Positions 1 through 64,000 of a DNA stretch of 64,000 nt are shown piece after piece. The translations under genes and the position numbers were made by a program. The notes beneath the pieces are model-generated. The model worked only from the letters and a program-made list of their open reading frames with translations. It did not search any database and was not told the DNA's origin. Numbering within the stretch: position 1 is the first letter of the stretch; each line of letters begins with the position of its first letter. The stretch spans positions 1-64,000 of the forward strand of contig NZ_JACVCV010000013.1 of the NCBI RefSeq assembly GCF_017811155.1. Reading direction: 5' to 3'. The DNA comes from Lunatimonas salinarum. Lineage in GTDB: Bacteria; Bacteroidota; Bacteroidia; Cytophagales; Cyclobacteriaceae.

Positions 1-52
1 GACCTTCCCGACTTGTCGGGACAGGCATTCTAACCAGCTGAACTACCACTCC
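1..52 (-). pseudogene. tRNA-Asp-like fragment, cut by window edge
   Basis: The minus strand from 52 starts GGAGTGG-TA-GTTC, the 5' acceptor strand and D-stem of tRNA-Asp. The D-loop AGCTGGTTA and GAAT follow. The anticodon arm is replaced by a hairpin at 6-21 with a two-base loop, so the GTC anticodon loop is missing. The 3' part lies beyond the window. It could be the last decayed copy before an intact gene. Confidence 0.5.
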
Positions 53-74
53 AATGTTTTATTTCAAATGTTCA

Positions 75-132
75 CCCGCGACCTTCCCGACGGTGTCGGG
101 ACAGGCATTCTAACCAGCTGAACTACCACTCC
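75..132 (-). pseudogene. tRNA-Asp-like remnant (complete repeat unit)
   Basis: This unit has the tRNA-Asp 5' half (acceptor strand, D-stem, D-loop). The anticodon arm is a longer hairpin made of TCCCGAC, loop ACC and GTCGGGA, flanked by CCT and AGG that can also pair. After the first T-stem strand (GCGGG) the sequence becomes AT-rich spacer, so there is no T-loop, no 3' acceptor strand and no normal anticodon. It cannot be charged as a standard tRNA. Confidence 0.6.
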
Positions 133-154
133 AATATTTTATTTCAAATGTTCA

Positions 155-188
155 CCCGCGACCTTCCCGACTTGTCGGACAGGCATTC
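155..188 (-). pseudogene. Decayed tRNA-Asp-like remnant nearest the promoter
   Basis: Only the region from the end of the D-stem through the hairpin (TCCGAC, loop AA, GTCGGGA) to the GCGGG strand is recognisable. The acceptor strand and D-loop are gone, replaced by unrelated sequence. It is the first unit after the promoter at 251-281. Confidence 0.45.
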
Positions 189-250
189 TGAACAGATGGT
201 TCCTTATTCAAAACTTTCGCTTTCCGATTCGTCTATCGTTTAACGTGATG

Positions 251-281
251 CAAATGTAGGCGCTTTATTTTTATCTGCAAA
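251..281 (-). promoter_or_regulatory. Consensus Bacteroidota promoter for the tRNA-like array
   Basis: On the minus strand TTTG (281-278), exactly 19 bases, then TACATTTG (258-251) match the Bacteroidota sigma-ABfr consensus TTTG-N19-TAnnTTTG. Transcription would run left into the tRNA-Asp-like repeats about 60 bases away. It is the only promoter in the window where I see both boxes at the expected spacing. The rest of 190-445 holds no convincing gene. Confidence 0.7.
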
Positions 282-445
282 AATATGAAATAAAAAAAAT
301 AGTTGGCAGTCATTATTGTTCTCAGATTCAGGAGATTTATTTTCGTCCTTCTTAGTGCGGTAGGGAAGTTGTTTTGTGTTTCGGAAATTATAGGGCCCAT
401 ACCGAAGCAATGGATAATCTAAATCCATAATCACAAATAAATCTT

Positions 446-453
446 TATCTTTG
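446..453 (+). promoter_or_regulatory. Probable -7 box of accA
   Basis: TATCTTTG matches TAnnTTTG and lies 22 bases before the chosen accA start. No clear TTTG is seen at the -33 position. Its position argues that translation begins at 475 and not at the TTG at 451, which lies inside this box. Confidence 0.5.
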
Positions 454-474
454 TACCGTTCAAAAACTGAAATT

Positions 475-1422
475 ATGGTATTAGAATTTGAAAAACCTAT
501 TGCCGATCTGGAGAACAAGCTTCGGGAAATGAAAGATCTTGCAAAAGGAAAAAACATCGACTTATCCACCGATATCCAGTCTTTGGAGGAAAAAATTCAA
601 GCCTTGAAGAAAGAGACGTTCCAAAACCTGACTCGCTGGCAGCGAGTACAGCTTTCCAGACATGCAGACAGGCCCTATGCGCTGGATTATATATATGAAA
701 TCACCAACGACTTTATCGAGTTGCATGGTGACCGGAGTGTCAAAGATGACAAAGCGATGGTCGGTGGATTGGGTGATATCGACGGGCGTACGGTGATGTT
801 TATCGGTCAACAAAAGGGGAGGAACACCAAGCAGCGCCAAGAACGCAACTTCGGCATGGCCAACCCAGAAGGGTACCGCAAAGCTTTACGCCTGATGAAG
901 ATGGCGGAGAAGTTCAACAAGCCAATAGTTACGCTTATAGACACTCCAGGTGCTTTTCCTGGACTGGAAGCCGAGGAAAGGGGACAAGGCGAGGCAATCG
1001 CCAGAAACCTCCGCGAGATGTTCAAACTCAAGGTACCTGTAATCTGCCTGATCATCGGTGAGGGGGCTTCTGGAGGAGCCCTGGGAATAGCAATAGGTGA
1101 TCGGGTGTTTATGCTGGAAAACACCTGGTATTCGGTTATTTCTCCAGAGTCTTGTTCTTCCATTCTTTGGAGAAGTTGGGACTACAAGGAGCAGGCTGCC
1201 GAAGCATTGAAGTTGACAGCATCGGATATGTTCAACAATAAATTGGTCGATGGAATCATTGAAGAGCCATTAGGTGGTGCCCACCGGGATATGAAGGCCA
1301 TGGCTGCCAAGATAAAGGATGCTATCAAGTCAGCACTTGCCGAGCTGGATAAGATGAAACCGGAAAAGCGCATTGAAAAGCGCATCGAAAAATTCTGCTC
1401 GATGGGGGTCGTAAATGAATAA
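475..1422 (+). CDS. accA: Acetyl-CoA carboxylase carboxyltransferase subunit alpha
   Basis: This is the alpha half of the carboxyltransferase of acetyl-CoA carboxylase, which with AccD moves the carboxyl group from carboxybiotin to acetyl-CoA to make malonyl-CoA, the first committed step of fatty-acid synthesis in the cytoplasm. The 315-residue length is normal. The crotonase-type core shows DTPGAFPG (about 156-163) and [10 protein letters not shown] (about 195-204), which carries the oxyanion-hole glycines. The helical N-terminus (LEFEKPI) is typical. Start chosen at ATG 475 because a TTG 24 bases upstream falls in the promoter box. Near the C-terminus a 12-base unit is duplicated, giving the run [10 protein letters not shown]. 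No accD is adjacent, which is common in this phylum. Confidence 0.97.
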
Positions 1423-1476
1423 ACACAACCTGACCATGTACTGTAATAACCTTCAATATCCATTGGAGGTTTTTCT

Positions 1477-2322
1477 TTGCTTTCAGATGGTCTGTTAAAT
1501 AAGCTGCATTTGGACAAAAAACGGATTTTTGGAATAACCTTGTCAGGCGGAGGAGTGCGTGGAATCGCTCACTTGGGGGTACTGCAGGCGCTGAACGAGC
1601 ATGGTATATCCCCGGATCGGCTGTCAGGCAGCAGCGCAGGGGCCATTGTGGCCATTATGTATGCAAAGGGGTTTTCTCCCAAGGAAATTCTGGATATCAT
1701 CATCAAAACAAATTACTTCCGGTTTCTTAGGCCGGCGATTAGCCTGCGGGGCCTGCTGAAGATGGAGTCGGTTTATTCGCTTTATAAAGAGTACCTTAAA
1801 GAGGATGATTTTGGTTCGTTGCAAATTCCAGTAACCATTGCGGCCACAGACGTGCATTTGGCAAAAACCGTTTTTTTTTCCGAAGGGGAAATTATCCGGC
1901 CGCTCATGGCTTCCTCATGCATACCCGGGATGTTTGATCCGATTCTAATCGAGGGACACCATTATGTGGATGGCGGCGTGTTGAATAACCTTCCAGTAGA
2001 GCCATTGCTGGGGAAGTGTGATCGATTGATGGGGGTGAACTGCAACCACCTGCCGGTTCAACAGAATATCAGTCATATTAAGAGCCTCATTGAGCGCACG
2101 GTGATCATGTCTATGAATTACAATGTGTACAGCAGGGTACCTAAGTGTGATTATTTCGTAGAACCGAAGGGGTTGGCCACCTACGGTGTGTTGGAAATTA
2201 AAAAGGCGAAGGAAATATTCGCCCGAGGATATGAATACATGATGGAGTTTTATGATCTGCATTCGGAATTAAACATGTTTCAAACCAATACGAGTTATAA
2301 AGATGATGAAGTTGTTGGCTAG
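1477..2322 (+). CDS. Patatin-like phospholipase
   Basis: Predicted serine lipid hydrolase of the patatin/RssA-like family, acting on phospholipids or other acyl esters with a Ser-Asp dyad. Visible motifs are GGGVRG (about 24-29, oxyanion hole), GSSAG (51-55, nucleophile Ser53) and DGG (165-167, catalytic Asp). The protein has 281 residues and no clear signal peptide, so it is probably cytoplasmic or peripheral. The start is a TTG, preceded at six bases by GGAGGT; the nearby ATG at 1487 is out of frame. The 3' end overlaps the following acyltransferase by 20 bases, so the two are translationally coupled and may work together in lipid turnover. Confidence 0.9.
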   Translation: MLSDGLLNKLHLDKKRIFGITLSGGGVRGIAHLGVLQALNEHGISPDRLSGSSAGAIVAIMYAKGFSPKEILDIIIKTNYFRFLRPAISLRGLLKMESVYSLYKEYLKEDDFGSLQIPVTIAATDVHLAKTVFFSEGEIIRPLMASSCIPGMFDPILIEGHHYVDGGVLNNLPVEPLLGKCDRLMGVNCNHLPVQQNISHIKSLIERTVIMSMNYNVYSRVPKCDYFVEPKGLATYGVLEIKKAKEIFARGYEYMMEFYDLHSELNMFQTNTSYKDDEVVG

Positions 2323-2863
2323 GTTCGTCTTTTGGATCACGGGCTGGAAGATATCGGAAGGGATGCCCGAGGGAGTGCGAAAAGCCGTACTGATCGCTAT
2401 TCCCCATACAAGCAATTGGGACTTGCTGTATGCCCGTGCAGCATTCTATTTGATGGATGTGCCGGTTCGGTTTACCATTAAAAAGGAAGTCATGGTAGGG
2501 CCCTTGGGCTGGCTGATAAGTGCATTGGGCGGCATTGCCATAGACCGAAAGAAGGTGTCCGGCAAGCGCAAGCAAACCTACACGGAAGCCATGGTTCAGA
2601 TGCTAAAGGAACGCGATGAATTAGTAGTCATGGTAACTCCCGAAGGCACAAGAAGTTATGCTCCTAGGTGGAAATCGGGCTTCTACCATGTGGCACTTGG
2701 AGCGGAGGTGCCTATTTTGGTAGGGTTTTTGGACTATAAGACAAAAACCGCAGGTATCGGGCCAATGATCATTCCGAACGGGCAAATGGAGGAGCAGATC
2801 GAAGAACTGATGGCTTTTGGACGGACGATTACCGGTAAGCACCCCAAACAAGGCATTCGCTGA
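2303..2863 (+). CDS. PlsC-like 1-acylglycerol-3-phosphate acyltransferase family protein
   Basis: A member of the lysophospholipid acyltransferase superfamily, which transfers an acyl group to lysophosphatidate or a related acceptor at the inner membrane. The HxxxxD motif is HTSNWD (35-40) and the acceptor-binding block is PEGTR (113-117). With 186 residues it is shorter than typical PlsC and belongs to the small class often simply called acyltransferase. Two ATG codons (2303 and 2306) could start it. Both overlap the patatin gene, so a deacylation-reacylation pair is a reasonable inference. The exact acceptor cannot be told from sequence. Confidence 0.88.
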   Translation: MMKLLARFVFWITGWKISEGMPEGVRKAVLIAIPHTSNWDLLYARAAFYLMDVPVRFTIKKEVMVGPLGWLISALGGIAIDRKKVSGKRKQTYTEAMVQMLKERDELVVMVTPEGTRSYAPRWKSGFYHVALGAEVPILVGFLDYKTKTAGIGPMIIPNGQMEEQIEELMAFGRTITGKHPKQGIR

Positions 2864-2921
2864 TGCTGGTCATACGGTGCGTTTTTTTTAAATAAGTTGG
2901 GTTACAAACGAAAGGCACACC

Positions 2922-3869
2922 ATGATCAAACAAAAACTGAATCAGTTAAAAGGGCTTACTTTTTTTCAGATTTTGAAAGACAGCGTACAGGATTTTGGAA
3001 GCAGCTACTCCATGACCTTTGCGGCGTCCACCGCATTTTATACCATTTTTAGTTTGCCGGCCTTACTCATCATTGTGTTACACATCGCCGCTACGTTTTA
3101 CAGCAAAACGGAAGTAAGGGAGGAGCTTTTGAATCAAGTGGGAAGCTTGATCGGGGAGGAAAGCATACAGACACTGGATCAAATCATGCAAAACGTGACC
3201 ATTGGGAATCAGGTCTTTTGGTCTCAGTTAATCGGGATAGGGATTTTGGTGTTTAGCGCAACCACCGTGTTCGTAAGCCTTCAAAATAGCATCAATCATA
3301 TCTGGCATATCAAGCCCAAGCCGGAACGAGGCTTGTTGAAATTTGTGATCAACCGGTTTTTGAGCTTCTCGATGGTGGCTACTATCGGTTTTCTCTTGCT
3401 GGTTTCACTGGTGCTGGATGCGGTCATCGTAGTGGTTTTAAATTATTTTTCCTACCTGATTGATCGCGAGATGCTTTTCTTTGCCAGCTTGGTAAATTTC
3501 GTTCTAGCCCAGGCATTGATGGTCTTGATCTTTGGACTGATGTATAAAATACTACCGGATGCAAAGGTACGCTGGCGCGACGTATGGCTAGGGGCCTTTG
3601 TGACCATGCTGCTATTTGGGTTGGGCAAATACCTTATAGGAGTTTACATGGGAAATGCCGAAGTAGGCAGCTACTACGGGACAGCCGGATCCTTGGTGGT
3701 AATCTTGGTATGGGTCTATTACTCGGTAGTGATTTTTCTTTTCGGTGCGCAGATAACCTACTACATTGCCGAAAATGTAGGTGGCAACGTTACACCGATT
3801 TCGCAGGCCGTCAAAATAGAAATGGTGGAATTGGATGAAAACGGCAAATACGTACGTAGTGGCAACTGA
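2922..3869 (+). CDS. YihY/BrkB family inner-membrane protein
   Basis: A 315-residue multi-pass membrane protein of the YihY family (once wrongly called ribonuclease BN). The N-terminal part is amphipathic with SMTFAASTAFYTIFSLPAL, the conserved first segment, and about six hydrophobic helices follow. WRDVWLGAF and YYGTAGSLVVILVWVYYS near the C-terminus are typical family blocks. The molecular function is not established; transport or envelope roles have been proposed for the family. It sits 58 bases after the acyltransferase, same strand, and may share its transcript. It converges with the SDR gene, leaving only 20 bases between the stops. Confidence 0.9.
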   Translation: MIKQKLNQLKGLTFFQILKDSVQDFGSSYSMTFAASTAFYTIFSLPALLIIVLHIAATFYSKTEVREELLNQVGSLIGEESIQTLDQIMQNVTIGNQVFWSQLIGIGILVFSATTVFVSLQNSINHIWHIKPKPERGLLKFVINRFLSFSMVATIGFLLLVSLVLDAVIVVVLNYFSYLIDREMLFFASLVNFVLAQALMVLIFGLMYKILPDAKVRWRDVWLGAFVTMLLFGLGKYLIGVYMGNAEVGSYYGTAGSLVVILVWVYYSVVIFLFGAQITYYIAENVGGNVTPISQAVKIEMVELDENGKYVRSGN

Positions 3870-3889
3870 CTTTTGTTGCCCGGATGGGA

Positions 3890-4657
3890 TTATATGGAAT
3901 AGCCGCCGTCAGAAGTAAAAACCGCCCCCGTTGTGTAGGAGGATGCCTCAGAAGCCAAGAAAAGTGCCATTGCTGCGATTTCCTCTTCATTTCCAAGGCG
4001 TTGCAGAGGGAGGTTTTTCATGATGTGCTCGTGAATTTTCTCGTCTGACCACAATCCCTTGCTAAACTGGGTTTTGATTACTCCCGGGCAAATGGCATTC
4101 ACCCGTATGTTGAAATCACCCCATTCTTTGGCAAATACCTTGGTCATGGAAATGAGGGCCGCCTTACTGATGCTGTAAAGCCCTAGACCTCTCTCCGGTG
4201 AAATAGCACCAATAGAGCTGATATTTATAATCGCCGAAGCAGTGGATTTTTTGAGATGCGGAAAGCAAAGCTGGGACAGTTCGTAGGGGGCCTTGAGATT
4301 CACGTCTATGATCTTGTCCATCACACCCATTTCGTATTCGTGAATCGGCGCAAATATTGGACTGACCGCTGCGTTGTTAACCAGTATGTCGATTTTTCCG
4401 TATTTTTTGACCGTTGCTTCGATCAAAAGTTTGCGTTGCTCTTGGTAGCCGATATGGTGGGCAAATCCCGTTACCTCGTAGCCCCGCCCTCGAAGCGTGG
4501 CTACCGCTTCGTTAAGGTGCGTTTGATTTCGGCTGTTCAAAACCACTTTTGCTCCTGCTGCTGCGAAAAAATGGGCAATCGAAAAACCAATTCCTTTGCT
4601 GCTGCCAGTGATGATGGCTACCTTGTCCTGAAGGGAAAACAACGAATTTAGATCCAT
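3890..4657 (-). CDS. SDR family NAD(P)-dependent oxidoreductase
   Basis: Classical short-chain dehydrogenase/reductase, 255 residues, cytoplasmic. The Rossmann motif TGSSKGIG (17-24), the NNAA block (94-97) and the catalytic Ser148, Tyr161 and Lys165 (YxxxK) are all present, as is the cofactor-side PG of NAICPG. The C-terminal GAVFTSDGG block is typical of FabG-like and glucose-dehydrogenase-like members. The substrate cannot be assigned. It is monocistronic, convergent with the YihY gene. A TATATTTA stretch about 60 bases upstream on the minus strand could be its -7 box. Confidence 0.93.
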   Translation of the reverse strand: MDLNSLFSLQDKVAIITGSSKGIGFSIAHFFAAAGAKVVLNSRNQTHLNEAVATLRGRGYEVTGFAHHIGYQEQRKLLIEATVKKYGKIDILVNNAAVSPIFAPIHEYEMGVMDKIIDVNLKAPYELSQLCFPHLKKSTASAIINISSIGAISPERGLGLYSISKAALISMTKVFAKEWGDFNIRVNAICPGVIKTQFSKGLWSDEKIHEHIMKNLPLQRLGNEEEIAAMALFLASEASSYTTGAVFTSDGGYSI

Positions 4658-4825
4658 GGGTGATGCGTTTGGTGCGCTTTTCGGCCAAAAAAGATGGCTT
4701 CGTTTAACGTGACTAAATATACCGGTAAAATATCATTTTTCACTGAAAATTGTCCCAAAAGATACCCTACCGTGGATTTTTTTCGCATTCAACCGCCGGC
4801 AACTACGTCCCAACCAACTAGATTC

Positions 4826-5005
4826 TTATTTGGGATCGCCCGTTTTTGGATCAAATTTAGAAACCTCTTTTTCAATTACCTCCCTGGATGAAATCTCTTG
4901 TTCATTGGATACCTCATTCGGGTTTCGGTTAAATAGTTTCTTGAAAATCAAAATCAACGCGACGGCAACAGCCAAAATGATTAATGCTCCTATGTATAAA
5001 GACAT
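4826..5005 (-). CDS. Small single-span membrane protein, function unknown
   Basis: A 59-residue protein starting at the ATG that gives MSLYIGALII. One hydrophobic helix (about residues 3-22) is followed by a KKLFNRN stop-transfer stretch and a charged tail rich in Glu and Lys. I do not recognise a family. A longer reading from 5050 adds 15 residues that look non-coding in composition. An opposite-strand frame covers almost the same interval, so coding is supported mainly by the clean membrane topology. It stands alone between the SDR and tetR genes. Confidence 0.5.
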   Translation of the reverse strand: MSLYIGALIILAVAVALILIFKKLFNRNPNEVSNEQEISSREVIEKEVSKFDPKTGDPK

Positions 5006-5116
5006 ATTTCTCGTTTTAGGTGAAACTTGATAATATAGTCTTTCAGGCACAAGAATGATGCCTTTTTGGAGATCAGAGGTTTTTTGACAAGAATTAATCC
5101 ATTCTTAACGATGGTT

Positions 5117-5821
5117 TTAAAATAACCTCCCTTGTACAGCCGCTTGCTTGGGAGCGTACTGAGGTCCCTTAAGAATTTCAATGAGCACCTTCACAAAGCT
5201 GTTTTTCCAGACCTCTGCATGAATCTTCAGATCCTTGGGCTCGTATTCAACAGAACCTTTAAGGCGTTCAAAGCCAGTTAGCATGGACCAAACCATGTAA
5301 AAGGTCGTTTCGGGGTGTAGTTCCGGACGAATGCTATTATCTCGAATCCCTTTTGAGATTATTTTGATCCCAATGGCAGGGATATCGTGTTGCATGCCCA
5401 GCAGCTTGTGAAAATACGGGCTCTCCAAAATAGAGGGATGGATAAGTTTCCGGGTTGCGGGGTCGTTGTAAAGGTTCACTAAGCCCAAAAGGTGTAGTAT
5501 CGATTCGTAAAAAAACCTTTTTTCCACCGAAAACTCCAAGAAGTGATCTACCAAGGAAATGACGTTGTCAAAACCATTTTGGTCTTTCCCCTTGGTGAGT
5601 ATTTTATTAAACATATCCCTAAAGTCTTCGAAAGCCTTCTTTACCACTGCCATGTAAAGGTCCTCTTTGCTTTTAAAGTAGAAATACGTAAGGCCTTTGC
5701 TCATTTTAGCCTGTGCAGCCACCTCTTCGATACGGGTATAATGCGGCCCCTTTTCAGCGAAGATCTTTATTGCAGCCTCTAGAATTTTCTTTTCCCGTTG
5801 TTGCCTTTCGTATACGCCCAT
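5117..5821 (-). CDS. TetR/AcrR family transcriptional regulator
   Basis: A 234-residue regulator with an N-terminal TetR-type helix-turn-helix (about 8-55: ILEAAIKIFAEKG, then VAAQAKMSKGLTYFYFKSKEDL) and a helical ligand-binding C-terminal domain that I cannot assign to a ligand. It starts 17 bases after the end of tyrS on the same strand and is probably cotranscribed with it. No efflux pump or enzyme that it might obviously control is divergent from it, so its target is probably elsewhere. The tail (about the last 15 residues) is weakly conserved-looking. Confidence 0.92.
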   Translation of the reverse strand: MGVYERQQREKKILEAAIKIFAEKGPHYTRIEEVAAQAKMSKGLTYFYFKSKEDLYMAVVKKAFEDFRDMFNKILTKGKDQNGFDNVISLVDHFLEFSVEKRFFYESILHLLGLVNLYNDPATRKLIHPSILESPYFHKLLGMQHDIPAIGIKIISKGIRDNSIRPELHPETTFYMVWSMLTGFERLKGSVEYEPKDLKIHAEVWKNSFVKVLIEILKGPQYAPKQAAVQGRLF

Positions 5822-5838
5822 GAGCTTTCAGTCCTAAA

Positions 5839-7131
5839 TCAGGAGGGGTTTACTTTTACGATAAAATAATGCTTTTTACCTCTTTGTATGAGGAGGTATT
5901 TGCCCTGTAACAACGAAAAGGCAACAGCCGCATTGGGGTCATTGAGCTTTACCTTGTTGATACTCAAGCCACCTCCATGAATCATTTTTCGAGCTTCCCC
6001 TTTAGAGGGAAATACAAATTTTTCGAATGCCAGCAGGTCGGTCACCTGTTCGAGTCCGTTGTAGTCCGCCTCGCTGATTTCAAGCACCGGAACCCCTTCA
6101 AACACCTGTAAGAAAGTTCTTTCATCCAGCGTGGATAAGTCCTCCAGGGATGTTTTGCCAAATAATATCTCTGAGGCTTTTATTGCAGTCTCCAACTCTT
6201 TCTCCCCATGTACCAGTAGGGTAACTTGCTTGGCAAGTTCTTTTTGGAGGGCCCGTAGGTGTGGGGCAGTCTGATGCTCCGCTTCCAAATTCAAAATGGT
6301 TTCCCTGTTTAGGGTCGTGAAGATGCGCAGGTATTTGGCGGCGTCTTCGTCTGATACGTTTAACCAAAACTGGTAAAAGGCGTAGGGTGATGTTTTTTCG
6401 GGATCCAGCCACACGTTGCCTCCCTCTGTTTTTCCAAACTTGCTGCCATCTGCCTTGGTTATCAGTGGAACGGTGAGCGCATAGGCTTCCCCGCCCGCCA
6501 TCTTTCGGATGAGCTCGGTACCCGTTACGATATTTCCCCACTGATCCGATCCACCCAGCTGAATGCTACAGTTTTGGTGTCTCCACAAGTGAAAAAAGTC
6601 GTAGCCTTGGATAAGTTGGTACGAAAATTCGGTAAAGGAAAGTCCGCTGCCTTCTTCCAGCCTTCGCTTTACGCTGTCCTTAGCCATCATGTAGTTTACG
6701 GTGATGTATTTACCCACATCCCGGATGAAGTCCAGAAACGAAAATCCTGACATCCAGTCGTAATTGTTGACCAGTTCGGCTTTATTGGCCCGGTCCTCTC
6801 CAAAATTCAGGAATTTGGCCAACTGACTTTGGATGGCGGAAACATTGTGGTCTAGTGTTGCTTTATCCAACAGGTTTCTTTCTGCCGATTTGAATGAAGG
6901 GTCGCCGATCATGCCTGTAGCACCACCAACCAACGCAATGGGCTTGTGGCCTGCACGTTGAAAATGTACCAAGGTCATCACGCCCACCATGTGTCCTATA
7001 TGAAGGGAATCCGCTGTTGGGTCAAATCCCAGATAGGCTGCTGCCGTCCCTTTCTTGAGATGCTCTTCCAATCCGGGGGTCATGTCTTGCAGCATACCCC
7101 GCCATTTCAATTCTTCAATGAAGTCCGCCAT
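5839..7131 (-). CDS. tyrS: Tyrosyl-tRNA synthetase
   Basis: Class I aminoacyl-tRNA synthetase that charges tRNA-Tyr with tyrosine in the cytoplasm. The 430-residue length fits. Visible are [13 protein letters not shown] with the HIGH motif (44-47), the tyrosine-binding YQLIQGYDF and GGSDQWGN blocks, and KFGKT (231-235) as the KMSKS-loop form usual for TyrRS. A C-terminal S4 RNA-binding domain (about 360-425) follows. The start ATG is 26 bases downstream of a TATATTTG box at 7157-7164. The downstream tetR gene probably shares the transcript. Confidence 0.97.
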
Positions 7132-7156
7132 GGTGTCTTACTCGTTTTTTTGCCTG

Positions 7157-7164
7157 CAAATATA
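7157..7164 (-). promoter_or_regulatory. Probable -7 box of tyrS
   Basis: The minus strand reads TATATTTG, a perfect TAnnTTTG, 26 bases before the tyrS start. At the -33 position there is TTCC and not TTTG. Confidence 0.5.
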
Positions 7165-7279
7165 GGGTTTGTCGCGTAGTTGTGGAAGGGTTGCGGCGTT
7201 TTCGGTCTGTTGATGCCAAAATTGGCCCGATTCGCCCCATTTTACTTTTTCTTCTTTATCTTGTAGGCAAAACAGCTCT

Positions 7280-8539
7280 ATGAAAAGGCTTATCCTCGCA
7301 CTGACAGCTTTTATGCCGCTCGCTCCATCGCTCGCCCAAAATTTTATCCCGAACTATGATGAAAGTAAAGTTCCGGATTATGTCCTACCTGATCCCCTTC
7401 AATTTGCCAATGGTCAGCGGGTGCATGATGCCCCTGATTGGGAAAACCGAAGAATAGAAATTCTTCGATTATTTGAGGAAGAGATGTTTGGTGTCAGTCC
7501 CGCTTGGGATGGTCAAATGCAGCTACTGGAGCTTTCCCGGAACAATGAGGCCTTAGGAGGTAAAGCCGTTCAGCAGGAAGTGAAACTAACCCTGGAGCGA
7601 AATGGACAATGGGTGGACCTGGTACTTTTGACCTACCTACCAAAAGGGGTAGATAAAGCCCCCATGTTTGTAGGGCTGAATTTTTACGGCAATCACACAA
7701 TTTCAGCAGATGAGGCTATCCATGTTACAAAGAGCTGGATCAGAAATAATGCCGATATGGGCTATACCGACAATAGGGCTTCGGACTCGAATCGTGGCAG
7801 CCGGGTCACCAATTGGCCTGTAGAAGAGATGGTCAATCGCGGCTATGGGCTGGCAACGATGTATTATGGAGACATAGACCCGGACTTCGATGACGGCTTT
7901 GCCAATGGTGTGCATGCATTATTTCCCGACGAAATACGAAATGATAAATCTTGGGGCAGCGTGGCGGCCTGGGCTTGGGGAATTTCCCGAATAGTAGATT
8001 ATTTGGAAGGTGTACCAGGTGTAGACCACGGACGCCTTGCAGTTGTAGGGCATTCCCGTTTGGGAAAGGCGGCGCTATGGGCGGCAGCAGTAGATTCCCG
8101 CTTTACGATAGCTATCTCCAATAATTCCGGCTGTGGAGGAGCCGCACTGTCTCGGAGAAGGTTTGGAGAGACGGTGGAGCGCATCAATACCTCCTTTCCA
8201 CATTGGTTTAATCGGCGCTTTCGGATTTACAACAACGAAGAAGATTCCCTGCCCATGGATCAACATCAGCTTATAGCGATCCTGGCACCCCATCCGGTGT
8301 ATATTGCCAGCGCCGCAGAGGACCTTTGGGCTGACCCCAAAGGAGAGTTTCTATCTGCTGTGGCAGCTACGCCGGTTTATCAGCTCCTAGGGAAAGAGGG
8401 TTTGCCTGTGTCTGAGTGGCCAAAGGTGGAGGTACCCGTTATGGGCACGCTGGGTTACCATGTCCGAAAGGGGGGGCATGGAATGTTATACTACGACTGG
8501 ATGCAGTACTTGGACTTCGCCGATAGGCATTGGAAGTAG
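7280..8539 (+). CDS. CE15-like glucuronoyl esterase, secreted
   Basis: A 419-residue alpha/beta hydrolase with a Sec signal peptide (MKRLILALTAFMPLAPSLAQ, cleavage after residue 20). It resembles bacterial CE15 4-O-methyl-glucuronoyl methylesterases, which split ester links between glucuronate side chains of xylan and lignin alcohols. The nucleophile elbow is GHSRLGK (Ser259), and KGGHGM supplies the likely catalytic His400. E347/D348 in ASAAEDLW is a candidate acid. The GRRFGE-like block and HPLP-type loop around 290-335 also fit. It is a single gene, divergent from tyrS and convergent with the ceramidase-like gene 5 bases away. Activity on uronate esters would fit the uronate theme of the right half of the window. 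Confidence 0.85.
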   Translation: MKRLILALTAFMPLAPSLAQNFIPNYDESKVPDYVLPDPLQFANGQRVHDAPDWENRRIEILRLFEEEMFGVSPAWDGQMQLLELSRNNEALGGKAVQQEVKLTLERNGQWVDLVLLTYLPKGVDKAPMFVGLNFYGNHTISADEAIHVTKSWIRNNADMGYTDNRASDSNRGSRVTNWPVEEMVNRGYGLATMYYGDIDPDFDDGFANGVHALFPDEIRNDKSWGSVAAWAWGISRIVDYLEGVPGVDHGRLAVVGHSRLGKAALWAAAVDSRFTIAISNNSGCGGAALSRRRFGETVERINTSFPHWFNRRFRIYNNEEDSLPMDQHQLIAILAPHPVYIASAAEDLWADPKGEFLSAVAATPVYQLLGKEGLPVSEWPKVEVPVMGTLGYHVRKGGHGMLYYDWMQYLDFADRHWK

Positions 8540-8544
8540 GCGCG

Positions 8545-9936
8545 TTACTCTTCCGCTTTGGTCAACATGTTTTGGATGGCGGTCATTACGATTTTTTCCG
8601 CTCTTGCATCAAATGGACTGACACGCACCTCATAGCCACCTTGGCTGTAACTTTCAGCGGTGCCGATATAACCCAGTCCATAATCGCCATAGGCTGCCAT
8701 GGTCACCTTTCGGGCGGGCTGCAGCTGCTTGGCGGCCAGTTGGTATTCTACAAATAATTCCGCAGGCATGTGGAGGATTCGGATATCGTTGATTGCCAAG
8801 CAGCTTAATAGCGTACGATGTCCTGCTTTGGATCTGTTTAACCAGGCTAATTTAGAGGCATTTTCTGCCAGCCATGCCGCGTTGTTTTCAGGGTTTTCCA
8901 GCTTGCTTGTGATTTCTATGTTAGGGTCCAGCCTTATGGACTCGGTGACCCATCGGATACTGTTTGGGCGCAGGCGTGTTTTTTCGGTTTTTTCATAAGC
9001 CCGTTGCATACCCTCTGCTAGACGCTGCGCGAGGGCAAGGCGGTTTTCTGGTGAACCGTCGTTGTACTTTCCTGCGGTGACATTGCCTGCTGCACCTGTA
9101 AAATGGATATGCAAAGCCGCAGGAACAGCCGTCTGACGCATAAAGCGGGCTAGCCCGGGGAAATCGGGATTGGCGATGCCGGTCCGGTAATAGCTTTGCG
9201 GATGCACCGCGTAGTAGCTCAGCACGGCAATAGGGGTTTCTTCCCGCCAAAAACTCAGCACCGCCACCTGAGGATCTATCGTTCCTTCGGGAGCTGCGAT
9301 GGCTGCCGGGTCTTTCGTAGCCGAATACCGGACATATTTTACCATGCCATCCTCGCCCAGTACTCTCCGGTTACTGGCTACTTGGTGCACTTCTGCTTCG
9401 CCAAACCCCACATGGGTTACTGCTACGCTCCGTTCTACAGCTTTGGATACTTCAAGTGAAAGTCTTTCCAGGAATTCCCTTTGTTGGGTTCCGTCAAAGG
9501 TACCTGGAGAAAATCCCGCATCTACCAAGAGCTTTTCCGCTCCAAAATCGGACCGCGGGGCATCGTGCTGATGCACAGCGTGGACGGACACACGTTCGGG
9601 ACTGGTTCCTGCGGCTTTTGCCAGTTTTTCCCGGAAGAGGTCGTGACTTTCATTGGCAATGCCTATCCAGTCTACGGCGCAAAGCACCATCGGGTCCCCT
9701 TGGCCAAGGAGCACCATCCCCTTTGCCCGGAGCCCCAAGTCCCATGCTCCTGCCATGGTATCATAGGCCAGTAGGCTACCAACAGGTGGAGTCGCATCCA
9801 CGTCAAATACACCCACCCGAACGCCGGAGGGATTTGTAGCCTGTTGGGCATGGGCCGAGTATAGACAAAAAACGAAACTGATAACGATACCAGCAGTTAG
9901 ACGGAGTTTGGAACGATTCATGGAACCTTTGTTCAT
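8545..9936 (-). CDS. Neutral/alkaline ceramidase-fold protein, exported
   Basis: A 463-residue protein with an N-terminal signal peptide (ending near SAHAQ, about residue 30), belonging to the PF04734 ceramidase N-terminal domain group. HAVHQHDAP (about 120-128) and YAVHPQSYY supply histidines matching the zinc ligands of true neutral ceramidases. The separate C-terminal ceramidase domain is absent, and many such short Bacteroidota proteins have no demonstrated ceramidase activity, so the substrate is open. Start could be the first ATG or that of MNRSKLR, 5 codons later. A second member of the same family lies at 27186. Confidence 0.8.
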   Translation of the reverse strand: MNKGSMNRSKLRLTAGIVISFVFCLYSAHAQQATNPSGVRVGVFDVDATPPVGSLLAYDTMAGAWDLGLRAKGMVLLGQGDPMVLCAVDWIGIANESHDLFREKLAKAAGTSPERVSVHAVHQHDAPRSDFGAEKLLVDAGFSPGTFDGTQQREFLERLSLEVSKAVERSVAVTHVGFGEAEVHQVASNRRVLGEDGMVKYVRYSATKDPAAIAAPEGTIDPQVAVLSFWREETPIAVLSYYAVHPQSYYRTGIANPDFPGLARFMRQTAVPAALHIHFTGAAGNVTAGKYNDGSPENRLALAQRLAEGMQRAYEKTEKTRLRPNSIRWVTESIRLDPNIEITSKLENPENNAAWLAENASKLAWLNRSKAGHRTLLSCLAINDIRILHMPAELFVEYQLAAKQLQPARKVTMAAYGDYGLGYIGTAESYSQGGYEVRVSPFDARAEKIVMTAIQNMLTKAEE

Positions 9937-10066
9937 AGAATAAGTGGGTGGAGGTCATTCAAGTTGCTTAAGATAACGAATTCCTGGTAAATAGTCGATA
10001 GTTGACTTTTAGAATTCACTCTAAATGCCTATATTTCCTTATTATTTTTATCTTTTACTCGATCCT

Positions 10067-11044
10067 ATGCCAAACTATGTTCCGAAAATAAGCACATCGC
10101 CTCCTCTTGCGATCGAACAGGAAGTGGAGGAGCTGGAAGCGCTTCTTGATGAAGTGTTGCCATTTAAAATGCTCGATCACAATGTACTCATTGCAACTTG
10201 GAATATCCGGGCATTTGGGGGATTAACAGAGAAGTGGGAAGCTAAGGAACAGGATTCGCCCAAAAGGGATTTGCATTCATTGCTTTGCATTGCTAAGATC
10301 ATCTCTCGATTTGATATCATTGCCGTTCAGGAGATCAAAGGCAACCTAAAAGCTTTTCGCCATATGCTAAAGGTCTTGGGTCCCCATTGGAGTTTTATCT
10401 TGACGGATGTTAGTGGGGGAAATGATGGGAACGACGAGCGGCTGGGGTTTTTGTTTGATTCCCGCAAGGTGAAGTTGTCTGGTCTGGCCTGTGAACTGGT
10501 GGTGCCAAACGAAAAAGGGGAACGCATCCAAGAAGGTGCCTTTGCCCGGCAATTTGCCCGTACTCCTTATGCTGTGGGATTCAAAGTAGAAGACAAAACC
10601 TTCGTTTTGGTGACCCTCCATGTGATTTATGGAAAGCGTGCCACTGACAGGACGGGGGAACTCGAAGGTATTGCCCAATGGCTTAAACGCTGGGCAATGA
10701 ACTTGAATTCCTTTGATCAAAGTTTGATTGTATTGGGAGATTTTAACATAGATAGGCGGGGAGATCCTCGTTACCAGGCCTTTGTGTCGACTGGATTGCG
10801 GGTACCCCAAGACTTGACCGAGGTGGGCAGGACGGTATACGATCACCGCACCCGTTACTACACTCAAATTGCGTGGTTTCACGATCAGAAAAATATCCCG
10901 CAGCTGTCCATCAAGTATTTGAGAGGCGGGGTGTTTAATTTTGGTCCCCATGTGCTGAAAAACAGGAAATTGACACCCCAACAATTATCTTGGAGAATCT
11001 CGGATCACCTGCCGCTCTGGGCGGAGTTTTCCACCAAGTGCTAG
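10067..11044 (+). CDS. Endonuclease/exonuclease/phosphatase family protein
   Basis: A 325-residue protein of the DNase I/exonuclease III metal-dependent superfamily. Motifs in order are TWNIRAF (Asn46), VQEIKG (Glu89, metal ligand), TLHVIYG (catalytic His), LGDFNID (Asp and Asn) and SDHLPLW near the end. An approximately 40-residue N-terminal extension precedes the fold. No signal peptide is seen, so it is probably cytoplasmic. It may act on DNA, RNA or phosphorylated lipids; the sequence does not decide. Start at 10067 is preferred over the ATG at 10025, since a TATCTTTT promoter-like box (10049-10056) lies between them. Confidence 0.85.
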   Translation: MPNYVPKISTSPPLAIEQEVEELEALLDEVLPFKMLDHNVLIATWNIRAFGGLTEKWEAKEQDSPKRDLHSLLCIAKIISRFDIIAVQEIKGNLKAFRHMLKVLGPHWSFILTDVSGGNDGNDERLGFLFDSRKVKLSGLACELVVPNEKGERIQEGAFARQFARTPYAVGFKVEDKTFVLVTLHVIYGKRATDRTGELEGIAQWLKRWAMNLNSFDQSLIVLGDFNIDRRGDPRYQAFVSTGLRVPQDLTEVGRTVYDHRTRYYTQIAWFHDQKNIPQLSIKYLRGGVFNFGPHVLKNRKLTPQQLSWRISDHLPLWAEFSTKC

Positions 11045-11152
11045 ATTTAATGAAAGATTGCCTATTTTAGGAGGTGTGGACTACGCAAAACTGCAACAGG
11101 ACGGTTTGTGGGCAGTTTGAGAAGCTATTTTGTACTTCAAAAAGTAACTTTT

Positions 11153-13168
11153 GTGAAAGACGACAACTATTTAGCCATTATTAAAGAAGATCCTTGGTTG
11201 GTATCTTATAAGGAAGAGATACTCCAACGGTATGTCCGATTTCAACGGGCCTTGTTGGAAATTGAACTTGCTGAGGGAAGCTTGACGGAATTTGCCAAAG
11301 GCCATACCTACTTCGGGATTAATTTTGACAAGGAGAGGGATGGCTGGTATTACCGGGAGTGGGCTCCAAAGGCACAATCGCTGTTTTTAATAGGAGACTT
11401 TAACGGCTGGAACAGGGAAAGCCACCCCCTGAAACGAGTGGAATGGGGAAGTTGGGAGATATTTCTTCCGAGGGATCAATACGAGGAGACGTTTGTTCAC
11501 GGGGGGCTTATAAAGGTGCACGTAGTTTCCGAAAAAGGGGCGATAGACCGGATTCCCGCCTATATCAAACGGGTGGTTCAGGACGAAGACTCCAAGGATT
11601 TTGCTGGACAGCTTTGGTTTCCTGAACAGGACTTCGCATGGACGGATGCCGATTTCTCTCCAAAAAGGGCCTTTACCGGTCCTTTGATTTACGAAAGCCA
11701 TGTAGGCATGGGGCAAGAAAAGGAGGGAGTGGGAACCTATCGGGAATTTGCAGACAAGATTTTGCCCAAGGTGAAGGAAAATGGCTACACGGTGGTACAA
11801 TTGATGGCCGTGATGGAACACCCGTATTACGGGTCGTTCGGCTATCACGTGTCTAATTTTTACGCCCCTTCCTCCCGCTTCGGGACGCCGGAGGAACTGA
11901 AGTACTTGGTAAACAAGGCACACGAACTCGGACTCGCCGTGGTCATGGATATCGTTCATTCCCATGCAGTTCAAAATGTGGCTGAGGGGTTGAATGAGTT
12001 TGATGGGTCTGATCATCAGTATTTCCATCCGGGGCCCAGGGGGTATCACGAGGTGTGGGATTCCAAGCTGTTCGATTATGGAAAGTACGAGGTGAAGCGC
12101 TTTCTGCTTTCTAACATACGCTATTGGATGGAGGAGTTTCACTTTGACGGATTCCGCTTTGATGGGGTCACCTCCATGCTCTATTTCCATCACGGGCTGA
12201 TCACCTTCGGGCATTACGACAATTATTTTTTAAAGGACGTAGACTGGGACGCGATCATCTACATGCAACTCGCGAATCGGCTGATCCATGAATTGAATCC
12301 CCAAGCCATTTCCATTGCCGAAGAGGTCAGCGGAATGCCCGGTCTTTGCCGTGAACCCCTGGAGGGGGGTATTGGATTTGATTACCGCATGGCGATGGGT
12401 ATTCCCGATTTTTTCATCCGAATTCTCAAAGAACAGCGGGACGAAGAATGGGATATGTTTGAGTTTTGGAAGGCCCTAAGTGACCGAAGGTATAAGGAGA
12501 AGACCATCGCTTACGCTGAATCCCACGATCAGGCCTTGGTCGGTGACAAATCCATCGCTTTTTGGCTAATGGATAAGGAGATGTACTTTCATATGGGGGT
12601 AGATGATAGCCACTTGGTGGTGGATAGGGGCATTGCTTACCATAAGCTTTTCCGCATGTTTACCATTGCATTGGGAGGTGAGGGCTATTTAAACTTTATG
12701 GGCAACGAGTTTGGGCATCCGGAGTGGATTGATTTTCCACGGGAAGGAAACCATTGGAGTTACAAATACGCCCGCCGTCAGTGGAGTTTGGCGGAAGACG
12801 ATACCCTGAAATACCAGTATTTGCTTAAATGGGACCGCGCTATGGTACAGCTGATCAAGAGGCGTAAAGTGTTATTGGCACCTTTTGCAGAACAGATTCA
12901 CTTGGATCCAGGCAATAAGGTCATTGTATTTCAGCGGGCCGACCTGCTTTTTGTTTTTAATTTCAATACCAGCAGATCCATTTTCGACTATCAATTTAGA
13001 GCGCCCTCGATGGGCAAATACCGGTTGGTACTGAATTCCGATAACAAGAAGTTTGGCGGTTTTCATCGCATTGATGAGAAGTTGGATTACTACACCGATC
13101 AGCATCAACGGTTAAGCGTATACTTGACAAACCGAACCGTTTTGATTTTGTCTCGGGTAGATGGATAA
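11153..13168 (+). CDS. 1,4-alpha-glucan branching enzyme, eukaryotic-type GH13
   Basis: Makes alpha-1,6 branches in glycogen-like glucan by cutting and transferring alpha-1,4 chains, in the cytoplasm. The N-terminal CBM48-like module (WYYREWAPKAQSLFLIGDFN) precedes the GH13 barrel. Barrel motifs are VVMDIVHSH, DGFRFDGVTSM with the nucleophile Asp, SIAEEVSGMP with the acid Glu, and YAESHDQALVGDK. The text of these blocks is that of eukaryotic GBE1-type branching enzymes (GH13 subfamily 8) and not of classic bacterial GlgB. A GTG start at 11153 is used; another GTG at 11108 would add 15 residues and cannot be excluded. No glycogen synthase gene is adjacent. A strong terminator follows. Confidence 0.92.
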   Translation: MKDDNYLAIIKEDPWLVSYKEEILQRYVRFQRALLEIELAEGSLTEFAKGHTYFGINFDKERDGWYYREWAPKAQSLFLIGDFNGWNRESHPLKRVEWGSWEIFLPRDQYEETFVHGGLIKVHVVSEKGAIDRIPAYIKRVVQDEDSKDFAGQLWFPEQDFAWTDADFSPKRAFTGPLIYESHVGMGQEKEGVGTYREFADKILPKVKENGYTVVQLMAVMEHPYYGSFGYHVSNFYAPSSRFGTPEELKYLVNKAHELGLAVVMDIVHSHAVQNVAEGLNEFDGSDHQYFHPGPRGYHEVWDSKLFDYGKYEVKRFLLSNIRYWMEEFHFDGFRFDGVTSMLYFHHGLITFGHYDNYFLKDVDWDAIIYMQLANRLIHELNPQAISIAEEVSGMPGLCREPLEGGIGFDYRMAMGIPDFFIRILKEQRDEEWDMFEFWKALSDRRYKEKTIAYAESHDQALVGDKSIAFWLMDKEMYFHMGVDDSHLVVDRGIAYHKLFRMFTIALGGEGYLNFMGNEFGHPEWIDFPREGNHWSYKYARRQWSLAEDDTLKYQYLLKWDRAMVQLIKRRKVLLAPFAEQIHLDPGNKVIVFQRADLLFVFNFNTSRSIFDYQFRAPSMGKYRLVLNSDNKKFGGFHRIDEKLDYYTDQHQRLSVYLTNRTVLILSRVDG

Positions 13169-13185
13169 GGGAAACAGCCCGTTAC

Positions 13186-13221
13186 ATGGCTACCTATCGA
13201 TGGCATAGGTAGCCATTTTTT
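13186..13221 (+). terminator. Rho-independent terminator of the branching enzyme gene
   Basis: ATGGCTACCTAT and ATAGGTAGCCAT form a 12-base-pair stem with a 7-base loop, followed by a T run. It lies 17 bases after the stop codon. Confidence 0.9.
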
Positions 13222-13266
13222 CGTTACGAGCAGGGCAGCTATTAGGCGGGTTGGTATTTTAAGGAG

Positions 13267-16200
13267 TTATTCGATGACTTTTTGAGTCTGCAAGTAGGCG
13301 ACTAAGTCTACCACCTCTTGCTCGGAAAGGTTTTCAAAGAGCCCGGAGGGCATCATGGATACCTCGGTGGTTTCCCTGGATTGAATGCTGGATTTGTTGA
13401 TGATCACCGGGTCTTGACCCACTACTCGCAGGGTCAGTTGGCGCTGATTTTCACCAATGACGTTACCCGTGTAGGTCCTTCCATCCCTGGTGGTGATGAC
13501 TACCATTTTATAGTCGTCTTGGATTTCAGCAGAAGGTTCCAGTACATTGAGCAAGATGTAATTCACATCCGTCCGGTTGGATCCGGTGAGGTCAGGGCCT
13601 AACTCTCCTCCCTGTCCAAACATTTTGTGGCAGGCACCACAGCTTTCTTGAAAAAGCGTCTTACCGGTTTTCAGGTCAGCTTGTTCTAAGGCCCCTGCCG
13701 TCAATATGTTACGGTATTTGGCATAAGCGGCTTCGTCATAGGGTACCTCTTCGATGGGGCCCCACACTTCGATAAAACCACTGCCTACTACCCGGAGCAT
13801 TTGCCTGGCCACGGTAGCAGGTATTTCCCGTTTGGCAACCCGGCCGGATTGGATTTCCCGAAGGAGCATGTTTCCGTACCGTGGCCTGGATGAAAGCGTC
13901 CGGAGGGCCAGTGATTTTTCTTCCGCATCCATTTGGGGAAACTCCTGGATCAGGTGCCGCCCAAATGTCTCCTGGTCAAAAGCAGCCATGGACCGAATAA
14001 CTTCGTGACGAAGTGATTGGTCTGCATATAGCCTGACCAATCGGTTTGCCAGTGCAGGATTCTGTTGGGCGGTAAGGGATTTTAAGGATTGTACCCGACT
14101 TGCCGTTGTCGCGTTGCGGTTTTCCAAAGTTGCTAACGCACGTTGTGTGGCCTCAGCATCCCCAAATAGCTCGGAAATATTCCCAGCTAACACACGGGTG
14201 TTTTCCTCACCCTGGAGCTTTTTGGCCAGGTCGCTCCACTTTTCAGGCATCACCAGATCTGTTCTGCCTTCCATGCCAGATAGCATCCCCTCCAGCATCC
14301 AAATGCGGTTTTTTGGGTTTTTTTCTAATACAGCAACTAATTTGTCGGTTAGGTCACCGTCCACGGCCCTCCTTGCCATAAACCGGGAGACCAATGAAAG
14401 TTCGGATTGGGCAGCCAACGTGAGAAATCGATCGGCGTCCGCTTCGATCAAATGGGCCGTCCCATACCAAATCATTTTCGGCAAGTTGTGGTCAGACTCG
14501 TCCTCCCGGTGCCGAACGAGCTCTGCCGCGATATCCCATTGTGAGGCGAGGGGGATTCGCTGTAGAATTTGGGCCAGGGCCAGGCGTACCACTGCTGAGG
14601 GATCGGATTTAGCCATACGTTTGAATTCATCCAAAGCGGCTTTTGGTGGGTTTTTATCCTCGCACAACAGTTGAATGGCCCAGTTTCGGATATGCGGGTC
14701 TTGGTCGTTTAATGCGCTGACGAGCTCATTGTCAGTAAATCCTCCTACGAGGTGAAGCGACCACATGGCCTTTAGCCGGTGATCCGGATGGGTAGATTTT
14801 TTGAACAGTTCTTTGAGCAACCCCTCGGTTCCTGGATCCAGTTTTCCCTGTGCCGCACGTTTTTGGAGAATACCTCTCGCACGTCGGGTATGCCAATCGC
14901 TGGGACTGGATTGAAGCCTGACCAGCTCAGCGTCCGGAAGTAGGTTCAGGTCGGAGTATCGTTTGTCCCAGTCAGTGGAGGCTGGATTTTCAGGCATGAT
15001 TCGAAAGATCCTTCCGGTTTCTCCCAAGAGGACTTCTTGCCCGCAAATATCGGCATCGTGCCAGTCAAGTACATACATAGCGCCTTCGGGTCCGATCTCC
15101 AGACTGAATCCTACCCACTGTGCATTATTGGCCGCTAGCAGGTCGTCCCCGTCTTTGCCGATAAAGCCAGAGCCATCGGGAACCAAGATGTCTGAAAGGA
15201 CTGCATGCTCGTGGATATTGGCCATAAAAATGCGGCCCCAGTCTTCCTCCGGAAAGGCATCCGACTGATAGATGCGGGCACCCCCGTGGGCTGAACGGTG
15301 GCGGTGGTCGGCGATGGTCTGTATATCTTCATACACATAGGGGTTGAAATGCTGCCCCCCTTGCCGATGGTAAATGCCCCCTTGAATCACATGCCAAAGA
15401 TGGGGTATCACGCAGGCGGTGATGAAAAGATTGCCTTTACTGTCGTAATCGATGCCCCAAGGATTGCTGAACCCATGGGCGACCACCTCAAACAGATCCT
15501 TGGTAGGGTGGTACCTCCAGACCCCGCCATTGATGTCCACCCCGTCTGCTTCCAGCAGGTCTTCGGGAAAAGGATCCTCGTGATAGTAGAGTTTCGTATC
15601 ACTATTCGGCTTGCGGATTTTCGAGGGGGTAGCAAACCCCTGCAGTCCGTACAGCCACCCATCGGGCCCCCAGTGCAAACTATTGAGCGTCTCGTGTCTA
15701 TCCCTTATTCCCCAGCCGGTTAGCAGGATTTCAATATCTTCTAAGTCAGCTTGATCATCACCCTCTTTATCCGGTACGAAGAGCAAATTGGGTGGTGCGC
15801 CCAAGTAAAGACCGTCAAATCCGACCGCAATGGCCGCCGGGAACGCGATGCCTTCCATAAAGACTTTGCGGGAATCGGCCTGTCCATCTCCATTGGTGTC
15901 TTCCAATATCAGAATACGGCTATCACCTGCATTGGAAAACCCATGTCCCCTCGACTCGTAATCCCGGTTTTCGGCCACCCATAGCCTGCCTTTGTCGTCC
16001 CAGCAGAAAGCCATGGGTTGGGTGATCATTGGTTCTGAGGCATAGACGTTTGCTGCATAGCCCTTCTTAAGGCTCATTTCTGCGACGGCTTCGTCGGGGT
16101 GTAGGAATTTTGCTGCCCGGCCCTCTGCCTGCGCAATTCCCCAGAGTTCGGTGGTGCTGTACATGCCTGATTTGCCGGAAAATGCCGACCAAGATTCGCC

Positions 16201-17082
16201 GATTTCCATGTCGCTTTTGTCTCCGGTGTATACCAGCAAGCGGTGCTTTAGCGTGAGGCTTTCGCCCGCCGGAATTACCCAATCCTCCGTGCGGGTATAG
16301 GAGGGGCCTATACCCAGTTGGCCATCTACCCGCCATCGCTGAGGGTACCCCTTGTTACTGGGGTGATCAAATACCGCGATCTGGGCATGGTCTTCTCTGC
16401 CCGCTAGCTTCATGCCTACCTTGACCCACATCGCAGGCTGGCCTTCTGCGCGCTCATTGCGTTGCCTCGCTGCGTTGATCACCTCCCCGTCGATGCCCTC
16501 TTTCCAGGGCATTCGGATAAACAATCCCCCATAATCGTACTTGCCAATGGTGGTAGTGGCTATAGCCTCGCCTTTCCATTCCAAATCCATTAGGTATTCC
16601 CCGTTTTCTTCCCGCATGGTCCAAGTTTGGGTTTCCCGCATGACGGGAGTTCCACCTTCGTCCAACAGTTCGTATATGGTTTGCCATGAAACGACTTCGC
16701 CTTCGCGTTCTATGGGGTTTAACGCGACTCGGCGCCAATAATCACCTTGGGGATTGTGGAAATAATCCCTACCGTTCACTCTGGTAAATCCCCAATAAAT
16801 GCCGGTTTGGTGCTTATGGTGTCCGGGACTGAATTCCGTCAATTCACTCATTCCGTCCGGCGATACGATGGGGTGGAGGTAGGGACGAAAATCGCTCAGG
16901 GCCACCTGGGTCACGAGTGGATCCGACTCGTTGCGGCGAAATACCCGCAACCTTTCGCCCGTGTCGTCCAGGCTAAGGGAAAGTTGGGAAGGACCCGATT
17001 GGGACTCAATGGCTGATCCTGTCCCTCTGCCACAGGCAAAAAGAAGTGCGCAGATACAAAGTGTCGTAAGCAGCGATTTCAT
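13267..17082 (-). CDS. Lipoprotein fusing DUF6807, PVC-type propeller, HEAT repeats and cytochrome c
   Basis: A very large (1271 residues) exported lipoprotein; the lipobox is LLFAC with Cys17. Residues about 30-310 match the DUF6807/PmoA-type domain. About 330-695 form the PVC-type putative dehydrogenase propeller, with QPMAFCWDDKGRLWVAENRDY and repeated calcium-like loops such as EDTNGDGQAD. About 715-1090 are helical HEAT-like repeats. The C-terminus has a cytochrome c haem site, CGACHK (about 1148-1153), with GPDLTG after it. Such proteins are thought to oxidise sugars in the periplasm, with electrons leaving through the haem; the substrate is unknown. It lies 99 bases downstream of a sulfatase and is probably cotranscribed, suggesting a role on desulfated sugars. 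Confidence 0.85.
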   Translation of the reverse strand: MKSLLTTLCICALLFACGRGTGSAIESQSGPSQLSLSLDDTGERLRVFRRNESDPLVTQVALSDFRPYLHPIVSPDGMSELTEFSPGHHKHQTGIYWGFTRVNGRDYFHNPQGDYWRRVALNPIEREGEVVSWQTIYELLDEGGTPVMRETQTWTMREENGEYLMDLEWKGEAIATTTIGKYDYGGLFIRMPWKEGIDGEVINAARQRNERAEGQPAMWVKVGMKLAGREDHAQIAVFDHPSNKGYPQRWRVDGQLGIGPSYTRTEDWVIPAGESLTLKHRLLVYTGDKSDMEIGESWSAFSGKSGMYSTTELWGIAQAEGRAAKFLHPDEAVAEMSLKKGYAANVYASEPMITQPMAFCWDDKGRLWVAENRDYESRGHGFSNAGDSRILILEDTNGDGQADSRKVFMEGIAFPAAIAVGFDGLYLGAPPNLLFVPDKEGDDQADLEDIEILLTGWGIRDRHETLNSLHWGPDGWLYGLQGFATPSKIRKPNSDTKLYYHEDPFPEDLLEADGVDINGGVWRYHPTKDLFEVVAHGFSNPWGIDYDSKGNLFITACVIPHLWHVIQGGIYHRQGGQHFNPYVYEDIQTIADHRHRSAHGGARIYQSDAFPEEDWGRIFMANIHEHAVLSDILVPDGSGFIGKDGDDLLAANNAQWVGFSLEIGPEGAMYVLDWHDADICGQEVLLGETGRIFRIMPENPASTDWDKRYSDLNLLPDAELVRLQSSPSDWHTRRARGILQKRAAQGKLDPGTEGLLKELFKKSTHPDHRLKAMWSLHLVGGFTDNELVSALNDQDPHIRNWAIQLLCEDKNPPKAALDEFKRMAKSDPSAVVRLALAQILQRIPLASQWDIAAELVRHREDESDHNLPKMIWYGTAHLIEADADRFLTLAAQSELSLVSRFMARRAVDGDLTDKLVAVLEKNPKNRIWMLEGMLSGMEGRTDLVMPEKWSDLAKKLQGEENTRVLAGNISELFGDAEATQRALATLENRNATTASRVQSLKSLTAQQNPALANRLVRLYADQSLRHEVIRSMAAFDQETFGRHLIQEFPQMDAEEKSLALRTLSSRPRYGNMLLREIQSGRVAKREIPATVARQMLRVVGSGFIEVWGPIEEVPYDEAAYAKYRNILTAGALEQADLKTGKTLFQESCGACHKMFGQGGELGPDLTGSNRTDVNYILLNVLEPSAEIQDDYKMVVITTRDGRTYTGNVIGENQRQLTLRVVGQDPVIINKSSIQSRETTEVSMMPSGLFENLSEQEVVDLVAYLQTQKVIE

Positions 17083-17181
17083 GGTGAAGTGGGGTTTATC
17101 GGATGTTGATCGAAATCTGTAGGGGTTTTGGTAGGCCTTAAGTGTACGTGAACAAAGAAAATTTTTACTAATTGGGCGGCA

Positions 17182-18780
17182 TCAGTAATTGCTTTTTGGT
17201 GTGAGGACGCCGTATTGGATCTTGATCCGCTTAAGCCGATCCTTCATCGACGCCACTATTTCCGCATAATCTGCGTTCCCGTATAGGTTATTCATTTCCA
17301 ATGGGTCGGTCTCCAGGTCATAAAACTCCCATTCTTCAAGTTCGTAGAAGTGCATCAATTTAAACCGCTCAGAGGTGACGCCTTCGTGTTTTTGAACACT
17401 GTGTACACCCGGGTATTCGTAATAATGATAGTATAGGTAGCTTCGCCAGTCCGCAGGGGTATTTCCGGTCATCACGGGTACCAAGCTTCTTCCTTGCATG
17501 ACATCTGGGGCCTCTACACCGGCTACCTCTAAAAATGTCTGTGCGAAGTCCAGGTTGGACACTAGGTCTTTATTGACTGTTCCGGGTGTGATTTTTCCTT
17601 TCCAGCTCATCAGCAGCGGCGTCCTGAAGGATTCTTCATACATGAACCGCTTATCAAACCACCCGTGCTCGCCAAGGTAAAATCCCTGATCGGAAGCGTA
17701 CACGATCAGCGTATTCTCATCCAACCCGCTTTGCTCCAAGTAATCCAACACCCGCCCTACGTTATCGTCTACGGAGCGAATGACGGCGAGGTAGTCACGC
17801 ATGTAACGTTGGTATTTCCATCGGACCAAGTCATCACCCTGTAGGTTTGCCTGCTGAAACTCCTCGATAATGGGGTTGTAAACTGCATCCCAGGCGGCTC
17901 GTTGTTCGGAGTTCATGCGTCCGTAGGTGCGGCGGTAAGGTCCCGATCCGATGCTTTCTTCGGTCCAGATTTTAAGGTCTGACGCCAATTGCATGGTTTC
18001 GGAAATGGTCATATCCTGCTCTTTCGCTGCAGTACCCCTATTCCTATAATCGTCAAATAGATTGGGAGGCTCGGGGAAAACCACATCCTCGTACAGGGTT
18101 AAATGGTCGGGCCCTTTTTCCCATTCCCGGTGAGGTGCTTTGTGCTGTAGCATCAGCATAAAGGGTTTCCCTGAGTTTTCTTGTTGCTTTAGCCAGGCTA
18201 AGGATTTGTCGGTAATGATGTCTGTAACATAACCTTCTTCGATAACAGTATCTCCCGGAACAATAAAAGTAGGGTTGTAATAGTGGCCCTGATCTGGCAG
18301 GATTTCCCAATGATCAAACCCAGTTGGTTCGGATCGGAGGTGCCATTTTCCGATGAGCGCGGTGGCGTAGCCTGCTGCGCTCAATAGTTTGGGAAAAGTA
18401 GGTTGGGAACCGTCAAAGGTATCCGCGTTTGTACGGTGTCCGTTCACATGGCTATGCGCCCCGGTAAGGATAGAAGCCCGGGAGGGTGCACAGATGGAGT
18501 TGGTAACGTAGCATTTGTCAAACCGAATGCCCCGTTGGGCTATGCGGTCTAAGTTGGGGGTAGGCGCCAACTCGGCCAATCGGTCCTGGTAGGCACTCAG
18601 TGCCTGAAAGGCATGATCGTCAGAGAATATAAACAGGATATTTGGCTGTTTGGGTTGCTCTTCAGGGGCCTTATCGGTTCTGCATCCTAGAAGGAACGAG
18701 GAAATAAATGTAAGTACTGCCCAGGAGCGGATGGCAAATCTTCTGAGCGACATTTTAGGGAAATTTTGAGCTGGTTGCAT
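17182..18780 (-). CDS. Sulfatase (formylglycine-dependent, S1 family), lipoprotein
   Basis: A 532-residue type I sulfatase that hydrolyses sulfate esters, probably of a sulfated glycan. Cys97 in CAPSR is the formylglycine precursor, and PNILFIFSDDH (about 46-56) gives the metal-binding Asp pair. GKWHL, the HxPH-like block KAPHREW and YASDQGFYLGEHGW also fit. A lipobox-like LLGC (Cys33) follows a hydrophobic stretch, so export is expected; the start could be Met1 or Met10. The cysteine-type active site needs a formylglycine-generating enzyme, not seen here. It precedes the large propeller/cytochrome lipoprotein on the same strand. A GH29 fucosidase-like gene is divergent, pointing to a fucose-containing sulfated substrate as one possibility. 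Confidence 0.93.
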   Translation of the reverse strand: MQPAQNFPKMSLRRFAIRSWAVLTFISSFLLGCRTDKAPEEQPKQPNILFIFSDDHAFQALSAYQDRLAELAPTPNLDRIAQRGIRFDKCYVTNSICAPSRASILTGAHSHVNGHRTNADTFDGSQPTFPKLLSAAGYATALIGKWHLRSEPTGFDHWEILPDQGHYYNPTFIVPGDTVIEEGYVTDIITDKSLAWLKQQENSGKPFMLMLQHKAPHREWEKGPDHLTLYEDVVFPEPPNLFDDYRNRGTAAKEQDMTISETMQLASDLKIWTEESIGSGPYRRTYGRMNSEQRAAWDAVYNPIIEEFQQANLQGDDLVRWKYQRYMRDYLAVIRSVDDNVGRVLDYLEQSGLDENTLIVYASDQGFYLGEHGWFDKRFMYEESFRTPLLMSWKGKITPGTVNKDLVSNLDFAQTFLEVAGVEAPDVMQGRSLVPVMTGNTPADWRSYLYYHYYEYPGVHSVQKHEGVTSERFKLMHFYELEEWEFYDLETDPLEMNNLYGNADYAEIVASMKDRLKRIKIQYGVLTPKSNY

Positions 18781-18887
18781 AGATCCTAATCTGGATGTGT
18801 ATATCGCAACCTAATCTATTAATTACTGATGACTATTCAAATAAATATTTAAAAGTAATTTTTTCATTAAGAATGGTGTCTAAGCCC

Positions 18888-18895
18888 TATATTTG
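18888..18895 (+). promoter_or_regulatory. Probable -7 box of the GH29 gene
   Basis: TATATTTG, a perfect TAnnTTTG, lies about 120 bases upstream of the GH29 start in the 230-base divergent region between the sulfatase and GH29 genes. CATT is found at the -33 position in place of TTTG. The implied leader is about 115 bases. Confidence 0.45.
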
Positions 18896-19018
18896 GTTTA
18901 TTAAAACCTTACTTCCTTAAAAAAAGGGGCTGTTTTGACCAAGTGAAGATGGACAGGCGCTTGATAGGTAGCCCAATTCACCTTCAAAACATACAGTCCG
19001 GTTAATCTAATGGAAATC

Positions 19019-21091
19019 ATGAAGCTATACCGAATACCTTTCATTGCTTTATTAGCCGCGCAGCTCATTTCCTGTGGCGGCGATAGTCAGCCGGCTCCCG
19101 AACCTGTACAACCCGTACCCTCCGAGCGGCAATTGGCTTGGCAGGATCTGGAATATTACGGGTTTGTGCATTTTAACATGAATACGTTCACGAACATGGA
19201 GTGGGGCACAGGGGCCGAGGATCCTTCCCTGTTTAATCCTACGGAGTTTGATGCCGGGCAGTGGGCGCGTGTTGTTAAGGAGGCGGGGATGAAAGGAATT
19301 ATCATCACGGCCAAACACCACGATGGATTTTGTCTCTGGCCTACAGCCACCACCGAACACTCCATTAAGGCTTCTCCCTATAAAGGTGGGGATGGCGATA
19401 TTATCCGAGAGATTTCCGATGCCTGCAGGGCGGCCGGCTTAAAATTTGGGGTGTACCTGTCCCCCTGGGACCGAAACAACGAACATTATGGCACGGCCGA
19501 ATACATAGGAGTTTTTCGAGAGCAGCTTCGGGAATTACTGACCAACTATGGAGAGGTGTTTGAAGTATGGTTTGACGGCGCAAACGGTGGCACAGGCTAT
19601 TATGGCGGGGCAAACGAGGAGAGAAGAGTGGATAAGAAGTCCTATTACGATTGGGAAAACACCTTTAAAATTATTCGTGAGTTGCAGCCAAATGCCGTGA
19701 TTTTTGGAGACGCGGGGCCTGACGTGCGCTGGGTGGGCAACGAACATGGGTTTGCTTACGAAACTACCTGGTCTAACCTAATGCGAGATTCGGTTTATGG
19801 CGGAATGCCGGAGTATTCTGAAATGTATTCCCCTGGGCAAGAGAATGGCACCCATTGGGTACCTGCAGAGGCAGATGTGTCCATCCGGCCAGGATGGTAT
19901 TACCACGAATACGAAGACCACAAGGTCAAAACCCTACCACAGCTTTTGGATATCTACTATAACAGTATTGGTCGCAATGCTTCGTTGCTTTTGAATTTTC
20001 CAGTGGATAAGCGGGGCCTTATCCATGAAAATGACGTGGCCCAATTGCAGAAGTTAACGGCCAAAATAAAAGAGGATTTTGCCAATAACCTAGTCGGGAA
20101 GCAGGTATTGGTGAGTACCTCTGTAGACCGGGGTCGATCCTTTTCCGGCAGCAAGGCCATTGATGGAAAATCCGATACGTTCTGGTCTACACCGGACGGG
20201 GAGCATGCAGGATCCCTTACCCTGGAATTCAAAGAAGAGATACGTTTCAACCGCTTCATGGTTCAGGAGTATATTCCTTTGGGTCAGCGGGTGAAAGCAT
20301 TTTTGTTGGAGGCGCAAGTGGAAGGGAATTGGCAGGAAATAGCAAGGGGTACCACGGTGGGTTACAAACGGATTTTAAGATTGCCCTCCGTAACGACCAA
20401 AGCAGTTCGCTTTACGGTACTGGATGCCAAGGCGAGTCCTACCATATCCAACTTGGCCCTTTTCGATGCTCCCAGGTTGTTGATAGAGCCAGAAATGGCG
20501 CGTGAAAAGTCGGGGCGGGTGAGCTTTTCCTCCATGGATGAGGAGGTGGAGGTATACTATACGCTAGATGGAAGCCAACCTACTGCCGAAAGCTTGAAAT
20601 ACGAAGAACCCTTTATGGTTGACCAGCCTACTGAAATCCGGGTGGTAAGCTTCGATCCTCAGAGTGAACAGTTCAGCGAAGTGGCGGTATTTATGCTGGA
20701 TGTTCCGAAAGCCGATTGGGAAGTATTGGGTGGCGGAGAAAATGCCCATCAGGCGATTGATGAAGACAATCGAACAAACTACGTTTCTGAGTCGAACCGG
20801 TTGATGCTGGATCTTGGAAGCGATTATTCTCTTGGCGGATTTACTTACATGCCGGTACAGAACCGCTACATGTCCGGCGTGATTAAAACGTTTGTTTTTG
20901 AGGTAAGTCGGGATGGTGTCACGTGGCAGCAAGTAACACAGGGAGAATTTGGAAATATTGCCAATAGCCCTATTCTACAACGAATCACCTTTAGTCCCAC
21001 CGAAGCGAGGTTTATCAGATTAATTGCCACCGAGACACTCGATGGCAATGCGGCGAGCTTTGCGGAAGTCGGTGTGATTACCGTAAAGTAG
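19019..21091 (+). CDS. GH29 alpha-L-fucosidase-like lipoprotein with C-terminal F5/8-type domains
   Basis: An exported glycosidase of about 690 residues with lipobox LISC at residue 19. The GH29 barrel covers about 40-350: the YGFVHFNMNTF strand, AKHHDGFCLW with the conserved HHDGF, GVYLSPWDRN, and VWFDGANGG with the nucleophile Asp186. LLLNFPVDKRG closes the barrel. After it come a discoidin-like domain, a chitobiase/hexosaminidase C-terminal-like segment (YYTLDGSQPT) and a second F5/8 type C domain. This is the GH29-B-like architecture of broad glycan-cleaving enzymes; linkage specificity is not readable. Start taken at the second ATG (19010 is the other). A terminator follows, so it is monocistronic. 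Confidence 0.92.
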   Translation: MKLYRIPFIALLAAQLISCGGDSQPAPEPVQPVPSERQLAWQDLEYYGFVHFNMNTFTNMEWGTGAEDPSLFNPTEFDAGQWARVVKEAGMKGIIITAKHHDGFCLWPTATTEHSIKASPYKGGDGDIIREISDACRAAGLKFGVYLSPWDRNNEHYGTAEYIGVFREQLRELLTNYGEVFEVWFDGANGGTGYYGGANEERRVDKKSYYDWENTFKIIRELQPNAVIFGDAGPDVRWVGNEHGFAYETTWSNLMRDSVYGGMPEYSEMYSPGQENGTHWVPAEADVSIRPGWYYHEYEDHKVKTLPQLLDIYYNSIGRNASLLLNFPVDKRGLIHENDVAQLQKLTAKIKEDFANNLVGKQVLVSTSVDRGRSFSGSKAIDGKSDTFWSTPDGEHAGSLTLEFKEEIRFNRFMVQEYIPLGQRVKAFLLEAQVEGNWQEIARGTTVGYKRILRLPSVTTKAVRFTVLDAKASPTISNLALFDAPRLLIEPEMAREKSGRVSFSSMDEEVEVYYTLDGSQPTAESLKYEEPFMVDQPTEIRVVSFDPQSEQFSEVAVFMLDVPKADWEVLGGGENAHQAIDEDNRTNYVSESNRLMLDLGSDYSLGGFTYMPVQNRYMSGVIKTFVFEVSRDGVTWQQVTQGEFGNIANSPILQRITFSPTEARFIRLIATETLDGNAASFAEVGVITVK

Positions 21092-21127
21092 GTGTTTTGG
21101 AAAGATGGAGCGATATGATCTCTAAAG

Positions 21128-21168
21128 GAACCGAGCCGGCTGAAGGATAGTCGGCTCGGTTTTTCTTT
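21128..21168 (+). terminator. Rho-independent terminator of the GH29 gene
   Basis: AACCGAGCCG pairs with CGGCTCGGTT around a 13-base loop and is followed by TTTTTC. It is 37 bases after the GH29 stop. Confidence 0.88.
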
Positions 21169-21277
21169 TCCCTTCCAAGCTTTTTTCTTCCGCGCGTTGG
21201 AATGGGAGGGGGAATTCCTAATTTACCGCTTTATTTATTAAAGTGAATTGATTAGTTGGAGATCTCTAAAAGCAAGG

Positions 21278-22765
21278 TTACTCCAGCCCGTATAGGTTTT
21301 TTGCGGCTTCTTCGTATTTATCGCCAGTTTTCCATTTGGGCTGTTCGGATGCATTCGCGATTTTTTGGGCGGAAAGCAGGTACGATTTCCAATATAACAT
21401 GGCGTAATCCAGGTCAAAATTGTCGACCTGATCCGATAGCTGATGGTAGTGTTTGGCGATTTTATCGTCAAAAGCCGTGAAGCCTAGACTAAAAGTAGGA
21501 GCGGGGATTCCTTTCCGTGCAAAATTCACATTGTCGGACCGGTCGTAGAGCCCTTGTTCTGGCGAGGGGTCGGCGATTGCTCGAATGCCATATTCACTGA
21601 CAGCTGCTTCGATCAGCGGATCTACAGACGTTCTGCCCAATCCTACTACGGTCACAATAGAAGTGTCGTTGTAACCGGCATTGTCAATGTTCAGGTTGTA
21701 GATGATTTGCCGGAGGGGCAGGAGGGGATTATTGGCAAAATAGCCTGAGCCCAACAAGCCCTTTTCTTCGGCTGTCCATGCGCACAGTAAGACGGATCTC
21801 TTTGGAGGATGCTGGGCAAAGAATTTGGCAGCATTGATTACGGCTACCGTGCCGACCGCATTGTCTCTGGCACCGTTGTATATCGAGTCTCCTTCTGCAT
21901 TTGGATTTCCTACACCCAAGTGATCGTAGTGGGCTGAAAGCATGATGTATTCGTTTTTTAGGTTGGTATCAGTGCCTTCGATGTAGGCAATGACGTTTTT
22001 TCCCGTGATTTTTCGGTTCTGCTTGCCGCTTACGTGCGCTTCTACGCTAGCATGGCCATCACTGATTTGCTGGATTAGCTCGCCGCTCAGGTCTTTAACC
22101 CAAACATAGGGGATGGCTTCGCTACCGTCAGGGTCGTAATCAAGGGTCAGTTGAGGCTTGTTCAGGTAATTCACCAATAGGCTCCAAGGAGTGGTGGGGA
22201 CGTTATACATCTCAATAATGCCTGCAGCACCTTTTTCTTTCGCAAGGGCGAGCTTTTCACGGCCGGCGGCAAAGAGATCGGATGGCGATAGGCGGTTAGG
22301 TTGGCCTACTCGTACTACCACCATTTTGCCGGCAACGTCTTTACCCGTATAATCCGACTCCAACCCATAACCTGCCACTACAAGATCAAAATTGCCCTGA
22401 ATATCCGGCCCATCCAACACCAGCAAATCCTCTCCGTGGGTTAGTGTTTGGTTTCCAATGCGTAGTTCTCCTTTCTTTGGTGGTGCCGAATAACGAAATG
22501 GTACCGGCTGAAAATAGTTACCTGCCTCGTCCAACGCTTTTGCGCCATAGCGTTGAAACTGTTCAGCAATGTATTTGGCTGCGATATCCATTTCCGGCCT
22601 TGCAGGATCCCTCCCCTTTAATTCGTCCGAGGCCAAAAACCGGAAGTGGGAGACGGCTTCCTCCCGTTGGATTTGTTGGTCTATGGCGGTCTTTTGAGCG
22701 AGGGCATTTTCATGGCCCCACAAAGCCAATACGGCAATCATCCCAAGTGCGAAGGTGTGCTTCAT
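21278..22765 (-). CDS. M28 family zinc peptidase with PA domain, secreted
   Basis: A secreted metallo-aminopeptidase of 495 residues. The signal peptide ends near ENALAQ. A protease-associated (PA) domain (about 130-230) is inserted before the M28 core. Zinc ligands are recognisable in SAHYDHLG (His, Asp), GARDNAVG (Asp), WTAEEKGLLGS (Glu pair), NIDNAGY and the C-terminal HQLSDQVDNFD. It removes N-terminal residues from peptides outside the inner membrane. The start used gives a normal signal peptide; Met three codons upstream is the alternative. It is a single gene, convergent with GH29. A 250-base spacer separates it from truC. Confidence 0.92.
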   Translation of the reverse strand: MKHTFALGMIAVLALWGHENALAQKTAIDQQIQREEAVSHFRFLASDELKGRDPARPEMDIAAKYIAEQFQRYGAKALDEAGNYFQPVPFRYSAPPKKGELRIGNQTLTHGEDLLVLDGPDIQGNFDLVVAGYGLESDYTGKDVAGKMVVVRVGQPNRLSPSDLFAAGREKLALAKEKGAAGIIEMYNVPTTPWSLLVNYLNKPQLTLDYDPDGSEAIPYVWVKDLSGELIQQISDGHASVEAHVSGKQNRKITGKNVIAYIEGTDTNLKNEYIMLSAHYDHLGVGNPNAEGDSIYNGARDNAVGTVAVINAAKFFAQHPPKRSVLLCAWTAEEKGLLGSGYFANNPLLPLRQIIYNLNIDNAGYNDTSIVTVVGLGRTSVDPLIEAAVSEYGIRAIADPSPEQGLYDRSDNVNFARKGIPAPTFSLGFTAFDDKIAKHYHQLSDQVDNFDLDYAMLYWKSYLLSAQKIANASEQPKWKTGDKYEEAAKNLYGLE

Positions 22766-23025
22766 GCGATACATTCGTTGTCTTTTTGTGAAAATAGGTT
22801 GTCGACTGTAGAGTAAAAACAGGAACAGGTTGACGAACGCCGCTGCGTTAGTGTTTTAAAAACCTGCTTTCACTCCCAGTCCAAAGATAGCAAAAACTTC
22901 CATCGTTACGGCACTACCGGACGAGGGAGGAGAAAGCACCTCCCTTAATGAGGGAAGAGTGAACCAACTAATGATGTGAATCGGCAGGAATCTAAGTTCG
23001 TTTAGAAACCGTTTTGGCGTCTCTA

Positions 23026-23757
23026 TCAGCTTGATGCGGCTTCTGCCTCGGGTGTTTTCCATCCTAACTGCTCCAAAATATCCTTAAAATAGGAGGGAGG
23101 CGCTGCGGTAAGGGTGACCTTGGATTTTTGGTAGGGGTGTGAAAAGGACATGGACCAAGCATGGAGCAAGAGTGAGTCACAGCGGAAGTGACTTCGAAAG
23201 AAGTTATTTTGCTTATTGTCCCCATGGGTGGTATCTCCGATCACGTAATGGCGAAAGCGTGCAAAATGCCGCCTTATTTGGTGCATCCTGCCAGTATGGG
23301 GGTATATTTTGACCAGGCTGTAGCGGCTGCTTGCATATCGGGGAGAAGAAGCAAAGGGAATCTCTGCCTGATCCAGGTGCCAGAATTCGGTTTTGGCAGG
23401 CTGAAGGTCCAGCGTCAGGTCCTTTGCCAGCGGTGAATCGATAAAGCCGTGGGATTCAGGGAGGTACCCTCGAATAACCGCAAGGTAATACTTTTGGATC
23501 TTTTGGGTCGCAAAATCCGGTTGCAGCTTAGCCGCTGCGTCCGAGGATTTGGCAAACATCAGGATTCCGGAGGTGGGGCGGTCCAGCCGGTGCAGGGGAT
23601 TTACCTTTAGGCCAATCTGATCTCGGAGTAGTTGCACGGCAAAGCGCGCTTCCGGGTTCCGCTCCAAGGGGGTTTTGTGGACCAAGACACCGGCAGGCTT
23701 GTTGATGGCGATATAGTGCTCGTCCTCGTAGAGGATTTCCAATGGCTCCATTTTCAA
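23026..23757 (-). CDS. truC: RluA-family tRNA pseudouridine synthase, TruC-like
   Basis: A 243-residue pseudouridine synthase with the catalytic HRLDRPTSG motif (Asp59). The short form without an S4 domain, the [11 protein letters not shown] strand and [21 protein letters not shown] are characteristic of TruC, which isomerises U65 of some tRNAs. The RNA target is inferred from family likeness only. Its ATG overlaps the stop of mnmA by 4 bases (ATGA-type coupling), so both tRNA-modifying enzymes are made from one transcript. Confidence 0.9.
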
Positions 23758-24944
23758 AAAATCGTTCCAGAACCGATGGTTTCTTCCCCGTCGTACCAGG
23801 CCACAAACTGACCGGAGGCGATTCCACGTTGGGGTTTTTCGAAGAGTACATATAGCCCGTTAGCTTCCATCTGTAGGGTTGCCTGGCTAAGTGGTTGCCG
23901 GTATCGAATGCGGGCCAAATAGCGGGCACTTTCTCCTGGCTTTAAGCGTCGGTCTTCGCGTATCCAATGGATATCATCCATCGGCACAAAGAGACCCTCT
24001 CGAAGCAGCCCCGTGTGGTCTTCGCCCAATCCCGTGTACACAATATTGGCTTGGGTGTCAGTGGCGATCACAAACAGTGGTTTTCCAGTTCCGCCCACCT
24101 GCAATCCTTTGCGTTGCCCTATTGTGAAGTAGTGTGCGCCGTTGTGTTCCCCCACTTTTTTGCCATGGTGGGGCTCATAAGTTACTGACAGGCAACGGCG
24201 GTCCAATAAATTCCCCGTACTGGACACCTTCCTGTCTGCATACACCGGGGAGTCTTCGGGAATTACCAGGATATCCCCTTTTTTGGGCAGAAGTTGCTGC
24301 TGGAGAAATTCCGGGAGCCGTACCTTTCCGATAAAGCAGAGGCCTTGACTGTCTTTCTTATCAGCGGTGACGAGGTCCTGCTCCTTGGCGATTTTCCGTA
24401 CATCGGATTTTTGCAGGTGGCCGATTGGAAACAGTGCCTTTGCCAGCTGCGCCTGATTGAGTTGACACAGAAAGTAACTTTGGTCTTTGTTGGTATCCAC
24501 GCCGGCAAGTAGCTGATAGATGGTTTTTCCACCTTGCTCGATTTCCCCTTTTCGGCAATAATGGCCGGTGGCTACGAAGTCAGCCTTTAGCTTTTCGGCA
24601 GCTTTTAAAAAAATGTCAAACTTGATTTCCCGGTTGCACAGGATATCCGGGTTGGGGGTGCGGCCTGATTCATACTCCGAAAACATATAGTCCACGATGC
24701 GTTCGCGGTATTCCTTGCTAAGGTCTATGGCCTGAAAGGGGATTCCAAGTTTTTCGGCCACCAGCATGGCGTCGGTGCTGTCCTCCATCCACGGGCACTC
24801 ATTGGAAATGGTGACGGACTCGTCGTGCCAGTTTTTCATAAACATGCCGATCACTTCATACCCCTGTTGCAGGAGTAGGTAGGCGGCTACCGAACTGTCT
24901 ACGCCACCGGATAGACCGACGACCACACGTTTTTGTTTTTCCAT
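23754..24944 (-). CDS. mnmA: tRNA-specific 2-thiouridylase MnmA
   Basis: Adds sulfur to C2 of the wobble uridine (U34) of Lys, Glu and Gln tRNAs, using ATP and a sulfur relay. The PP-loop is SGGVDSS (12-18). The two catalytic cysteines are Cys103 in NPDILCN and Cys203 in QGLCFIGK. The C-terminal barrel with [11 protein letters not shown] is intact. The 396-residue length is slightly longer than many homologues. Translationally coupled to truC by a 4-base overlap. Confidence 0.96.
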
Positions 24945-24988
24945 ATTTCGATAGTTTCAAGGACTAGGAATTGGATGAAAAGGAAAAA

Positions 24989-24996
24989 CAAATCTA
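24989..24996 (-). promoter_or_regulatory. Probable -7 box of mnmA-truC
   Basis: The minus strand reads TAGATTTG, matching TAnnTTTG, 45 bases upstream of mnmA. No TTTG is visible at the -33 position. Confidence 0.45.
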
Positions 24997-25039
24997 GCCG
25001 GTAAATTGGTTCAGAAGCGCAGGAGGCATTGAAAATATT

Positions 25040-26194
25040 TCAACGAGAATTAATAAACAGCTGTTCGATGCACACAGCCCGGGGAATTTCCACCCGCATG
25101 TCGGTGGGCGTTAGGGAGCCGTTAATAGGGTCAAGGGCAAAAACCACGATATTATTGCTTTCCATATTGGCCACGTAGACAAACTCTCCAAGTGCATCCA
25201 TCTGGAAATTTCGGGGGTGTGAACCCTCGGAAGGGACATGCCCGAGCGAGGTCAGCCTCCCATTTTCAAGGTTGATTTGGAATTTCGCCAGGTTATCCTG
25301 CCCCCGGTTGGAGGCGTATAGCCATTTCCCGTCCACGGAAACATGGATATCTGCGGCGGAATTCCGATCACTTTGGACGTTGGAGCTGAGCATATTTACC
25401 CTGCCTTTTGGTTTTAGTTTCCCGTTTCGAGGGTTTACCTCATACATAGCGATGGTGTTTGACAGTTCTTCCACGGAGTAAGCAAAAGGGATATCCGAAT
25501 GCAGTGTAAAGTGTCTCGGCCCTGCGCCGGGCGCAGAACGTACGAAGCCTTTCTTTACAGGATCCAAGGTGCCCGTATTGGGCTCCAGTTTATAAGTAAA
25601 TATCTTATCCGCACCCAAGTCTGAGGCATAGACGAACCGACCATCCAGCGCGGGAACGACTGAATGCATGTGGGCACTACTTTGGCGTTCGGGGATTGCA
25701 TTACTGCCTTCATGTTGAAAGACAGAACTGGCAGGATGGAGGCCTCCGTCTTCCCGGATCTTATAACTGGCGAGATTACCGCCCTGGTAGTTAGACACAA
25801 AAACCACCTCTCCGCTTGGATCAACACTCACATGGCAGGGACTAGCTCCGGCCGAGCTTACCTCGTTGATTTTTTGGAGCATTCCCGTATTGCTGTCGAT
25901 GCGGTAGGCGATGATGGTCCCATGGGGGTCATTTTCCTCCATCCCCTCCCTGTAGGCAGCATATAAAAATTGGTTGCTGGGGTGCAGCGTAATAAATGAG
26001 GGACTTTTCCGATCATGTACGGTTTGAATTTCACTGAACTGCTTCAATAACCGGTCGAACTCCAACACATAGAGCCCTTTGCTGCCAGCTTCGGAAAATG
26101 TACCTACATACCAAATTTCCTTTTTGGCGATTTGTGCTTGGGATGATGACATGAAATAAAACAGGGAAAACAACAATCCAATAAATGAACGCAT
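25040..26194 (-). CDS. Lactonase family (6-phosphogluconolactonase-like) seven-bladed propeller, exported
   Basis: A 384-residue beta-propeller of the Pgl/YbhE lactonase family. Repeats of the type PSNQFLYAAYR, PSGEVVFVSNYQGGN, GRFVYASDLGADKI, DGKWLYASNRGQDN and GEFVYVANMESNNI are clear. HVSVDPSG and the HMHSVVPALDG block carry the family's conserved histidines. Unlike cytoplasmic Pgl it has a signal peptide (ending near SSSQAQ, about residue 20), so it should act outside the inner membrane, perhaps on sugar lactones or another ligand. Some relatives cleave cyclic carboxylate lactones. It is monocistronic by spacing. Confidence 0.85.
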   Translation of the reverse strand: MRSFIGLLFSLFYFMSSSQAQIAKKEIWYVGTFSEAGSKGLYVLEFDRLLKQFSEIQTVHDRKSPSFITLHPSNQFLYAAYREGMEENDPHGTIIAYRIDSNTGMLQKINEVSSAGASPCHVSVDPSGEVVFVSNYQGGNLASYKIREDGGLHPASSVFQHEGSNAIPERQSSAHMHSVVPALDGRFVYASDLGADKIFTYKLEPNTGTLDPVKKGFVRSAPGAGPRHFTLHSDIPFAYSVEELSNTIAMYEVNPRNGKLKPKGRVNMLSSNVQSDRNSAADIHVSVDGKWLYASNRGQDNLAKFQINLENGRLTSLGHVPSEGSHPRNFQMDALGEFVYVANMESNNIVVFALDPINGSLTPTDMRVEIPRAVCIEQLFINSR

Positions 26195-26297
26195 CTTTTT
26201 AGGGTTTTATGCTTAGCAAACCGTCAAAATACGCTTATGTTTGGTGTGGACAAGGATTATTTTGTCAGCGGTAGTATCCTCGTCCAGCTAACCACAA

Positions 26298-27164
26298 CTA
26301 ACTGGGAACGGTAGCTTTTCGGGTATGAATGAGAATGACCACAGCGGCAGTAAGAAACATCAACAGGCTGTAAATGGCAATGGGAATCGTCATTTCGGAG
26401 TTTTTCAGTAGTGTTGCGGCGATCATGATGCCCAGTGTACCGTTTTGGATTCCGGATTCAATGGATATGGATATCTGCTGCGGTTTTGGTAATAACAGCC
26501 ATTTGGCCAAGTAGTACCCAATAAGCAAAGTGGCAACATTAAGCAACAGCGTGACTGGGCCTGCCTGAGCAAAAAAGGCGGGGAGTGATTCTCTTTCTTT
26601 CAGAATTGCCGCCAGAATGATCATTACAAAGAAAATCGCAGAAGCAAGGCGTACCGGTTTATCGGCACGGGAGGAAACAGCCGGAAATCGATGGTTCAAG
26701 TACATACCGACCGAAACAGGAATGATGGTCACCCCTACTATTTGCATGATGGTTTGTCCTACGGGAAGGATAATGCTGCCTGCCTCTCCAAAATGCCGAA
26801 TGGCAAAATTAACGATGATGGGAATGGTAATTACCGTGATAAACGAGCTTATGGCGGTCAGGCTGATAGAAAGTGCCGTGTCTCCTCGGGAAAGGTGGGT
26901 GATTAAATTTGAAGTGGGACCGCCGGGGCAGGCGGCGAGAATCATCAAGCCTACGGCTATGGTGCCAGTCAATCCAAATGCAAAGATGAGCAGATAGCCA
27001 ATCAGCGGAAGCAAAAGCAACTGAGTAGCCAGTCCCAGTAGGATCGCTTTTGGAAATAAAAAGCAGTTTTTAAAGTCTTTTATGGTGAGGGATAGCCCCA
27101 TTCCCAGCATGATGAATGCCAGGGCCAAAGGTAGAAAAACAGCCGTTATGATACTTTCCTGCAT
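26298..27164 (-). CDS. Bile acid:sodium symporter (BASS) family transporter
   Basis: A 288-residue inner-membrane transporter with about nine or ten hydrophobic helices. The core motif ACPGGPTSNLITHLSRGDTALSIS is cut here only for length: ACPGGPTSN sits at about 78-86 and GDTALS shortly after. Family members move organic anions with sodium. It starts 21 bases after the ceramidase-fold gene on the same strand, so the pair is likely cotranscribed and may handle a lipid-derived or other organic acid. The substrate is not inferable from sequence alone. Confidence 0.9.
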   Translation of the reverse strand: MQESIITAVFLPLALAFIMLGMGLSLTIKDFKNCFLFPKAILLGLATQLLLLPLIGYLLIFAFGLTGTIAVGLMILAACPGGPTSNLITHLSRGDTALSISLTAISSFITVITIPIIVNFAIRHFGEAGSIILPVGQTIMQIVGVTIIPVSVGMYLNHRFPAVSSRADKPVRLASAIFFVMIILAAILKERESLPAFFAQAGPVTLLLNVATLLIGYYLAKWLLLPKPQQISISIESGIQNGTLGIMIAATLLKNSEMTIPIAIYSLLMFLTAAVVILIHTRKATVPS

Positions 27165-27185
27165 GGTTTTTTGGGTTTGGTTCGA

Positions 27186-28754
27186 CTAGGGTTTTTTCAT
27201 TTCGGATAGCTCGTTTAGTAGCTCCAGCACCGCTGTATGGATGGTCGGCGCTGTATTCGGGCCTAGCGAGTTTACTTCGCCGTACGGGGCACGATCGCGT
27301 CCATAAGTGAAGGGGGGTTTTTCGTCCCATTGGCTTTTGGGCACGATATACCCGATCATATCATTGGCCATGCCACTAAAAAAGCGGATTCTGCCCGGCA
27401 TTTGGCTGCGAATGGAAGGTACTTCCACGGGCTCAATACCAAAATCAGCACCCGTGGGAGATTCCACACCACCGTTTAGGATTTCGGGATACAGTTCTCC
27501 CGGCACATGCACGAAAGAAGCGGAACCCAAGGTCCAGGCAGCGACCTCCGAGCGAATATGTCCCCAGCGCGTAAATCCACGGTCAAAAATACCGAGCCAA
27601 GCGGCAAGGCGAAAGAGGTTGTTGTCCATGGCCAGTTCCAAGGTTTTTGCTCGCAGATCGATACCCCCCTGCCGGATTTCCAACATGCCCTCGTTCATGG
27701 TTTTAAAGGTGATCTTTGCCAATGCCAAGCCTTGGGCATCCACTTTTTCCGCACTCTCTTCCATAATCAATGCACCAGAGTAGGGGTGAATGATGGGATG
27801 GTTAGGTCGTGTGGTCATCAATCCGCCCAAGGCCCCGTTCATAAACAGAGCGATACCACCTAACCCTTCATGCAGGAGGCTGTCCTGCAGATATATTCCG
27901 TTTTCCATGTACTCTCGCCAATAATGGGGGAAGTCCGAACTGATCTCGGTGTTTCCAGACCAGAAGGTTTCCGGGTGATTTCCCCAGTTAAGGAGAATAC
28001 CCAGGGTGCGGTCATCCTGTTTGGAAAGAACCTGCATGATACGGATACCTTCGTCGTAGACAAAGGGTTCACGAGAATCGCCTACCAAGGTCAGTGACTC
28101 AGATTCGTTGATGGCCAACTTCAAGTAGGCGGGTTCTACAGCTAGGGAAGCCTCCTCCAACGAGCGGAAAATGCCTTGCATTACTTGTTCTTTGTAAGCC
28201 TTATCAATACCGCTCGTGTAGGGGTTGGGACCCCAAAGCCCCATCAGATCGGGAGAAGAATGGACATGGGTACTCGCCACTATCAGGTAATCCAATTCCA
28301 ACGGTTCCTGAAAGCGCTTTCTGACCGTTACCACATCGTCGTGCCCAAACCCGATCATGTCGATTACACAGATGCCCAATCGGGTGGCACCGTCGTCTAT
28401 TACCATGGATCTGGCCCATAGGGGATCATTCACTCCGGTAGCCGGCCGGTTTTGTTGAAACCCTGCCAACCATACCGCATCAAACTTTCCGTTATTGTTG
28501 AGATCCTGATAGCTATCTCCCTCATTTGGTGTGTAGCGGGCGTCACCGTCCTTATCGGTCCAGGTATCGAATCCTACGGGAGTGATGTCTGTTTTCCCAA
28601 AACCGATTTTTAGCTCCCCAGGTGTGTCAGATGTGATCTGCAGATCCAGCGCATAGCCGGGGTGTTTATCCGTAAATTGCCTCCACGTGTAGATACCGCC
28701 ACCGACCACGAGGATGCAAACGACGATCAATAGAACCTTGAGGAATGTTTTCAT
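27186..28754 (-). CDS. Ceramidase-fold (PF04734-like) membrane-anchored protein
   Basis: A 522-residue relative of neutral ceramidases, anchored by one N-terminal hydrophobic helix (about 4-25), with the bulk outside. STHVHSSPDLMGLWG and NWGNHPETFW provide histidines that fit the metal site. An insertion near residue 60-85 with DKDGDARYTPNEGD and DLNNNGKFD looks like two EF-hand-type calcium loops. Start chosen at the ATG 60 bases inside the longest frame because it opens the hydrophobic segment directly. The C-terminal ceramidase domain is missing, so true ceramidase activity is uncertain. The BASS transporter follows at 21 bases. Confidence 0.8.
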   Translation of the reverse strand: MKTFLKVLLIVVCILVVGGGIYTWRQFTDKHPGYALDLQITSDTPGELKIGFGKTDITPVGFDTWTDKDGDARYTPNEGDSYQDLNNNGKFDAVWLAGFQQNRPATGVNDPLWARSMVIDDGATRLGICVIDMIGFGHDDVVTVRKRFQEPLELDYLIVASTHVHSSPDLMGLWGPNPYTSGIDKAYKEQVMQGIFRSLEEASLAVEPAYLKLAINESESLTLVGDSREPFVYDEGIRIMQVLSKQDDRTLGILLNWGNHPETFWSGNTEISSDFPHYWREYMENGIYLQDSLLHEGLGGIALFMNGALGGLMTTRPNHPIIHPYSGALIMEESAEKVDAQGLALAKITFKTMNEGMLEIRQGGIDLRAKTLELAMDNNLFRLAAWLGIFDRGFTRWGHIRSEVAAWTLGSASFVHVPGELYPEILNGGVESPTGADFGIEPVEVPSIRSQMPGRIRFFSGMANDMIGYIVPKSQWDEKPPFTYGRDRAPYGEVNSLGPNTAPTIHTAVLELLNELSEMKKP

Positions 28755-28915
28755 GTGTCTATAATTGCATTGATTTTTAGCATAACAACCAACCCAATCT
28801 GCCGATTTTGACAAGCCGACGGACGTTTTAGAACCGTCAGTCGGGAAATCATCAGGCAGCTTCGGTTTTGTATGCCTATGGCTTGCTAGTCAATACGGTG
28901 TTTTATGGAATCCGA

Positions 28916-30199
28916 CTATTTTACGCCCAGCTTTTTCAGCATCCATTGGTCCCCTTCCTGACTTTGCTCCGGATAGCGCCAGTGGGCGGCATCCTTGAAT
29001 AGGGACAGGGTCTTTTCAGCCTGCACGACATTGTAGGCCGCGTACATGGACGTAGGGGGACATACGTTATCATTGAATCCAAAGGAGTAAAGCCCAGGTA
29101 TGTTTACAAACCGTGCAAAATTCACCACGTCGTAGTAGTAGGACGTTTCAATTTTTGCCGGCTGATTGGTGTATTCGTTCTTGAACAGGTGAGGCCATCC
29201 ACCGGCCCGGCCGTGCAGGTAACCCGTAAGGTCAGAAAGTGCCGGGTAATAGCTGACGAGGTACTTGATTCGATTGTCCAGGGACGCCGTCACAATGGAC
29301 AGTGCCCCTCCCTGACTGCCTCCCATGACTCCGATATGGGTACCATCAAAGGCTTCAAGGGAGAAAATGAAATCCACGGCTCGAATGCAGCCCAAGTATA
29401 CCCGCTTGTAATAGTATCGCTCCCGGTCTTCCAGATTGAAAGTATTGTAATTGGCAAGGGCACCTTGGGCCAGGTCCTGATAAAGGCTGGATTGGTATAG
29501 ATTGACGGGGATACCATGTATACCGATTTGGAGGGTGATGATGTCTTTGTCCGCGTGAAGTTCCTGATACGGGCGCACACCGGCACCTGGAACAACTAAC
29601 AAGGCAGGGTATTTTCCGGGTTTTTTGGGTTTGGTAAGGATGCCATATATCCTTCCGGATACGTTTTTGAAGCTTACGTGGTACACGTCGGAGTGATGGG
29701 TGGATTTTTCAGGCATAAGCGTGAGCGTGGGTTCTAACGGGATAGCGGCAAGTTCCCTTTTTTTGGCATCCCAAAACTCCCTGAAATCCTCGGGCAGCTT
29801 GGTGGTAGGCTGAATTTGCTCCGGATCCACGCCTGCAGTACCGGTATTTTCGTACGTAATGCCGTTTTCAGTGTAGGTCACCTTACAACGCACAAAGCCC
29901 GGCGCATTCATTTTTCCGGCTTTGATTTTACCCGTACCATCTTTTAGCGTCAAAGTCCCACTATGGGTCGGTTCTACCATTTCCGGACCAGCCGTATAGG
30001 AGATCGCAGCCTGGGGGATTAATTTCCCAAACTTGTATATCGCCACGTCGAACAGAATTTCCTCTCCTGCTGGGTAAATCATGTCGGACTTGGCAGGACT
30101 AACCATAATGCGGATCAATGAACCGGTTTGGGACTGTGAAAAGCCGGCAGTTGCCAAAAGGCACAGCAGAAGGAGTACGGGAAGTTTTTTTGTTATCAT
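28916..30199 (-). CDS. CE7-like acetylxylan esterase/cephalosporin-C deacetylase, secreted
   Basis: A 427-residue alpha/beta hydrolase of the AXE1 (CE7) group that removes acetyl groups from xylo-oligosaccharides or similar esters. A signal peptide ends near TAGFSQ (about 21). An N-terminal Ig-like segment (about 25-125) precedes the catalytic domain. The nucleophile is in GVMGGSQGGAL. FGFNDNVCPPTS supplies the Asp and the C-terminal DAAHWRYPE the His. It begins 12 bases after the ZIP transporter gene and is probably in its operon. With the CE15-like esterase it makes two sugar-ester-removing enzymes in this region. Confidence 0.9.
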   Translation of the reverse strand: MITKKLPVLLLLCLLATAGFSQSQTGSLIRIMVSPAKSDMIYPAGEEILFDVAIYKFGKLIPQAAISYTAGPEMVEPTHSGTLTLKDGTGKIKAGKMNAPGFVRCKVTYTENGITYENTGTAGVDPEQIQPTTKLPEDFREFWDAKKRELAAIPLEPTLTLMPEKSTHHSDVYHVSFKNVSGRIYGILTKPKKPGKYPALLVVPGAGVRPYQELHADKDIITLQIGIHGIPVNLYQSSLYQDLAQGALANYNTFNLEDRERYYYKRVYLGCIRAVDFIFSLEAFDGTHIGVMGGSQGGALSIVTASLDNRIKYLVSYYPALSDLTGYLHGRAGGWPHLFKNEYTNQPAKIETSYYYDVVNFARFVNIPGLYSFGFNDNVCPPTSMYAAYNVVQAEKTLSLFKDAAHWRYPEQSQEGDQWMLKKLGVK

Positions 30200-30211
30200 A
30201 GATAGGGGGGG

Positions 30212-31039
30212 TTAATTGAGTAAAACCAAACTGATGCCCATGATGCCGATTCCGGCAATCATGCCCCACTTGGTGTGGGTTTTAAAGCCCATTTCATAGG
30301 CACTTGGGATGAGTTCAAATGAAGCGACATATACCATAATACTGGCTACCAATACATTTACTGTAGCCAATAGTGCCGGATCCAGGTATTTGAATAATAC
30401 ATAGTAGGCTACTAGTGCACCGAATGGTTCGGATAGTCCGGATAAAAGACTAATCAGAAATGCTTTGGTCTTATTTTGCGTGGCATGATAGATAGGCATG
30501 GCCACGGCCAAACCTTCCGGTATATTGTGTATGGCGATGGCGATGGTGATCCCCAGGCCCAGTTGCAGGTCCTGCATCGATGTCAGGAAGGTGATTAGCC
30601 CTTCGGGCAAATTGTGAATGGCAAGGGCCACTGCAGTAACCAAACCCGCTTTATATAGCTTTTTCGTTTTTTTCGTGGATCGGTGTACGTCTTCGGTCGT
30701 TTCCGGCAGGGAAGGTTTCAAGATGCCAAGCTTGTCCATCAAGAAATCCGTCACCCTAGCGATAATGGCAGAACCCAACAACCCTACAATAAAAGCCATT
30801 GCAACCCTTGCGTAGGCTTTTTCATTTCCCAACTCGCTACTTAGCTCAACCACCGCATTGAGTATCAGCTCTACAAAGGAGATGTAAAGCATGGCACCCG
30901 CGGAAAGACCCAAGGAAAACGCCAAGAATTTCTCTTTTCTGGCATAGGTAATAAAGGAAACCAATCCGCCAATGCCCGTGGATATTCCTGCTATCGTGGT
31001 GAACAAAAAGGCAAAAAATACTTGATGTTCCGACTCCAT
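30212..31039 (-). CDS. ZIP family divalent metal transporter (ZupT-like)
   Basis: A 275-residue membrane transporter for zinc or other divalent metals, moving them into the cytoplasm. The paired helix motifs AIHNLPEG and AIHNIPEG in helices 4 and 5 form the metal path and define the ZupT/ZIP group. Eight hydrophobic helices are visible, with a charged variable loop (about 105-130: ETTEDVHRSTKKTKK) between helices 3 and 4. First gene of a two-gene unit with the CE7-like esterase. Confidence 0.94.
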   Translation of the reverse strand: MESEHQVFFAFLFTTIAGISTGIGGLVSFITYARKEKFLAFSLGLSAGAMLYISFVELILNAVVELSSELGNEKAYARVAMAFIVGLLGSAIIARVTDFLMDKLGILKPSLPETTEDVHRSTKKTKKLYKAGLVTAVALAIHNLPEGLITFLTSMQDLQLGLGITIAIAIHNIPEGLAVAMPIYHATQNKTKAFLISLLSGLSEPFGALVAYYVLFKYLDPALLATVNVLVASIMVYVASFELIPSAYEMGFKTHTKWGMIAGIGIMGISLVLLN

Positions 31040-31065
31040 ACGTCTTTTTTCGGATGAATTGTTTG

Positions 31066-31073
31066 CAAATATA
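31066..31073 (-). promoter_or_regulatory. Probable -7 box of the ZIP-esterase unit
   Basis: The minus strand reads TATATTTG, a perfect TAnnTTTG, 27 bases before the ZIP start. The -33 position has no TTTG. Confidence 0.5.
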
Positions 31074-31186
31074 AAAAATTGACCCGCTTACCCCTTATTT
31101 TTTGCGGCCAATGAAAATTTAATTTTCCTCTCTTTCCACAGACCCCTTTGAAAGGTAATGATTTCAGCTTTCTATAGAAAAAATTC

Positions 31187-31217
31187 TTTACCTCAATGGG
31201 ATAAATGTTTACATTTA
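31187..31217 (+). promoter_or_regulatory. Candidate promoter of the first enolase-superfamily gene
   Basis: TTTA, 19 bases and TACATTTA differ from the consensus TTTG-N19-TAnnTTTG by one base in each box. They lie about 70 bases upstream of the start at 31286. This supports choosing that start over the frame-opening ATG at 31205. Confidence 0.35.
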
Positions 31218-31285
31218 AGGACGAATACGTCCTGCAGCCTACTGCCGACGAAACCCGAACATTAAACCATTTAAATCCAAATAAC

Positions 31286-32761
31286 ATGAAAAAGAACATT
31301 TCCCACCTTTTACAGCCCTTGGATAGCTCCAAGCCCAACTCTTTTTCCAACATAGAAAAGGCCGATCCAGCTCCTCTAAAAAATCGTCCTGAAAATGCCG
31401 GGAGACGCAATTTTTTGCAAAAAGCCAGTTTGGGAGGGCTAAGTCTCGGAGGTCTGATGATGCTGCCGGTAGAAGACACCATCGCCCATACTACTTCCAA
31501 AGTAAACAGGCTTTCCAATCCTTCCGAGCTAAAGATCACTGATATGCGTGTGGCACAGTACGGAAATGTACCCATTTTAAAAATTTACACCAATCAGGGA
31601 ATTCACGGGTTGGGCGACGTAAGGGATGGAGCTGACAAACGTTATGCGCTTATGCTGAAATCCCGTATTTTGGGAGAGAATCCCTGTAACATAGAGAAGA
31701 TATTCAAAACCATCGAACAATTTGGAGGCCATGGTCGCCAAGGTGGTGGCGTATCCGGTGTGGAAATGGCCCTATGGGATTTGGCTGGTAAAGCCTACGG
31801 GGTTCCGCTATACATGCTTTTAGGGGGTAAATTTAGGGATAAGGTGCGCATTTACGTAGATACTCCGACCATGCCAGACCCTGATCAGTTTGCCGAAAAA
31901 ATGAAAGAGCGGGTAGACATGGGATTCACCATGCTGAAAATGGACATTGGCATTGGTTTGATCAAGGACATCGAAGACACCCTCACCAATAAGGATCCTT
32001 GGATGCCGCTGCGCGGATGGACTGATAGGGATGTGATGTCTCATGCCCAGACCCGGCATCAGCATACCCATATTCAGATTACCCAGAAAGGGTTGGAAAA
32101 AATGGTGGAATTTGCCGCAAAGGCGCGGGCAAAGGTGGGCTATGAGATACCGTTGGCGATAGATCACTTTGGACACATGGGGTACAATGAAATGATCAAG
32201 CTCGCACACGCCTTTGAACCCTACAATATTGCATGGCTGGAGGATTTAATACCCTGGCAAAATACCGAACAGTGGAAGCGCATCACGGAGTCCATCACCA
32301 CGCCCACGTTGACGGGAGAGGACACTTACCACAAAAAGAACTTTAAGGACCTGATAGAGACTCGCGCGGTGGACATCGTGCATCCCGATCCAGGCAGTGC
32401 AGGAGGATATTTGCAGACCAAAAAAATAGGTGACTATGCTGAGGAGTTTGAGATTGGCATGGCTATTCACCATGCGGCCTCACCCATTACCTTCATGGGT
32501 ACCGTACATGCGGCGGCGGCAACCTATAATTTCATCGGCTTGGAACACCATTCAGTAGATAATCCATGGTGGGAATCGTTGGTAACCGGTATTGACGGGC
32601 CTCTTGTCGAGAATGGCTACGCGAAAGTTCCCGAATCACCGGGCATTGGCCTTGAGTTGAACGAAGACGAGGTGAAGCGTAGATTAAGGCCCGGAGAGGA
32701 GTTCTTTGCGCCCACCGATGAATGGAACGAGCTGAAATCCTGGGATAGAACCTGGAGTTGA
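31286..32761 (+). CDS. Mandelate racemase/enolase-superfamily protein with Tat-like signal (paralogue A)
   Basis: A 491-residue enolase-superfamily protein, probably an acid-sugar dehydratase or epimerase that takes a proton alpha to a carboxylate. The leader carries GRRNFLQKASLGGLSLGG (twin Arg at 40-41), a Tat-like export signal after an unusual 40-residue polar stretch. Core residues: K218-M-D220 on strand 2, metal ligands Asp293, Glu319 and Glu345, Asp368 in HPDPGSAGG, and His395/396. After Asp293 comes H-F-G-H. The C-terminus is SWDRTWS, shared with the paralogue at 43534, and the two proteins are clearly close relatives. A terminator follows; the ECF gene starts 230 bases on. The substrate is unknown. 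Confidence 0.88.
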   Translation: MKKNISHLLQPLDSSKPNSFSNIEKADPAPLKNRPENAGRRNFLQKASLGGLSLGGLMMLPVEDTIAHTTSKVNRLSNPSELKITDMRVAQYGNVPILKIYTNQGIHGLGDVRDGADKRYALMLKSRILGENPCNIEKIFKTIEQFGGHGRQGGGVSGVEMALWDLAGKAYGVPLYMLLGGKFRDKVRIYVDTPTMPDPDQFAEKMKERVDMGFTMLKMDIGIGLIKDIEDTLTNKDPWMPLRGWTDRDVMSHAQTRHQHTHIQITQKGLEKMVEFAAKARAKVGYEIPLAIDHFGHMGYNEMIKLAHAFEPYNIAWLEDLIPWQNTEQWKRITESITTPTLTGEDTYHKKNFKDLIETRAVDIVHPDPGSAGGYLQTKKIGDYAEEFEIGMAIHHAASPITFMGTVHAAAATYNFIGLEHHSVDNPWWESLVTGIDGPLVENGYAKVPESPGIGLELNEDEVKRRLRPGEEFFAPTDEWNELKSWDRTWS

Positions 32762-32770
32762 TGCGGCTAG

Positions 32771-32806
32771 GAGGCTGTTCGATATTTCGGGCAGCCTCTT
32801 CCTTTT
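32771..32806 (+). terminator. Probable terminator after paralogue A
   Basis: GAGGCTG and CAGCCTC form a 7-base-pair stem with a 14-base loop, followed by TTCCTTTT. It starts 9 bases after the stop. The following 187 bases up to the ECF gene hold no feature I can support. Confidence 0.55.
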
Positions 32807-32993
32807 GAAGGCAAAGGTCGTTTGGACTGATCAGATGGTTGGAGGCTTTAGATACACGTCTAGTAAGCCTGTGATTGTTGGTCTAAAAACCTGTTTAACT
32901 TGAATTTTAGACATATTAATGGTATGATTGGGTCAGTTGTAGTTGCGAAATTGGTATAATATGACGTACTTGTAACCAATATCGTCCTTATTC

Positions 32994-33596
32994 ATGTCTC
33001 ATTCGATAAACCCAGATATTCAAACATTAGTTGCTAGGCTACGTAGTGGAGACGAAGCGGCTTTTTGTGCACTGTATCGGAAATTTGCCACCAAAGTGTA
33101 TGCAACCTCCCGAAAAATGGGGTTGCCACACGAAGAGGCGGAAGGCATCGTGCAGGAAGTTTTTATGCGGATTTGGAAAAATCGCCAAGGTTTGAACGAC
33201 GCATTATCCTTCAATGCGTACCTGTTGGCTATCATGAAATCCTTAATTTATAAGCAGGCTAAGCGGGCTGCCAGGTTTCAAGTTTATGCTCAAAATGCCC
33301 GGGCCAAGCAAGAGAACGATCAAAATATGGGAGAAACTTCCCTCCTCTACGAAGACCTACGGCAATTTTCCACCTATGCGCTTTCGACGCTTCCCAAATG
33401 CCAAAAGGAGGTGATCGAGTTGAAGTACCTACAGCACCTTTCTTCCGATGAGATTTCCCAGAAACTATCCATTTCAAAGCGTACGGTAGAGACGCATATT
33501 TACAAGGCTACCAAATCGCTTAGGGAAAGGCTATTGGGATCAAAAACACTTCCCCCCGACCTCCTGTCTATGCTTACCGTTTTTTTATTGGATTAA
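32994..33596 (+). CDS. ECF RNA polymerase sigma factor (FecI-like)
   Basis: A 200-residue sigma-70 family factor with region 2 (about 25-95: AFCALYRKFATKVYATSRKM, then VQEVFMRIWKNR) and region 4 (about 135-185: LPKCQKEVIELKYLQHLSSDEISQKLSIS with helix-turn-helix). It should direct transcription of the SusC/SusD pair downstream. Its partner is the FecR-like gene 116 bases on. With the STN-bearing SusC this makes a complete trans-envelope signalling set of the FecA-FecR-FecI type. Confidence 0.94.
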   Translation: MSHSINPDIQTLVARLRSGDEAAFCALYRKFATKVYATSRKMGLPHEEAEGIVQEVFMRIWKNRQGLNDALSFNAYLLAIMKSLIYKQAKRAARFQVYAQNARAKQENDQNMGETSLLYEDLRQFSTYALSTLPKCQKEVIELKYLQHLSSDEISQKLSISKRTVETHIYKATKSLRERLLGSKTLPPDLLSMLTVFLLD

Positions 33597-33711
33597 GGGT
33601 TTGTTTTTAGATTTCGCATAGTTGATGCTTTCCCATTAAAAATTCTGAAAATTTTCGGGGAGTCGTACGTAAATCCTGCTGAATGGGGATATATCCCTGT
33701 AAAAGGCAGCA

Positions 33712-34728
33712 ATGAGAATGCGATTGGTCGAAAAGTGGCGACGGTTGATGAAAGGGCTTCTTTCAGCCCGAGAAGCATCCGACTTCCTTAAAAGGATGGA
33801 ATCGGAGGAGGGAAAGCGCGCTTTCTACCAAGAGGTCGAAAGCAGCTTTGAGGATCCCAATCTATCGGAGTCCTACTTGGATTGGGACAAGGAGGCCGTT
33901 TTGCAAAAGCTGCTTGAAAAAAAAAGAATGACTAAATCCTTTTGGCCTGGCATGTTGACTGCTCGGACGGGGGCGTACCGGAGATTTGCTGCGAGTTTGC
34001 TTTTGGGATTGCTCGTATATGGGGGCTACTTAGCGTTTTTTGATTCCAATCCAACGTCTAGCTCTGAACCATCGTTCCAATCCCAAGTCATTGTAAAGTA
34101 CAACCCAAAAGGCAAAAGAACAAAGATTCAACTGCCGGACTTATCCTGGGTTTATCTCAACGCCGAGAGTTATCTTGCATACGAGCAGGGTTTTCCAAAT
34201 GGCCGGGAGGTAAGGTTGGTAGGAGAGGCATTTTTTGACGTGACCAAGGACTCCCTACGTCCATTTACCGTGCTCACAGGTAAGATACAGACCACTGCAT
34301 TGGGCACCTCCTTTAACATACACGCCTACAGTGAGAGCCCCGGTGTGCAAGTCACCCTAGCCACTGGTGAGGTGAAAGTGCAGGATTTCGTGTCGTCCTC
34401 AGAACTACACCTATTGCCGGGAGAGGCCTCCAAAACACACGGTGGAGGCACTCCAATGAAGAAATTTCAAGTGGATCCAAATTCCGTCGCTTCCTGGAAG
34501 GATGGTATTCTGCAATTTGAGCAACTGCCACTGTCGGAAGTGGTGCGTTTGTTGGAACGCTGGTATGGAGTATCCATTCACGGGCCTGCTGCTTGGCCAG
34601 ATTTCAAGTGTTCTGGAACCTTCGGTAAAAACGAGTACTTGAGCAATGTGCTTGAGGTTCTCGGGCACAGCATCGGGTTTGATTACACAATCGATGAAAA
34701 GAATATAACCATTCATATTAAACCTTAA
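33712..34728 (+). CDS. FecR-family anti-sigma factor
   Basis: A 338-residue inner-membrane protein. The cytoplasmic N-terminus (about 1-85) would bind the ECF factor. One transmembrane helix (about 90-110: RFAASLLLGLLVYGGYLAFF) leads to a periplasmic FecR domain with YNPKGKRTKIQLPDLSWVYLN, VRLVGEAFFDVTKD and LGTSFNIHAY. A C-terminal secretin/STN-like fold (DUF4974-like, about 260-335) has FEQLPLSEVVRLLERWYGV. It passes the substrate signal from the outer-membrane SusC to the sigma factor encoded just upstream. The 116-base spacer before it includes the palindrome GGGATATATCCC. Confidence 0.93.
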   Translation: MRMRLVEKWRRLMKGLLSAREASDFLKRMESEEGKRAFYQEVESSFEDPNLSESYLDWDKEAVLQKLLEKKRMTKSFWPGMLTARTGAYRRFAASLLLGLLVYGGYLAFFDSNPTSSSEPSFQSQVIVKYNPKGKRTKIQLPDLSWVYLNAESYLAYEQGFPNGREVRLVGEAFFDVTKDSLRPFTVLTGKIQTTALGTSFNIHAYSESPGVQVTLATGEVKVQDFVSSSELHLLPGEASKTHGGGTPMKKFQVDPNSVASWKDGILQFEQLPLSEVVRLLERWYGVSIHGPAAWPDFKCSGTFGKNEYLSNVLEVLGHSIGFDYTIDEKNITIHIKP

Positions 34729-34844
34729 ACCTATGATCTACCCATTTCATCTCACGTTTTTTAGTCATCCACCCCCATTCTCGTGGGAGCACACCCGATG
34801 ACCAACCTGTAGGCAGTTAACAAACCAATTAATCAAACCCAAAA

Positions 34845-37800
34845 ATGAAACACATTATATACCAAATTTTACAGAAGGTGTGCTGCTATATCTCCGTGTT
34901 TGCCGGAGTGTGGTTGGCAACCTTTTCTGTGGCACAGGCTTTTTCCGACGAGGCGCAGGCAAAGAGCATTGAAGAGGTGATGGTTCGCTTGGATGTAAGG
35001 GAGGGTAACCTTCAAACCATTTTAAAGGCGATAGAAAGTAGGACCGAGTACCGATTTTTTTATACCGATCAAAATCTACGGGATGGCACGACCATCCGAC
35101 TGGCTAAAAACCGGGGTTCGGTGGCCGAAATTTTAACTGATATTGCTTTTCAAAAAAAGCTGCATTTTAAGCAGGTTAATAATACGATCAGCGTGAAGTC
35201 GTTGAAATCGTCCAAGGAGGAAAGCTCGGTTGAAATTTTAGTCGACGAGTACGATATCGATATTCAGGGGACGGTAACAACCCAAGACGGGGATCCGATT
35301 CCGGGAGTAGCCATTTCCGTTGCAGGTACCACAGTGGGCACCATTACCGATATTGACGGAAGATATAGCCTGACCGTTCCCGATAATGCCACCTTGGTAG
35401 TTTCTTACATAGGCTATGCCAGTCAGCGTATTCAAGTAGGTACAAGGACGGTTGTGAATATTGTGCTTATGGAGGATATCGCCGCCTTGGAGGAAGTCGT
35501 GGTGACGGCACTCGGTATAGAAAGGGAGGCGAAGAGCCTGGGTTATGCGACTACCTCTGTATCCTCAGAAGAGATGACCATTAACCGAACGCCCAACTTT
35601 ATGAATGCGCTCCAGGGCAAGGTAGCAGGCGTAAATATCAGTAGTCTGGGATCCGGCCCGGCAGGTACCAGCAAGATACGGATCAGGGGGCAGTCGTCCT
35701 TTGGAGGTCAAAACCAGCCCTTGATTGTGATTAATGGTATTCCTGTGGACAATACCAATTTCGGAGCCAATCCCGGAAATCGTGGTTCAGACGCCTCCAA
35801 CACGGACCGGGGTAGAACCCGCGTATCGGATGGTGGTGATGGTCTCACCAGTATCAATCCCGATGATATTGAAACCATGACCGTTTTACGGGGTGCGGCA
35901 GCTTCGGCTTTGTACGGTGCTCGGGCTAAAGATGGCGTGATCATGATTACCACCAAGCAACGAAATCGTGGACAGGGAATAGGTGTGGAGTTCAACACGA
36001 ACTACACCTCTGACAATCCCATGGATTTTACCGATTGGCAGTATGAATATGGGCAGGGAGAGAATGGCATACGGCCTACGTCGGCAAATCCCGTTTCCGG
36101 TGTATGGAGTTTCGGAGAGAGATTTCAACCTGGCATGACCCAAGTATTGTTTGATGGGGTGGAAGTGCCCTATGTGCCGCAGCCGAGTCATATCAGCACC
36201 TTTTACCGTACAGGGCATACCTTCACCAACACCGTTACGGTATCTTCTGGAGGAGAGTTTGGCGGATTCAGTCTTTCCGTATCTAATTTGGACAATCAAA
36301 GCATCGTGCCTAACTCCGGCTATGACCGAAAGACCTTTAACATTGGATTTACCCAAGAAATTGCCAAAAAGTTAATTGTTTCGGGAAACGTGAACTACTC
36401 GCTAGAAGACATCAAAAATCCGCCTCAGATCGCCGAACAGGATATGAGTACGCCCACCGTGTTGAACACATTGGCCAACTCCATGCCCCTATCGCTGATG
36501 CGGGAAAAGATGGCGGATGCGAATGGGAATGAGTTTGTATTCTCCCGCTTTAGGAATAGGACCAATCCCTACTGGTCTACTTTTGAGAAATTTGACAACG
36601 TGCGAAGGGATCGTGTGTTTGGAAATATCACCGCAAGATACAATATCGCGGAATGGCTCTTTGTGCAAGGTAGGATAGGGCAGGATTTTTATGCAAGAGA
36701 TCAGGACTATAACTTCCCCACAGGGACCGCTTCGCTGCCCAATGCTCCGGTAGGGTTTGTAAATGGAGATTATGTACAGGACAATCGTAGATTCAGGGAG
36801 GTCAATACCGATTTCCTAATCGGCGCAAACAAAAAGTTTGGTGACTTTGGCACCTCGCTCACGCTGGGCGGTAACCAAATGTACCGGCGGATGGATCGCA
36901 ACAACGTGCTGGTGAATGATTTTATCGTGCGGGATTTGTATACGGTGATGAATGGCAGGGTGAAGGATCCCATTTATGAAATCTCCGAGCGGCAGGTGAA
37001 CTCTCTCTATGCGATGGCCGAGTTGTCTTACCGAGATTACCTCTTTTTAAACGGAACGGTTCGGAATGATTGGTTTTCTACCCTTGCGCCGCAAAACCGA
37101 AGCATTCTGTATCCTGCGGTAACGGGAAGCTTTGTTTTTTCGCAACCTTGGGAAAACTTCCCCGAGTGGATTTCTTTCGGAAAGATCCGGGCAGGATATG
37201 CGGAAGTGGGGAGCGATACCGACGTAAGCCCCTATGCGGATAACTTATTTTACCGAGTGGAAAACAATCAGTTTCCCAATCCAGCAGGTCAACTGCAGCC
37301 GGTAGGGGTGATCAATTCATCTACGGTTCCCAACGCCAATTTGCGGCCTATGCGGGTTTCGGAGTGGGAGACCGGTATCGAAATGAAGTTTCTGGATAAC
37401 CGCTTCGGGTTGGACCTTACCTACTACAATAAAGTTACTAGAGATCAGATTTTGGGTGCTCAAGTCTCAGACGCTTCCGGCTATTTGCAACAGCTGATCA
37501 ATGTAGGCGAAAGCAGTAACCGGGGGGTGGAAGCCTTGCTGACAGCCGTGCCGGTACAAACTGCCAATTTTACGTGGGAGACTAGCTTCAATGCATCTTG
37601 GAACATGACGGAAACCTTGAAGTTAGGCTTGACGGAAGGAGATTCCGTTATCACCGTAGGAGCGGCTGTGTATGGGGGTGAGCTGCGGCAGGTAGTAGGC
37701 AAGCCCATGGGGCAGATATATGGATTTGGTTACAGAAGGGATCCCCAGGGAAATATCGTGTATGACGCAAATAACGGTAGGCCACTTCGTACCAACTTGC

Positions 37801-38369
37801 AGATACCATTCGGTTCCGCTATCCCTATTTGGGTGGGTGGTTTTATGAATACGTTCCAGTTCAAGAATCTTTCCCTATCTACGTTGATAGATTTCAAACT
37901 GGGCCACAAGATGCTGTCAGGAACCAACTTCAATGCTTGGCGCCATGGTTTGCACAAAGGAACGTTAGTTGGTCGTGAACAGGGTTTTGTCATCGGCGAA
38001 GGGGTCAAAAATGTAGGCACGGCCGAAAATCCGTCTTTTGTTCCCAACGATGTGCAAACTGAGGTACAGACCTTTTATGAGACGGTGCGGTCTGCGAACA
38101 TGGTCGAGGAATTCATCTACAATGCTGGATTCTGGAACCTTCGTCAGGTATCGATCGGATACGACCTTACTCCCCATTTGCCGGAGAACTTCTTCATCAA
38201 AAGCCTGCGGGCAAACTTGGTGGGCAACAACGTCTTGGTCATCAAAAAATGGGTACCCAACATCCATCCCGAGGAGTTTGGCTTTACGTCAGATAACTTG
38301 ATGGGGCTGGAGGCACACGGGCTACCTGTGACCCGCAGCATTGGATTTAACCTAAACTTTAAATTTTAA
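34845..38369 (+). CDS. SusC/RagA-type TonB-dependent transporter with STN signalling domain
   Basis: A 1174-residue outer-membrane TonB-dependent receptor. After the signal peptide there is an STN domain (about 45-125: REGNLQTILKAIESRTEYRFFYT), then a carboxypeptidase-regulatory-like domain (about 140-220: GTVTTQDGDPIPGVAISVAGT), the plug with NALQGKVAGVNI and SMTVLRGAAASALYGARAKDG-type blocks, and the beta-barrel ending in LNFKF. It imports a ligand together with the adjacent SusD; the STN domain passes ligand sensing to the upstream FecR. The gap to fecR is 116 bases, the gap to susD only 5 bases. The ligand is unknown; the neighbours suggest an acidic sugar. Confidence 0.95.
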   Translation: MKHIIYQILQKVCCYISVFAGVWLATFSVAQAFSDEAQAKSIEEVMVRLDVREGNLQTILKAIESRTEYRFFYTDQNLRDGTTIRLAKNRGSVAEILTDIAFQKKLHFKQVNNTISVKSLKSSKEESSVEILVDEYDIDIQGTVTTQDGDPIPGVAISVAGTTVGTITDIDGRYSLTVPDNATLVVSYIGYASQRIQVGTRTVVNIVLMEDIAALEEVVVTALGIEREAKSLGYATTSVSSEEMTINRTPNFMNALQGKVAGVNISSLGSGPAGTSKIRIRGQSSFGGQNQPLIVINGIPVDNTNFGANPGNRGSDASNTDRGRTRVSDGGDGLTSINPDDIETMTVLRGAAASALYGARAKDGVIMITTKQRNRGQGIGVEFNTNYTSDNPMDFTDWQYEYGQGENGIRPTSANPVSGVWSFGERFQPGMTQVLFDGVEVPYVPQPSHISTFYRTGHTFTNTVTVSSGGEFGGFSLSVSNLDNQSIVPNSGYDRKTFNIGFTQEIAKKLIVSGNVNYSLEDIKNPPQIAEQDMSTPTVLNTLANSMPLSLMREKMADANGNEFVFSRFRNRTNPYWSTFEKFDNVRRDRVFGNITARYNIAEWLFVQGRIGQDFYARDQDYNFPTGTASLPNAPVGFVNGDYVQDNRRFREVNTDFLIGANKKFGDFGTSLTLGGNQMYRRMDRNNVLVNDFIVRDLYTVMNGRVKDPIYEISERQVNSLYAMAELSYRDYLFLNGTVRNDWFSTLAPQNRSILYPAVTGSFVFSQPWENFPEWISFGKIRAGYAEVGSDTDVSPYADNLFYRVENNQFPNPAGQLQPVGVINSSTVPNANLRPMRVSEWETGIEMKFLDNRFGLDLTYYNKVTRDQILGAQVSDASGYLQQLINVGESSNRGVEALLTAVPVQTANFTWETSFNASWNMTETLKLGLTEGDSVITVGAAVYGGELRQVVGKPMGQIYGFGYRRDPQGNIVYDANNGRPLRTNLQIPFGSAIPIWVGGFMNTFQFKNLSLSTLIDFKLGHKMLSGTNFNAWRHGLHKGTLVGREQGFVIGEGVKNVGTAENPSFVPNDVQTEVQTFYETVRSANMVEEFIYNAGFWNLRQVSIGYDLTPHLPENFFIKSLRANLVGNNVLVIKKWVPNIHPEEFGFTSDNLMGLEAHGLPVTRSIGFNLNFKF

Positions 38370-38419
38370 AGAAAATGAAAAAGTTAGGTATAAGTGTCAA
38401 CCTCAAAAACCTAGGCGTA

Positions 38420-39973
38420 ATGAAAAATCTTCTGAAAGCCCTATGCATAAGTCTTATTATCCTGTCTCCGCTCAGTAGCTGCGACAGCGGATTTGATGAA
38501 ATGAACATCAACCCGGTACAGCCCACTTCATTGGATCCGATTTACCTGATGAACCGGGCTGCGCTGTTTTCGACTATCTCCAGCACCTCACTGAATTACG
38601 AGTCGGCGATTGTGCAGCAGATTGTCTCTCCAAATGGAGGAGTATTGGCAGGTGGTAACTTCAACCAATTAAATCGGGCCTTTTCCATCGGCACCTGGAA
38701 TAAATATTACCGGGATGTATTGAAGCATACCATAGATGTAAAGCGATTTACCCGTGACAATCCGGGAAGAAACAACCTGTTTCAGATGGCGAGAATTCTT
38801 CAGGCCTTATCGGCTATGATCCTCACGGACACCTTTGGAGATGTGCCTTATTTTGAAGCAGGTCTGGGATTTCTCGAAGGCAAAATTGATCCGGCGTACG
38901 ATCGGCAGGAAGAAATCTACCTGGACATCTTGAATGAACTACAGGAGGCAACCGCTGCGCTGAATCCTTCCGGTAGAATTGAAACTGGAGATATATTCTA
39001 TGGGGGTGATGTTGCCAAATGGCGTAAACTTGGGTATTCACTCATGTTGCGGGCGGCGATGCGTCACACGAAGGTAAACCCCACTCGTGCAAGAGAGTGG
39101 GTGGAACGTGCTGTAGCCGGTGGCGTGATGGCCTCGAATGCCGATAACATGATGATTCAGCATGATTTTAACTATTCCAACGAGTTGGGAAATACGCTGA
39201 ATGCGACAGAAGCAAACAACTATTACCTCGCCGAACCTTTTGAACAATTTTTGAGCGAAACGAACGATCCTAGACTTGGTTCCATAGCCGTACGTTTCAT
39301 TGGTGCGGGTAGTGGACCGGATCAGAACAATGCACTGGCAGGAAACCCGGCACCCGGCGTCAACCTCTCCAGAAATCCGGCTGACCAAATGGGTTTCCCC
39401 ATGGGATACGACAACCAAACCATTGGAGCGGTGGTGCAGGCAAGAGGCCTCAGAAGTTTCTACGAGTTTTCCCAAGTGGATCGAACCCGAATGACAGCGC
39501 GCGATGCACCTATCTTTCATGTAACGTATTCTCAGACTTCGCTTTTGTTGGCGGAAGCAGCACACCGGGGTTGGATTGCAGGTAACGCGGCTGATTACTA
39601 TGCGCAAGGGATCCGGGCAAATATGGAGCAGATGGCTGCCTATGGAGAAAATACAGCCATAGCTGAATCGGCCATCGATGCCTATATCGAAACCCATCCC
39701 CTTGACGAGGCAAATGCCATGGAGCAGATTGGCGAGCAATATTGGGTGGCCTCTTTTCTTAATGCATACGAAGGTTTTGCCAATTTCCGCAGGACAGGTT
39801 ATCCCGCTTTGGCACCTAACCCCTATCCCGGCAAGGATATCTCCGGTGACTTTATCCGACGTTTGTCCTATCCCGATGCAGAGTTTTCGGTGAATAATGC
39901 AAATATCACCGCAGCAGTAGCCCGACAGGGTCCGGACAACTTGGATACGCGTGTATGGTGGGACACCCCCTGA
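38420..39973 (+). CDS. SusD/RagB-family nutrient-binding lipoprotein (SusD-like group 2)
   Basis: A surface lipoprotein of 517 residues with lipobox LSSC (Cys21 from this start). The family text (FDEMNINPVQPTSLDP, NKYYRDVLKHTID, ILTDTFGDVPYFEAG) fits the SusD-like group that pairs with SusC receptors. Tetratricopeptide-like helices form the scaffold. The start at 38420 gives a standard signal peptide; the ATG at 38375 adds 15 residues and cannot be excluded, being only 5 bases after the SusC stop. It captures ligand over the SusC pore. A hairpin terminator follows. Confidence 0.93.
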   Translation: MKNLLKALCISLIILSPLSSCDSGFDEMNINPVQPTSLDPIYLMNRAALFSTISSTSLNYESAIVQQIVSPNGGVLAGGNFNQLNRAFSIGTWNKYYRDVLKHTIDVKRFTRDNPGRNNLFQMARILQALSAMILTDTFGDVPYFEAGLGFLEGKIDPAYDRQEEIYLDILNELQEATAALNPSGRIETGDIFYGGDVAKWRKLGYSLMLRAAMRHTKVNPTRAREWVERAVAGGVMASNADNMMIQHDFNYSNELGNTLNATEANNYYLAEPFEQFLSETNDPRLGSIAVRFIGAGSGPDQNNALAGNPAPGVNLSRNPADQMGFPMGYDNQTIGAVVQARGLRSFYEFSQVDRTRMTARDAPIFHVTYSQTSLLLAEAAHRGWIAGNAADYYAQGIRANMEQMAAYGENTAIAESAIDAYIETHPLDEANAMEQIGEQYWVASFLNAYEGFANFRRTGYPALAPNPYPGKDISGDFIRRLSYPDAEFSVNNANITAAVARQGPDNLDTRVWWDTP

Positions 39974-39995
39974 TGCGCCTCTAGTGAATGTTTAC

Positions 39996-40035
39996 AGGCA
40001 GGTTTTCCAACTCGATCTGGGAAACCTGCCTTTTT
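39996..40035 (+). terminator. Hairpin terminator between susD and the first rraA-like gene
   Basis: AGGCAGGTTTTCC pairs with GGGAAACCTGCCT (13 pairs, one wobble) around a 10-base loop, followed by TTTTCC. It ends 27 bases before the rraA-like start, so the enzyme gene must depend on read-through or on its own promoter inside this region. Confidence 0.85.
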
Positions 40036-40062
40036 CCAATTTCAATAAAATCAACACCGTTT

Positions 40063-41010
40063 ATGACTTCAAATAGATTTACGCTTTGTTTTTTTTGCCT
40101 CTTTTTTGTTCTAGGGCCTGTCTTTTACCTGACGGGTCAGCAGATCAGTAAGGACGAAATGCTGTTTCTTACCCAAGCTTGGGAGGGTGAGCGTTTTGAA
40201 GACGGCAGGCCGAAAGTTTCGGACAACCTTCTGGAACGTATGAAACTGGTAACCCATGAGGAGGCCTGGGCCGTGATGCGAAATGCCGGTTACAAGTACC
40301 AATATGCAGAAGGTTGGCAGATGATCCACCCCGATTCCATCCTGGTAGGTCGTGCGGTTACCGCTACCTTTATTCCCGGCAGGCCCGATATACACGATGC
40401 GATAGACAAGCGGGGCAGGGCCGAGGGCAAACGGGGTCAAAATACCTGGCCCGTTGATTTATTGGTGCCTGGTGATGTATATGTGGCCGATCAGTTTGGG
40501 CTTCATGTAGATGGACCCACCATAGGCGACAATGTAGGCAATGCCATCTATGCCAAATCGGGAAATGGGATCGTATACGATGGGGCGCTGAGGGATATAT
40601 CCGGGCTAAGGGAGATCGCTGGTTTTACTTCTTTTTACAGCAGCTACCATCCTTCCCACCACAATCAGCAGGGAAATCTGAACACCATGTTGATTGGAAT
40701 TAACCAGCCAACGAGAATCAGGCAGGTAACGGTAATGGCCGGAGATGTCGTTTTAGGCAGGGACGGAGGTGTCTCTTTTATTCCGCCGCATTTGGTAGAA
40801 CGGGTGGTGGTGACCTCCGAGATTGTCCGGCTCCGGGATATGTTTGGCCATCAACGGATTCGGGAGGGCGTTTATACCGCAGGTCAAATTGATACTCGCT
40901 GGGCAGATGAAATCGAGCGGGACTTTTCCCGGTGGCTAAACGACCGTATCGACGAATTACCGGTGCCCCGTGAGCAGATTCAGGAGATTCTGAAAAACCG
41001 TACCTGGTAA
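40063..41010 (+). CDS. Exported RraA-fold protein 1 (aldolase/decarboxylase-like)
   Basis: A 315-residue protein of the RraA/HMG-CHA aldolase family, whose enzymes cleave or decarboxylate 2-oxo-4-hydroxy acids with a divalent metal. The signature D-x20-R-D is intact, running from the Asp of IGDNVGN to RD of GALRDISGL. Unusually there is a Sec signal peptide (MTSNRFTLCFFCLFFVLGPV, cleaved near TGQQ), so it is expected in the periplasm. About 60 residues precede the fold, and a helical C-terminal extension follows, ending ILKNRTW. The start at 40063 is chosen because it opens the signal peptide. Downstream, an enolase-superfamily gene begins 48 bases after the stop. Confidence 0.88.
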   Translation: MTSNRFTLCFFCLFFVLGPVFYLTGQQISKDEMLFLTQAWEGERFEDGRPKVSDNLLERMKLVTHEEAWAVMRNAGYKYQYAEGWQMIHPDSILVGRAVTATFIPGRPDIHDAIDKRGRAEGKRGQNTWPVDLLVPGDVYVADQFGLHVDGPTIGDNVGNAIYAKSGNGIVYDGALRDISGLREIAGFTSFYSSYHPSHHNQQGNLNTMLIGINQPTRIRQVTVMAGDVVLGRDGGVSFIPPHLVERVVVTSEIVRLRDMFGHQRIREGVYTAGQIDTRWADEIERDFSRWLNDRIDELPVPREQIQEILKNRTW

Positions 41011-41058
41011 ATGCAATCCAAAAGAAAACCAATTAGTCAAATCCAAAATAGTGTACTG

Positions 41059-42336
41059 ATGTCGAAAAAAGTGAATAGGAGATCTTTTCTGGGCAAATCA
41101 GCCCTTGCCAGCCTGACCGGTGCGGCATTTTTATCCAACTACGGGAATGGCTTGGCAGCAGCGGTAGACCGCATGCCAACCTATTCCAACCCATCTGAGT
41201 TGAAGATTACCGACGTGAAATGTGGATATGTTCGGGGAGCGGTTTATGTGAAAATATACACTAACCAAGACGTTTGGGGTTGTGGTGAAGCGGTGGATGC
41301 GATTCACGGCACCTACCATCTTGTGAAGCGTTTGGGCAACATGATCAAAGGACAAAACCCGCTTAATCCCAACCGTCTAGCAGAGCAACTCCGAAAGGGT
41401 GCCTTTTTTGCAGGGGGACAGTCGGGTGTATTCGTAGCCGTGTTGACCGCTATTGAAACCGCCTTGTGGGATATTACCGGCAAAGTGTTTAATGTGCCGG
41501 TCTATCAATTATTAGGTGGAAAATTTAGGGATAAAATACGGGTCTATTGTGACACGGCGCTCTATACCTCCACGAATCCCAAGCCCGCTGACTATGCAGC
41601 GGCTGCACGGGGGGCCGTGGAAAGGGGGTACAATGCAGTGAAATTTGACGTCGACGATGGCCGGGATCCAAACAAGTACGACCGGTTTAACTGGACGGCA
41701 AGTCCCGCGGAGATAGACCGCATGTACCAAGCCATCGCAGCCGTGCGGGAGGAAGTGGGCCCGAATATTGACATTTGTGTGGACATGCACGGAAGATACG
41801 ATGCGGTGACCGGTCTGAAAATGGCCAAGATGTACGAAGACCTAAACCTAATGTGGCTTGAGGAGCCCGTTCCGGCGGATAATCCGGATGTTTATAAGCA
41901 TATTACCCATCAGACCACTACCCCCATATGTACCGGCGAAAATGTGTATTTGGCCTATGGCTTTACCAGGCTTTTGAGTGACGGGGCTGTAGATATTATC
42001 ATGCCCGATATCCAAAAGGCCGGCGGCTTGGGAGAGGCACAGCGCATTGCCAACCTGGCCAATCTATATTATGTGCCGTTTTCTCCCCATATGGTGGCCT
42101 CTTTTCTGGGCGCCATGGCGAGTTGCCATGTATGTGCTTCGGTGCCTAATTTCCAGATTATGGAGTGGCAGATATACATGGACACAGATCAAATGTGGAA
42201 GGACATCGTGACCTACGATGGGCCTAGGACGGAGAATAGCTTTATTACCCTTTCGGAAAAACCGGGAATAGGCGTGGAGATCAACGAAGAAGGGATGCGA
42301 AAATACGCGGTAAAAGACATACCGTTTTTCGAATAG
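41059..42336 (+). CDS. Mandelate racemase/enolase-superfamily dehydratase-like protein with Tat signal (type B)
   Basis: A 425-residue enolase-superfamily protein with a clear Tat signal, NRRSFLGKSALASLTGAAFL (Arg7-Arg8), cleaved near GLAAA. Active-site residues: K195-F-D197, metal ligands Asp242, Glu268 and Glu294, Asp317 in MPDIQKAGG and His344 in SPHM. The Asp242 block reads D-M-H-G-R, as in galactonate and mannonate dehydratases, so a sugar-acid dehydratase is the best guess. It differs from the two D-H-F-G-H paralogues at 31286 and 43534. An ATG at 41011, directly after the rraA stop, would add 16 residues before the Tat motif. Confidence 0.88.
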   Translation: MSKKVNRRSFLGKSALASLTGAAFLSNYGNGLAAAVDRMPTYSNPSELKITDVKCGYVRGAVYVKIYTNQDVWGCGEAVDAIHGTYHLVKRLGNMIKGQNPLNPNRLAEQLRKGAFFAGGQSGVFVAVLTAIETALWDITGKVFNVPVYQLLGGKFRDKIRVYCDTALYTSTNPKPADYAAAARGAVERGYNAVKFDVDDGRDPNKYDRFNWTASPAEIDRMYQAIAAVREEVGPNIDICVDMHGRYDAVTGLKMAKMYEDLNLMWLEEPVPADNPDVYKHITHQTTTPICTGENVYLAYGFTRLLSDGAVDIIMPDIQKAGGLGEAQRIANLANLYYVPFSPHMVASFLGAMASCHVCASVPNFQIMEWQIYMDTDQMWKDIVTYDGPRTENSFITLSEKPGIGVEINEEGMRKYAVKDIPFFE

Positions 42337-42448
42337 CCTAAACTAAGAAACTGATGGTCAATTGGATGGTATGAATAGCGGATGTGATCCGAGCCATTCG
42401 GCCCAAAAACCGTTCTTGTAATTCTGCGTCTATGTTTCGTAAAATCTT

Positions 42449-42456
42449 TATCTTTA
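42449..42456 (+). promoter_or_regulatory. Candidate -7 box of the second rraA-like gene
   Basis: TATCTTTA, one mismatch from TAnnTTTG, lies 41 bases before the start at 42497 in the 160-base gap after the enolase-family gene. No good -33 box is seen. Confidence 0.3.
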
Positions 42457-42496
42457 AGCGAAAATGATCAAAGATATAATCCAAACAAACGAAAAA

Positions 42497-43429
42497 ATGA
42501 AGAGATTCTCATTGGTGTGTTTTTTACTGTTATTTACGTGGGCAGGAACCCTGTTTTCCCAGCAAATTTCACCTACGCCCGAACAAATCATCGCATTGAC
42601 TTCAAAGTGGACCGGCGAGCGATTTCCGGATGGCCGGCCAAAGGTTTCCGATGAATTATTGGAGCGACTCAGCAAAGTGTCTATGGAGGAGGCCTGGGGA
42701 ATTCTCAGAAATCGGGGATACAACAATCAATTCGAAAATGATTGGGTGATCCTGAGGGAGGATCAAGTAATGACCGGTAGAGCCGTGACCGCTCAGTATA
42801 TGCCGCTGAGGCCGGATGTGAACGACCTAGTGAAGGAAATCGGCAAAAAAGAAGGCCGAGCCCAATCCGGCGGCACCAATTCATGGCCGATTGATGCCTT
42901 GGTAGAGGGAGATATCTACGTGGCCGACGGCTTTGGCAAAATTGTGGATGGAACCCTGATAGGAGATAATTTGGGTAACTCCATTTATACCAAATCCAAA
43001 AGAGGGGTCATCTTTAACGGTTCCGTACGCGACATGGCCGGATTGCTTGCCATAGATGGATTCAATGGTTGGGTAAAGGGACATGACCCTTCGTACATTC
43101 AAGAAATGATGCTTTCTACAATCAACTACCCGGTAAAAATCGGCAGGGCCCACGTGCTTCCCGGAGATGCAGTTTTGGCCAACAAGTGGGGCGTGATTTT
43201 CATCCCATCCCACCTAGTAGCAGATTTGGTGATCAATGCGGAATTTATAGTCCTTCGAGATCAGTTCGGCATTCAGCGATTGCGGGAGCAAAAGTACACG
43301 CCTGGTCAGATTGACAGTGCCTGGAGTGATGAGATCAAAAGTGATTTCCTGAATTGGCTGAAAAGCAAGCAGGATCTGCCTATGAGCAGGGAAGAACTGG
43401 AAGCTTTCATGAAGGACCGCAACTGGTAA
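42497..43429 (+). CDS. Exported RraA-fold protein 2 (aldolase/decarboxylase-like)
   Basis: A 310-residue paralogue of the protein at 40063, with the same plan: signal peptide (MKRFSLVCFLLLFTWAGTLF, cleaved before SQQ), a conserved lead-in (WTGERFPDGRPKVSDELLERL), and the RraA core with D-x20-R-D, from the Asp of IGDNLGN to RD of GSVRDMAGL. It also shares the C-terminal extension, ending FMKDRNW. Canonical RraA-fold enzymes lack both signal and extension. The start at 42497 is chosen over 42464 because it begins the hydrophobic signal. A strong terminator follows the gene. Confidence 0.88.
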   Translation: MKRFSLVCFLLLFTWAGTLFSQQISPTPEQIIALTSKWTGERFPDGRPKVSDELLERLSKVSMEEAWGILRNRGYNNQFENDWVILREDQVMTGRAVTAQYMPLRPDVNDLVKEIGKKEGRAQSGGTNSWPIDALVEGDIYVADGFGKIVDGTLIGDNLGNSIYTKSKRGVIFNGSVRDMAGLLAIDGFNGWVKGHDPSYIQEMMLSTINYPVKIGRAHVLPGDAVLANKWGVIFIPSHLVADLVINAEFIVLRDQFGIQRLREQKYTPGQIDSAWSDEIKSDFLNWLKSKQDLPMSREELEAFMKDRNW

Positions 43430-43462
43430 AATCTTGCCAACAAGTACTTTATAGTCTATCAT

Positions 43463-43511
43463 AGGGTCACGGACATGGAACTAGTAGCCATTTGTTCCGT
43501 GGCCCTTTTTT
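43463..43511 (+). terminator. Terminator after the second rraA-like gene
   Basis: AGGGTCACGGA pairs with TCCGTGGCCCT (11 pairs, one wobble), with an inner ATGG/CCAT helix, then TTTTTT. It ends 22 bases before the next start. Confidence 0.85.
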
Positions 43512-43533
43512 AACCCAATTAACAAATAAACCT

Positions 43534-45024
43534 ATGAAACAGAATTTAAAGGATCTTATTGCCAGGTGTGCCAAGGAGGATCAGGTGGCGGCTCAAGCAA
43601 GAGAAGCGGAAATGACCCATCCCGAAACGACAAATGAACGGAGAAGTTTTCTCAAGAAAACGATGCTGGGAGGTTTGAGTTTGGGAGCGTTGATGGGGGC
43701 CTCGATAGAGGATACCATGGCACACACGACGTCCAAGGTAAACCGGTTTTCCAATCCATCCGACCTGAAGATTACCGACATGCGGGTAGCGGTGCTGCGC
43801 AATGTGGGTAGGACGCCCATCATTCGCATTGATACCAATCAGGGAATCTATGGGCTGGGAGAGGTAAGGGATGGTGCAGACGAGCGCTATGCGCTGATGC
43901 TCAAGAGTAGAATTCTTGGGCTCAATCCCTGCAACGTAGAAATGCTTTGGAAAATCATCAATCCCTTTGGCGGCCACGGACGATTGGGAGGCGGGGTTTG
44001 CGCCGTAGAGATGGCCCTATGGGATTTATGCGGAAAGGCTTACGGAGTACCTGCCTGGCAGCTTTTAGGCGGCCGGTATCGGGACAAAGTGCGACTCTAT
44101 GCGGACACGCCTGGGATGGATGATCCGGCTGAATTTGCCAAGGTCATGAAGCAGCGAACCATTGAACAAGGGTTTACCTGGTTGAAAATGGACTTGGGGA
44201 TACACGTGGTGGCTGATGATCCCGATGCCTTGGTAAACTCAAAATTCTGGAATGGTGCCAAAGGCCAATACGACACCCGTGACTATATGAGCTATGGAAG
44301 TACAGAGCACCCATTCACACAGGTTCAAATCACCGATAAAGGATTGGAAGGCTTAGCCAAATACGTCGAATCTATTCGGGAAGCAGTAGGATACGAGATT
44401 CCGCTCTGTGCAGACCACTTCGGGCACTTTGATGTGAACAATTCCATTCGTTTTGCCAAGGCGATGGAAAAGTACCGCCTTGCGTGGGTAGAAGACATGG
44501 TTCCTTGGTTCTATACGGACCAATGGAAGACGCTGTCCGACGCCATAGAAACACCCACCTGCACGGGCGAAGATATCTATATGCTGAAAAATGGATTTAA
44601 GCCTTTGATTGATGCCAAAGCAGTAGATATCGTACACCCCGATTTGGGGACTTCCGGCGGATTGTTGGAGACCAAGAAGATCGGGGATTATGCAGAGGAA
44701 CACGGCATCGCCATGGCCATGCACATGGCCGGGTCGCCGGTTTGCTTCATGGCAAACGTACATTGCGCTGCGGCTACTCAAAATTTCTTATCGCTAGAGC
44801 ACCACTCTGTGGATACTCCCTGGTGGGAAGACCTGGTAACCATGACGGGATCTCAGCCCATGGTTACCAAGGGATTTGCCAATGTGCCGCTCGATGCACC
44901 TGGACTGGGTATCGAATTGAATGACGAAGTGATGAAGGAGCATCTTTTTCCTGGAGCTCCCGGTTATTTTGAGCCAACACCGGATTGGGATCAAAGGCGC
45001 TCTTGGGATAGAACCTGGAGTTGA
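43534..45024 (+). CDS. Mandelate racemase/enolase-superfamily protein with Tat signal (paralogue C)
   Basis: A 496-residue close relative of the protein at 31286. The Tat motif is ERRSFLKKTMLGGLSLGALM (Arg36-Arg37) after a polar 35-residue leader. Core residues: K218-M-D220, Asp294 followed by H-F-G-H, Glu320, Glu346, Asp370 in HPDLGTSGG and His397. It shares KITDMRVA, VRDGAD-RYALMLKSRILG and the C-terminal SWDRTWS with paralogue A. A likely exported acid-sugar dehydratase or epimerase; substrate unknown. The start at 43534 is favoured since the upstream frame runs through the terminator at 43463-43511. It is bracketed by terminators, so it needs its own promoter or read-through. Confidence 0.88.
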   Translation: MKQNLKDLIARCAKEDQVAAQAREAEMTHPETTNERRSFLKKTMLGGLSLGALMGASIEDTMAHTTSKVNRFSNPSDLKITDMRVAVLRNVGRTPIIRIDTNQGIYGLGEVRDGADERYALMLKSRILGLNPCNVEMLWKIINPFGGHGRLGGGVCAVEMALWDLCGKAYGVPAWQLLGGRYRDKVRLYADTPGMDDPAEFAKVMKQRTIEQGFTWLKMDLGIHVVADDPDALVNSKFWNGAKGQYDTRDYMSYGSTEHPFTQVQITDKGLEGLAKYVESIREAVGYEIPLCADHFGHFDVNNSIRFAKAMEKYRLAWVEDMVPWFYTDQWKTLSDAIETPTCTGEDIYMLKNGFKPLIDAKAVDIVHPDLGTSGGLLETKKIGDYAEEHGIAMAMHMAGSPVCFMANVHCAAATQNFLSLEHHSVDTPWWEDLVTMTGSQPMVTKGFANVPLDAPGLGIELNDEVMKEHLFPGAPGYFEPTPDWDQRRSWDRTWS

Positions 45025-45042
45025 AGCCTTCCCAAATTGGCT

Positions 45043-45090
45043 AAAAGCCCAACGGTCCTCAGTATGGGGAAGTTGGGCTTTTCCTTTTTT
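45043..45090 (+). terminator. Terminator after paralogue C
   Basis: AAAAGCCCAAC pairs perfectly with GTTGGGCTTTT (11 pairs) around an 18-base loop, followed by TCC and a long T run. It closes the enolase/RraA region. Confidence 0.92.
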
Positions 45091-45169
45091 TTGCTCTTTG
45101 ATTCTGTGGTTTCGGCGATGTTCGAAATATTTGCTGTTTTTCTTTTGATTTGCCGGGTTTTTGACTAAT

Positions 45170-45853
45170 ATGACATCCCAATCTAGCCAAATTGCCACCA
45201 TGGAACCCCGGAAGCATCCCTCACTCTCTACAAGAGAGATTTCCAACGAACCAAGCCGTGTTTTTTCTGTTTCCGATAGGGAATTATGGGATCGGTTTTG
45301 CGCTGGTGATGAAGGTTCCTTCGTAACTATTTACCAAACCCATGTCAATCACCTGTTTCATTTTGGATGCCAATTTTGCCAAGATAAGGAACTTATAAAA
45401 GACTTGCTTCAGGATTTTTTCATATACCTAAGGAGCAACAGGAAGCGCTTTGGCAGTACAGATTCGATCAAGTTTTACCTGCTTAAATCATTTCGCCGCA
45501 AAATAATGGCCACCCTCAAGCGGATAAAAAGAGGTACAGAGGACAGGCAACGTTTTTTGATGGACCAATTCACCGTAGAGCTGTCCTGTGAAGCTAAATT
45601 TATTCAGCAGCAGCTCGAGACCGACATGATCCGGGACTTAAACCAAGCAATTGCTTCCTTGGACAGTAGGGAGCGGGAGGCCATTTATTATTTTTATTAC
45701 CAAGGTTTGGGATACGATCAGATTGCCGAGATTTTTGAATTTGCCTACGTGTCTTCTGCCCGAAGAATGATCTACAAATCTTTGGCAAAATTAAGAAAAC
45801 TGATGGTCGTTTCGGCCCTCAGTTTTTTTGTGGTAGTAAAACCCCTCGATTGA
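45170..45853 (+). CDS. ECF-type RNA polymerase sigma factor without an adjacent anti-sigma gene
   Basis: A sigma-70 family protein of about 227 residues. Region 2 shows ELWDRFCAGDEGSFVTIYQ, then LIKDLLQDFFIYLRS, and region 4 shows LDSREREAIYYFYYQGLGYDQIAEIF with a helix-turn-helix. A 35-residue polar N-terminal extension precedes region 2, and the hydrophobic end VVSALSFFVVV is odd for a soluble factor. No FecR gene follows; the next gene is a SusC without an STN domain, so control must differ from the first locus. It may act on the two AT-rich leaders downstream. Start at 45170 taken over a TTG at 45161; an ATG at 45200 is a third option. Confidence 0.88.
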   Translation: MTSQSSQIATMEPRKHPSLSTREISNEPSRVFSVSDRELWDRFCAGDEGSFVTIYQTHVNHLFHFGCQFCQDKELIKDLLQDFFIYLRSNRKRFGSTDSIKFYLLKSFRRKIMATLKRIKRGTEDRQRFLMDQFTVELSCEAKFIQQQLETDMIRDLNQAIASLDSREREAIYYFYYQGLGYDQIAEIFEFAYVSSARRMIYKSLAKLRKLMVVSALSFFVVVKPLD

Positions 45854-45936
45854 TATTTTCTGACTAGTTTTTCTGTTTTGACCTACGGAACGATTTCCGT
45901 TGGCATCAAGTCACGGTATTTTCACAACGAAATTAG

Positions 45937-45970
45937 ACCTCTCCCAAAAATTTGGGGAGAGGTTTTTTTT
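45937..45970 (+). terminator. Terminator after the lone ECF sigma gene
   Basis: ACCTCTCCC pairs with GGGAGAGGT, with AAA/TTT stacking inside, followed by eight T. It separates the sigma gene from the SusC leader. Confidence 0.92.
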
Positions 45971-46281
45971 ATAATTGAATAAACGTATTAACTTAGCAAA
46001 TATAATATTATTAATTATTATTAAATCGGATAATTGTGCTGTATATGCGTAAAAATTTACAATAATATTCATTTTTTAATTTACCAAGTTGATTTGATAT
46101 ATAGATAAAATAATTCAATTAGTGGTAGCTCATTATTAAGATTAAATATATTTAATAGATATTAACAAATAAAAAATAGTTTGTTTTTGATAAAAAAGGT
46201 CATTTAGTTAACCATTAGCCCATAAATAATCAGATGCAATTAATTACAAACCAATTTCTCAACCTTAAACCCTAAATAAGT
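45971..46281 (+). promoter_or_regulatory. AT-rich 310-base leader of the second SusC/SusD pair
   Basis: This gene-free stretch is strikingly richer in A and T than its surroundings, with runs such as TAATATTATTAATTATTATTAAA. It sits between a terminator and a SusC start. It should contain the promoter and regulator sites of the SusC/SusD pair, but I see no box that clearly matches TTTG-N19-TAnnTTTG, which would fit use of an alternative (ECF) sigma factor. Confidence 0.5.
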
Positions 46282-49200
46282 ATGAAAGTAACGTTACAGC
46301 ACCTTGCAATGAAAGGTGTCAGGACGATCTGTGCGGGCACAGTGGTCCTGGGTTCGTTTGGGTTGGCGGGGTTCCCGGCGTTTAGTCACAACGCGGCGGA
46401 TTTGCCCACACCAAACGGCACATTGACATCGGTTCACTTCAATGGAGACCTACTGCCGGAAGATTTCCGTAAGGATGTCTCCGGAACGGTTTTGGATCCA
46501 AACGGAGACCCCATGCCCGGAGTAAGTGTATTGGTACAGGGTACCACTACCGGTACCGTCACTGATCTGGATGGTAAATTTTCAATCAATGTGCCAGATG
46601 GAGGAACCCTTGTATTTTCTTTTATTGGATACGAAAGCCAATTGGTAGTCGTAGGTGACCGTACGGTCATTAATATTAACATGAAAGAGGACGCCACTGC
46701 CTTGGACGAAGTGGTGGTCATTGGCTACGGAACGGTTAAGAAATCGGATTTGACCGGCTCTGTAGGTTCCGTTCGGGGAGATAAGCTCATCGACCGATCT
46801 CAGCCCAACGCGGTGAAGTCACTACAGGGGCGTATAGCTGGTGTGGAAGTACTCAACAACCAAAACTCCCCTGGTGCTTCGGCCCGAATCCGAATCAGAG
46901 GAGTCAACTCGATCAATTCTGGCGTTAACCCGCTTTTTGTGATCGATGGGATCATCGGTGCCGACCTGAACATGATCAACCCTTCGGACATCGAATCCGT
47001 CGAGGTACTGAAAGATGCCTCCTCCGCGGCCATTTATGGTGCGCGGGGCGCAAACGGTGTGATTCTGGTCACCACCAAACGAGGGGAAAAGAATCAAAAT
47101 CAAGTATTGTACGATAACTTCGTTTCCGTATCCAACCGGGCAACGACCGTTCCAAGGCTGAATGCGCAGCAGTTTATGGATGTGTATAACCGGGCTTACG
47201 ACAACGCTCAAAAGTACGATCCGTCGGGTTTTGCACAAGGACGCTATGTGAGGGCCAATCCCTTGGATTACCCCGACCTGTTTGATTCCAATGGCCGTCC
47301 ATTGTATGACACGGATTGGGAAGACGAGGTGTACGGTACCGCTTGGGCGCAAAACCATAACCTGGCCTTCAGGGGAGGAAACAACTTGACGTCCTACAAT
47401 GTATCGCTGGGGTATACCAACGAAGACGGAATCATGATGAATTCCGGTTTTGAGCGATTTACGGGTAAGATAGCGCTAGATTCCGAAATCAAGCCATGGT
47501 TGACTGTGGGTGGTAGCATCTTGGGAACCAAGAGTACCCGTAGGGTGGTCGATGACGCCAACGGTGCATTGAATGTCGCCAGGATGGTGGCTGAAGCTCT
47601 TCCCTTTCTGCCAGTGCGGTATCCGGATGGGCGATGGGGAGCCAACGCCGATTGGCCGGGTACAGAGGGTGCGGAGAACCCGGTACGGATTGCCCAAAAC
47701 CGCTACACGGATGTGAACCTCAACCAAATGTATGCGGACTTCTACATGAATTTCAAGATCACCAAAGACCTGGAATTTAAGTCTACGTTCAGCACCATTT
47801 TTGACAGCCAGAAAAACAATTTCTATTCTTCCCGAACCCTTCGGCTTTTGTCGGCTGACCAACGGGGTATTGCCACGGTATCCACCAACCAGCGACTTTA
47901 CTGGCAGAATGAAAATTTTGTAAACTGGAATAAGTCCATCGGAACCCGACACCGAATCAACGGGATGTTTGGCTTCAGCTGGTTGAAGGATAGCTTTGAA
48001 AACCTGAGCGTACGCAGTGAAGGGTTCATAGACGATTTCTTTCAGTGGAGAAATATTCGCGCCGGTAACATCATCCCAATATCCGGCATCAATGGAAACG
48101 TAGGGGCCTACGCGTTGAACTCCTATTTTACGCGATGGAATTATAGCTTGGATAACAAGTATTTATTTACCGTGACCGGCCGATACGACGGTTCCTCCCG
48201 TTTCGGTGGGAACAATAAGTTTGCCTTTTTTCCTTCCGTAGGTATCGCCTGGAGGGCATCTGAGGAAGGCTTTATGCAGGGTGTAGATGCGATCAACAAT
48301 TTGAAGTTCCGCGCAAGTGCAGGTTCTACCGGTAACCAGGAAATCGGTAACTTCAACTCCCTGCAGTTTTTGGGAACGTTTAACGTACTCAAGGCTGCAG
48401 GAAATGAAATTGGGGTTTCCCAGACCTCATTCGGCAACCCCGATCTGAAATGGGAATCCACCGACCAAGTAGACTTCGGGTTTGAGCTGGGATTGTTTAA
48501 CAGCCGGGTAATGGTAGAGGGTGACCTGTACTACAAGCGGACCAAAAACCTGCTCCTCAACGCACCGCTTCCTTGGTCAACAGGCTTTGGATCCGTACTT
48601 CAAAACATCGGATCGGTTGAAAACAAAGGTATAGAACTGACCGTGAATACCGTCAACGTGGAGCGGGGTGAGTTTACCTGGAACACTGATTTGAACTGGT
48701 CTACCAACCGAAACGAAATCCTGGAATTAGGTGCTAACGATGCGGATATTTTTCCAGGCCCTTGGTTTTTGGGGCAGACCAATATTTTGCGGGTAGGTGA
48801 GCCCATAGGTTCCATCTGGGGCCGTGTGCGTACCGGTACTTGGAATCTGGATGAGGCAGACCAGGCCGCTCAATATGGCCTACTTCCAGGAGACATACGC
48901 TGGGAAGATTTGGATAACAACGGTGTAATCAATGCGAATGATTCCAAAATCATAGGTAGGATGTATCCCAAATGGGTTGGAAACATAACCAACACCTTTA
49001 CTTACCGCGACTTCGACTTATCCTTTGAATTCCGGGTAGTATATGGGCAGGACGTGATCAATGCGACGAAACACTCCGTAGAGGATCGTCAAACCTTGGC
49101 AAACAGCTATGCTACCGTTTTGGATGCCTGGACACCGGAAAATCAAAACTCCATGATTGCCGAAGTGAGGGCCTGGGGTACCCCCTATCTCACCAACATG

Positions 49201-49470
49201 GATACCCACTGGGTAGAAGACGGTTCCTTTGTGCGGCTTCAGAATTTGATGCTTGGATACAATGTGCCTGCGCCTATTCTGAGTAAATACAATATCGCGA
49301 GAGCGCGGGTATTTGTAAGTGGGCAAAATCTGCTGCTTTTCACCAAGTATACCGGATATGACCCCGAGGTAAATACCTTTGAAGGTGCAGGCCAGCTGCC
49401 GCAGGGTCTTGATTTCTTCCCTTTTGCAAGGCCTAGAACCTTCAGTGCGGGATTAAACATCGCCTTTTAA
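46282..49470 (+). CDS. SusC/RagA-type TonB-dependent transporter (no STN domain)
   Basis: A 1062-residue outer-membrane receptor. A long signal region (about 1-36) is followed by the carboxypeptidase-regulatory-like domain (about 70-150: GTVLDPNGDPMPGVSVLVQGT), the SusC hallmark EVVVIGYGTVKKSDLTGSV, the plug (LQGRIAGVEVLNN, VEVLKDASSAAIYGARGANG) and a barrel ending in AGLNIAF. It imports oligosaccharides with the SusD encoded 19 bases downstream, driven by TonB. Lack of an STN domain means no FecR-type signalling. The adjacent lyases point to uronic-acid oligosaccharides as cargo. Confidence 0.95.
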   Translation: MKVTLQHLAMKGVRTICAGTVVLGSFGLAGFPAFSHNAADLPTPNGTLTSVHFNGDLLPEDFRKDVSGTVLDPNGDPMPGVSVLVQGTTTGTVTDLDGKFSINVPDGGTLVFSFIGYESQLVVVGDRTVININMKEDATALDEVVVIGYGTVKKSDLTGSVGSVRGDKLIDRSQPNAVKSLQGRIAGVEVLNNQNSPGASARIRIRGVNSINSGVNPLFVIDGIIGADLNMINPSDIESVEVLKDASSAAIYGARGANGVILVTTKRGEKNQNQVLYDNFVSVSNRATTVPRLNAQQFMDVYNRAYDNAQKYDPSGFAQGRYVRANPLDYPDLFDSNGRPLYDTDWEDEVYGTAWAQNHNLAFRGGNNLTSYNVSLGYTNEDGIMMNSGFERFTGKIALDSEIKPWLTVGGSILGTKSTRRVVDDANGALNVARMVAEALPFLPVRYPDGRWGANADWPGTEGAENPVRIAQNRYTDVNLNQMYADFYMNFKITKDLEFKSTFSTIFDSQKNNFYSSRTLRLLSADQRGIATVSTNQRLYWQNENFVNWNKSIGTRHRINGMFGFSWLKDSFENLSVRSEGFIDDFFQWRNIRAGNIIPISGINGNVGAYALNSYFTRWNYSLDNKYLFTVTGRYDGSSRFGGNNKFAFFPSVGIAWRASEEGFMQGVDAINNLKFRASAGSTGNQEIGNFNSLQFLGTFNVLKAAGNEIGVSQTSFGNPDLKWESTDQVDFGFELGLFNSRVMVEGDLYYKRTKNLLLNAPLPWSTGFGSVLQNIGSVENKGIELTVNTVNVERGEFTWNTDLNWSTNRNEILELGANDADIFPGPWFLGQTNILRVGEPIGSIWGRVRTGTWNLDEADQAAQYGLLPGDIRWEDLDNNGVINANDSKIIGRMYPKWVGNITNTFTYRDFDLSFEFRVVYGQDVINATKHSVEDRQTLANSYATVLDAWTPENQNSMIAEVRAWGTPYLTNMDTHWVEDGSFVRLQNLMLGYNVPAPILSKYNIARARVFVSGQNLLLFTKYTGYDPEVNTFEGAGQLPQGLDFFPFARPRTFSAGLNIAF

Positions 49471-49489
49471 CCCTTAACTACGCATTATT

Positions 49490-50971
49490 ATGAAACGACC
49501 AATAAATTATATTCTAGCAATTGTAGCTTCATTTGGACTATTGTCCTGTGAGGGCTTCTTAGAGGAAGATCCAGCTACCCTGACCACTCAGGCGGAGCTT
49601 TCCAGTCCCGAGGCCGCACGCGCCCTGGTGACCAGTATTTATGCCAACGTAAACGTCGTGGTGACCGGTTCCGGTGGGTGGGGAGGCAATACCCTTTCAC
49701 TTTTGGAATTTATGACCGGTAAGGCTGATGGCGTGGCCCAAACCGAGGGATTCAGGTTTAATCAGTTGACCTATGACTCCCAATCCTTTTATATTGACAC
49801 CTATTGGAGTCAGTTGTACCAAGGGATCCTCCGTTGTAATGTTGCTATCGAGCAATTGCCTCGCTACACCTCATTGACTCAGGCACAGCTGAACGACTAC
49901 TTAGCCGAAGCCAGAACCATGAGGGCATTTTATTACTTCTACCTGGTTAGGATGTACGGTGACGTACCGAAAATCAGCGAGCCGGTGAAAGCCCTTGCAG
50001 AGGTAAATACGTCTCGTTCACCGGTGAAGGAGATTTATGACGACATCATCCTGCCCGACTTGTTATTTGCCGAGGGTTCGGGATTGCCTTGGAGAAGGCC
50101 AAACGGGGAAGTGTCCAAGGGTTTCATCAAGTCGCTATTGGCGGATGTGTACCTAACCTATGCGGGGCATCCTGTAAATGGCGGTCAGTCTGCGTATGTG
50201 GAGTCTGCGAGGAGATCCAAGGAGGTCGTAGACCTGAAAGGTGCCACATTCGATTTATTTGATGAGTACACCGATATGATCCAACCGGCGAATAAAAACA
50301 GTGGTGAGTTTATTTTCCAGGTGCAGTTTGATAAGATAAACCGAAACAATCCGCTTACCCCGGTCTGTCTGCCTACTTTTGCGGGTATCTCGGTCTACTC
50401 CAATGAATTTGGTGGATTGGTTCCCAGGTTTGAGTTTATCGATAGCTACGAATCGGGAGATAAACGGGCCGAAGAAAAGCAGTTCTTTATATCGGAGTAC
50501 AATGGTCAGCAATTGGGTGGAAGGTACATATATAAGTGGTTTGATAAGGTCGCCATCGATCAGGATGCGCGTTCGGAGTTAAACTTTACCATTTACCGCC
50601 TAGCCGATGTCATGCTGATGTATGCCGAAGCATCCAACCGGGCTGAGGGTGGACCCAATGCCTTGGCATTGCAATGCGTAAACGACATTCGCGAGCGCGC
50701 AGAACTGGCGCCCATATCGGGAATGGGTGTGGACGCCTTTGAGCAGGAAGTATGGAATCAGCGCTACTTTGAGCTATGTTATGAAGGAAAACTGTGGTTT
50801 GACATGCTACGGACCCGGAAGGTGCGAAATGACCTGACCAAAGCATACGATGACTTCGTCGGCCACCGAAATGTTTTTAACGCCACCTTTGCCGAAAAGC
50901 AATTGCGGTTCCCCATCCCTCTTCGGGAAATTGACGTAAATGCAGCACTCACCCAAAATCCTGGATTTTAG
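49490..50971 (+). CDS. SusD/RagB-family glycan-binding lipoprotein
   Basis: A 493-residue surface lipoprotein with lipobox LLSC (Cys20). SusD family text includes EGFLEEDPATLTTQAELSSP, YLAEARTMRAFYYFYLVRMYGDVP and the C-terminal WFDMLRTRKV and FPIPLREIDVNAALTQNPGF. It binds the glycan above the SusC channel encoded upstream. A strong terminator follows, making this pair its own unit. Confidence 0.94.
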   Translation: MKRPINYILAIVASFGLLSCEGFLEEDPATLTTQAELSSPEAARALVTSIYANVNVVVTGSGGWGGNTLSLLEFMTGKADGVAQTEGFRFNQLTYDSQSFYIDTYWSQLYQGILRCNVAIEQLPRYTSLTQAQLNDYLAEARTMRAFYYFYLVRMYGDVPKISEPVKALAEVNTSRSPVKEIYDDIILPDLLFAEGSGLPWRRPNGEVSKGFIKSLLADVYLTYAGHPVNGGQSAYVESARRSKEVVDLKGATFDLFDEYTDMIQPANKNSGEFIFQVQFDKINRNNPLTPVCLPTFAGISVYSNEFGGLVPRFEFIDSYESGDKRAEEKQFFISEYNGQQLGGRYIYKWFDKVAIDQDARSELNFTIYRLADVMLMYAEASNRAEGGPNALALQCVNDIRERAELAPISGMGVDAFEQEVWNQRYFELCYEGKLWFDMLRTRKVRNDLTKAYDDFVGHRNVFNATFAEKQLRFPIPLREIDVNAALTQNPGF

Positions 50972-51007
50972 GTAATTAATCACCATTTTTCGGGTATTAT
51001 CCTCAAT

Positions 51008-51045
51008 AAGCCGTCCATATTCCTTATGGGCGGCTTTTATATTTT
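51008..51045 (+). terminator. Terminator after the second SusC/SusD pair
   Basis: AAGCCGTCCATA and TATGGGCGGCTT form a 12-base-pair stem with one wobble and a 5-base loop, followed by TTATATTTTTT. Confidence 0.9.
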
Positions 51046-51358
51046 TTGACTGGTTAATTAAAAAAACCTCAAACTTTTTTTATTTGAGCTTTTTGCCCTA
51101 TATTTCACCGATAAATAGAATTAGCAATATTTCCCAACTTAAAAAAATATTATTTCCTGTAAATGGAGACAATATTTGGACCGCTATTGGTTTAGTTTAT
51201 AAATAGGATTATATTTTTAGTTGGGAAAATGCGCTTGGTTTTTCATTCCAATCCCAAAATACCTATGAAATAGCTCAACAAATCACCCCAACGAAAGAGG
51301 TTCACATACAACCTCTACTATCTCAATTCCTCAAATAACTTAACAACAAACAAACTTT
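51046..51358 (+). promoter_or_regulatory. AT-rich leader of the third SusC/SusD pair
   Basis: About 310 gene-free bases between a terminator and a SusC start, again much richer in A and T than the genes around it. TATATTTC at 51099-51106 is one base from TAnnTTTG and may be a -7 box, implying a leader of about 245 bases. The last 60 bases (many CAA and CTA) look unstructured. Confidence 0.4.
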
Positions 51359-54300
51359 ATGAAAACAGGTTTACGAAACCGATTTCTGCCGGGATTACTT
51401 TCGGTGGGAATGATGGCGGGATGTGTTTTTCTGGCGACGGAATCACTTGCCCGGCAAAGCGTTTCTCTGGATGGCAATCTGGAGAATATCCGCTCAAATA
51501 GATCCGTTGTGGCTTCCAATAGGAAGAGCGACGAGGTGTTGAAAGTAAAAGCTTTCGACGTGACAGTAACCGGAACCGTGCGCGATCAGAACGGGGAGCC
51601 AATTCCTGGTGCCACCGTATCCGTGCCGGGAACAAACTTGGGAACGGCAACCGATATGGATGGCAAATATTCCATTACCGTACCCGAGGGGGTAAATTTG
51701 GTGTTTTCCTTTATTGGATTTGAAAGCCAAACCATTACCTTGGGTAATCAGCGTATAATTGACGTCACGTTGGTGGAAAGCACTTCCTCGCTGCAGGAGG
51801 TGGTCGTAGTAGGATACGGTACGCAGCAGAAGGTAAACTTGACCGGTGCGGTAGGGGTAGCTACTTCCGAGCGACTTCAGAACCGTCCGATTGCAAACGT
51901 GGGTGAAGGTCTTCAAGGTGTGATTCCAAACCTAAACATTGCCCCCCGAAACGGTGACCCATCTCAAAGCCCTGCCTTCAACGTGCGTGGTTTTCAGTCC
52001 ATCAACGGAGGTTCGCCTTTGGTACTGGTGGATAACGTGCCCATGGACATCAACCGGATAAACCCGAATGATATCGAAAGTGTATCGGTATTGAAAGATG
52101 CGGCTGCAGCTGCGGTATACGGTGCCCGTGCGGCCTTTGGGGTGATCTTGGTAACGACCAAAAGTGGCAAGGCAGGCAAGGTGTCTGTTTCCTTAAACAG
52201 TCAATTTTCCCTAGCGAAGCCGATCTTCAATATGGATCCGATTACCGATCCCCATGAGTTTGTGCTTGCAAGGAATCTAGCCAACATTCGGACAAACGGT
52301 GTTCCTACTTTTGATCAGGACATGGTAGATGGAACCCTACGTTGGCGAAACAATCCTACACCGGAAAATGAATGGGGAGTTGTAAACGGTGCGTTGCGCT
52401 ACTATGGCTTCAACAATTACCAGAATGACATAATGATCAATATGGCTCCTACGCAGCAGCATGACTTGACAATCTCGGGTGGATCAGAGAATGCAAATTA
52501 TTTTGTGTCATTTGGCCATTTGAATAAAGACGGGTACCTCTCTACCAACAATGAAAACTTCAAACGATACAATGTATTGATGAAGGGGGAGTTTAAAGTC
52601 ACCAAGTGGTTGACGCTCGAGGAAAAGTTGGTAGTAAACACGCAACGTAGTGATAAGCCATATTTCTATAACTGGGACGTAAACATCAATTCATTGGCAC
52701 GGGTTAGCCCTATTCAGCCGATTCAATTCCCCGATCTTCCGTTCTATTTGCAGCAAGGTGACCGGGAGATCTACGAACCATTTATCGGAAAGTATTTCGA
52801 TGGGACTAATTTCTGGCCGTATTTGAAGGATGGTGGACGTTCTACTTGGACCAACAATGATATTTGGATGACCCAAGGAGTTGTCTTGACACCCGCAAAA
52901 GGGTTGAAAATCCAAGGTAATTTCTCCTATAACTTTGTCAATAGGTCTGAACAAGATGTCGCAAGCAAAGTGGAAATTGCCACAACTAATCTTACAAATC
53001 CTGCAAATATCATCAACAACGGATTTAGCGGAAACGACTTTATCAACGAAGAGAACCGCTTCAATCAATATTATGTAATCAATGCGTTTGCGGATTACGA
53101 GTTTTCGTTACCTGAAAAACATAAGTTGAATACCATGGTTGGTTTCAACCAGGAATGGGGGCAAAATAAATTTGTGAGAGCGCAGAACAACACGTTGATT
53201 ACACCTCTAATTCAAAATTTGAATGCAACCATTGGCATGCAGCAGACATTTAGTAATATGAACCATAATGCGCTGCGTGGAGCTTTCTATCGAATCAATT
53301 ACATCTTTGACGAAAGGTACCTGATCGAAACCAACGCCCGTTACGATGGTACCTCCAGGTTTCCAAAAGACAGCCGATTTGGTTTCTTCCCCTCGGTATC
53401 CGCAGGATGGAGGATGTCTAACGAAGGCTTTATGGCCGGAACCAGCAGCTGGCTCGATGAATTAAAGCTAAGGGCCTCTTACGGTGAATTGGGTAATCAA
53501 TTGCTGGGCAATAACTTCTATCCGTACATTCCTACAATGGGAATCGGTCAATCCAGCTTTATGATGGTTGGGACGAACCGAACGCCGTTTGTGTCCCCTG
53601 CGGGATTGGTTAGTCCTACCCTTACCTGGGAGACCGTGGTCTCCAGGAACATCGGATTGGATTTCACTTTATTGGGAGGAAAAATCGATGCTTCCTTTGA
53701 TGTATTCCAGCGGGATACCAAGGACATGTTGATGAGATCCACTTATCCATCCATTTTGGGAACCGCAGCTCCACAGGCAAATGCGGCTGATTCCAGAACG
53801 ACTGGTTGGGAACTGGCGGTTACCTGGAAGGATCGTTTAAAGAATGACCTCAGCTATGACGTAACTTTGGCCTTGTCTGATTGGACGGCCGAAATCACCA
53901 AGTTTGAAAACCCTAACGGAGCGATTCCTTCTGGCATCACAGCTTCCGGAGGCAATGCCCAATACTATGTAGGTCAAAAGCTCGGTGAGATTTGGGGCTA
54001 CGAGACCGTAGGTATTTTCCAAACGGAAGATGAAGTTGCTTCGGCACCTGTCCAGAATGCATTAGGTGCCAACTGGCGACCTGGAGATATTCAATATGCG
54101 GATTTGGATGGAGACGGTAGAATCACGCCCGGAAACAACACCTTGGCTAATCCAGGGGATAGAAGAATCATAGGTAATGATACACCAAGGCTGAGTTTTG
54201 GTATCAACAATAACTTGTCGTGGAAAAACTTTACGTTGAATGCATTCTTTCAGGGTATTTGGAGAAGGGATCACTGGCCAACGTCGGGTAACTGGACTTG

Positions 54301-54670
54301 GTTCTTCCCCTTCAATGCTGGTCATGTGGAAAAATATTTTATTACAGATTCATGGTCTGAAGACAACCGAGATGCCTACTTTGCGCATCCCCATATCTCT
54401 ACCAATGATAAGAAAAATATTCAGCCTCAGACTCGTTTTCTCCAAAATGCCGGCTATATCCGCTTGAAGAACCTCTCTGTGGGGTATGATATTCCCTACA
54501 ATATCGTCAATTCCATCGGAATGCAGAATGCTAACGTGTACTTTGCCGGTATGAACCTTTGGGAGTATTCTCCCATTCGCAAGCCGCTTGACCCTGAGAC
54601 CATTTACGCAGGAGCCATTGAGTATCCCATGCAGCGAATTTACACATTGGGTGTGAGGATCACTTTCTAA
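51359..54670 (+). CDS. SusC/RagA-type TonB-dependent transporter (no STN domain)
   Basis: A 1103-residue outer-membrane receptor with a signal peptide (about 1-32), a carboxypeptidase-regulatory-like domain (about 63-145: GTVRDQNGEPIPGATVSVPGT), EVVVVGYGTQQKVNLTGAV, the plug (LQGVIPNLNI, VSVLKDAAAAAVYGARAAFG) and a barrel ending in GVRITF. It partners the SusD encoded 20 bases downstream and should import products of the lyases encoded next. It is as distant from the receptor at 46282 as most SusC pairs are, so the two pairs probably take different oligosaccharides. Confidence 0.95.
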   Translation: MKTGLRNRFLPGLLSVGMMAGCVFLATESLARQSVSLDGNLENIRSNRSVVASNRKSDEVLKVKAFDVTVTGTVRDQNGEPIPGATVSVPGTNLGTATDMDGKYSITVPEGVNLVFSFIGFESQTITLGNQRIIDVTLVESTSSLQEVVVVGYGTQQKVNLTGAVGVATSERLQNRPIANVGEGLQGVIPNLNIAPRNGDPSQSPAFNVRGFQSINGGSPLVLVDNVPMDINRINPNDIESVSVLKDAAAAAVYGARAAFGVILVTTKSGKAGKVSVSLNSQFSLAKPIFNMDPITDPHEFVLARNLANIRTNGVPTFDQDMVDGTLRWRNNPTPENEWGVVNGALRYYGFNNYQNDIMINMAPTQQHDLTISGGSENANYFVSFGHLNKDGYLSTNNENFKRYNVLMKGEFKVTKWLTLEEKLVVNTQRSDKPYFYNWDVNINSLARVSPIQPIQFPDLPFYLQQGDREIYEPFIGKYFDGTNFWPYLKDGGRSTWTNNDIWMTQGVVLTPAKGLKIQGNFSYNFVNRSEQDVASKVEIATTNLTNPANIINNGFSGNDFINEENRFNQYYVINAFADYEFSLPEKHKLNTMVGFNQEWGQNKFVRAQNNTLITPLIQNLNATIGMQQTFSNMNHNALRGAFYRINYIFDERYLIETNARYDGTSRFPKDSRFGFFPSVSAGWRMSNEGFMAGTSSWLDELKLRASYGELGNQLLGNNFYPYIPTMGIGQSSFMMVGTNRTPFVSPAGLVSPTLTWETVVSRNIGLDFTLLGGKIDASFDVFQRDTKDMLMRSTYPSILGTAAPQANAADSRTTGWELAVTWKDRLKNDLSYDVTLALSDWTAEITKFENPNGAIPSGITASGGNAQYYVGQKLGEIWGYETVGIFQTEDEVASAPVQNALGANWRPGDIQYADLDGDGRITPGNNTLANPGDRRIIGNDTPRLSFGINNNLSWKNFTLNAFFQGIWRRDHWPTSGNWTWFFPFNAGHVEKYFITDSWSEDNRDAYFAHPHISTNDKKNIQPQTRFLQNAGYIRLKNLSVGYDIPYNIVNSIGMQNANVYFAGMNLWEYSPIRKPLDPETIYAGAIEYPMQRIYTLGVRITF

Positions 54671-54690
54671 TCCGTTAATTGAAAAACATT

Positions 54691-56481
54691 ATGAAAAAGC
54701 AACTAAATAAGCTCAGGTTTTTGTTGGTTTCCCTTTTTATGTTGGGTGCCTGTAACGACGATTTTCTGGAGCGGTATCCTTTAGATGAGGTCAGTAACGA
54801 AACGTTTTGGAATACGGCCAACGATTTGGCCACCTATAACAATTTCTTCTACCATCTGACCCAAAATGATGTGAACTTCCCCATCATGTTGGGCCACCAT
54901 GAGGGTTTTGACAGTCAGGTAGCATCCTATCTGATGGTGGATGGTTATGCCGATAACCTTGCGCCAAATCATCAGCGTCACACGCCATTTATGCAGGTGC
55001 GTGCTGGGAAGCAAATAGTACCGACTTCTTCATCCGGTATTGGTAACCAATGGTATGGCTTCCGTGGATGGGATCTTGTTCGCGCGATCAATGTAGGATT
55101 GGCCAATTACGGTAGGGCAAATATTGCCGACAATGTTAGAAACCGATACGTGGGAGAGGCCCGGTTGTTTCGCGGTTGGTTTTACCACCATATCGTTAAG
55201 ATGTTCGGTGATGCGCCATATGTAGATCGTGAACTGAACATTGATTCTGAGGAGCTGTTTGCCGAAAGAATGCCCCGTGAAGAGGTCATGGATAAAGTAT
55301 TGGAAGACCTGAATTTTGCAACAACACATCTTCCGAATGATTGGGGCGATGGCAACGAGCCAGGTAGGCTTAATCGTTGGGCGGCCTTGTTGATCAAGTC
55401 TCGTGTTTGTTTGTTCGAGGGTACCTGGAGAAAGTACCATGGAGGATCGAATCCCAATATGTGGCTACAGGAAGCTGCAAATGCGGCCAAAGACCTGATG
55501 GATAATGGACCTTATGGTATCTATAATACGGGCAATCCTGCCTCAGACTACAATTCTTACCACCGAATTCTTGACGTGTCTGGAAATCCAGAGGTCATGG
55601 TATGGAGGAAATATGCACTGGGTATTCGAACAAACCACGTGCAAAACTATTACTCCTACTCCGGAGGTGCAACACGGAATTTCGTAGAGGATTACCTTTG
55701 CACCGATGGACTTCCAATTACACTTTCAGACCAGTATGTTGGGGATGATAGAATCGAGGATGTGTTCGTAAATCGGGATCCAAGGTTACGCCAAACTGTC
55801 CTACATCCGGATGATTCGGAATTCTATAAATATCACGTAGCGGACGGCAGGGCGTATCCTAGGATACAAGGACAGCCAGGTGGAAGGACTTCTTCTACAG
55901 GATACCATGTGATCAAGCATTATAATGCCGATGATATGATTGGAAAGGCATTCAATGTGGCCGAACATCCAGCAATCATCCTTCGGTACGCAGAGGCTTT
56001 ATTGAATTATGCAGAAGCTAAAGCAGAGTTGGGTGAAATCACGCAGTCTGATTTGGATATGAGTATCAATCAACTTCGTGATAGGGTTGGCATGCCACAC
56101 CTTGGTCTAAACCCCCCAATGGATCCAAGATATGCAAACGACGGTATTTCTTCTTTGTTGGTTGAGATACGTCGTGAAAGACGCATAGAGTTGTTTGGCG
56201 AAGGTTTCCGATATGATGACCTCAGAAGGTGGAAGCAAGGTAAGAAATTAGAAAATCCGGACATGGGTATTCAATGGAATGCCGAAGCACAGGCTCGATA
56301 TACAGGTGCGATTATTCATACCAGTGTGGATCCGGCGAACGGTAAGACCTATATCGATGTCTATAAGAACACCGATTGGGCAAATCCCACATTCGATGAA
56401 AACAGAGACTACCTCTGGCCTATCCCCCTAAACGATTTGGCTCAAAACCCGAATTTGGGTCAGAACCCTGGTTGGGATTAA
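54691..56481 (+). CDS. SusD/RagB-family glycan-binding lipoprotein
   Basis: A 596-residue surface lipoprotein with lipobox LGAC (Cys21). The family text is CNDDFLERYPLDEVSNETFW, YVGEARLFRGWFYHHIVKMFGDAPYV, RYAEALLNYAEAKAELG and the C-terminal LWPIPLNDLAQNPNLGQNPGW. The ATG at 54691 starts the signal peptide; the frame upstream opens at a TTG. It is the glycan-capturing partner of the preceding SusC. A long hairpin terminator follows, so the lyase genes are likely transcribed separately or by read-through. Confidence 0.94.
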   Translation: MKKQLNKLRFLLVSLFMLGACNDDFLERYPLDEVSNETFWNTANDLATYNNFFYHLTQNDVNFPIMLGHHEGFDSQVASYLMVDGYADNLAPNHQRHTPFMQVRAGKQIVPTSSSGIGNQWYGFRGWDLVRAINVGLANYGRANIADNVRNRYVGEARLFRGWFYHHIVKMFGDAPYVDRELNIDSEELFAERMPREEVMDKVLEDLNFATTHLPNDWGDGNEPGRLNRWAALLIKSRVCLFEGTWRKYHGGSNPNMWLQEAANAAKDLMDNGPYGIYNTGNPASDYNSYHRILDVSGNPEVMVWRKYALGIRTNHVQNYYSYSGGATRNFVEDYLCTDGLPITLSDQYVGDDRIEDVFVNRDPRLRQTVLHPDDSEFYKYHVADGRAYPRIQGQPGGRTSSTGYHVIKHYNADDMIGKAFNVAEHPAIILRYAEALLNYAEAKAELGEITQSDLDMSINQLRDRVGMPHLGLNPPMDPRYANDGISSLLVEIRRERRIELFGEGFRYDDLRRWKQGKKLENPDMGIQWNAEAQARYTGAIIHTSVDPANGKTYIDVYKNTDWANPTFDENRDYLWPIPLNDLAQNPNLGQNPGWD

Positions 56482-56506
56482 GTTAACTAGGGCTTAACAT
56501 GCGTAA

Positions 56507-56570
56507 AAACCTGCTGATTTGGTGATCGAGTAGCTTGGCTGTTCCTTCACTGAAATCGGCAGGTTTTTTT
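56507..56570 (+). terminator. Terminator after the third SusC/SusD pair
   Basis: AAACCTGCTGATTT pairs with AAATCGGCAGGTTT (14 pairs, one wobble) around a 30-base loop that can fold further, followed by seven T. Confidence 0.85.
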
Positions 56571-56658
56571 ATGAACGGTGGGTAACTTTCCCCGAAATTG
56601 CAGATATTTCCCTTGACATACATGTCAATGCCATCACCTATCCCTTTATAACCTTTCT

Positions 56659-57738
56659 ATGTTGTTTTCTAATCTTTTAAGAGGATATTGTGCGACCATT
56701 ATCTTGCTGCTGTCCTCAGCAATGCTGTTGAATGCGCAGGGAATGCACCCAGCCGCTCAGATCTCCTATGTAAAAGCGCAGCTCAAAGAGGGTCGCGAGC
56801 CTTACTTTTCGGCCTATAAGCAGCTTTTGGCCTATGCTGACTCTGCGTTAACGCAACAGCACCATGCCTTGGCCGATTTCGCCGTGCCTGGGTTTTACGT
56901 GGATCCGGAAGGACACCGGACCAACTCCAAAAGCCTTCAAACCGATTCCTTTCACGCTTATGCCACGGCCTTGGCCTATGTGCTTAGCGGCAAACGCAAG
57001 TATGCGAAAAAAGCAGTCTATTTCCTTAATGCCTGGGCCACAACGAATACCCGTTATAGCCAAGCCGACGGCCCGTTGGTAATGGCTTATTCCGGTCCCG
57101 GATTGGTGATCGCTGCACAGCTATTAAAGGACGCTGGACAGCTATCTGGAAAGGAACTTCAACGAGTAGAACGCTGGGTAGGCGAGGTGTACCGCGTGGC
57201 ATGCAACGAAATCAGAAATCGAAAAAACAACTGGGCGGATTGGGGCCGGTATGGCTCTGTGCTAAGCGCTGCTTTCTTGGAAGATAGTGGTGAAATGGCA
57301 GAAAACATCCGGCTGATTCAAAGCGACCTGCATCATAAGATAGCACCCGATGGACACATGCCCGAAGAGGTCCGCCGACAGGACCGGGGCCTATGGTATA
57401 CCTACTTTTCGTTAGCGCCCATCACGGCAGCTTGTTGGGTGATTCGGCAAACGGAGGGGACCGATTTGCTGAGAGGGCGGGGTACAGGCCCAACCATTCA
57501 GTCCGGGATAGACTACCTATTGCGTTTTGTAATAAATCCGGAATCTTGGCCTTGGTATGCAAACCAACGTCCAGGTTCCCCAGATTCTTGGCCCGGTAAC
57601 CTCATGGAAGCAATGGAAGGGATCTACGAGCAAGCTGAATATGGTACCTATGCCGCAGAGGCTAGGCCAATTGTCTATCCGATCCACCATTTTGCGTGGA
57701 CTTTCCCCACCTTGATGAAGCCCAGGCTTACGTATTGA
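56659..57738 (+). CDS. Alginate-lyase-fold polysaccharide lyase (PF05426-like), secreted
   Basis: A 359-residue secreted protein (signal ends near LLNAQG, about 28) with the helical toroid of the alginate lyase domain family found in PL5 and PL38. NNWADWGRYG (190-199) carries the conserved Asn and Trp near the catalytic centre, and MPEEVRRQDRGLWYTYFSL (about 234-252) the second conserved block with Arg and Tyr. It should split a uronate-containing chain by beta-elimination. Alginate, glucuronan or mixed uronans are all possible. First of four lyase genes on the same strand; the gap to the next is 54 bases. Confidence 0.85.
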   Translation: MLFSNLLRGYCATIILLLSSAMLLNAQGMHPAAQISYVKAQLKEGREPYFSAYKQLLAYADSALTQQHHALADFAVPGFYVDPEGHRTNSKSLQTDSFHAYATALAYVLSGKRKYAKKAVYFLNAWATTNTRYSQADGPLVMAYSGPGLVIAAQLLKDAGQLSGKELQRVERWVGEVYRVACNEIRNRKNNWADWGRYGSVLSAAFLEDSGEMAENIRLIQSDLHHKIAPDGHMPEEVRRQDRGLWYTYFSLAPITAACWVIRQTEGTDLLRGRGTGPTIQSGIDYLLRFVINPESWPWYANQRPGSPDSWPGNLMEAMEGIYEQAEYGTYAAEARPIVYPIHHFAWTFPTLMKPRLTY

Positions 57739-57792
57739 TTCATACCCATTTGGAACCGATAAACATTTTCATTTCAACGATTAGCCCAAACC

Positions 57793-59715
57793 ATGAAGAC
57801 ATTGCTAAATTCCAGATTTATTGCCGCATCTGTGCTTATTGCGGCACTCAGCCTGACGGTCAAATCACCTCTCAGCGCTTCAAATTCCGATCGGTTATCC
57901 CCCAAGTCGGAGCTTGTCCATCCAATAAATGATCCTCAAAAGCTGGAAAACCCCATAACCGTAAACTACCTCCGAAGCAAGCTTCGTAAAAGCGGCCCCA
58001 AGCTGGTACTGACTCCCGCACTGGAGCGGGAGGTGAAGCGAAAAATCAAAAATGATCCCTTGGTAGCCAATTATTATGAAGGGGTAAAGTTGAACGCCGA
58101 GCAGATCCTAAGCGAGCCTGTACTAGAGCGAGTGATGATTGGTAGAAGATTGCTCAGCACTTCCCGCGAGATGCTATACCGAGTCAATATGCTGGGAATG
58201 ACTTATCGCCTAGAAAAGGACAAGCGCTTTTTGACAAAACTTAACGAAGAGCTTGTGGCAGTATGCCAGTTTTCCGATTGGAACCCTTCACACTATTTGG
58301 ATGTGGCAGAGATGGCCACGGCGGTAGCCTTGGCCATCGATTGGGTAGGGCCTGATCTACCAAAGTCTACGGTGGACATGGCCAAATCCGCCCTGATCGA
58401 AAAAGGGATCAACCCCAGTTGGGAGGGACGCCATGGGTGGATCAATGGAACCAACAACTGGAACCAAGTATGTAATGGGGGCATGATAGCAGCTTCAATT
58501 ATGATTGCTGACCGAGATCCGGAATTGGCCGCCAAGACCATCAGCCGATCCCTCGATGGTATTCCCCATGCCATGGCAGAGTACGGTCCTGATGGGGTGT
58601 ACCCGGAGGGCTCTACGTATTGGGGTTATGGAACTGCTTTTTCGGTTTTGACCTCGGCTATGTTGGAGTCTGCTTTTGGGACGGATTTTGGCCTCGCAGC
58701 GTATCCCGCGTTTAAGGCATCCGCTGATTTCAGGTACCTAAGTGTGGCACCTTCAGGTTGGTACTACAATTATGCCGACTGTGGCGACCGACACGGAACC
58801 GCAGGAGACATTGTTTTGGCGTGGTTTGGGACTAAAACCGGTAATCCACTTTTTATCGAAAAGCAAAACTTTTCCCAGTCCCCCAGCGCTATGGGAAAGC
58901 TCAACCGAATTGGAGGGGCTGGGCTGGTATGGCTGGCCCAGTTCCAGCCCAGCCTGGAGGGTAGTTTGCCGTTAGCCTGGAAAGGGGATGGCTCGAACCC
59001 AATTGTGATTTATCGGGGTCAGCAGCAGGGTCCGAATGCGTATTATTTCGGCGGCAAGGGCGGTCGAGCCACCATCAGCCATGGAAACATGGACGCCGGC
59101 TCCTTTATTTGGGAATTGAACGGTGTTCGCTGGGTGATTGATCCCGGAAACCAACCTTATAATGAATTGGAGATTACCGGCTTTAACCTGTGGGGCAATT
59201 GCCAAGAATGTGAGCGATGGACCTTGCTAACCAAAAATAACTACGGCCACAGCACACTGACGGTAAACGATGCCCTGCACATCAACAATGGGTTCGCATC
59301 GCTGGAAGCCTTTCACGACGGTGCCCAGCCTCAATCCACCTTTGACCTAACGCCGGTTTTTGGTGACCAAATCAAAAAGGCGCACCGGAAATTCATCAAA
59401 CCCGATGACCAGTCGATTCTCATCGAAGACCACTTGGAGATCAACGAAAACACCAAGTCCATTACCTGGCAACTTATGACACAGGCAGACGTGGAAATCG
59501 TTCCGGGAGGGGCCATCTTGCGGCAGGACGGAAAGTCGGTAAAGCTGGAAAACCTGTCCCATCCGGAGCTTTTGGTGTCGGTTGTCTCGCTAGATCCGGC
59601 ACCATTGGAATTGGACCGGCAGATGGAGGGCCTCAAGCGTTTGGAAATCCGTATACCCGCTTGGACCATCCAAGGAGGGAGCGAGGTCATTCGGGTTCAA
59701 TTGTCAGGCAATTAA
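57793..59715 (+). CDS. Heparinase II/III-family polysaccharide lyase, secreted
   Basis: A 640-residue protein with an N-terminal signal (to about residue 30), a helical toroid (about 90-380) and a C-terminal beta-sandwich (about 400-640). GTNNWNQVCNGG (219-230) and GPDGVYPEGSTYWGYG (265-280) are the conserved toroid blocks of heparinase II/III-type lyases, and YADCGDRHGTAGD follows. NWNQVC provides the Asn usual for uronate charge neutralisation. Likely a beta-eliminating exo- or oligo-lyase; the PL family number and substrate cannot be fixed here. It is 12 bases upstream of the first PL8 gene, so clearly in one operon. Confidence 0.88.
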   Translation: MKTLLNSRFIAASVLIAALSLTVKSPLSASNSDRLSPKSELVHPINDPQKLENPITVNYLRSKLRKSGPKLVLTPALEREVKRKIKNDPLVANYYEGVKLNAEQILSEPVLERVMIGRRLLSTSREMLYRVNMLGMTYRLEKDKRFLTKLNEELVAVCQFSDWNPSHYLDVAEMATAVALAIDWVGPDLPKSTVDMAKSALIEKGINPSWEGRHGWINGTNNWNQVCNGGMIAASIMIADRDPELAAKTISRSLDGIPHAMAEYGPDGVYPEGSTYWGYGTAFSVLTSAMLESAFGTDFGLAAYPAFKASADFRYLSVAPSGWYYNYADCGDRHGTAGDIVLAWFGTKTGNPLFIEKQNFSQSPSAMGKLNRIGGAGLVWLAQFQPSLEGSLPLAWKGDGSNPIVIYRGQQQGPNAYYFGGKGGRATISHGNMDAGSFIWELNGVRWVIDPGNQPYNELEITGFNLWGNCQECERWTLLTKNNYGHSTLTVNDALHINNGFASLEAFHDGAQPQSTFDLTPVFGDQIKKAHRKFIKPDDQSILIEDHLEINENTKSITWQLMTQADVEIVPGGAILRQDGKSVKLENLSHPELLVSVVSLDPAPLELDRQMEGLKRLEIRIPAWTIQGGSEVIRVQLSGN

Positions 59716-59727
59716 GGAGTTTCCGCC

Positions 59728-62478
59728 ATGATTTGCATCGATAGGCTTCGTTTAGCAAAAAACGCCACTGTCAAGTGGCTTTTTTTGCTGATGCTATTTG
59801 TATTAGGTGGTACCCTTGGCTATCCCCAATCCAATTTAGAACAGTTGCGGAACCGTGTTTTGGAAGACAAGCGCTCCGGGACGGTGTCCGAAAGGGAGGT
59901 AAAGGAGCTACTGAATGCACTTAGTCCTGATGGTTATTGGCCGGCCATCGATTACGTGGATGTTTCGCGTATAGGGTTTGAACATCGGACACATGTGGTC
60001 CATATCGAAAAAATGAGCCGTGCCTATCGCTTGGAGAGCTCTTCGCTGAAGGGACTTCCTTCCTTGAAGGCGGGTATCGATGCAGCCATTGATTTTTGGT
60101 TGGCGCATGATTTCATAGCCGATAATTGGCACACCAATGAGATCGGTAATCCAACCTCTTGGATTACTATCTTATATTTGATGGATGGCCACCTCTCCGA
60201 AGAGAGGGTAGCCGGGATTTCTGCCTTGGCTGCCAGGGCCAACCTGCGTGCTTGGGGTGCTAGGCCGGGAGGGGATCTCATTAAAATTGCTGGGTTGGCA
60301 GCGGAATTGGCCTTGTATCACCGGGATACTGCCGGGGTACAAGAGGCAGTGGATGCCATGGTAGCGGAAGTGGCCATTACGTCGGGAATGGGCATCAAGC
60401 CTGATCTGGGTTTTCATCACCGTTCAGACAGGGTAACGTCCATTTTAGCGTACGGTACCGGTTATGCAACGACCTTTGCTGATTGGGGAGTGCGCCTTTC
60501 CGGTACGGATTTTATGTTTCCGGAGGAGGCTACCCGCCTTTTGGTAGACTATTACTTGGATGGCATCTGCAAGTCCATGGTTCACGCCTCTTTTAAGGAT
60601 CCCGGAGTGATCAACCGAGGGATGTCCCGGGAAGGCTCATTGGCATCCATCGGTCCAGAATTGCCCGAAAAATTGCTTTCGTTTACCAATTATCGACAGG
60701 AAGAGCTCGAAAATGTCGTAGCGATACGAAGAGGGACTCGGACTTCAAACCTAATCCATAGCCGCTTTTTTTGGCATTCGGAGTACTATAGTCACCAAAG
60801 ACCAGGTTTCTTTGCGTCTGTTCGTATGCATTCGGATAGAAACCATAATATGGAGTCTCCTCATAACCAAGAGTCGCTTAAAATGCACCATTATGCCGAT
60901 GGGTCAAACTTTATTTCCCGAACAGGGGATGAATACTTTGATATTTTTCCAGTTTGGGACTGGCAAAAGATTCCTGGCACCACGGTGGTTCAAAAACCGG
61001 AACTGCCGCATTGGAATCAAATCGTCAAACAGGGCAAGTCCAACTTTGTAGGAGCGGTGACGGAGGGAACGTATGGTGCAGCAGTCTTTGATTTTCAAAG
61101 TCCACACGATCCCCTTCAGGCAAAGAAAGCCTGGTTTTTCTTTGACGATAGGTACCTGTGCCTAGGCACGGCCATTTTTTCGGATGCGGATTATCCGGTG
61201 GTGACCACCCTGAACCAAACACTGGCTCGTTCCGAGGTTGAGATAGGGAAGGAAGCTGAAGTCCTGCAGCTGGAAAAGGGTACGCAAAAAATGGAAGGAT
61301 TATCATGGGTCCTGCAGGATAGGGTAGGGTATCATTTTTACGAACCCACCACGGTCTATGTGTCCCACGAAATGCAAACGGGATACTGGCAAAGCATTGC
61401 CAATAGCCAACGTATTCAGCGAAAGCCGGCAGTGTCCAAAGATATTTTTGCCGTATGGATCGATCACGGGAAGAAGCCGCAGGGGGCGGGTTATGCCTAT
61501 TCTGTTCATCCCAATGTAGCGGCAGCGGAGATGGAGCGGATTGGAATAGATCCGGTGATCGAGATACTTTCCAACACAGCCAAGGTACAAGCTGTCTGGC
61601 ACAAGGGACTTGCGATGCTTCAAGCCGTATTCTACGAACCCGGAAAAATAGAATTTCCCAACGGTTTGGCATTGTCTACATCCATGGCGGCCTTGGTGCT
61701 TTTGCGAATGGACGGAAAGGAAATCTCCGAAATATCCATAGCGGATCCATCCAGAGAATTGAAATCAGTTTCTTTGGAAGTGACCGGGAATTTTGTTGGA
61801 TTTGGGCCCTTTTGGAGGGCAAATTACTCTGGTGGAGCTTCCCAGGTTCAGGTGCAGCTTCCCAAGGGAGACCAAGCCGGGAAGAGCGTGACCATAAAAA
61901 ATCACACAAAGGAGGGCCAAACCGCCTCGTTTTTGGAGGAACTTGTTTCAGAAGGAAGAGAATTGCCGAAGGGGCAGCGCTACCTTGGAGAGTCCTTTGG
62001 CGGAGGGGTAGTTGTCTGGTTGGATGAAACGGGTAACCATGGATTGATTGCCTCGAAACAGGATCAACAGGCAGGCAGTCCCTGGCGAAATGGAAAGGCC
62101 CTGCACCCGCAACTTTATGGCGATCATGGAGACCGCCTCGTCAATGCAGTTGGACGCGGGATTTATGCCGGCCAGGTCAATACGCAGCTGATTATTGCCC
62201 AGCAAACAGCGGATAATCTTTCCGGAGATTTTGCGGCAAAGGTGTGTGCAGCCTGCCAAGAGGGCGGCTACGGGGATTGGTATTTACCCGCCAAGGCAGA
62301 ATTGGATATCCTTTTCCAATCCAGAGACTTCCTAAGGGGGTTTGAGGGCGATATGTATTGGAGTTCGTCAGAATACAATATCGGCTTTGTATGGGGGCAG
62401 AATTTCCAAGGTTACGGAGGAGCCTATCCTCTGAATAAGGGAGGACGGTATGCGGTGCGGTGCGTTCGAAAATTTTAA
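59728..62478 (+). CDS. PL8-family polysaccharide lyase with C-terminal DUF1566-like domain
   Basis: A 916-residue secreted lyase of the hyaluronate/chondroitin/xanthan lyase fold. Signal peptide to about residue 34. The helical toroid (about 40-340) holds DNWHTNEIGNP (132-142), HHRSDRV (230-236), AYGTGYA (241-247, likely catalytic Tyr246 or Tyr242) and NRGMSREG (296-303). The beta-super-sandwich follows (about 345-735, with SPHNQES at 377-383). Residues about 745-916 form a DUF1566/Lcl-type domain, with GGVVVWLD, GDWYLPAKAELDIL, YWSSSEY and AVRCVRKF. That last domain is not part of known PL8 lyases and may bind glycan or the cell surface. The next PL8 starts 4 bases after the stop. Confidence 0.9.
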   Translation: MICIDRLRLAKNATVKWLFLLMLFVLGGTLGYPQSNLEQLRNRVLEDKRSGTVSEREVKELLNALSPDGYWPAIDYVDVSRIGFEHRTHVVHIEKMSRAYRLESSSLKGLPSLKAGIDAAIDFWLAHDFIADNWHTNEIGNPTSWITILYLMDGHLSEERVAGISALAARANLRAWGARPGGDLIKIAGLAAELALYHRDTAGVQEAVDAMVAEVAITSGMGIKPDLGFHHRSDRVTSILAYGTGYATTFADWGVRLSGTDFMFPEEATRLLVDYYLDGICKSMVHASFKDPGVINRGMSREGSLASIGPELPEKLLSFTNYRQEELENVVAIRRGTRTSNLIHSRFFWHSEYYSHQRPGFFASVRMHSDRNHNMESPHNQESLKMHHYADGSNFISRTGDEYFDIFPVWDWQKIPGTTVVQKPELPHWNQIVKQGKSNFVGAVTEGTYGAAVFDFQSPHDPLQAKKAWFFFDDRYLCLGTAIFSDADYPVVTTLNQTLARSEVEIGKEAEVLQLEKGTQKMEGLSWVLQDRVGYHFYEPTTVYVSHEMQTGYWQSIANSQRIQRKPAVSKDIFAVWIDHGKKPQGAGYAYSVHPNVAAAEMERIGIDPVIEILSNTAKVQAVWHKGLAMLQAVFYEPGKIEFPNGLALSTSMAALVLLRMDGKEISEISIADPSRELKSVSLEVTGNFVGFGPFWRANYSGGASQVQVQLPKGDQAGKSVTIKNHTKEGQTASFLEELVSEGRELPKGQRYLGESFGGGVVVWLDETGNHGLIASKQDQQAGSPWRNGKALHPQLYGDHGDRLVNAVGRGIYAGQVNTQLIIAQQTADNLSGDFAAKVCAACQEGGYGDWYLPAKAELDILFQSRDFLRGFEGDMYWSSSEYNIGFVWGQNFQGYGGAYPLNKGGRYAVRCVRKF

Positions 62479-62482
62479 TTAA

Positions 62483-64000
62483 ATGAAGGAGCTATTGATT
62501 AACCTGACTAAAAAGGTAAGCGGTTACTGGTGGGAGGCCGTCTTTATACTCGCTGTGTGCCTCATTCCGATGTGGGGAAGTGCCCAGGATATTCCGTTAA
62601 TAAAGGATAGAATCGTTGCCAGCTTGCTGGAAGGGGAAATCAATGCGGCTACGGTAGCGGGGCTACTGGACAGTCAGCGAGCCGATGGAACTTGGCCTGG
62701 TATCAACTACGAGGACGTGTCCCGCACCGGCTTTGAACACCGGCTGCACAGTGCAAACCTGGTGTTGTTAAGCAAAGCGTACACGCAACATACCTCCAAG
62801 TTCAGAAGAAGCAAACGAGTGTTACAAGCCATTGAGCGGGGTTTGTCCCATTGGGTGGAGCAGGATTATTTTTGTGACAATTGGTGGCACAACCAGATAG
62901 GCACGCCCATGAACATGGTGCATGTCATGTTGCTGGTGGGTTCGTCCTTACCTTCCGACTTGGTGGAGGCGACGCAGCCCATCATTGGCAGAGCACACCT
63001 AAACGCATCTGGAGCCCGACCCAGTGGCGATCGGATCAAAATCGCCGGAATTTTGGCAAAAAACCTCTTATTTGTCAACAACATTGCTGAATTTGAAGAA
63101 GTGATTGACGTGATAGAAGGGGAGATCAAATTTGCCGAGGGCCGGGGTATGCAGTACGATTACAGCTTCCATCACCGGGAAGATCGTGTAAACAATACGT
63201 TATCCTATGGTTTGGGCTACGCAGATGCCTTTGTGGAGTGGGCGGTGTATGTGGCTGGAACAAAGTATGCGTTTTCTGAGGAAAAGAGCAGGCAGTTAAT
63301 AGACTACTACCTAGACGGAATCGCCAAAACCATGGCCTTTGGAAAGTATCCCGACACCGGGGCCAAGAACCGCAGCATTGCTCGACCAGGAGCCTTGAAG
63401 CCTATGGCCGCGGATACACCCAAAAAGCTGTTGCTCACCACCAACTACCGCCGTCAGGAGCTAGAAGAAGTGATCGCTACCCGGGAAAAAGGTATTGACC
63501 AGCAGACCCGTTCCCATAGCACGTTTTTTTGGCATTCAGAACATTTTACCTTTCAGCGGCCCCATTATTTCACCTCCGTCAGAATGTACTCCACCCGTAA
63601 TGCAAATATGGAGGTACCTTACAATAGCGAAGGATTAAAAAATCACCATCGGGGAGATGGCACCAACCACTTGGCGGTGACCGGCGAAGAGTATGCCGAT
63701 ATATTTCCGGTGATGGACTATCAGAAAATTCCGGGTGCAACAATCTTGCAAAAGGAGGAGCTACCGGACGAAAACCAAATCCAAAAATGGGGAAGTACTG
63801 AGTTTGTCGGGGCAGTGACGGATGGTACCTATGGAATGGCAGCCTTTGACTTTAAGAGTGCCCACGACCCGCTGAGTGCAAAGAAGGCCTGGTTCTTTTT
63901 TGATGAGGGCTATGTGTGTTTGGGTGCTGGCATCGCCGCGCGATCGGGTCGGCAGGTAACTACCACCGTAAACCAAAATTTACTAAGGGGGGAAGTGCGG
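62483..64000 (+). CDS. Second PL8-family polysaccharide lyase, truncated by the window end
   Basis: An open frame of 506 codons runs from ATG 62483 to the last base without a stop. It begins with a signal/membrane segment (about 17-33, ending near GSAQ). The PL8 toroid has DNWWHNQIGTP, SGARPSGDRIKIAG, FHHREDRVNNTLSYGLGYA and KNRSIARPGA. The super-sandwich start follows (HSTFFWHSEHF and SVRMYSTRNANMEVPYNSEG-type blocks). It is a tandem paralogue of the preceding gene, probably produced by duplication, and they are 4 bases apart. Whether it too ends in a DUF1566-like domain cannot be seen. Likely action: beta-elimination on a uronate polymer outside the cytoplasm. Confidence 0.9.
   Translation, partial: MKELLINLTKKVSGYWWEAVFILAVCLIPMWGSAQDIPLIKDRIVASLLEGEINAATVAGLLDSQRADGTWPGINYEDVSRTGFEHRLHSANLVLLSKAYTQHTSKFRRSKRVLQAIERGLSHWVEQDYFCDNWWHNQIGTPMNMVHVMLLVGSSLPSDLVEATQPIIGRAHLNASGARPSGDRIKIAGILAKNLLFVNNIAEFEEVIDVIEGEIKFAEGRGMQYDYSFHHREDRVNNTLSYGLGYADAFVEWAVYVAGTKYAFSEEKSRQLIDYYLDGIAKTMAFGKYPDTGAKNRSIARPGALKPMAADTPKKLLLTTNYRRQELEEVIATREKGIDQQTRSHSTFFWHSEHFTFQRPHYFTSVRMYSTRNANMEVPYNSEGLKNHHRGDGTNHLAVTGEEYADIFPVMDYQKIPGATILQKEELPDENQIQKWGSTEFVGAVTDGTYGMAAFDFKSAHDPLSAKKAWFFFDEGYVCLGAGIAARSGRQVTTTVNQNLLRGEVR

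Follow-up and report, generated by a model that had tools for sequence, protein, structure and literature searches.

An enolase-superfamily and RraA-fold gene module with export leaders in Lunatimonas salinarum: a candidate route for sugar-acid breakdown in the periplasm

Introduction

Why should a SusC/SusD locus of Lunatimonas salinarum be flanked by enolase-superfamily and RraA-fold genes whose products carry export leaders? The locus lies in a stretch of 64,000 nucleotides (the window). As judged from the sequences, the bacterium appears to degrade sugar acids beyond its inner membrane with an exported enzyme pair. Relatives of these enzymes in other organisms act in the cytoplasm, and the pairing is found again in many related bacteria. 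In this report we will describe the gene order, leaders, conservation, partner fidelity and active-site residues, all of which are direct observations, and the pathway that they suggest.

Organization of the locus

The features of the window, with the evidence for each, are as follows.
31286..32761, + strand: ENO1, enolase superfamily, ENO3 type (DHFGH, not the DxH base); Tat leader; Pfam MR_MLE N and C
32994..33596, + strand: ECF sigma factor; Pfam
33712..34728, + strand: FecR anti-sigma factor; Pfam
34845..38369, + strand: SusC/RagA TonB-linked outer-membrane receptor; Pfam TonB plug and OMP_RagA_SusC
38375..39973, + strand: SusD-like outer-membrane lipoprotein; Pfam SusD-like_2
40063..41010, + strand: RraA1, RraA fold, Sec-type leader; Pfam RraA-like and aldolase-site residues
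41011..42336, + strand: ENO2, predicted sugar-acid dehydratase of the D-galactonate dehydratase type, Tat leader; Pfam MR_MLE N and C
42497..43429, + strand: RraA2, RraA fold, Sec-type leader; Pfam RraA-like and structure model
43534..45024, + strand: ENO3, enolase superfamily, Tat leader, Phe/Tyr for the DxH base; Pfam MR_MLE N and C
26298..27164, - strand: SBF/BASS-type carrier, possible accessory; only distantly PanS-like (96.5 bits)
25040..26194, - strand: 7-bladed lactonase with an N-terminal hydrophobic leader, possible accessory; sequence

The open reading frames place ENO1, ECF, FecR, SusC, SusD, RraA1, ENO2, RraA2 and ENO3 in this order, all on the + strand. The ATG of ENO2 lies immediately 3' of the RraA1 stop codon, and start sites were read at about 40063 for RraA1, at 42497 for RraA2 and at 43534 for ENO3. 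The SusC-SusD pair adjoins catabolic genes, as it does in SusC/SusD nutrient-uptake loci, and no glycoside hydrolase was found from 31286 to 45024.

Conservation of the RraA-enolase pairing

Two RraA peptide patterns matched at least 510 stretches, and the best 80 were taken as named loci; because they were chosen by score with these patterns, they over-represent close relatives, and two even genome draws served as the control for this bias. Among the best 80, RraA1 adjoins an enolase-family gene in 77. The exceptions are two loci in which a contig edge falls just past RraA1 (L022 and L082) and one in which the next open reading frame of at least 100 amino acids is ENO2 (L073). RraA2 adjoins an enolase-family gene in 49 of 50 cases in the same set; 49 loci have RraA2 together with ENO3, 30 have neither, and 1 has RraA2 alone. 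Adjacent RraA/ENO genes share a strand in 153 of 157 pairs from these loci, with a median gap of 40 bases. Cultured relatives that carry this locus include Lunatibacter salilacus CUG 91308 and Aquiflexum species.

In an even draw of 247 Bacteroidota genomes, ENO2 (E<=1e-80) was found in 7, and RraA1 at 64% identity or more was found in the same 7. The two genes are adjacent in 6; in the seventh genome (G219) the ENO2 gene is divided between two contig ends, with its start beside RraA1. The RraA-enolase pairing is a conserved module, and the co-occurrence of the two families that the original prediction expected in related genomes is borne out. The link to TonB uptake is not borne out in the form given there: SusC and SusD both lie inside the fetched stretch in 45 of the 80 best-scoring loci and not in the other 35, so the association is common but not general.

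Export signals

Twin-arginine motifs, each followed by a hydrophobic stretch, were read in ENO1 (RRNFLQK), ENO2 (RRSFLGK) and ENO3 (RRSFLKK), and RraA1 and RraA2 begin with a hydrophobic stretch that ends ahead of Q-Q. The original prediction had named this gene order and strand, with Tat leaders on the three enolases and Sec leaders on the two RraA proteins, and open reading frames, Pfam matches and our reading of the leaders agree with it. Both kinds of leader were called with simple rules devised for this analysis. The Tat motif is present in 140/140 ENO proteins from the best-scoring loci and the window (86 ENO2, 51 ENO3 and 3 ENO1) and in only 29/911 other open reading frames of at least 150 amino acids from the same source. 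The Sec rule picks out 78/80 RraA1 and 51/51 RraA2 sequences, with rows below 290 amino acids excluded, and is only supportive because, of 25 E. coli proteins known to be cytoplasmic, it also accepts 5.

The genome encodes one TatC. A twin-arginine leader was seen by eye in 8 of its 12 PF13378 proteins, true enolase excluded; one of the eight (L085) reads RRAAIQ and falls outside the Tat rule. Exported enolase-family proteins are thus common in Lunatimonas salinarum, contrary to the expectation that the family is normally cytoplasmic.

Active sites of the enolase-family proteins

Seven catalytic positions of ENO2 (D258, H260, E284, E310, D333, H360 and E385) correspond to D183, H185, E209, E235, D258, H285 and E310 of E. 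coli DgoD at a constant offset of 75, and each is invariant in 84/84 sequences; rows below 380/400 amino acids were excluded from the ENO counts. In DgoD we take D183, H185, E209, E235 and H285 to be the metal ligands and His bases. Judged by these residues, ENO2 is certainly of the aldonate-dehydratase type. Its best NCBIfam model is galactonate dehydratase (PRK14017) at 252.7 bits, under the equivalog cut-off of 311, so ENO2 is described here as working like a galactonate dehydratase and is not filed as one. ENO2 has no counterpart of the KxK motif found in GudD of E. coli (K205, K207), and a DxH site lacking KxK presumably favours an aldonate over an aldarate as the substrate.

ENO1 and ENO3 keep the metal ligands and the His-Asp dyad and lack the galactonate-type His base: the base of the DxH motif is replaced by Phe in ENO1 and by Phe or Tyr in 51/51 ENO3 sequences. 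They appear to form a divergent subgroup beside ENO2.

The RraA-fold proteins

Gly180, Asp181, Arg202 and Asp203 of RraA1 (numbered from 39988) match the aldolase site of the HMG/CHA aldolase 3noj. Gly180, Arg202 and Asp203, the equivalents of Gly-101, Arg-123 and Asp-124, are kept in 132/132 RraA sequences, and Asp181, the equivalent of Asp-102, in 119/132 (rows below 280 amino acids excluded). Arg-123 of the aldolase is described as stabilising the enolate and Asp-124 as binding the metal (PMC5065237). The alignment with 3noj stops at residue 198, short of the second metal ligand Glu-199; Glu278 and Asp284, which lie nearby, are invariant. The structure model of RraA2 has a mean pLDDT of 91.8, and its nearest solved folds are RraAS2, 3k4i and 3noj. 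The RraA proteins are most likely metal-dependent pyruvate aldolases and less likely dehydratases.

The family name, and the structural likeness to E. coli RraA and RraAS2, would also fit a non-enzymatic RNase regulator with an incidental neighbourhood. The RNase E regulator RraA is, however, cytoplasmic, whereas RraA1 and RraA2 carry a Sec-type leader (by the rule with 5/25 false positives); E. coli RraA has Gln at the position of Asp203, which is kept in 132/132 sequences here; and the RraA genes are strictly paired with dehydratase genes. We reject an RNase E regulator role because of the leader, Asp203 and the pairing, and we give the incidental-neighbour reading almost no credence.

Alternative partners and neighbouring genes

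A hand count of sampled genes gave 36 places with an exported RraA, of which 26 are accompanied by Tat enolase-type genes; in the tandem RraA cases L126 and L127 both copies were counted with a single ENO3 on the other strand. Five of the 36 have instead a DgaE-type PLP ammonia lyase and an amidohydrolase, with RidA-like genes in 4 of these (all except L101); the DgaE-type protein of one (L097) reads RRKAL and fails the Tat rule. Neither partner was found at the remaining 5, two of which are on contigs below 5 kb. The DgaE product is a 2-keto-3-deoxy acid phosphate (PMC9529869). Since both partner families make 2-keto-3-deoxy acids, the exported RraA is probably the step that follows their formation.

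Among the best 80 loci, a PanS-like SBF carrier is present in 54 (nearest NCBIfam model PanS, 238 bits against a cut-off of 400), PQQ dehydrogenase and SMP-30 lactonase, as periplasmic upstream steps, in 8 each, FAH and aldehyde dehydrogenase in 8 each, IlvD in 5, GntP permease in 5, GH43 in 5, and KDPG aldolase and AraA, both named by eye, in 3 each. The best NCBIfam models for such neighbours include alpha-KGSA dehydrogenase, below its cut-off, and L-arabinonate dehydratase, just below, with a broader subfamily model above its cut-off. No SBF or PQQ gene lies inside the ENO1-ENO3 locus; the PanS-like carrier pair of this genome is on another contig (C84) and its two PQQ dehydrogenases are on other contigs. 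The adjacent SBF gene (26298-27164) was rejected as the carrier of the locus: it does not share the operon, and it matches PanS at 96.5 bits, compared with 238 bits for the carrier found at the neighbours' loci.

The FAH, aldehyde dehydrogenase and IlvD genes would suit a different second step for the same exported pair, with RraA as a Weimberg-like dehydratase leading to alpha-ketoglutaric semialdehyde or as a FlDet-like dehydratase/decarboxylase of the aldarate product. We consider this unlikely: the site of ENO2, by the DxH/KxK rule, presumably points away from an aldarate, and most loci lack Weimberg-type genes. The RraA-family protein FlDet from Flavobacterium sp. UMI-01 yields alpha-ketoglutaric semialdehyde, so aldolase chemistry is not the sole option for this fold, but it took only the aldarate product, 2-keto-3-deoxy-D-glucarate, and KDG was not a substrate (PMC8563752).

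The exported proteins might also act on other compounds, such as lactones or ureido, aromatic or anhydro-sugar acids, with the enolase as a racemase or cycloisomerase and RraA as a hydrolase-like protein. The DH[FY]GH site of ENO1 and ENO3 is unusual, a search for a characterised near relative found none, and the structure listings for RraAS2 and 3k4i give no substrate. Against this, the ENO2 site equals that of DgoD, the partner is swapped for a DgaE type, and GntP, KDPG aldolase, AraA and GH43 neighbours indicate sugars and sugar acids; such a reading is improbable.

Proposed pathway

The best reading, which we hold at slightly better than even confidence, is an exported sugar-acid breakdown module resembling a periplasmic, non-phosphorylative Entner-Doudoroff or Dahms route. 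SusC/SusD, under ECF/FecR control, would bring the ligand into the periplasm, where a Tat-exported enolase-superfamily dehydratase would remove water from the sugar acid. The resulting 2-keto-3-deoxy acid would most likely be cleaved by the RraA-fold protein, exported by Sec, to a 2-oxo acid and an aldehyde, and the 2-oxo acid could enter the cell through the PanS-like SBF carrier encoded elsewhere in the genome. RraA1-ENO2 and RraA2-ENO3 may be two separate pairs with different substrates. We infer the location of the module, its reactions, their order, the substrate and the role of the carrier. The two-step dehydration and cleavage route of the original prediction gains from partner fidelity, the DgoD-type site of ENO2, the Arg-Asp of RraA and the DgaE swap; ENO1 and ENO3, which lack the galactonate-type His base, fit it less well.

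More tentatively, and with the balance of probability against it, Bacteroidota may possess a complete periplasmic route of this type, in which sugar oxidation and sugar-acid dehydration take place outside the inner membrane and Tat enolase-type dehydratases or Tat DgaE-type lyases (for amino-sugar acids) both feed one exported RraA aldolase, so that PanS-like carriers would bring nothing but small 2-oxo acids and aldehydes into the cell.

If the module works as proposed, a central step of carbon metabolism, the C-C cleavage of sugar acids, would in a large group of polymer-degrading bacteria occur outside the cytoplasm. The module would then explain the export of RraA and mandelate racemase family proteins, predict 2-oxo acids as the products taken up, and assign a role to hundreds of genes (at least 510 stretches) named just RraA family or mandelate racemase family protein. 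The swap between enolase-type and PLP-type partners offers a direct handle on the function of the exported RraA.

Comparison with known systems

Full-text searches of open-licence papers, in which absence is weak evidence, gave no account of the exported enolase-RraA module. A proteomic study of arabinogalactan use by Maribacter reports its sugar-acid enzymes as cytoplasmic and was set aside as prior art, as the available portion does not mention RraA, enolase or racemase (PMC11036162). FlDet is similar as an RraA-fold protein from the Bacteroidota whose substrate is a 2-keto-3-deoxy sugar acid; it differs in having 237 residues and a mature N-terminus that is Met, i.e. no leader is removed, and pairing with an enolase-type gene is not mentioned in the part of the report available (PMC8563752). 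The HMG/CHA aldolase 3noj shares the Gly, Asp, Arg and Asp of its site with the RraA proteins, but is a Pseudomonas enzyme of aromatic degradation with about 19% identity by structure.

The non-phosphorylative Entner-Doudoroff, Dahms and Weimberg pathways likewise convert a sugar acid to a 2-keto-3-deoxy acid, followed by aldolase cleavage or a second dehydration, and archaeal sugar-acid routes use enolase-superfamily dehydratases. In contrast to these pathways, as the source describes them, both enzymes here carry export signals and the second has the RraA fold, not that of DHDPS/NAL or FAH (PMC9795676).

The E. coli dgo operon (DgoD dehydratase, DgoK kinase and DgoA aldolase) shares the catalytic positions of ENO2 and also places a dehydratase beside an aldolase; it is cytoplasmic and has a kinase step, whereas the Lunatimonas core lacks a kinase and its enzymes have export leaders. 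The D-glucosaminate (dga) pathway is resembled by the loci with a DgaE-type gene and an amidohydrolase near RraA, and presumably has a KDPG-type aldolase where RraA stands at those loci. Unlike that pathway, the DgaE-type versions near RraA carry predicted export leaders.

Gene order, domains and leaders

The nine genes at 31286-45024 of the window, read as ORFs from the sequence, lie on a single strand in the order originally noted: the enolase-superfamily gene ENO1, ECF, FecR, SusC, SusD, RraA1 (RraA-fold), ENO2, RraA2 and ENO3. Domain searches returned the domains expected from the family assigned to each gene. RraA1 (end 41010) and ENO2 (start 41011) directly abut. RraA1 and RraA2 are 48% identical, ENO1 and ENO3 58%, and ENO2 and ENO1 34%. 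The export signals held up as well, as twin-arginine leaders are predicted on ENO1, ENO2 and ENO3 and Sec-type leaders on RraA1 and RraA2. The genome (5.46 Mb, 166 contigs, of which the window is C44) has one TatC. The closest named locus among the matches listed, from a Lunatimonas MAG (L004), has all nine genes in the same order with identities of 68-95%.

Conservation of the RraA-ENO pairing

One scan with RraA1 and RraA2 as queries found at least 510 relatives, and the best 80 were retained as named loci, all Bacteroidota as judged by their titles. Within these best 80 of at least 510 loci, 77 of the 80 RraA1 genes and 49 of the 50 RraA2 genes adjoin an enolase-family gene; RraA2 and ENO3 are both present in 49 loci, both missing in 30, and RraA2 occurs alone in one, which is truncated by a contig end. 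Adjacent RraA/ENO pairs in this set are on the same strand in 153 of 157 cases with a median gap of 40 bases. Our twin-arginine (Tat) motif rule was passed by 140/140 ENO proteins versus 29/911 other ORFs. The L114 locus has an intact RraA1-ENO2 pair with remnants of RraA2 and ENO3 next to it (11554-12216), as though the second pair had been lost and the first kept. In L113 (10618-11552), RraA1 is in two overlapping pieces, possibly a frameshift or an assembly error.

The two genes also co-occur in an even draw of 247 Bacteroidota genomes: ENO2 (E<=1e-80) is present in seven and RraA1 (>=64% identity) in the identical seven, four of which belong to one family, so that kinship contributes to the co-occurrence. 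ENO2 adjoins RraA1 in six of these; in the seventh (G219) a contig end interrupts ENO2, the first part of which adjoins RraA1.

Exchange of the RraA partner

Two even draws, of 247 genomes (phylum) and 395 genomes (class), contained exported-type RraA genes in 36 distinct places, for which partners were counted by hand from annotated stretches. ENO-type genes accompany RraA in 26 of the 36, and a DgaE-type PLP lyase with an amidohydrolase in five (L097, L100, L101, L125 and L129); the remaining five, two of them on contigs <5 kb, have neither partner. The Tat rule was met by 25/25 ENO proteins checked at the drawn places and by the DgaE-type protein in four of the five DgaE loci. These loci also carry a RidA-like gene (L097, L100, L125, L129) and an SBF carrier (L097, L100, L101, L129). 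To our knowledge, enolase-type dehydratases and DgaE have nothing in common in fold or cofactor. Their products are of the same class, 2-keto-3-deoxy acids. We infer that RraA acts downstream of the 2-keto-3-deoxy acid, mainly because RraA is constant while its partner changes.

Two further loci lie elsewhere in the window's genome. A third exported-type RraA gene (L109 on C166, 9042-9971), with neither an enolase-type nor a DgaE-type partner, adjoins SusC/SusD and a protein that is sulfatase-like by eye. L123 (C79:20000-36000) has three consecutive enolase-superfamily genes at 6229-10199, all with twin-arginine leaders by eye, and no RraA gene.

Active sites of the ENO proteins

In alignments with E. 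coli DgoD, RspA and GudD as controls, ENO2 carries the equivalents of DgoD D183, H185, E209, E235, D258, H285 and E310, each displaced by exactly 75 positions; all seven are invariant in 84/84 homologues. The KxK of GudD was absent from ENO2 in the alignment. The best NCBIfam match of ENO2 is the galactonate dehydratase model, with a score below the model cut-off. The DgoD-like site predicts a monoacid substrate, and the product would therefore be a 2-keto-3-deoxy-aldonate. Three acidic ligands are retained in ENO1 and ENO3, as is the His-Asp dyad, but the base position is Phe or Tyr (motif DH[FY]GH; 51/51 ENO3). For ENO3, modelled at a mean pLDDT of 77.7, the closest structures are 2qq6 and other uncharacterised members.

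RraA residues and likely reaction

In fold, RraA2 (modelled at a mean pLDDT of 91.8) most resembles RraAS2 and 3k4i, with the HMG/CHA aldolase 3noj at rank 8. Gly180, Arg202 and Asp203 are conserved in 132/132 RraA proteins and Asp181 in 119/132; all four align with the HMG/CHA aldolase site, for which residue roles, including that of the metal-binding Asp, are described in PMC5065237. The metal-binding Asp position is Gln in E. coli RraA. Because these aldolase-site residues are conserved, aldol cleavage is modestly favored as the RraA reaction.

Neighboring genes and candidate substrates

Neighboring genes in the best 80 of at least 510 loci (Pfam names unless stated)
SBF carrier (PanS-like, below cut-off), 54/80
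SusC, 51/80
SusD, 46/80
DUF4440, 28/80
FecR, 25/80
ECF, 24/80
PQQ dehydrogenase, 8/80
SMP-30/cupin, 8/80
FAH, 8/80
Aldehyde dehydrogenase (NCBIfam), 8/80
IlvD, 5/80
GntP, 5/80
GH43 (by eye), 5/80

The neighboring genes, each type of which other than SBF, SusC and SusD occurs in a minority of these loci, suggest aldose oxidation in the periplasm with pentose or hexose acids as substrates. The window's genome encodes PanS-like carriers on C84 and two PQQ dehydrogenases on C133 and C89, all unlinked to the locus. On C84 (L122, C84:22000-40000), a RidA-like gene precedes two PanS-like SBF carriers (7568-10267), the neighbors being two Tat proteins and a SusC/SusD pair. UxuA-type neighbors (D-mannonate dehydratase family) occur in 4 of the best 80 of at least 510 loci; in L099 (8599-10865), two such Tat proteins lie beside an RraA-ENO-SBF set.

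The window also contains, at 7280-8539, a protein matching glucuronyl esterase (GCE_fung). Positions 46282-64000 are an adjoining uronic-acid polysaccharide locus, with two more SusC/SusD pairs, then alginate-lyase-family and heparinase II/III-like proteins and two PL8 lyases, the last of which continues past the window end.

Comparison with known systems

No description of the RraA-ENO pairing or of an exported RraA was found in the open-licence papers searched. HMG/CHA aldolase is an RraA-fold precedent for aldol cleavage, and FlDet from Flavobacterium is an RraA-family precedent for dehydratase/decarboxylase chemistry, specific for 2-keto-3-deoxy-D-glucarate according to PMC8563752. The known fates of 2-keto-3-deoxy-aldonate are aldol cleavage or dehydration, according to PMC9795676. 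The proposed chemistry of the module is of a known kind; the predicted compartment, RraA as the partner and the exchange of partners appear to be new.
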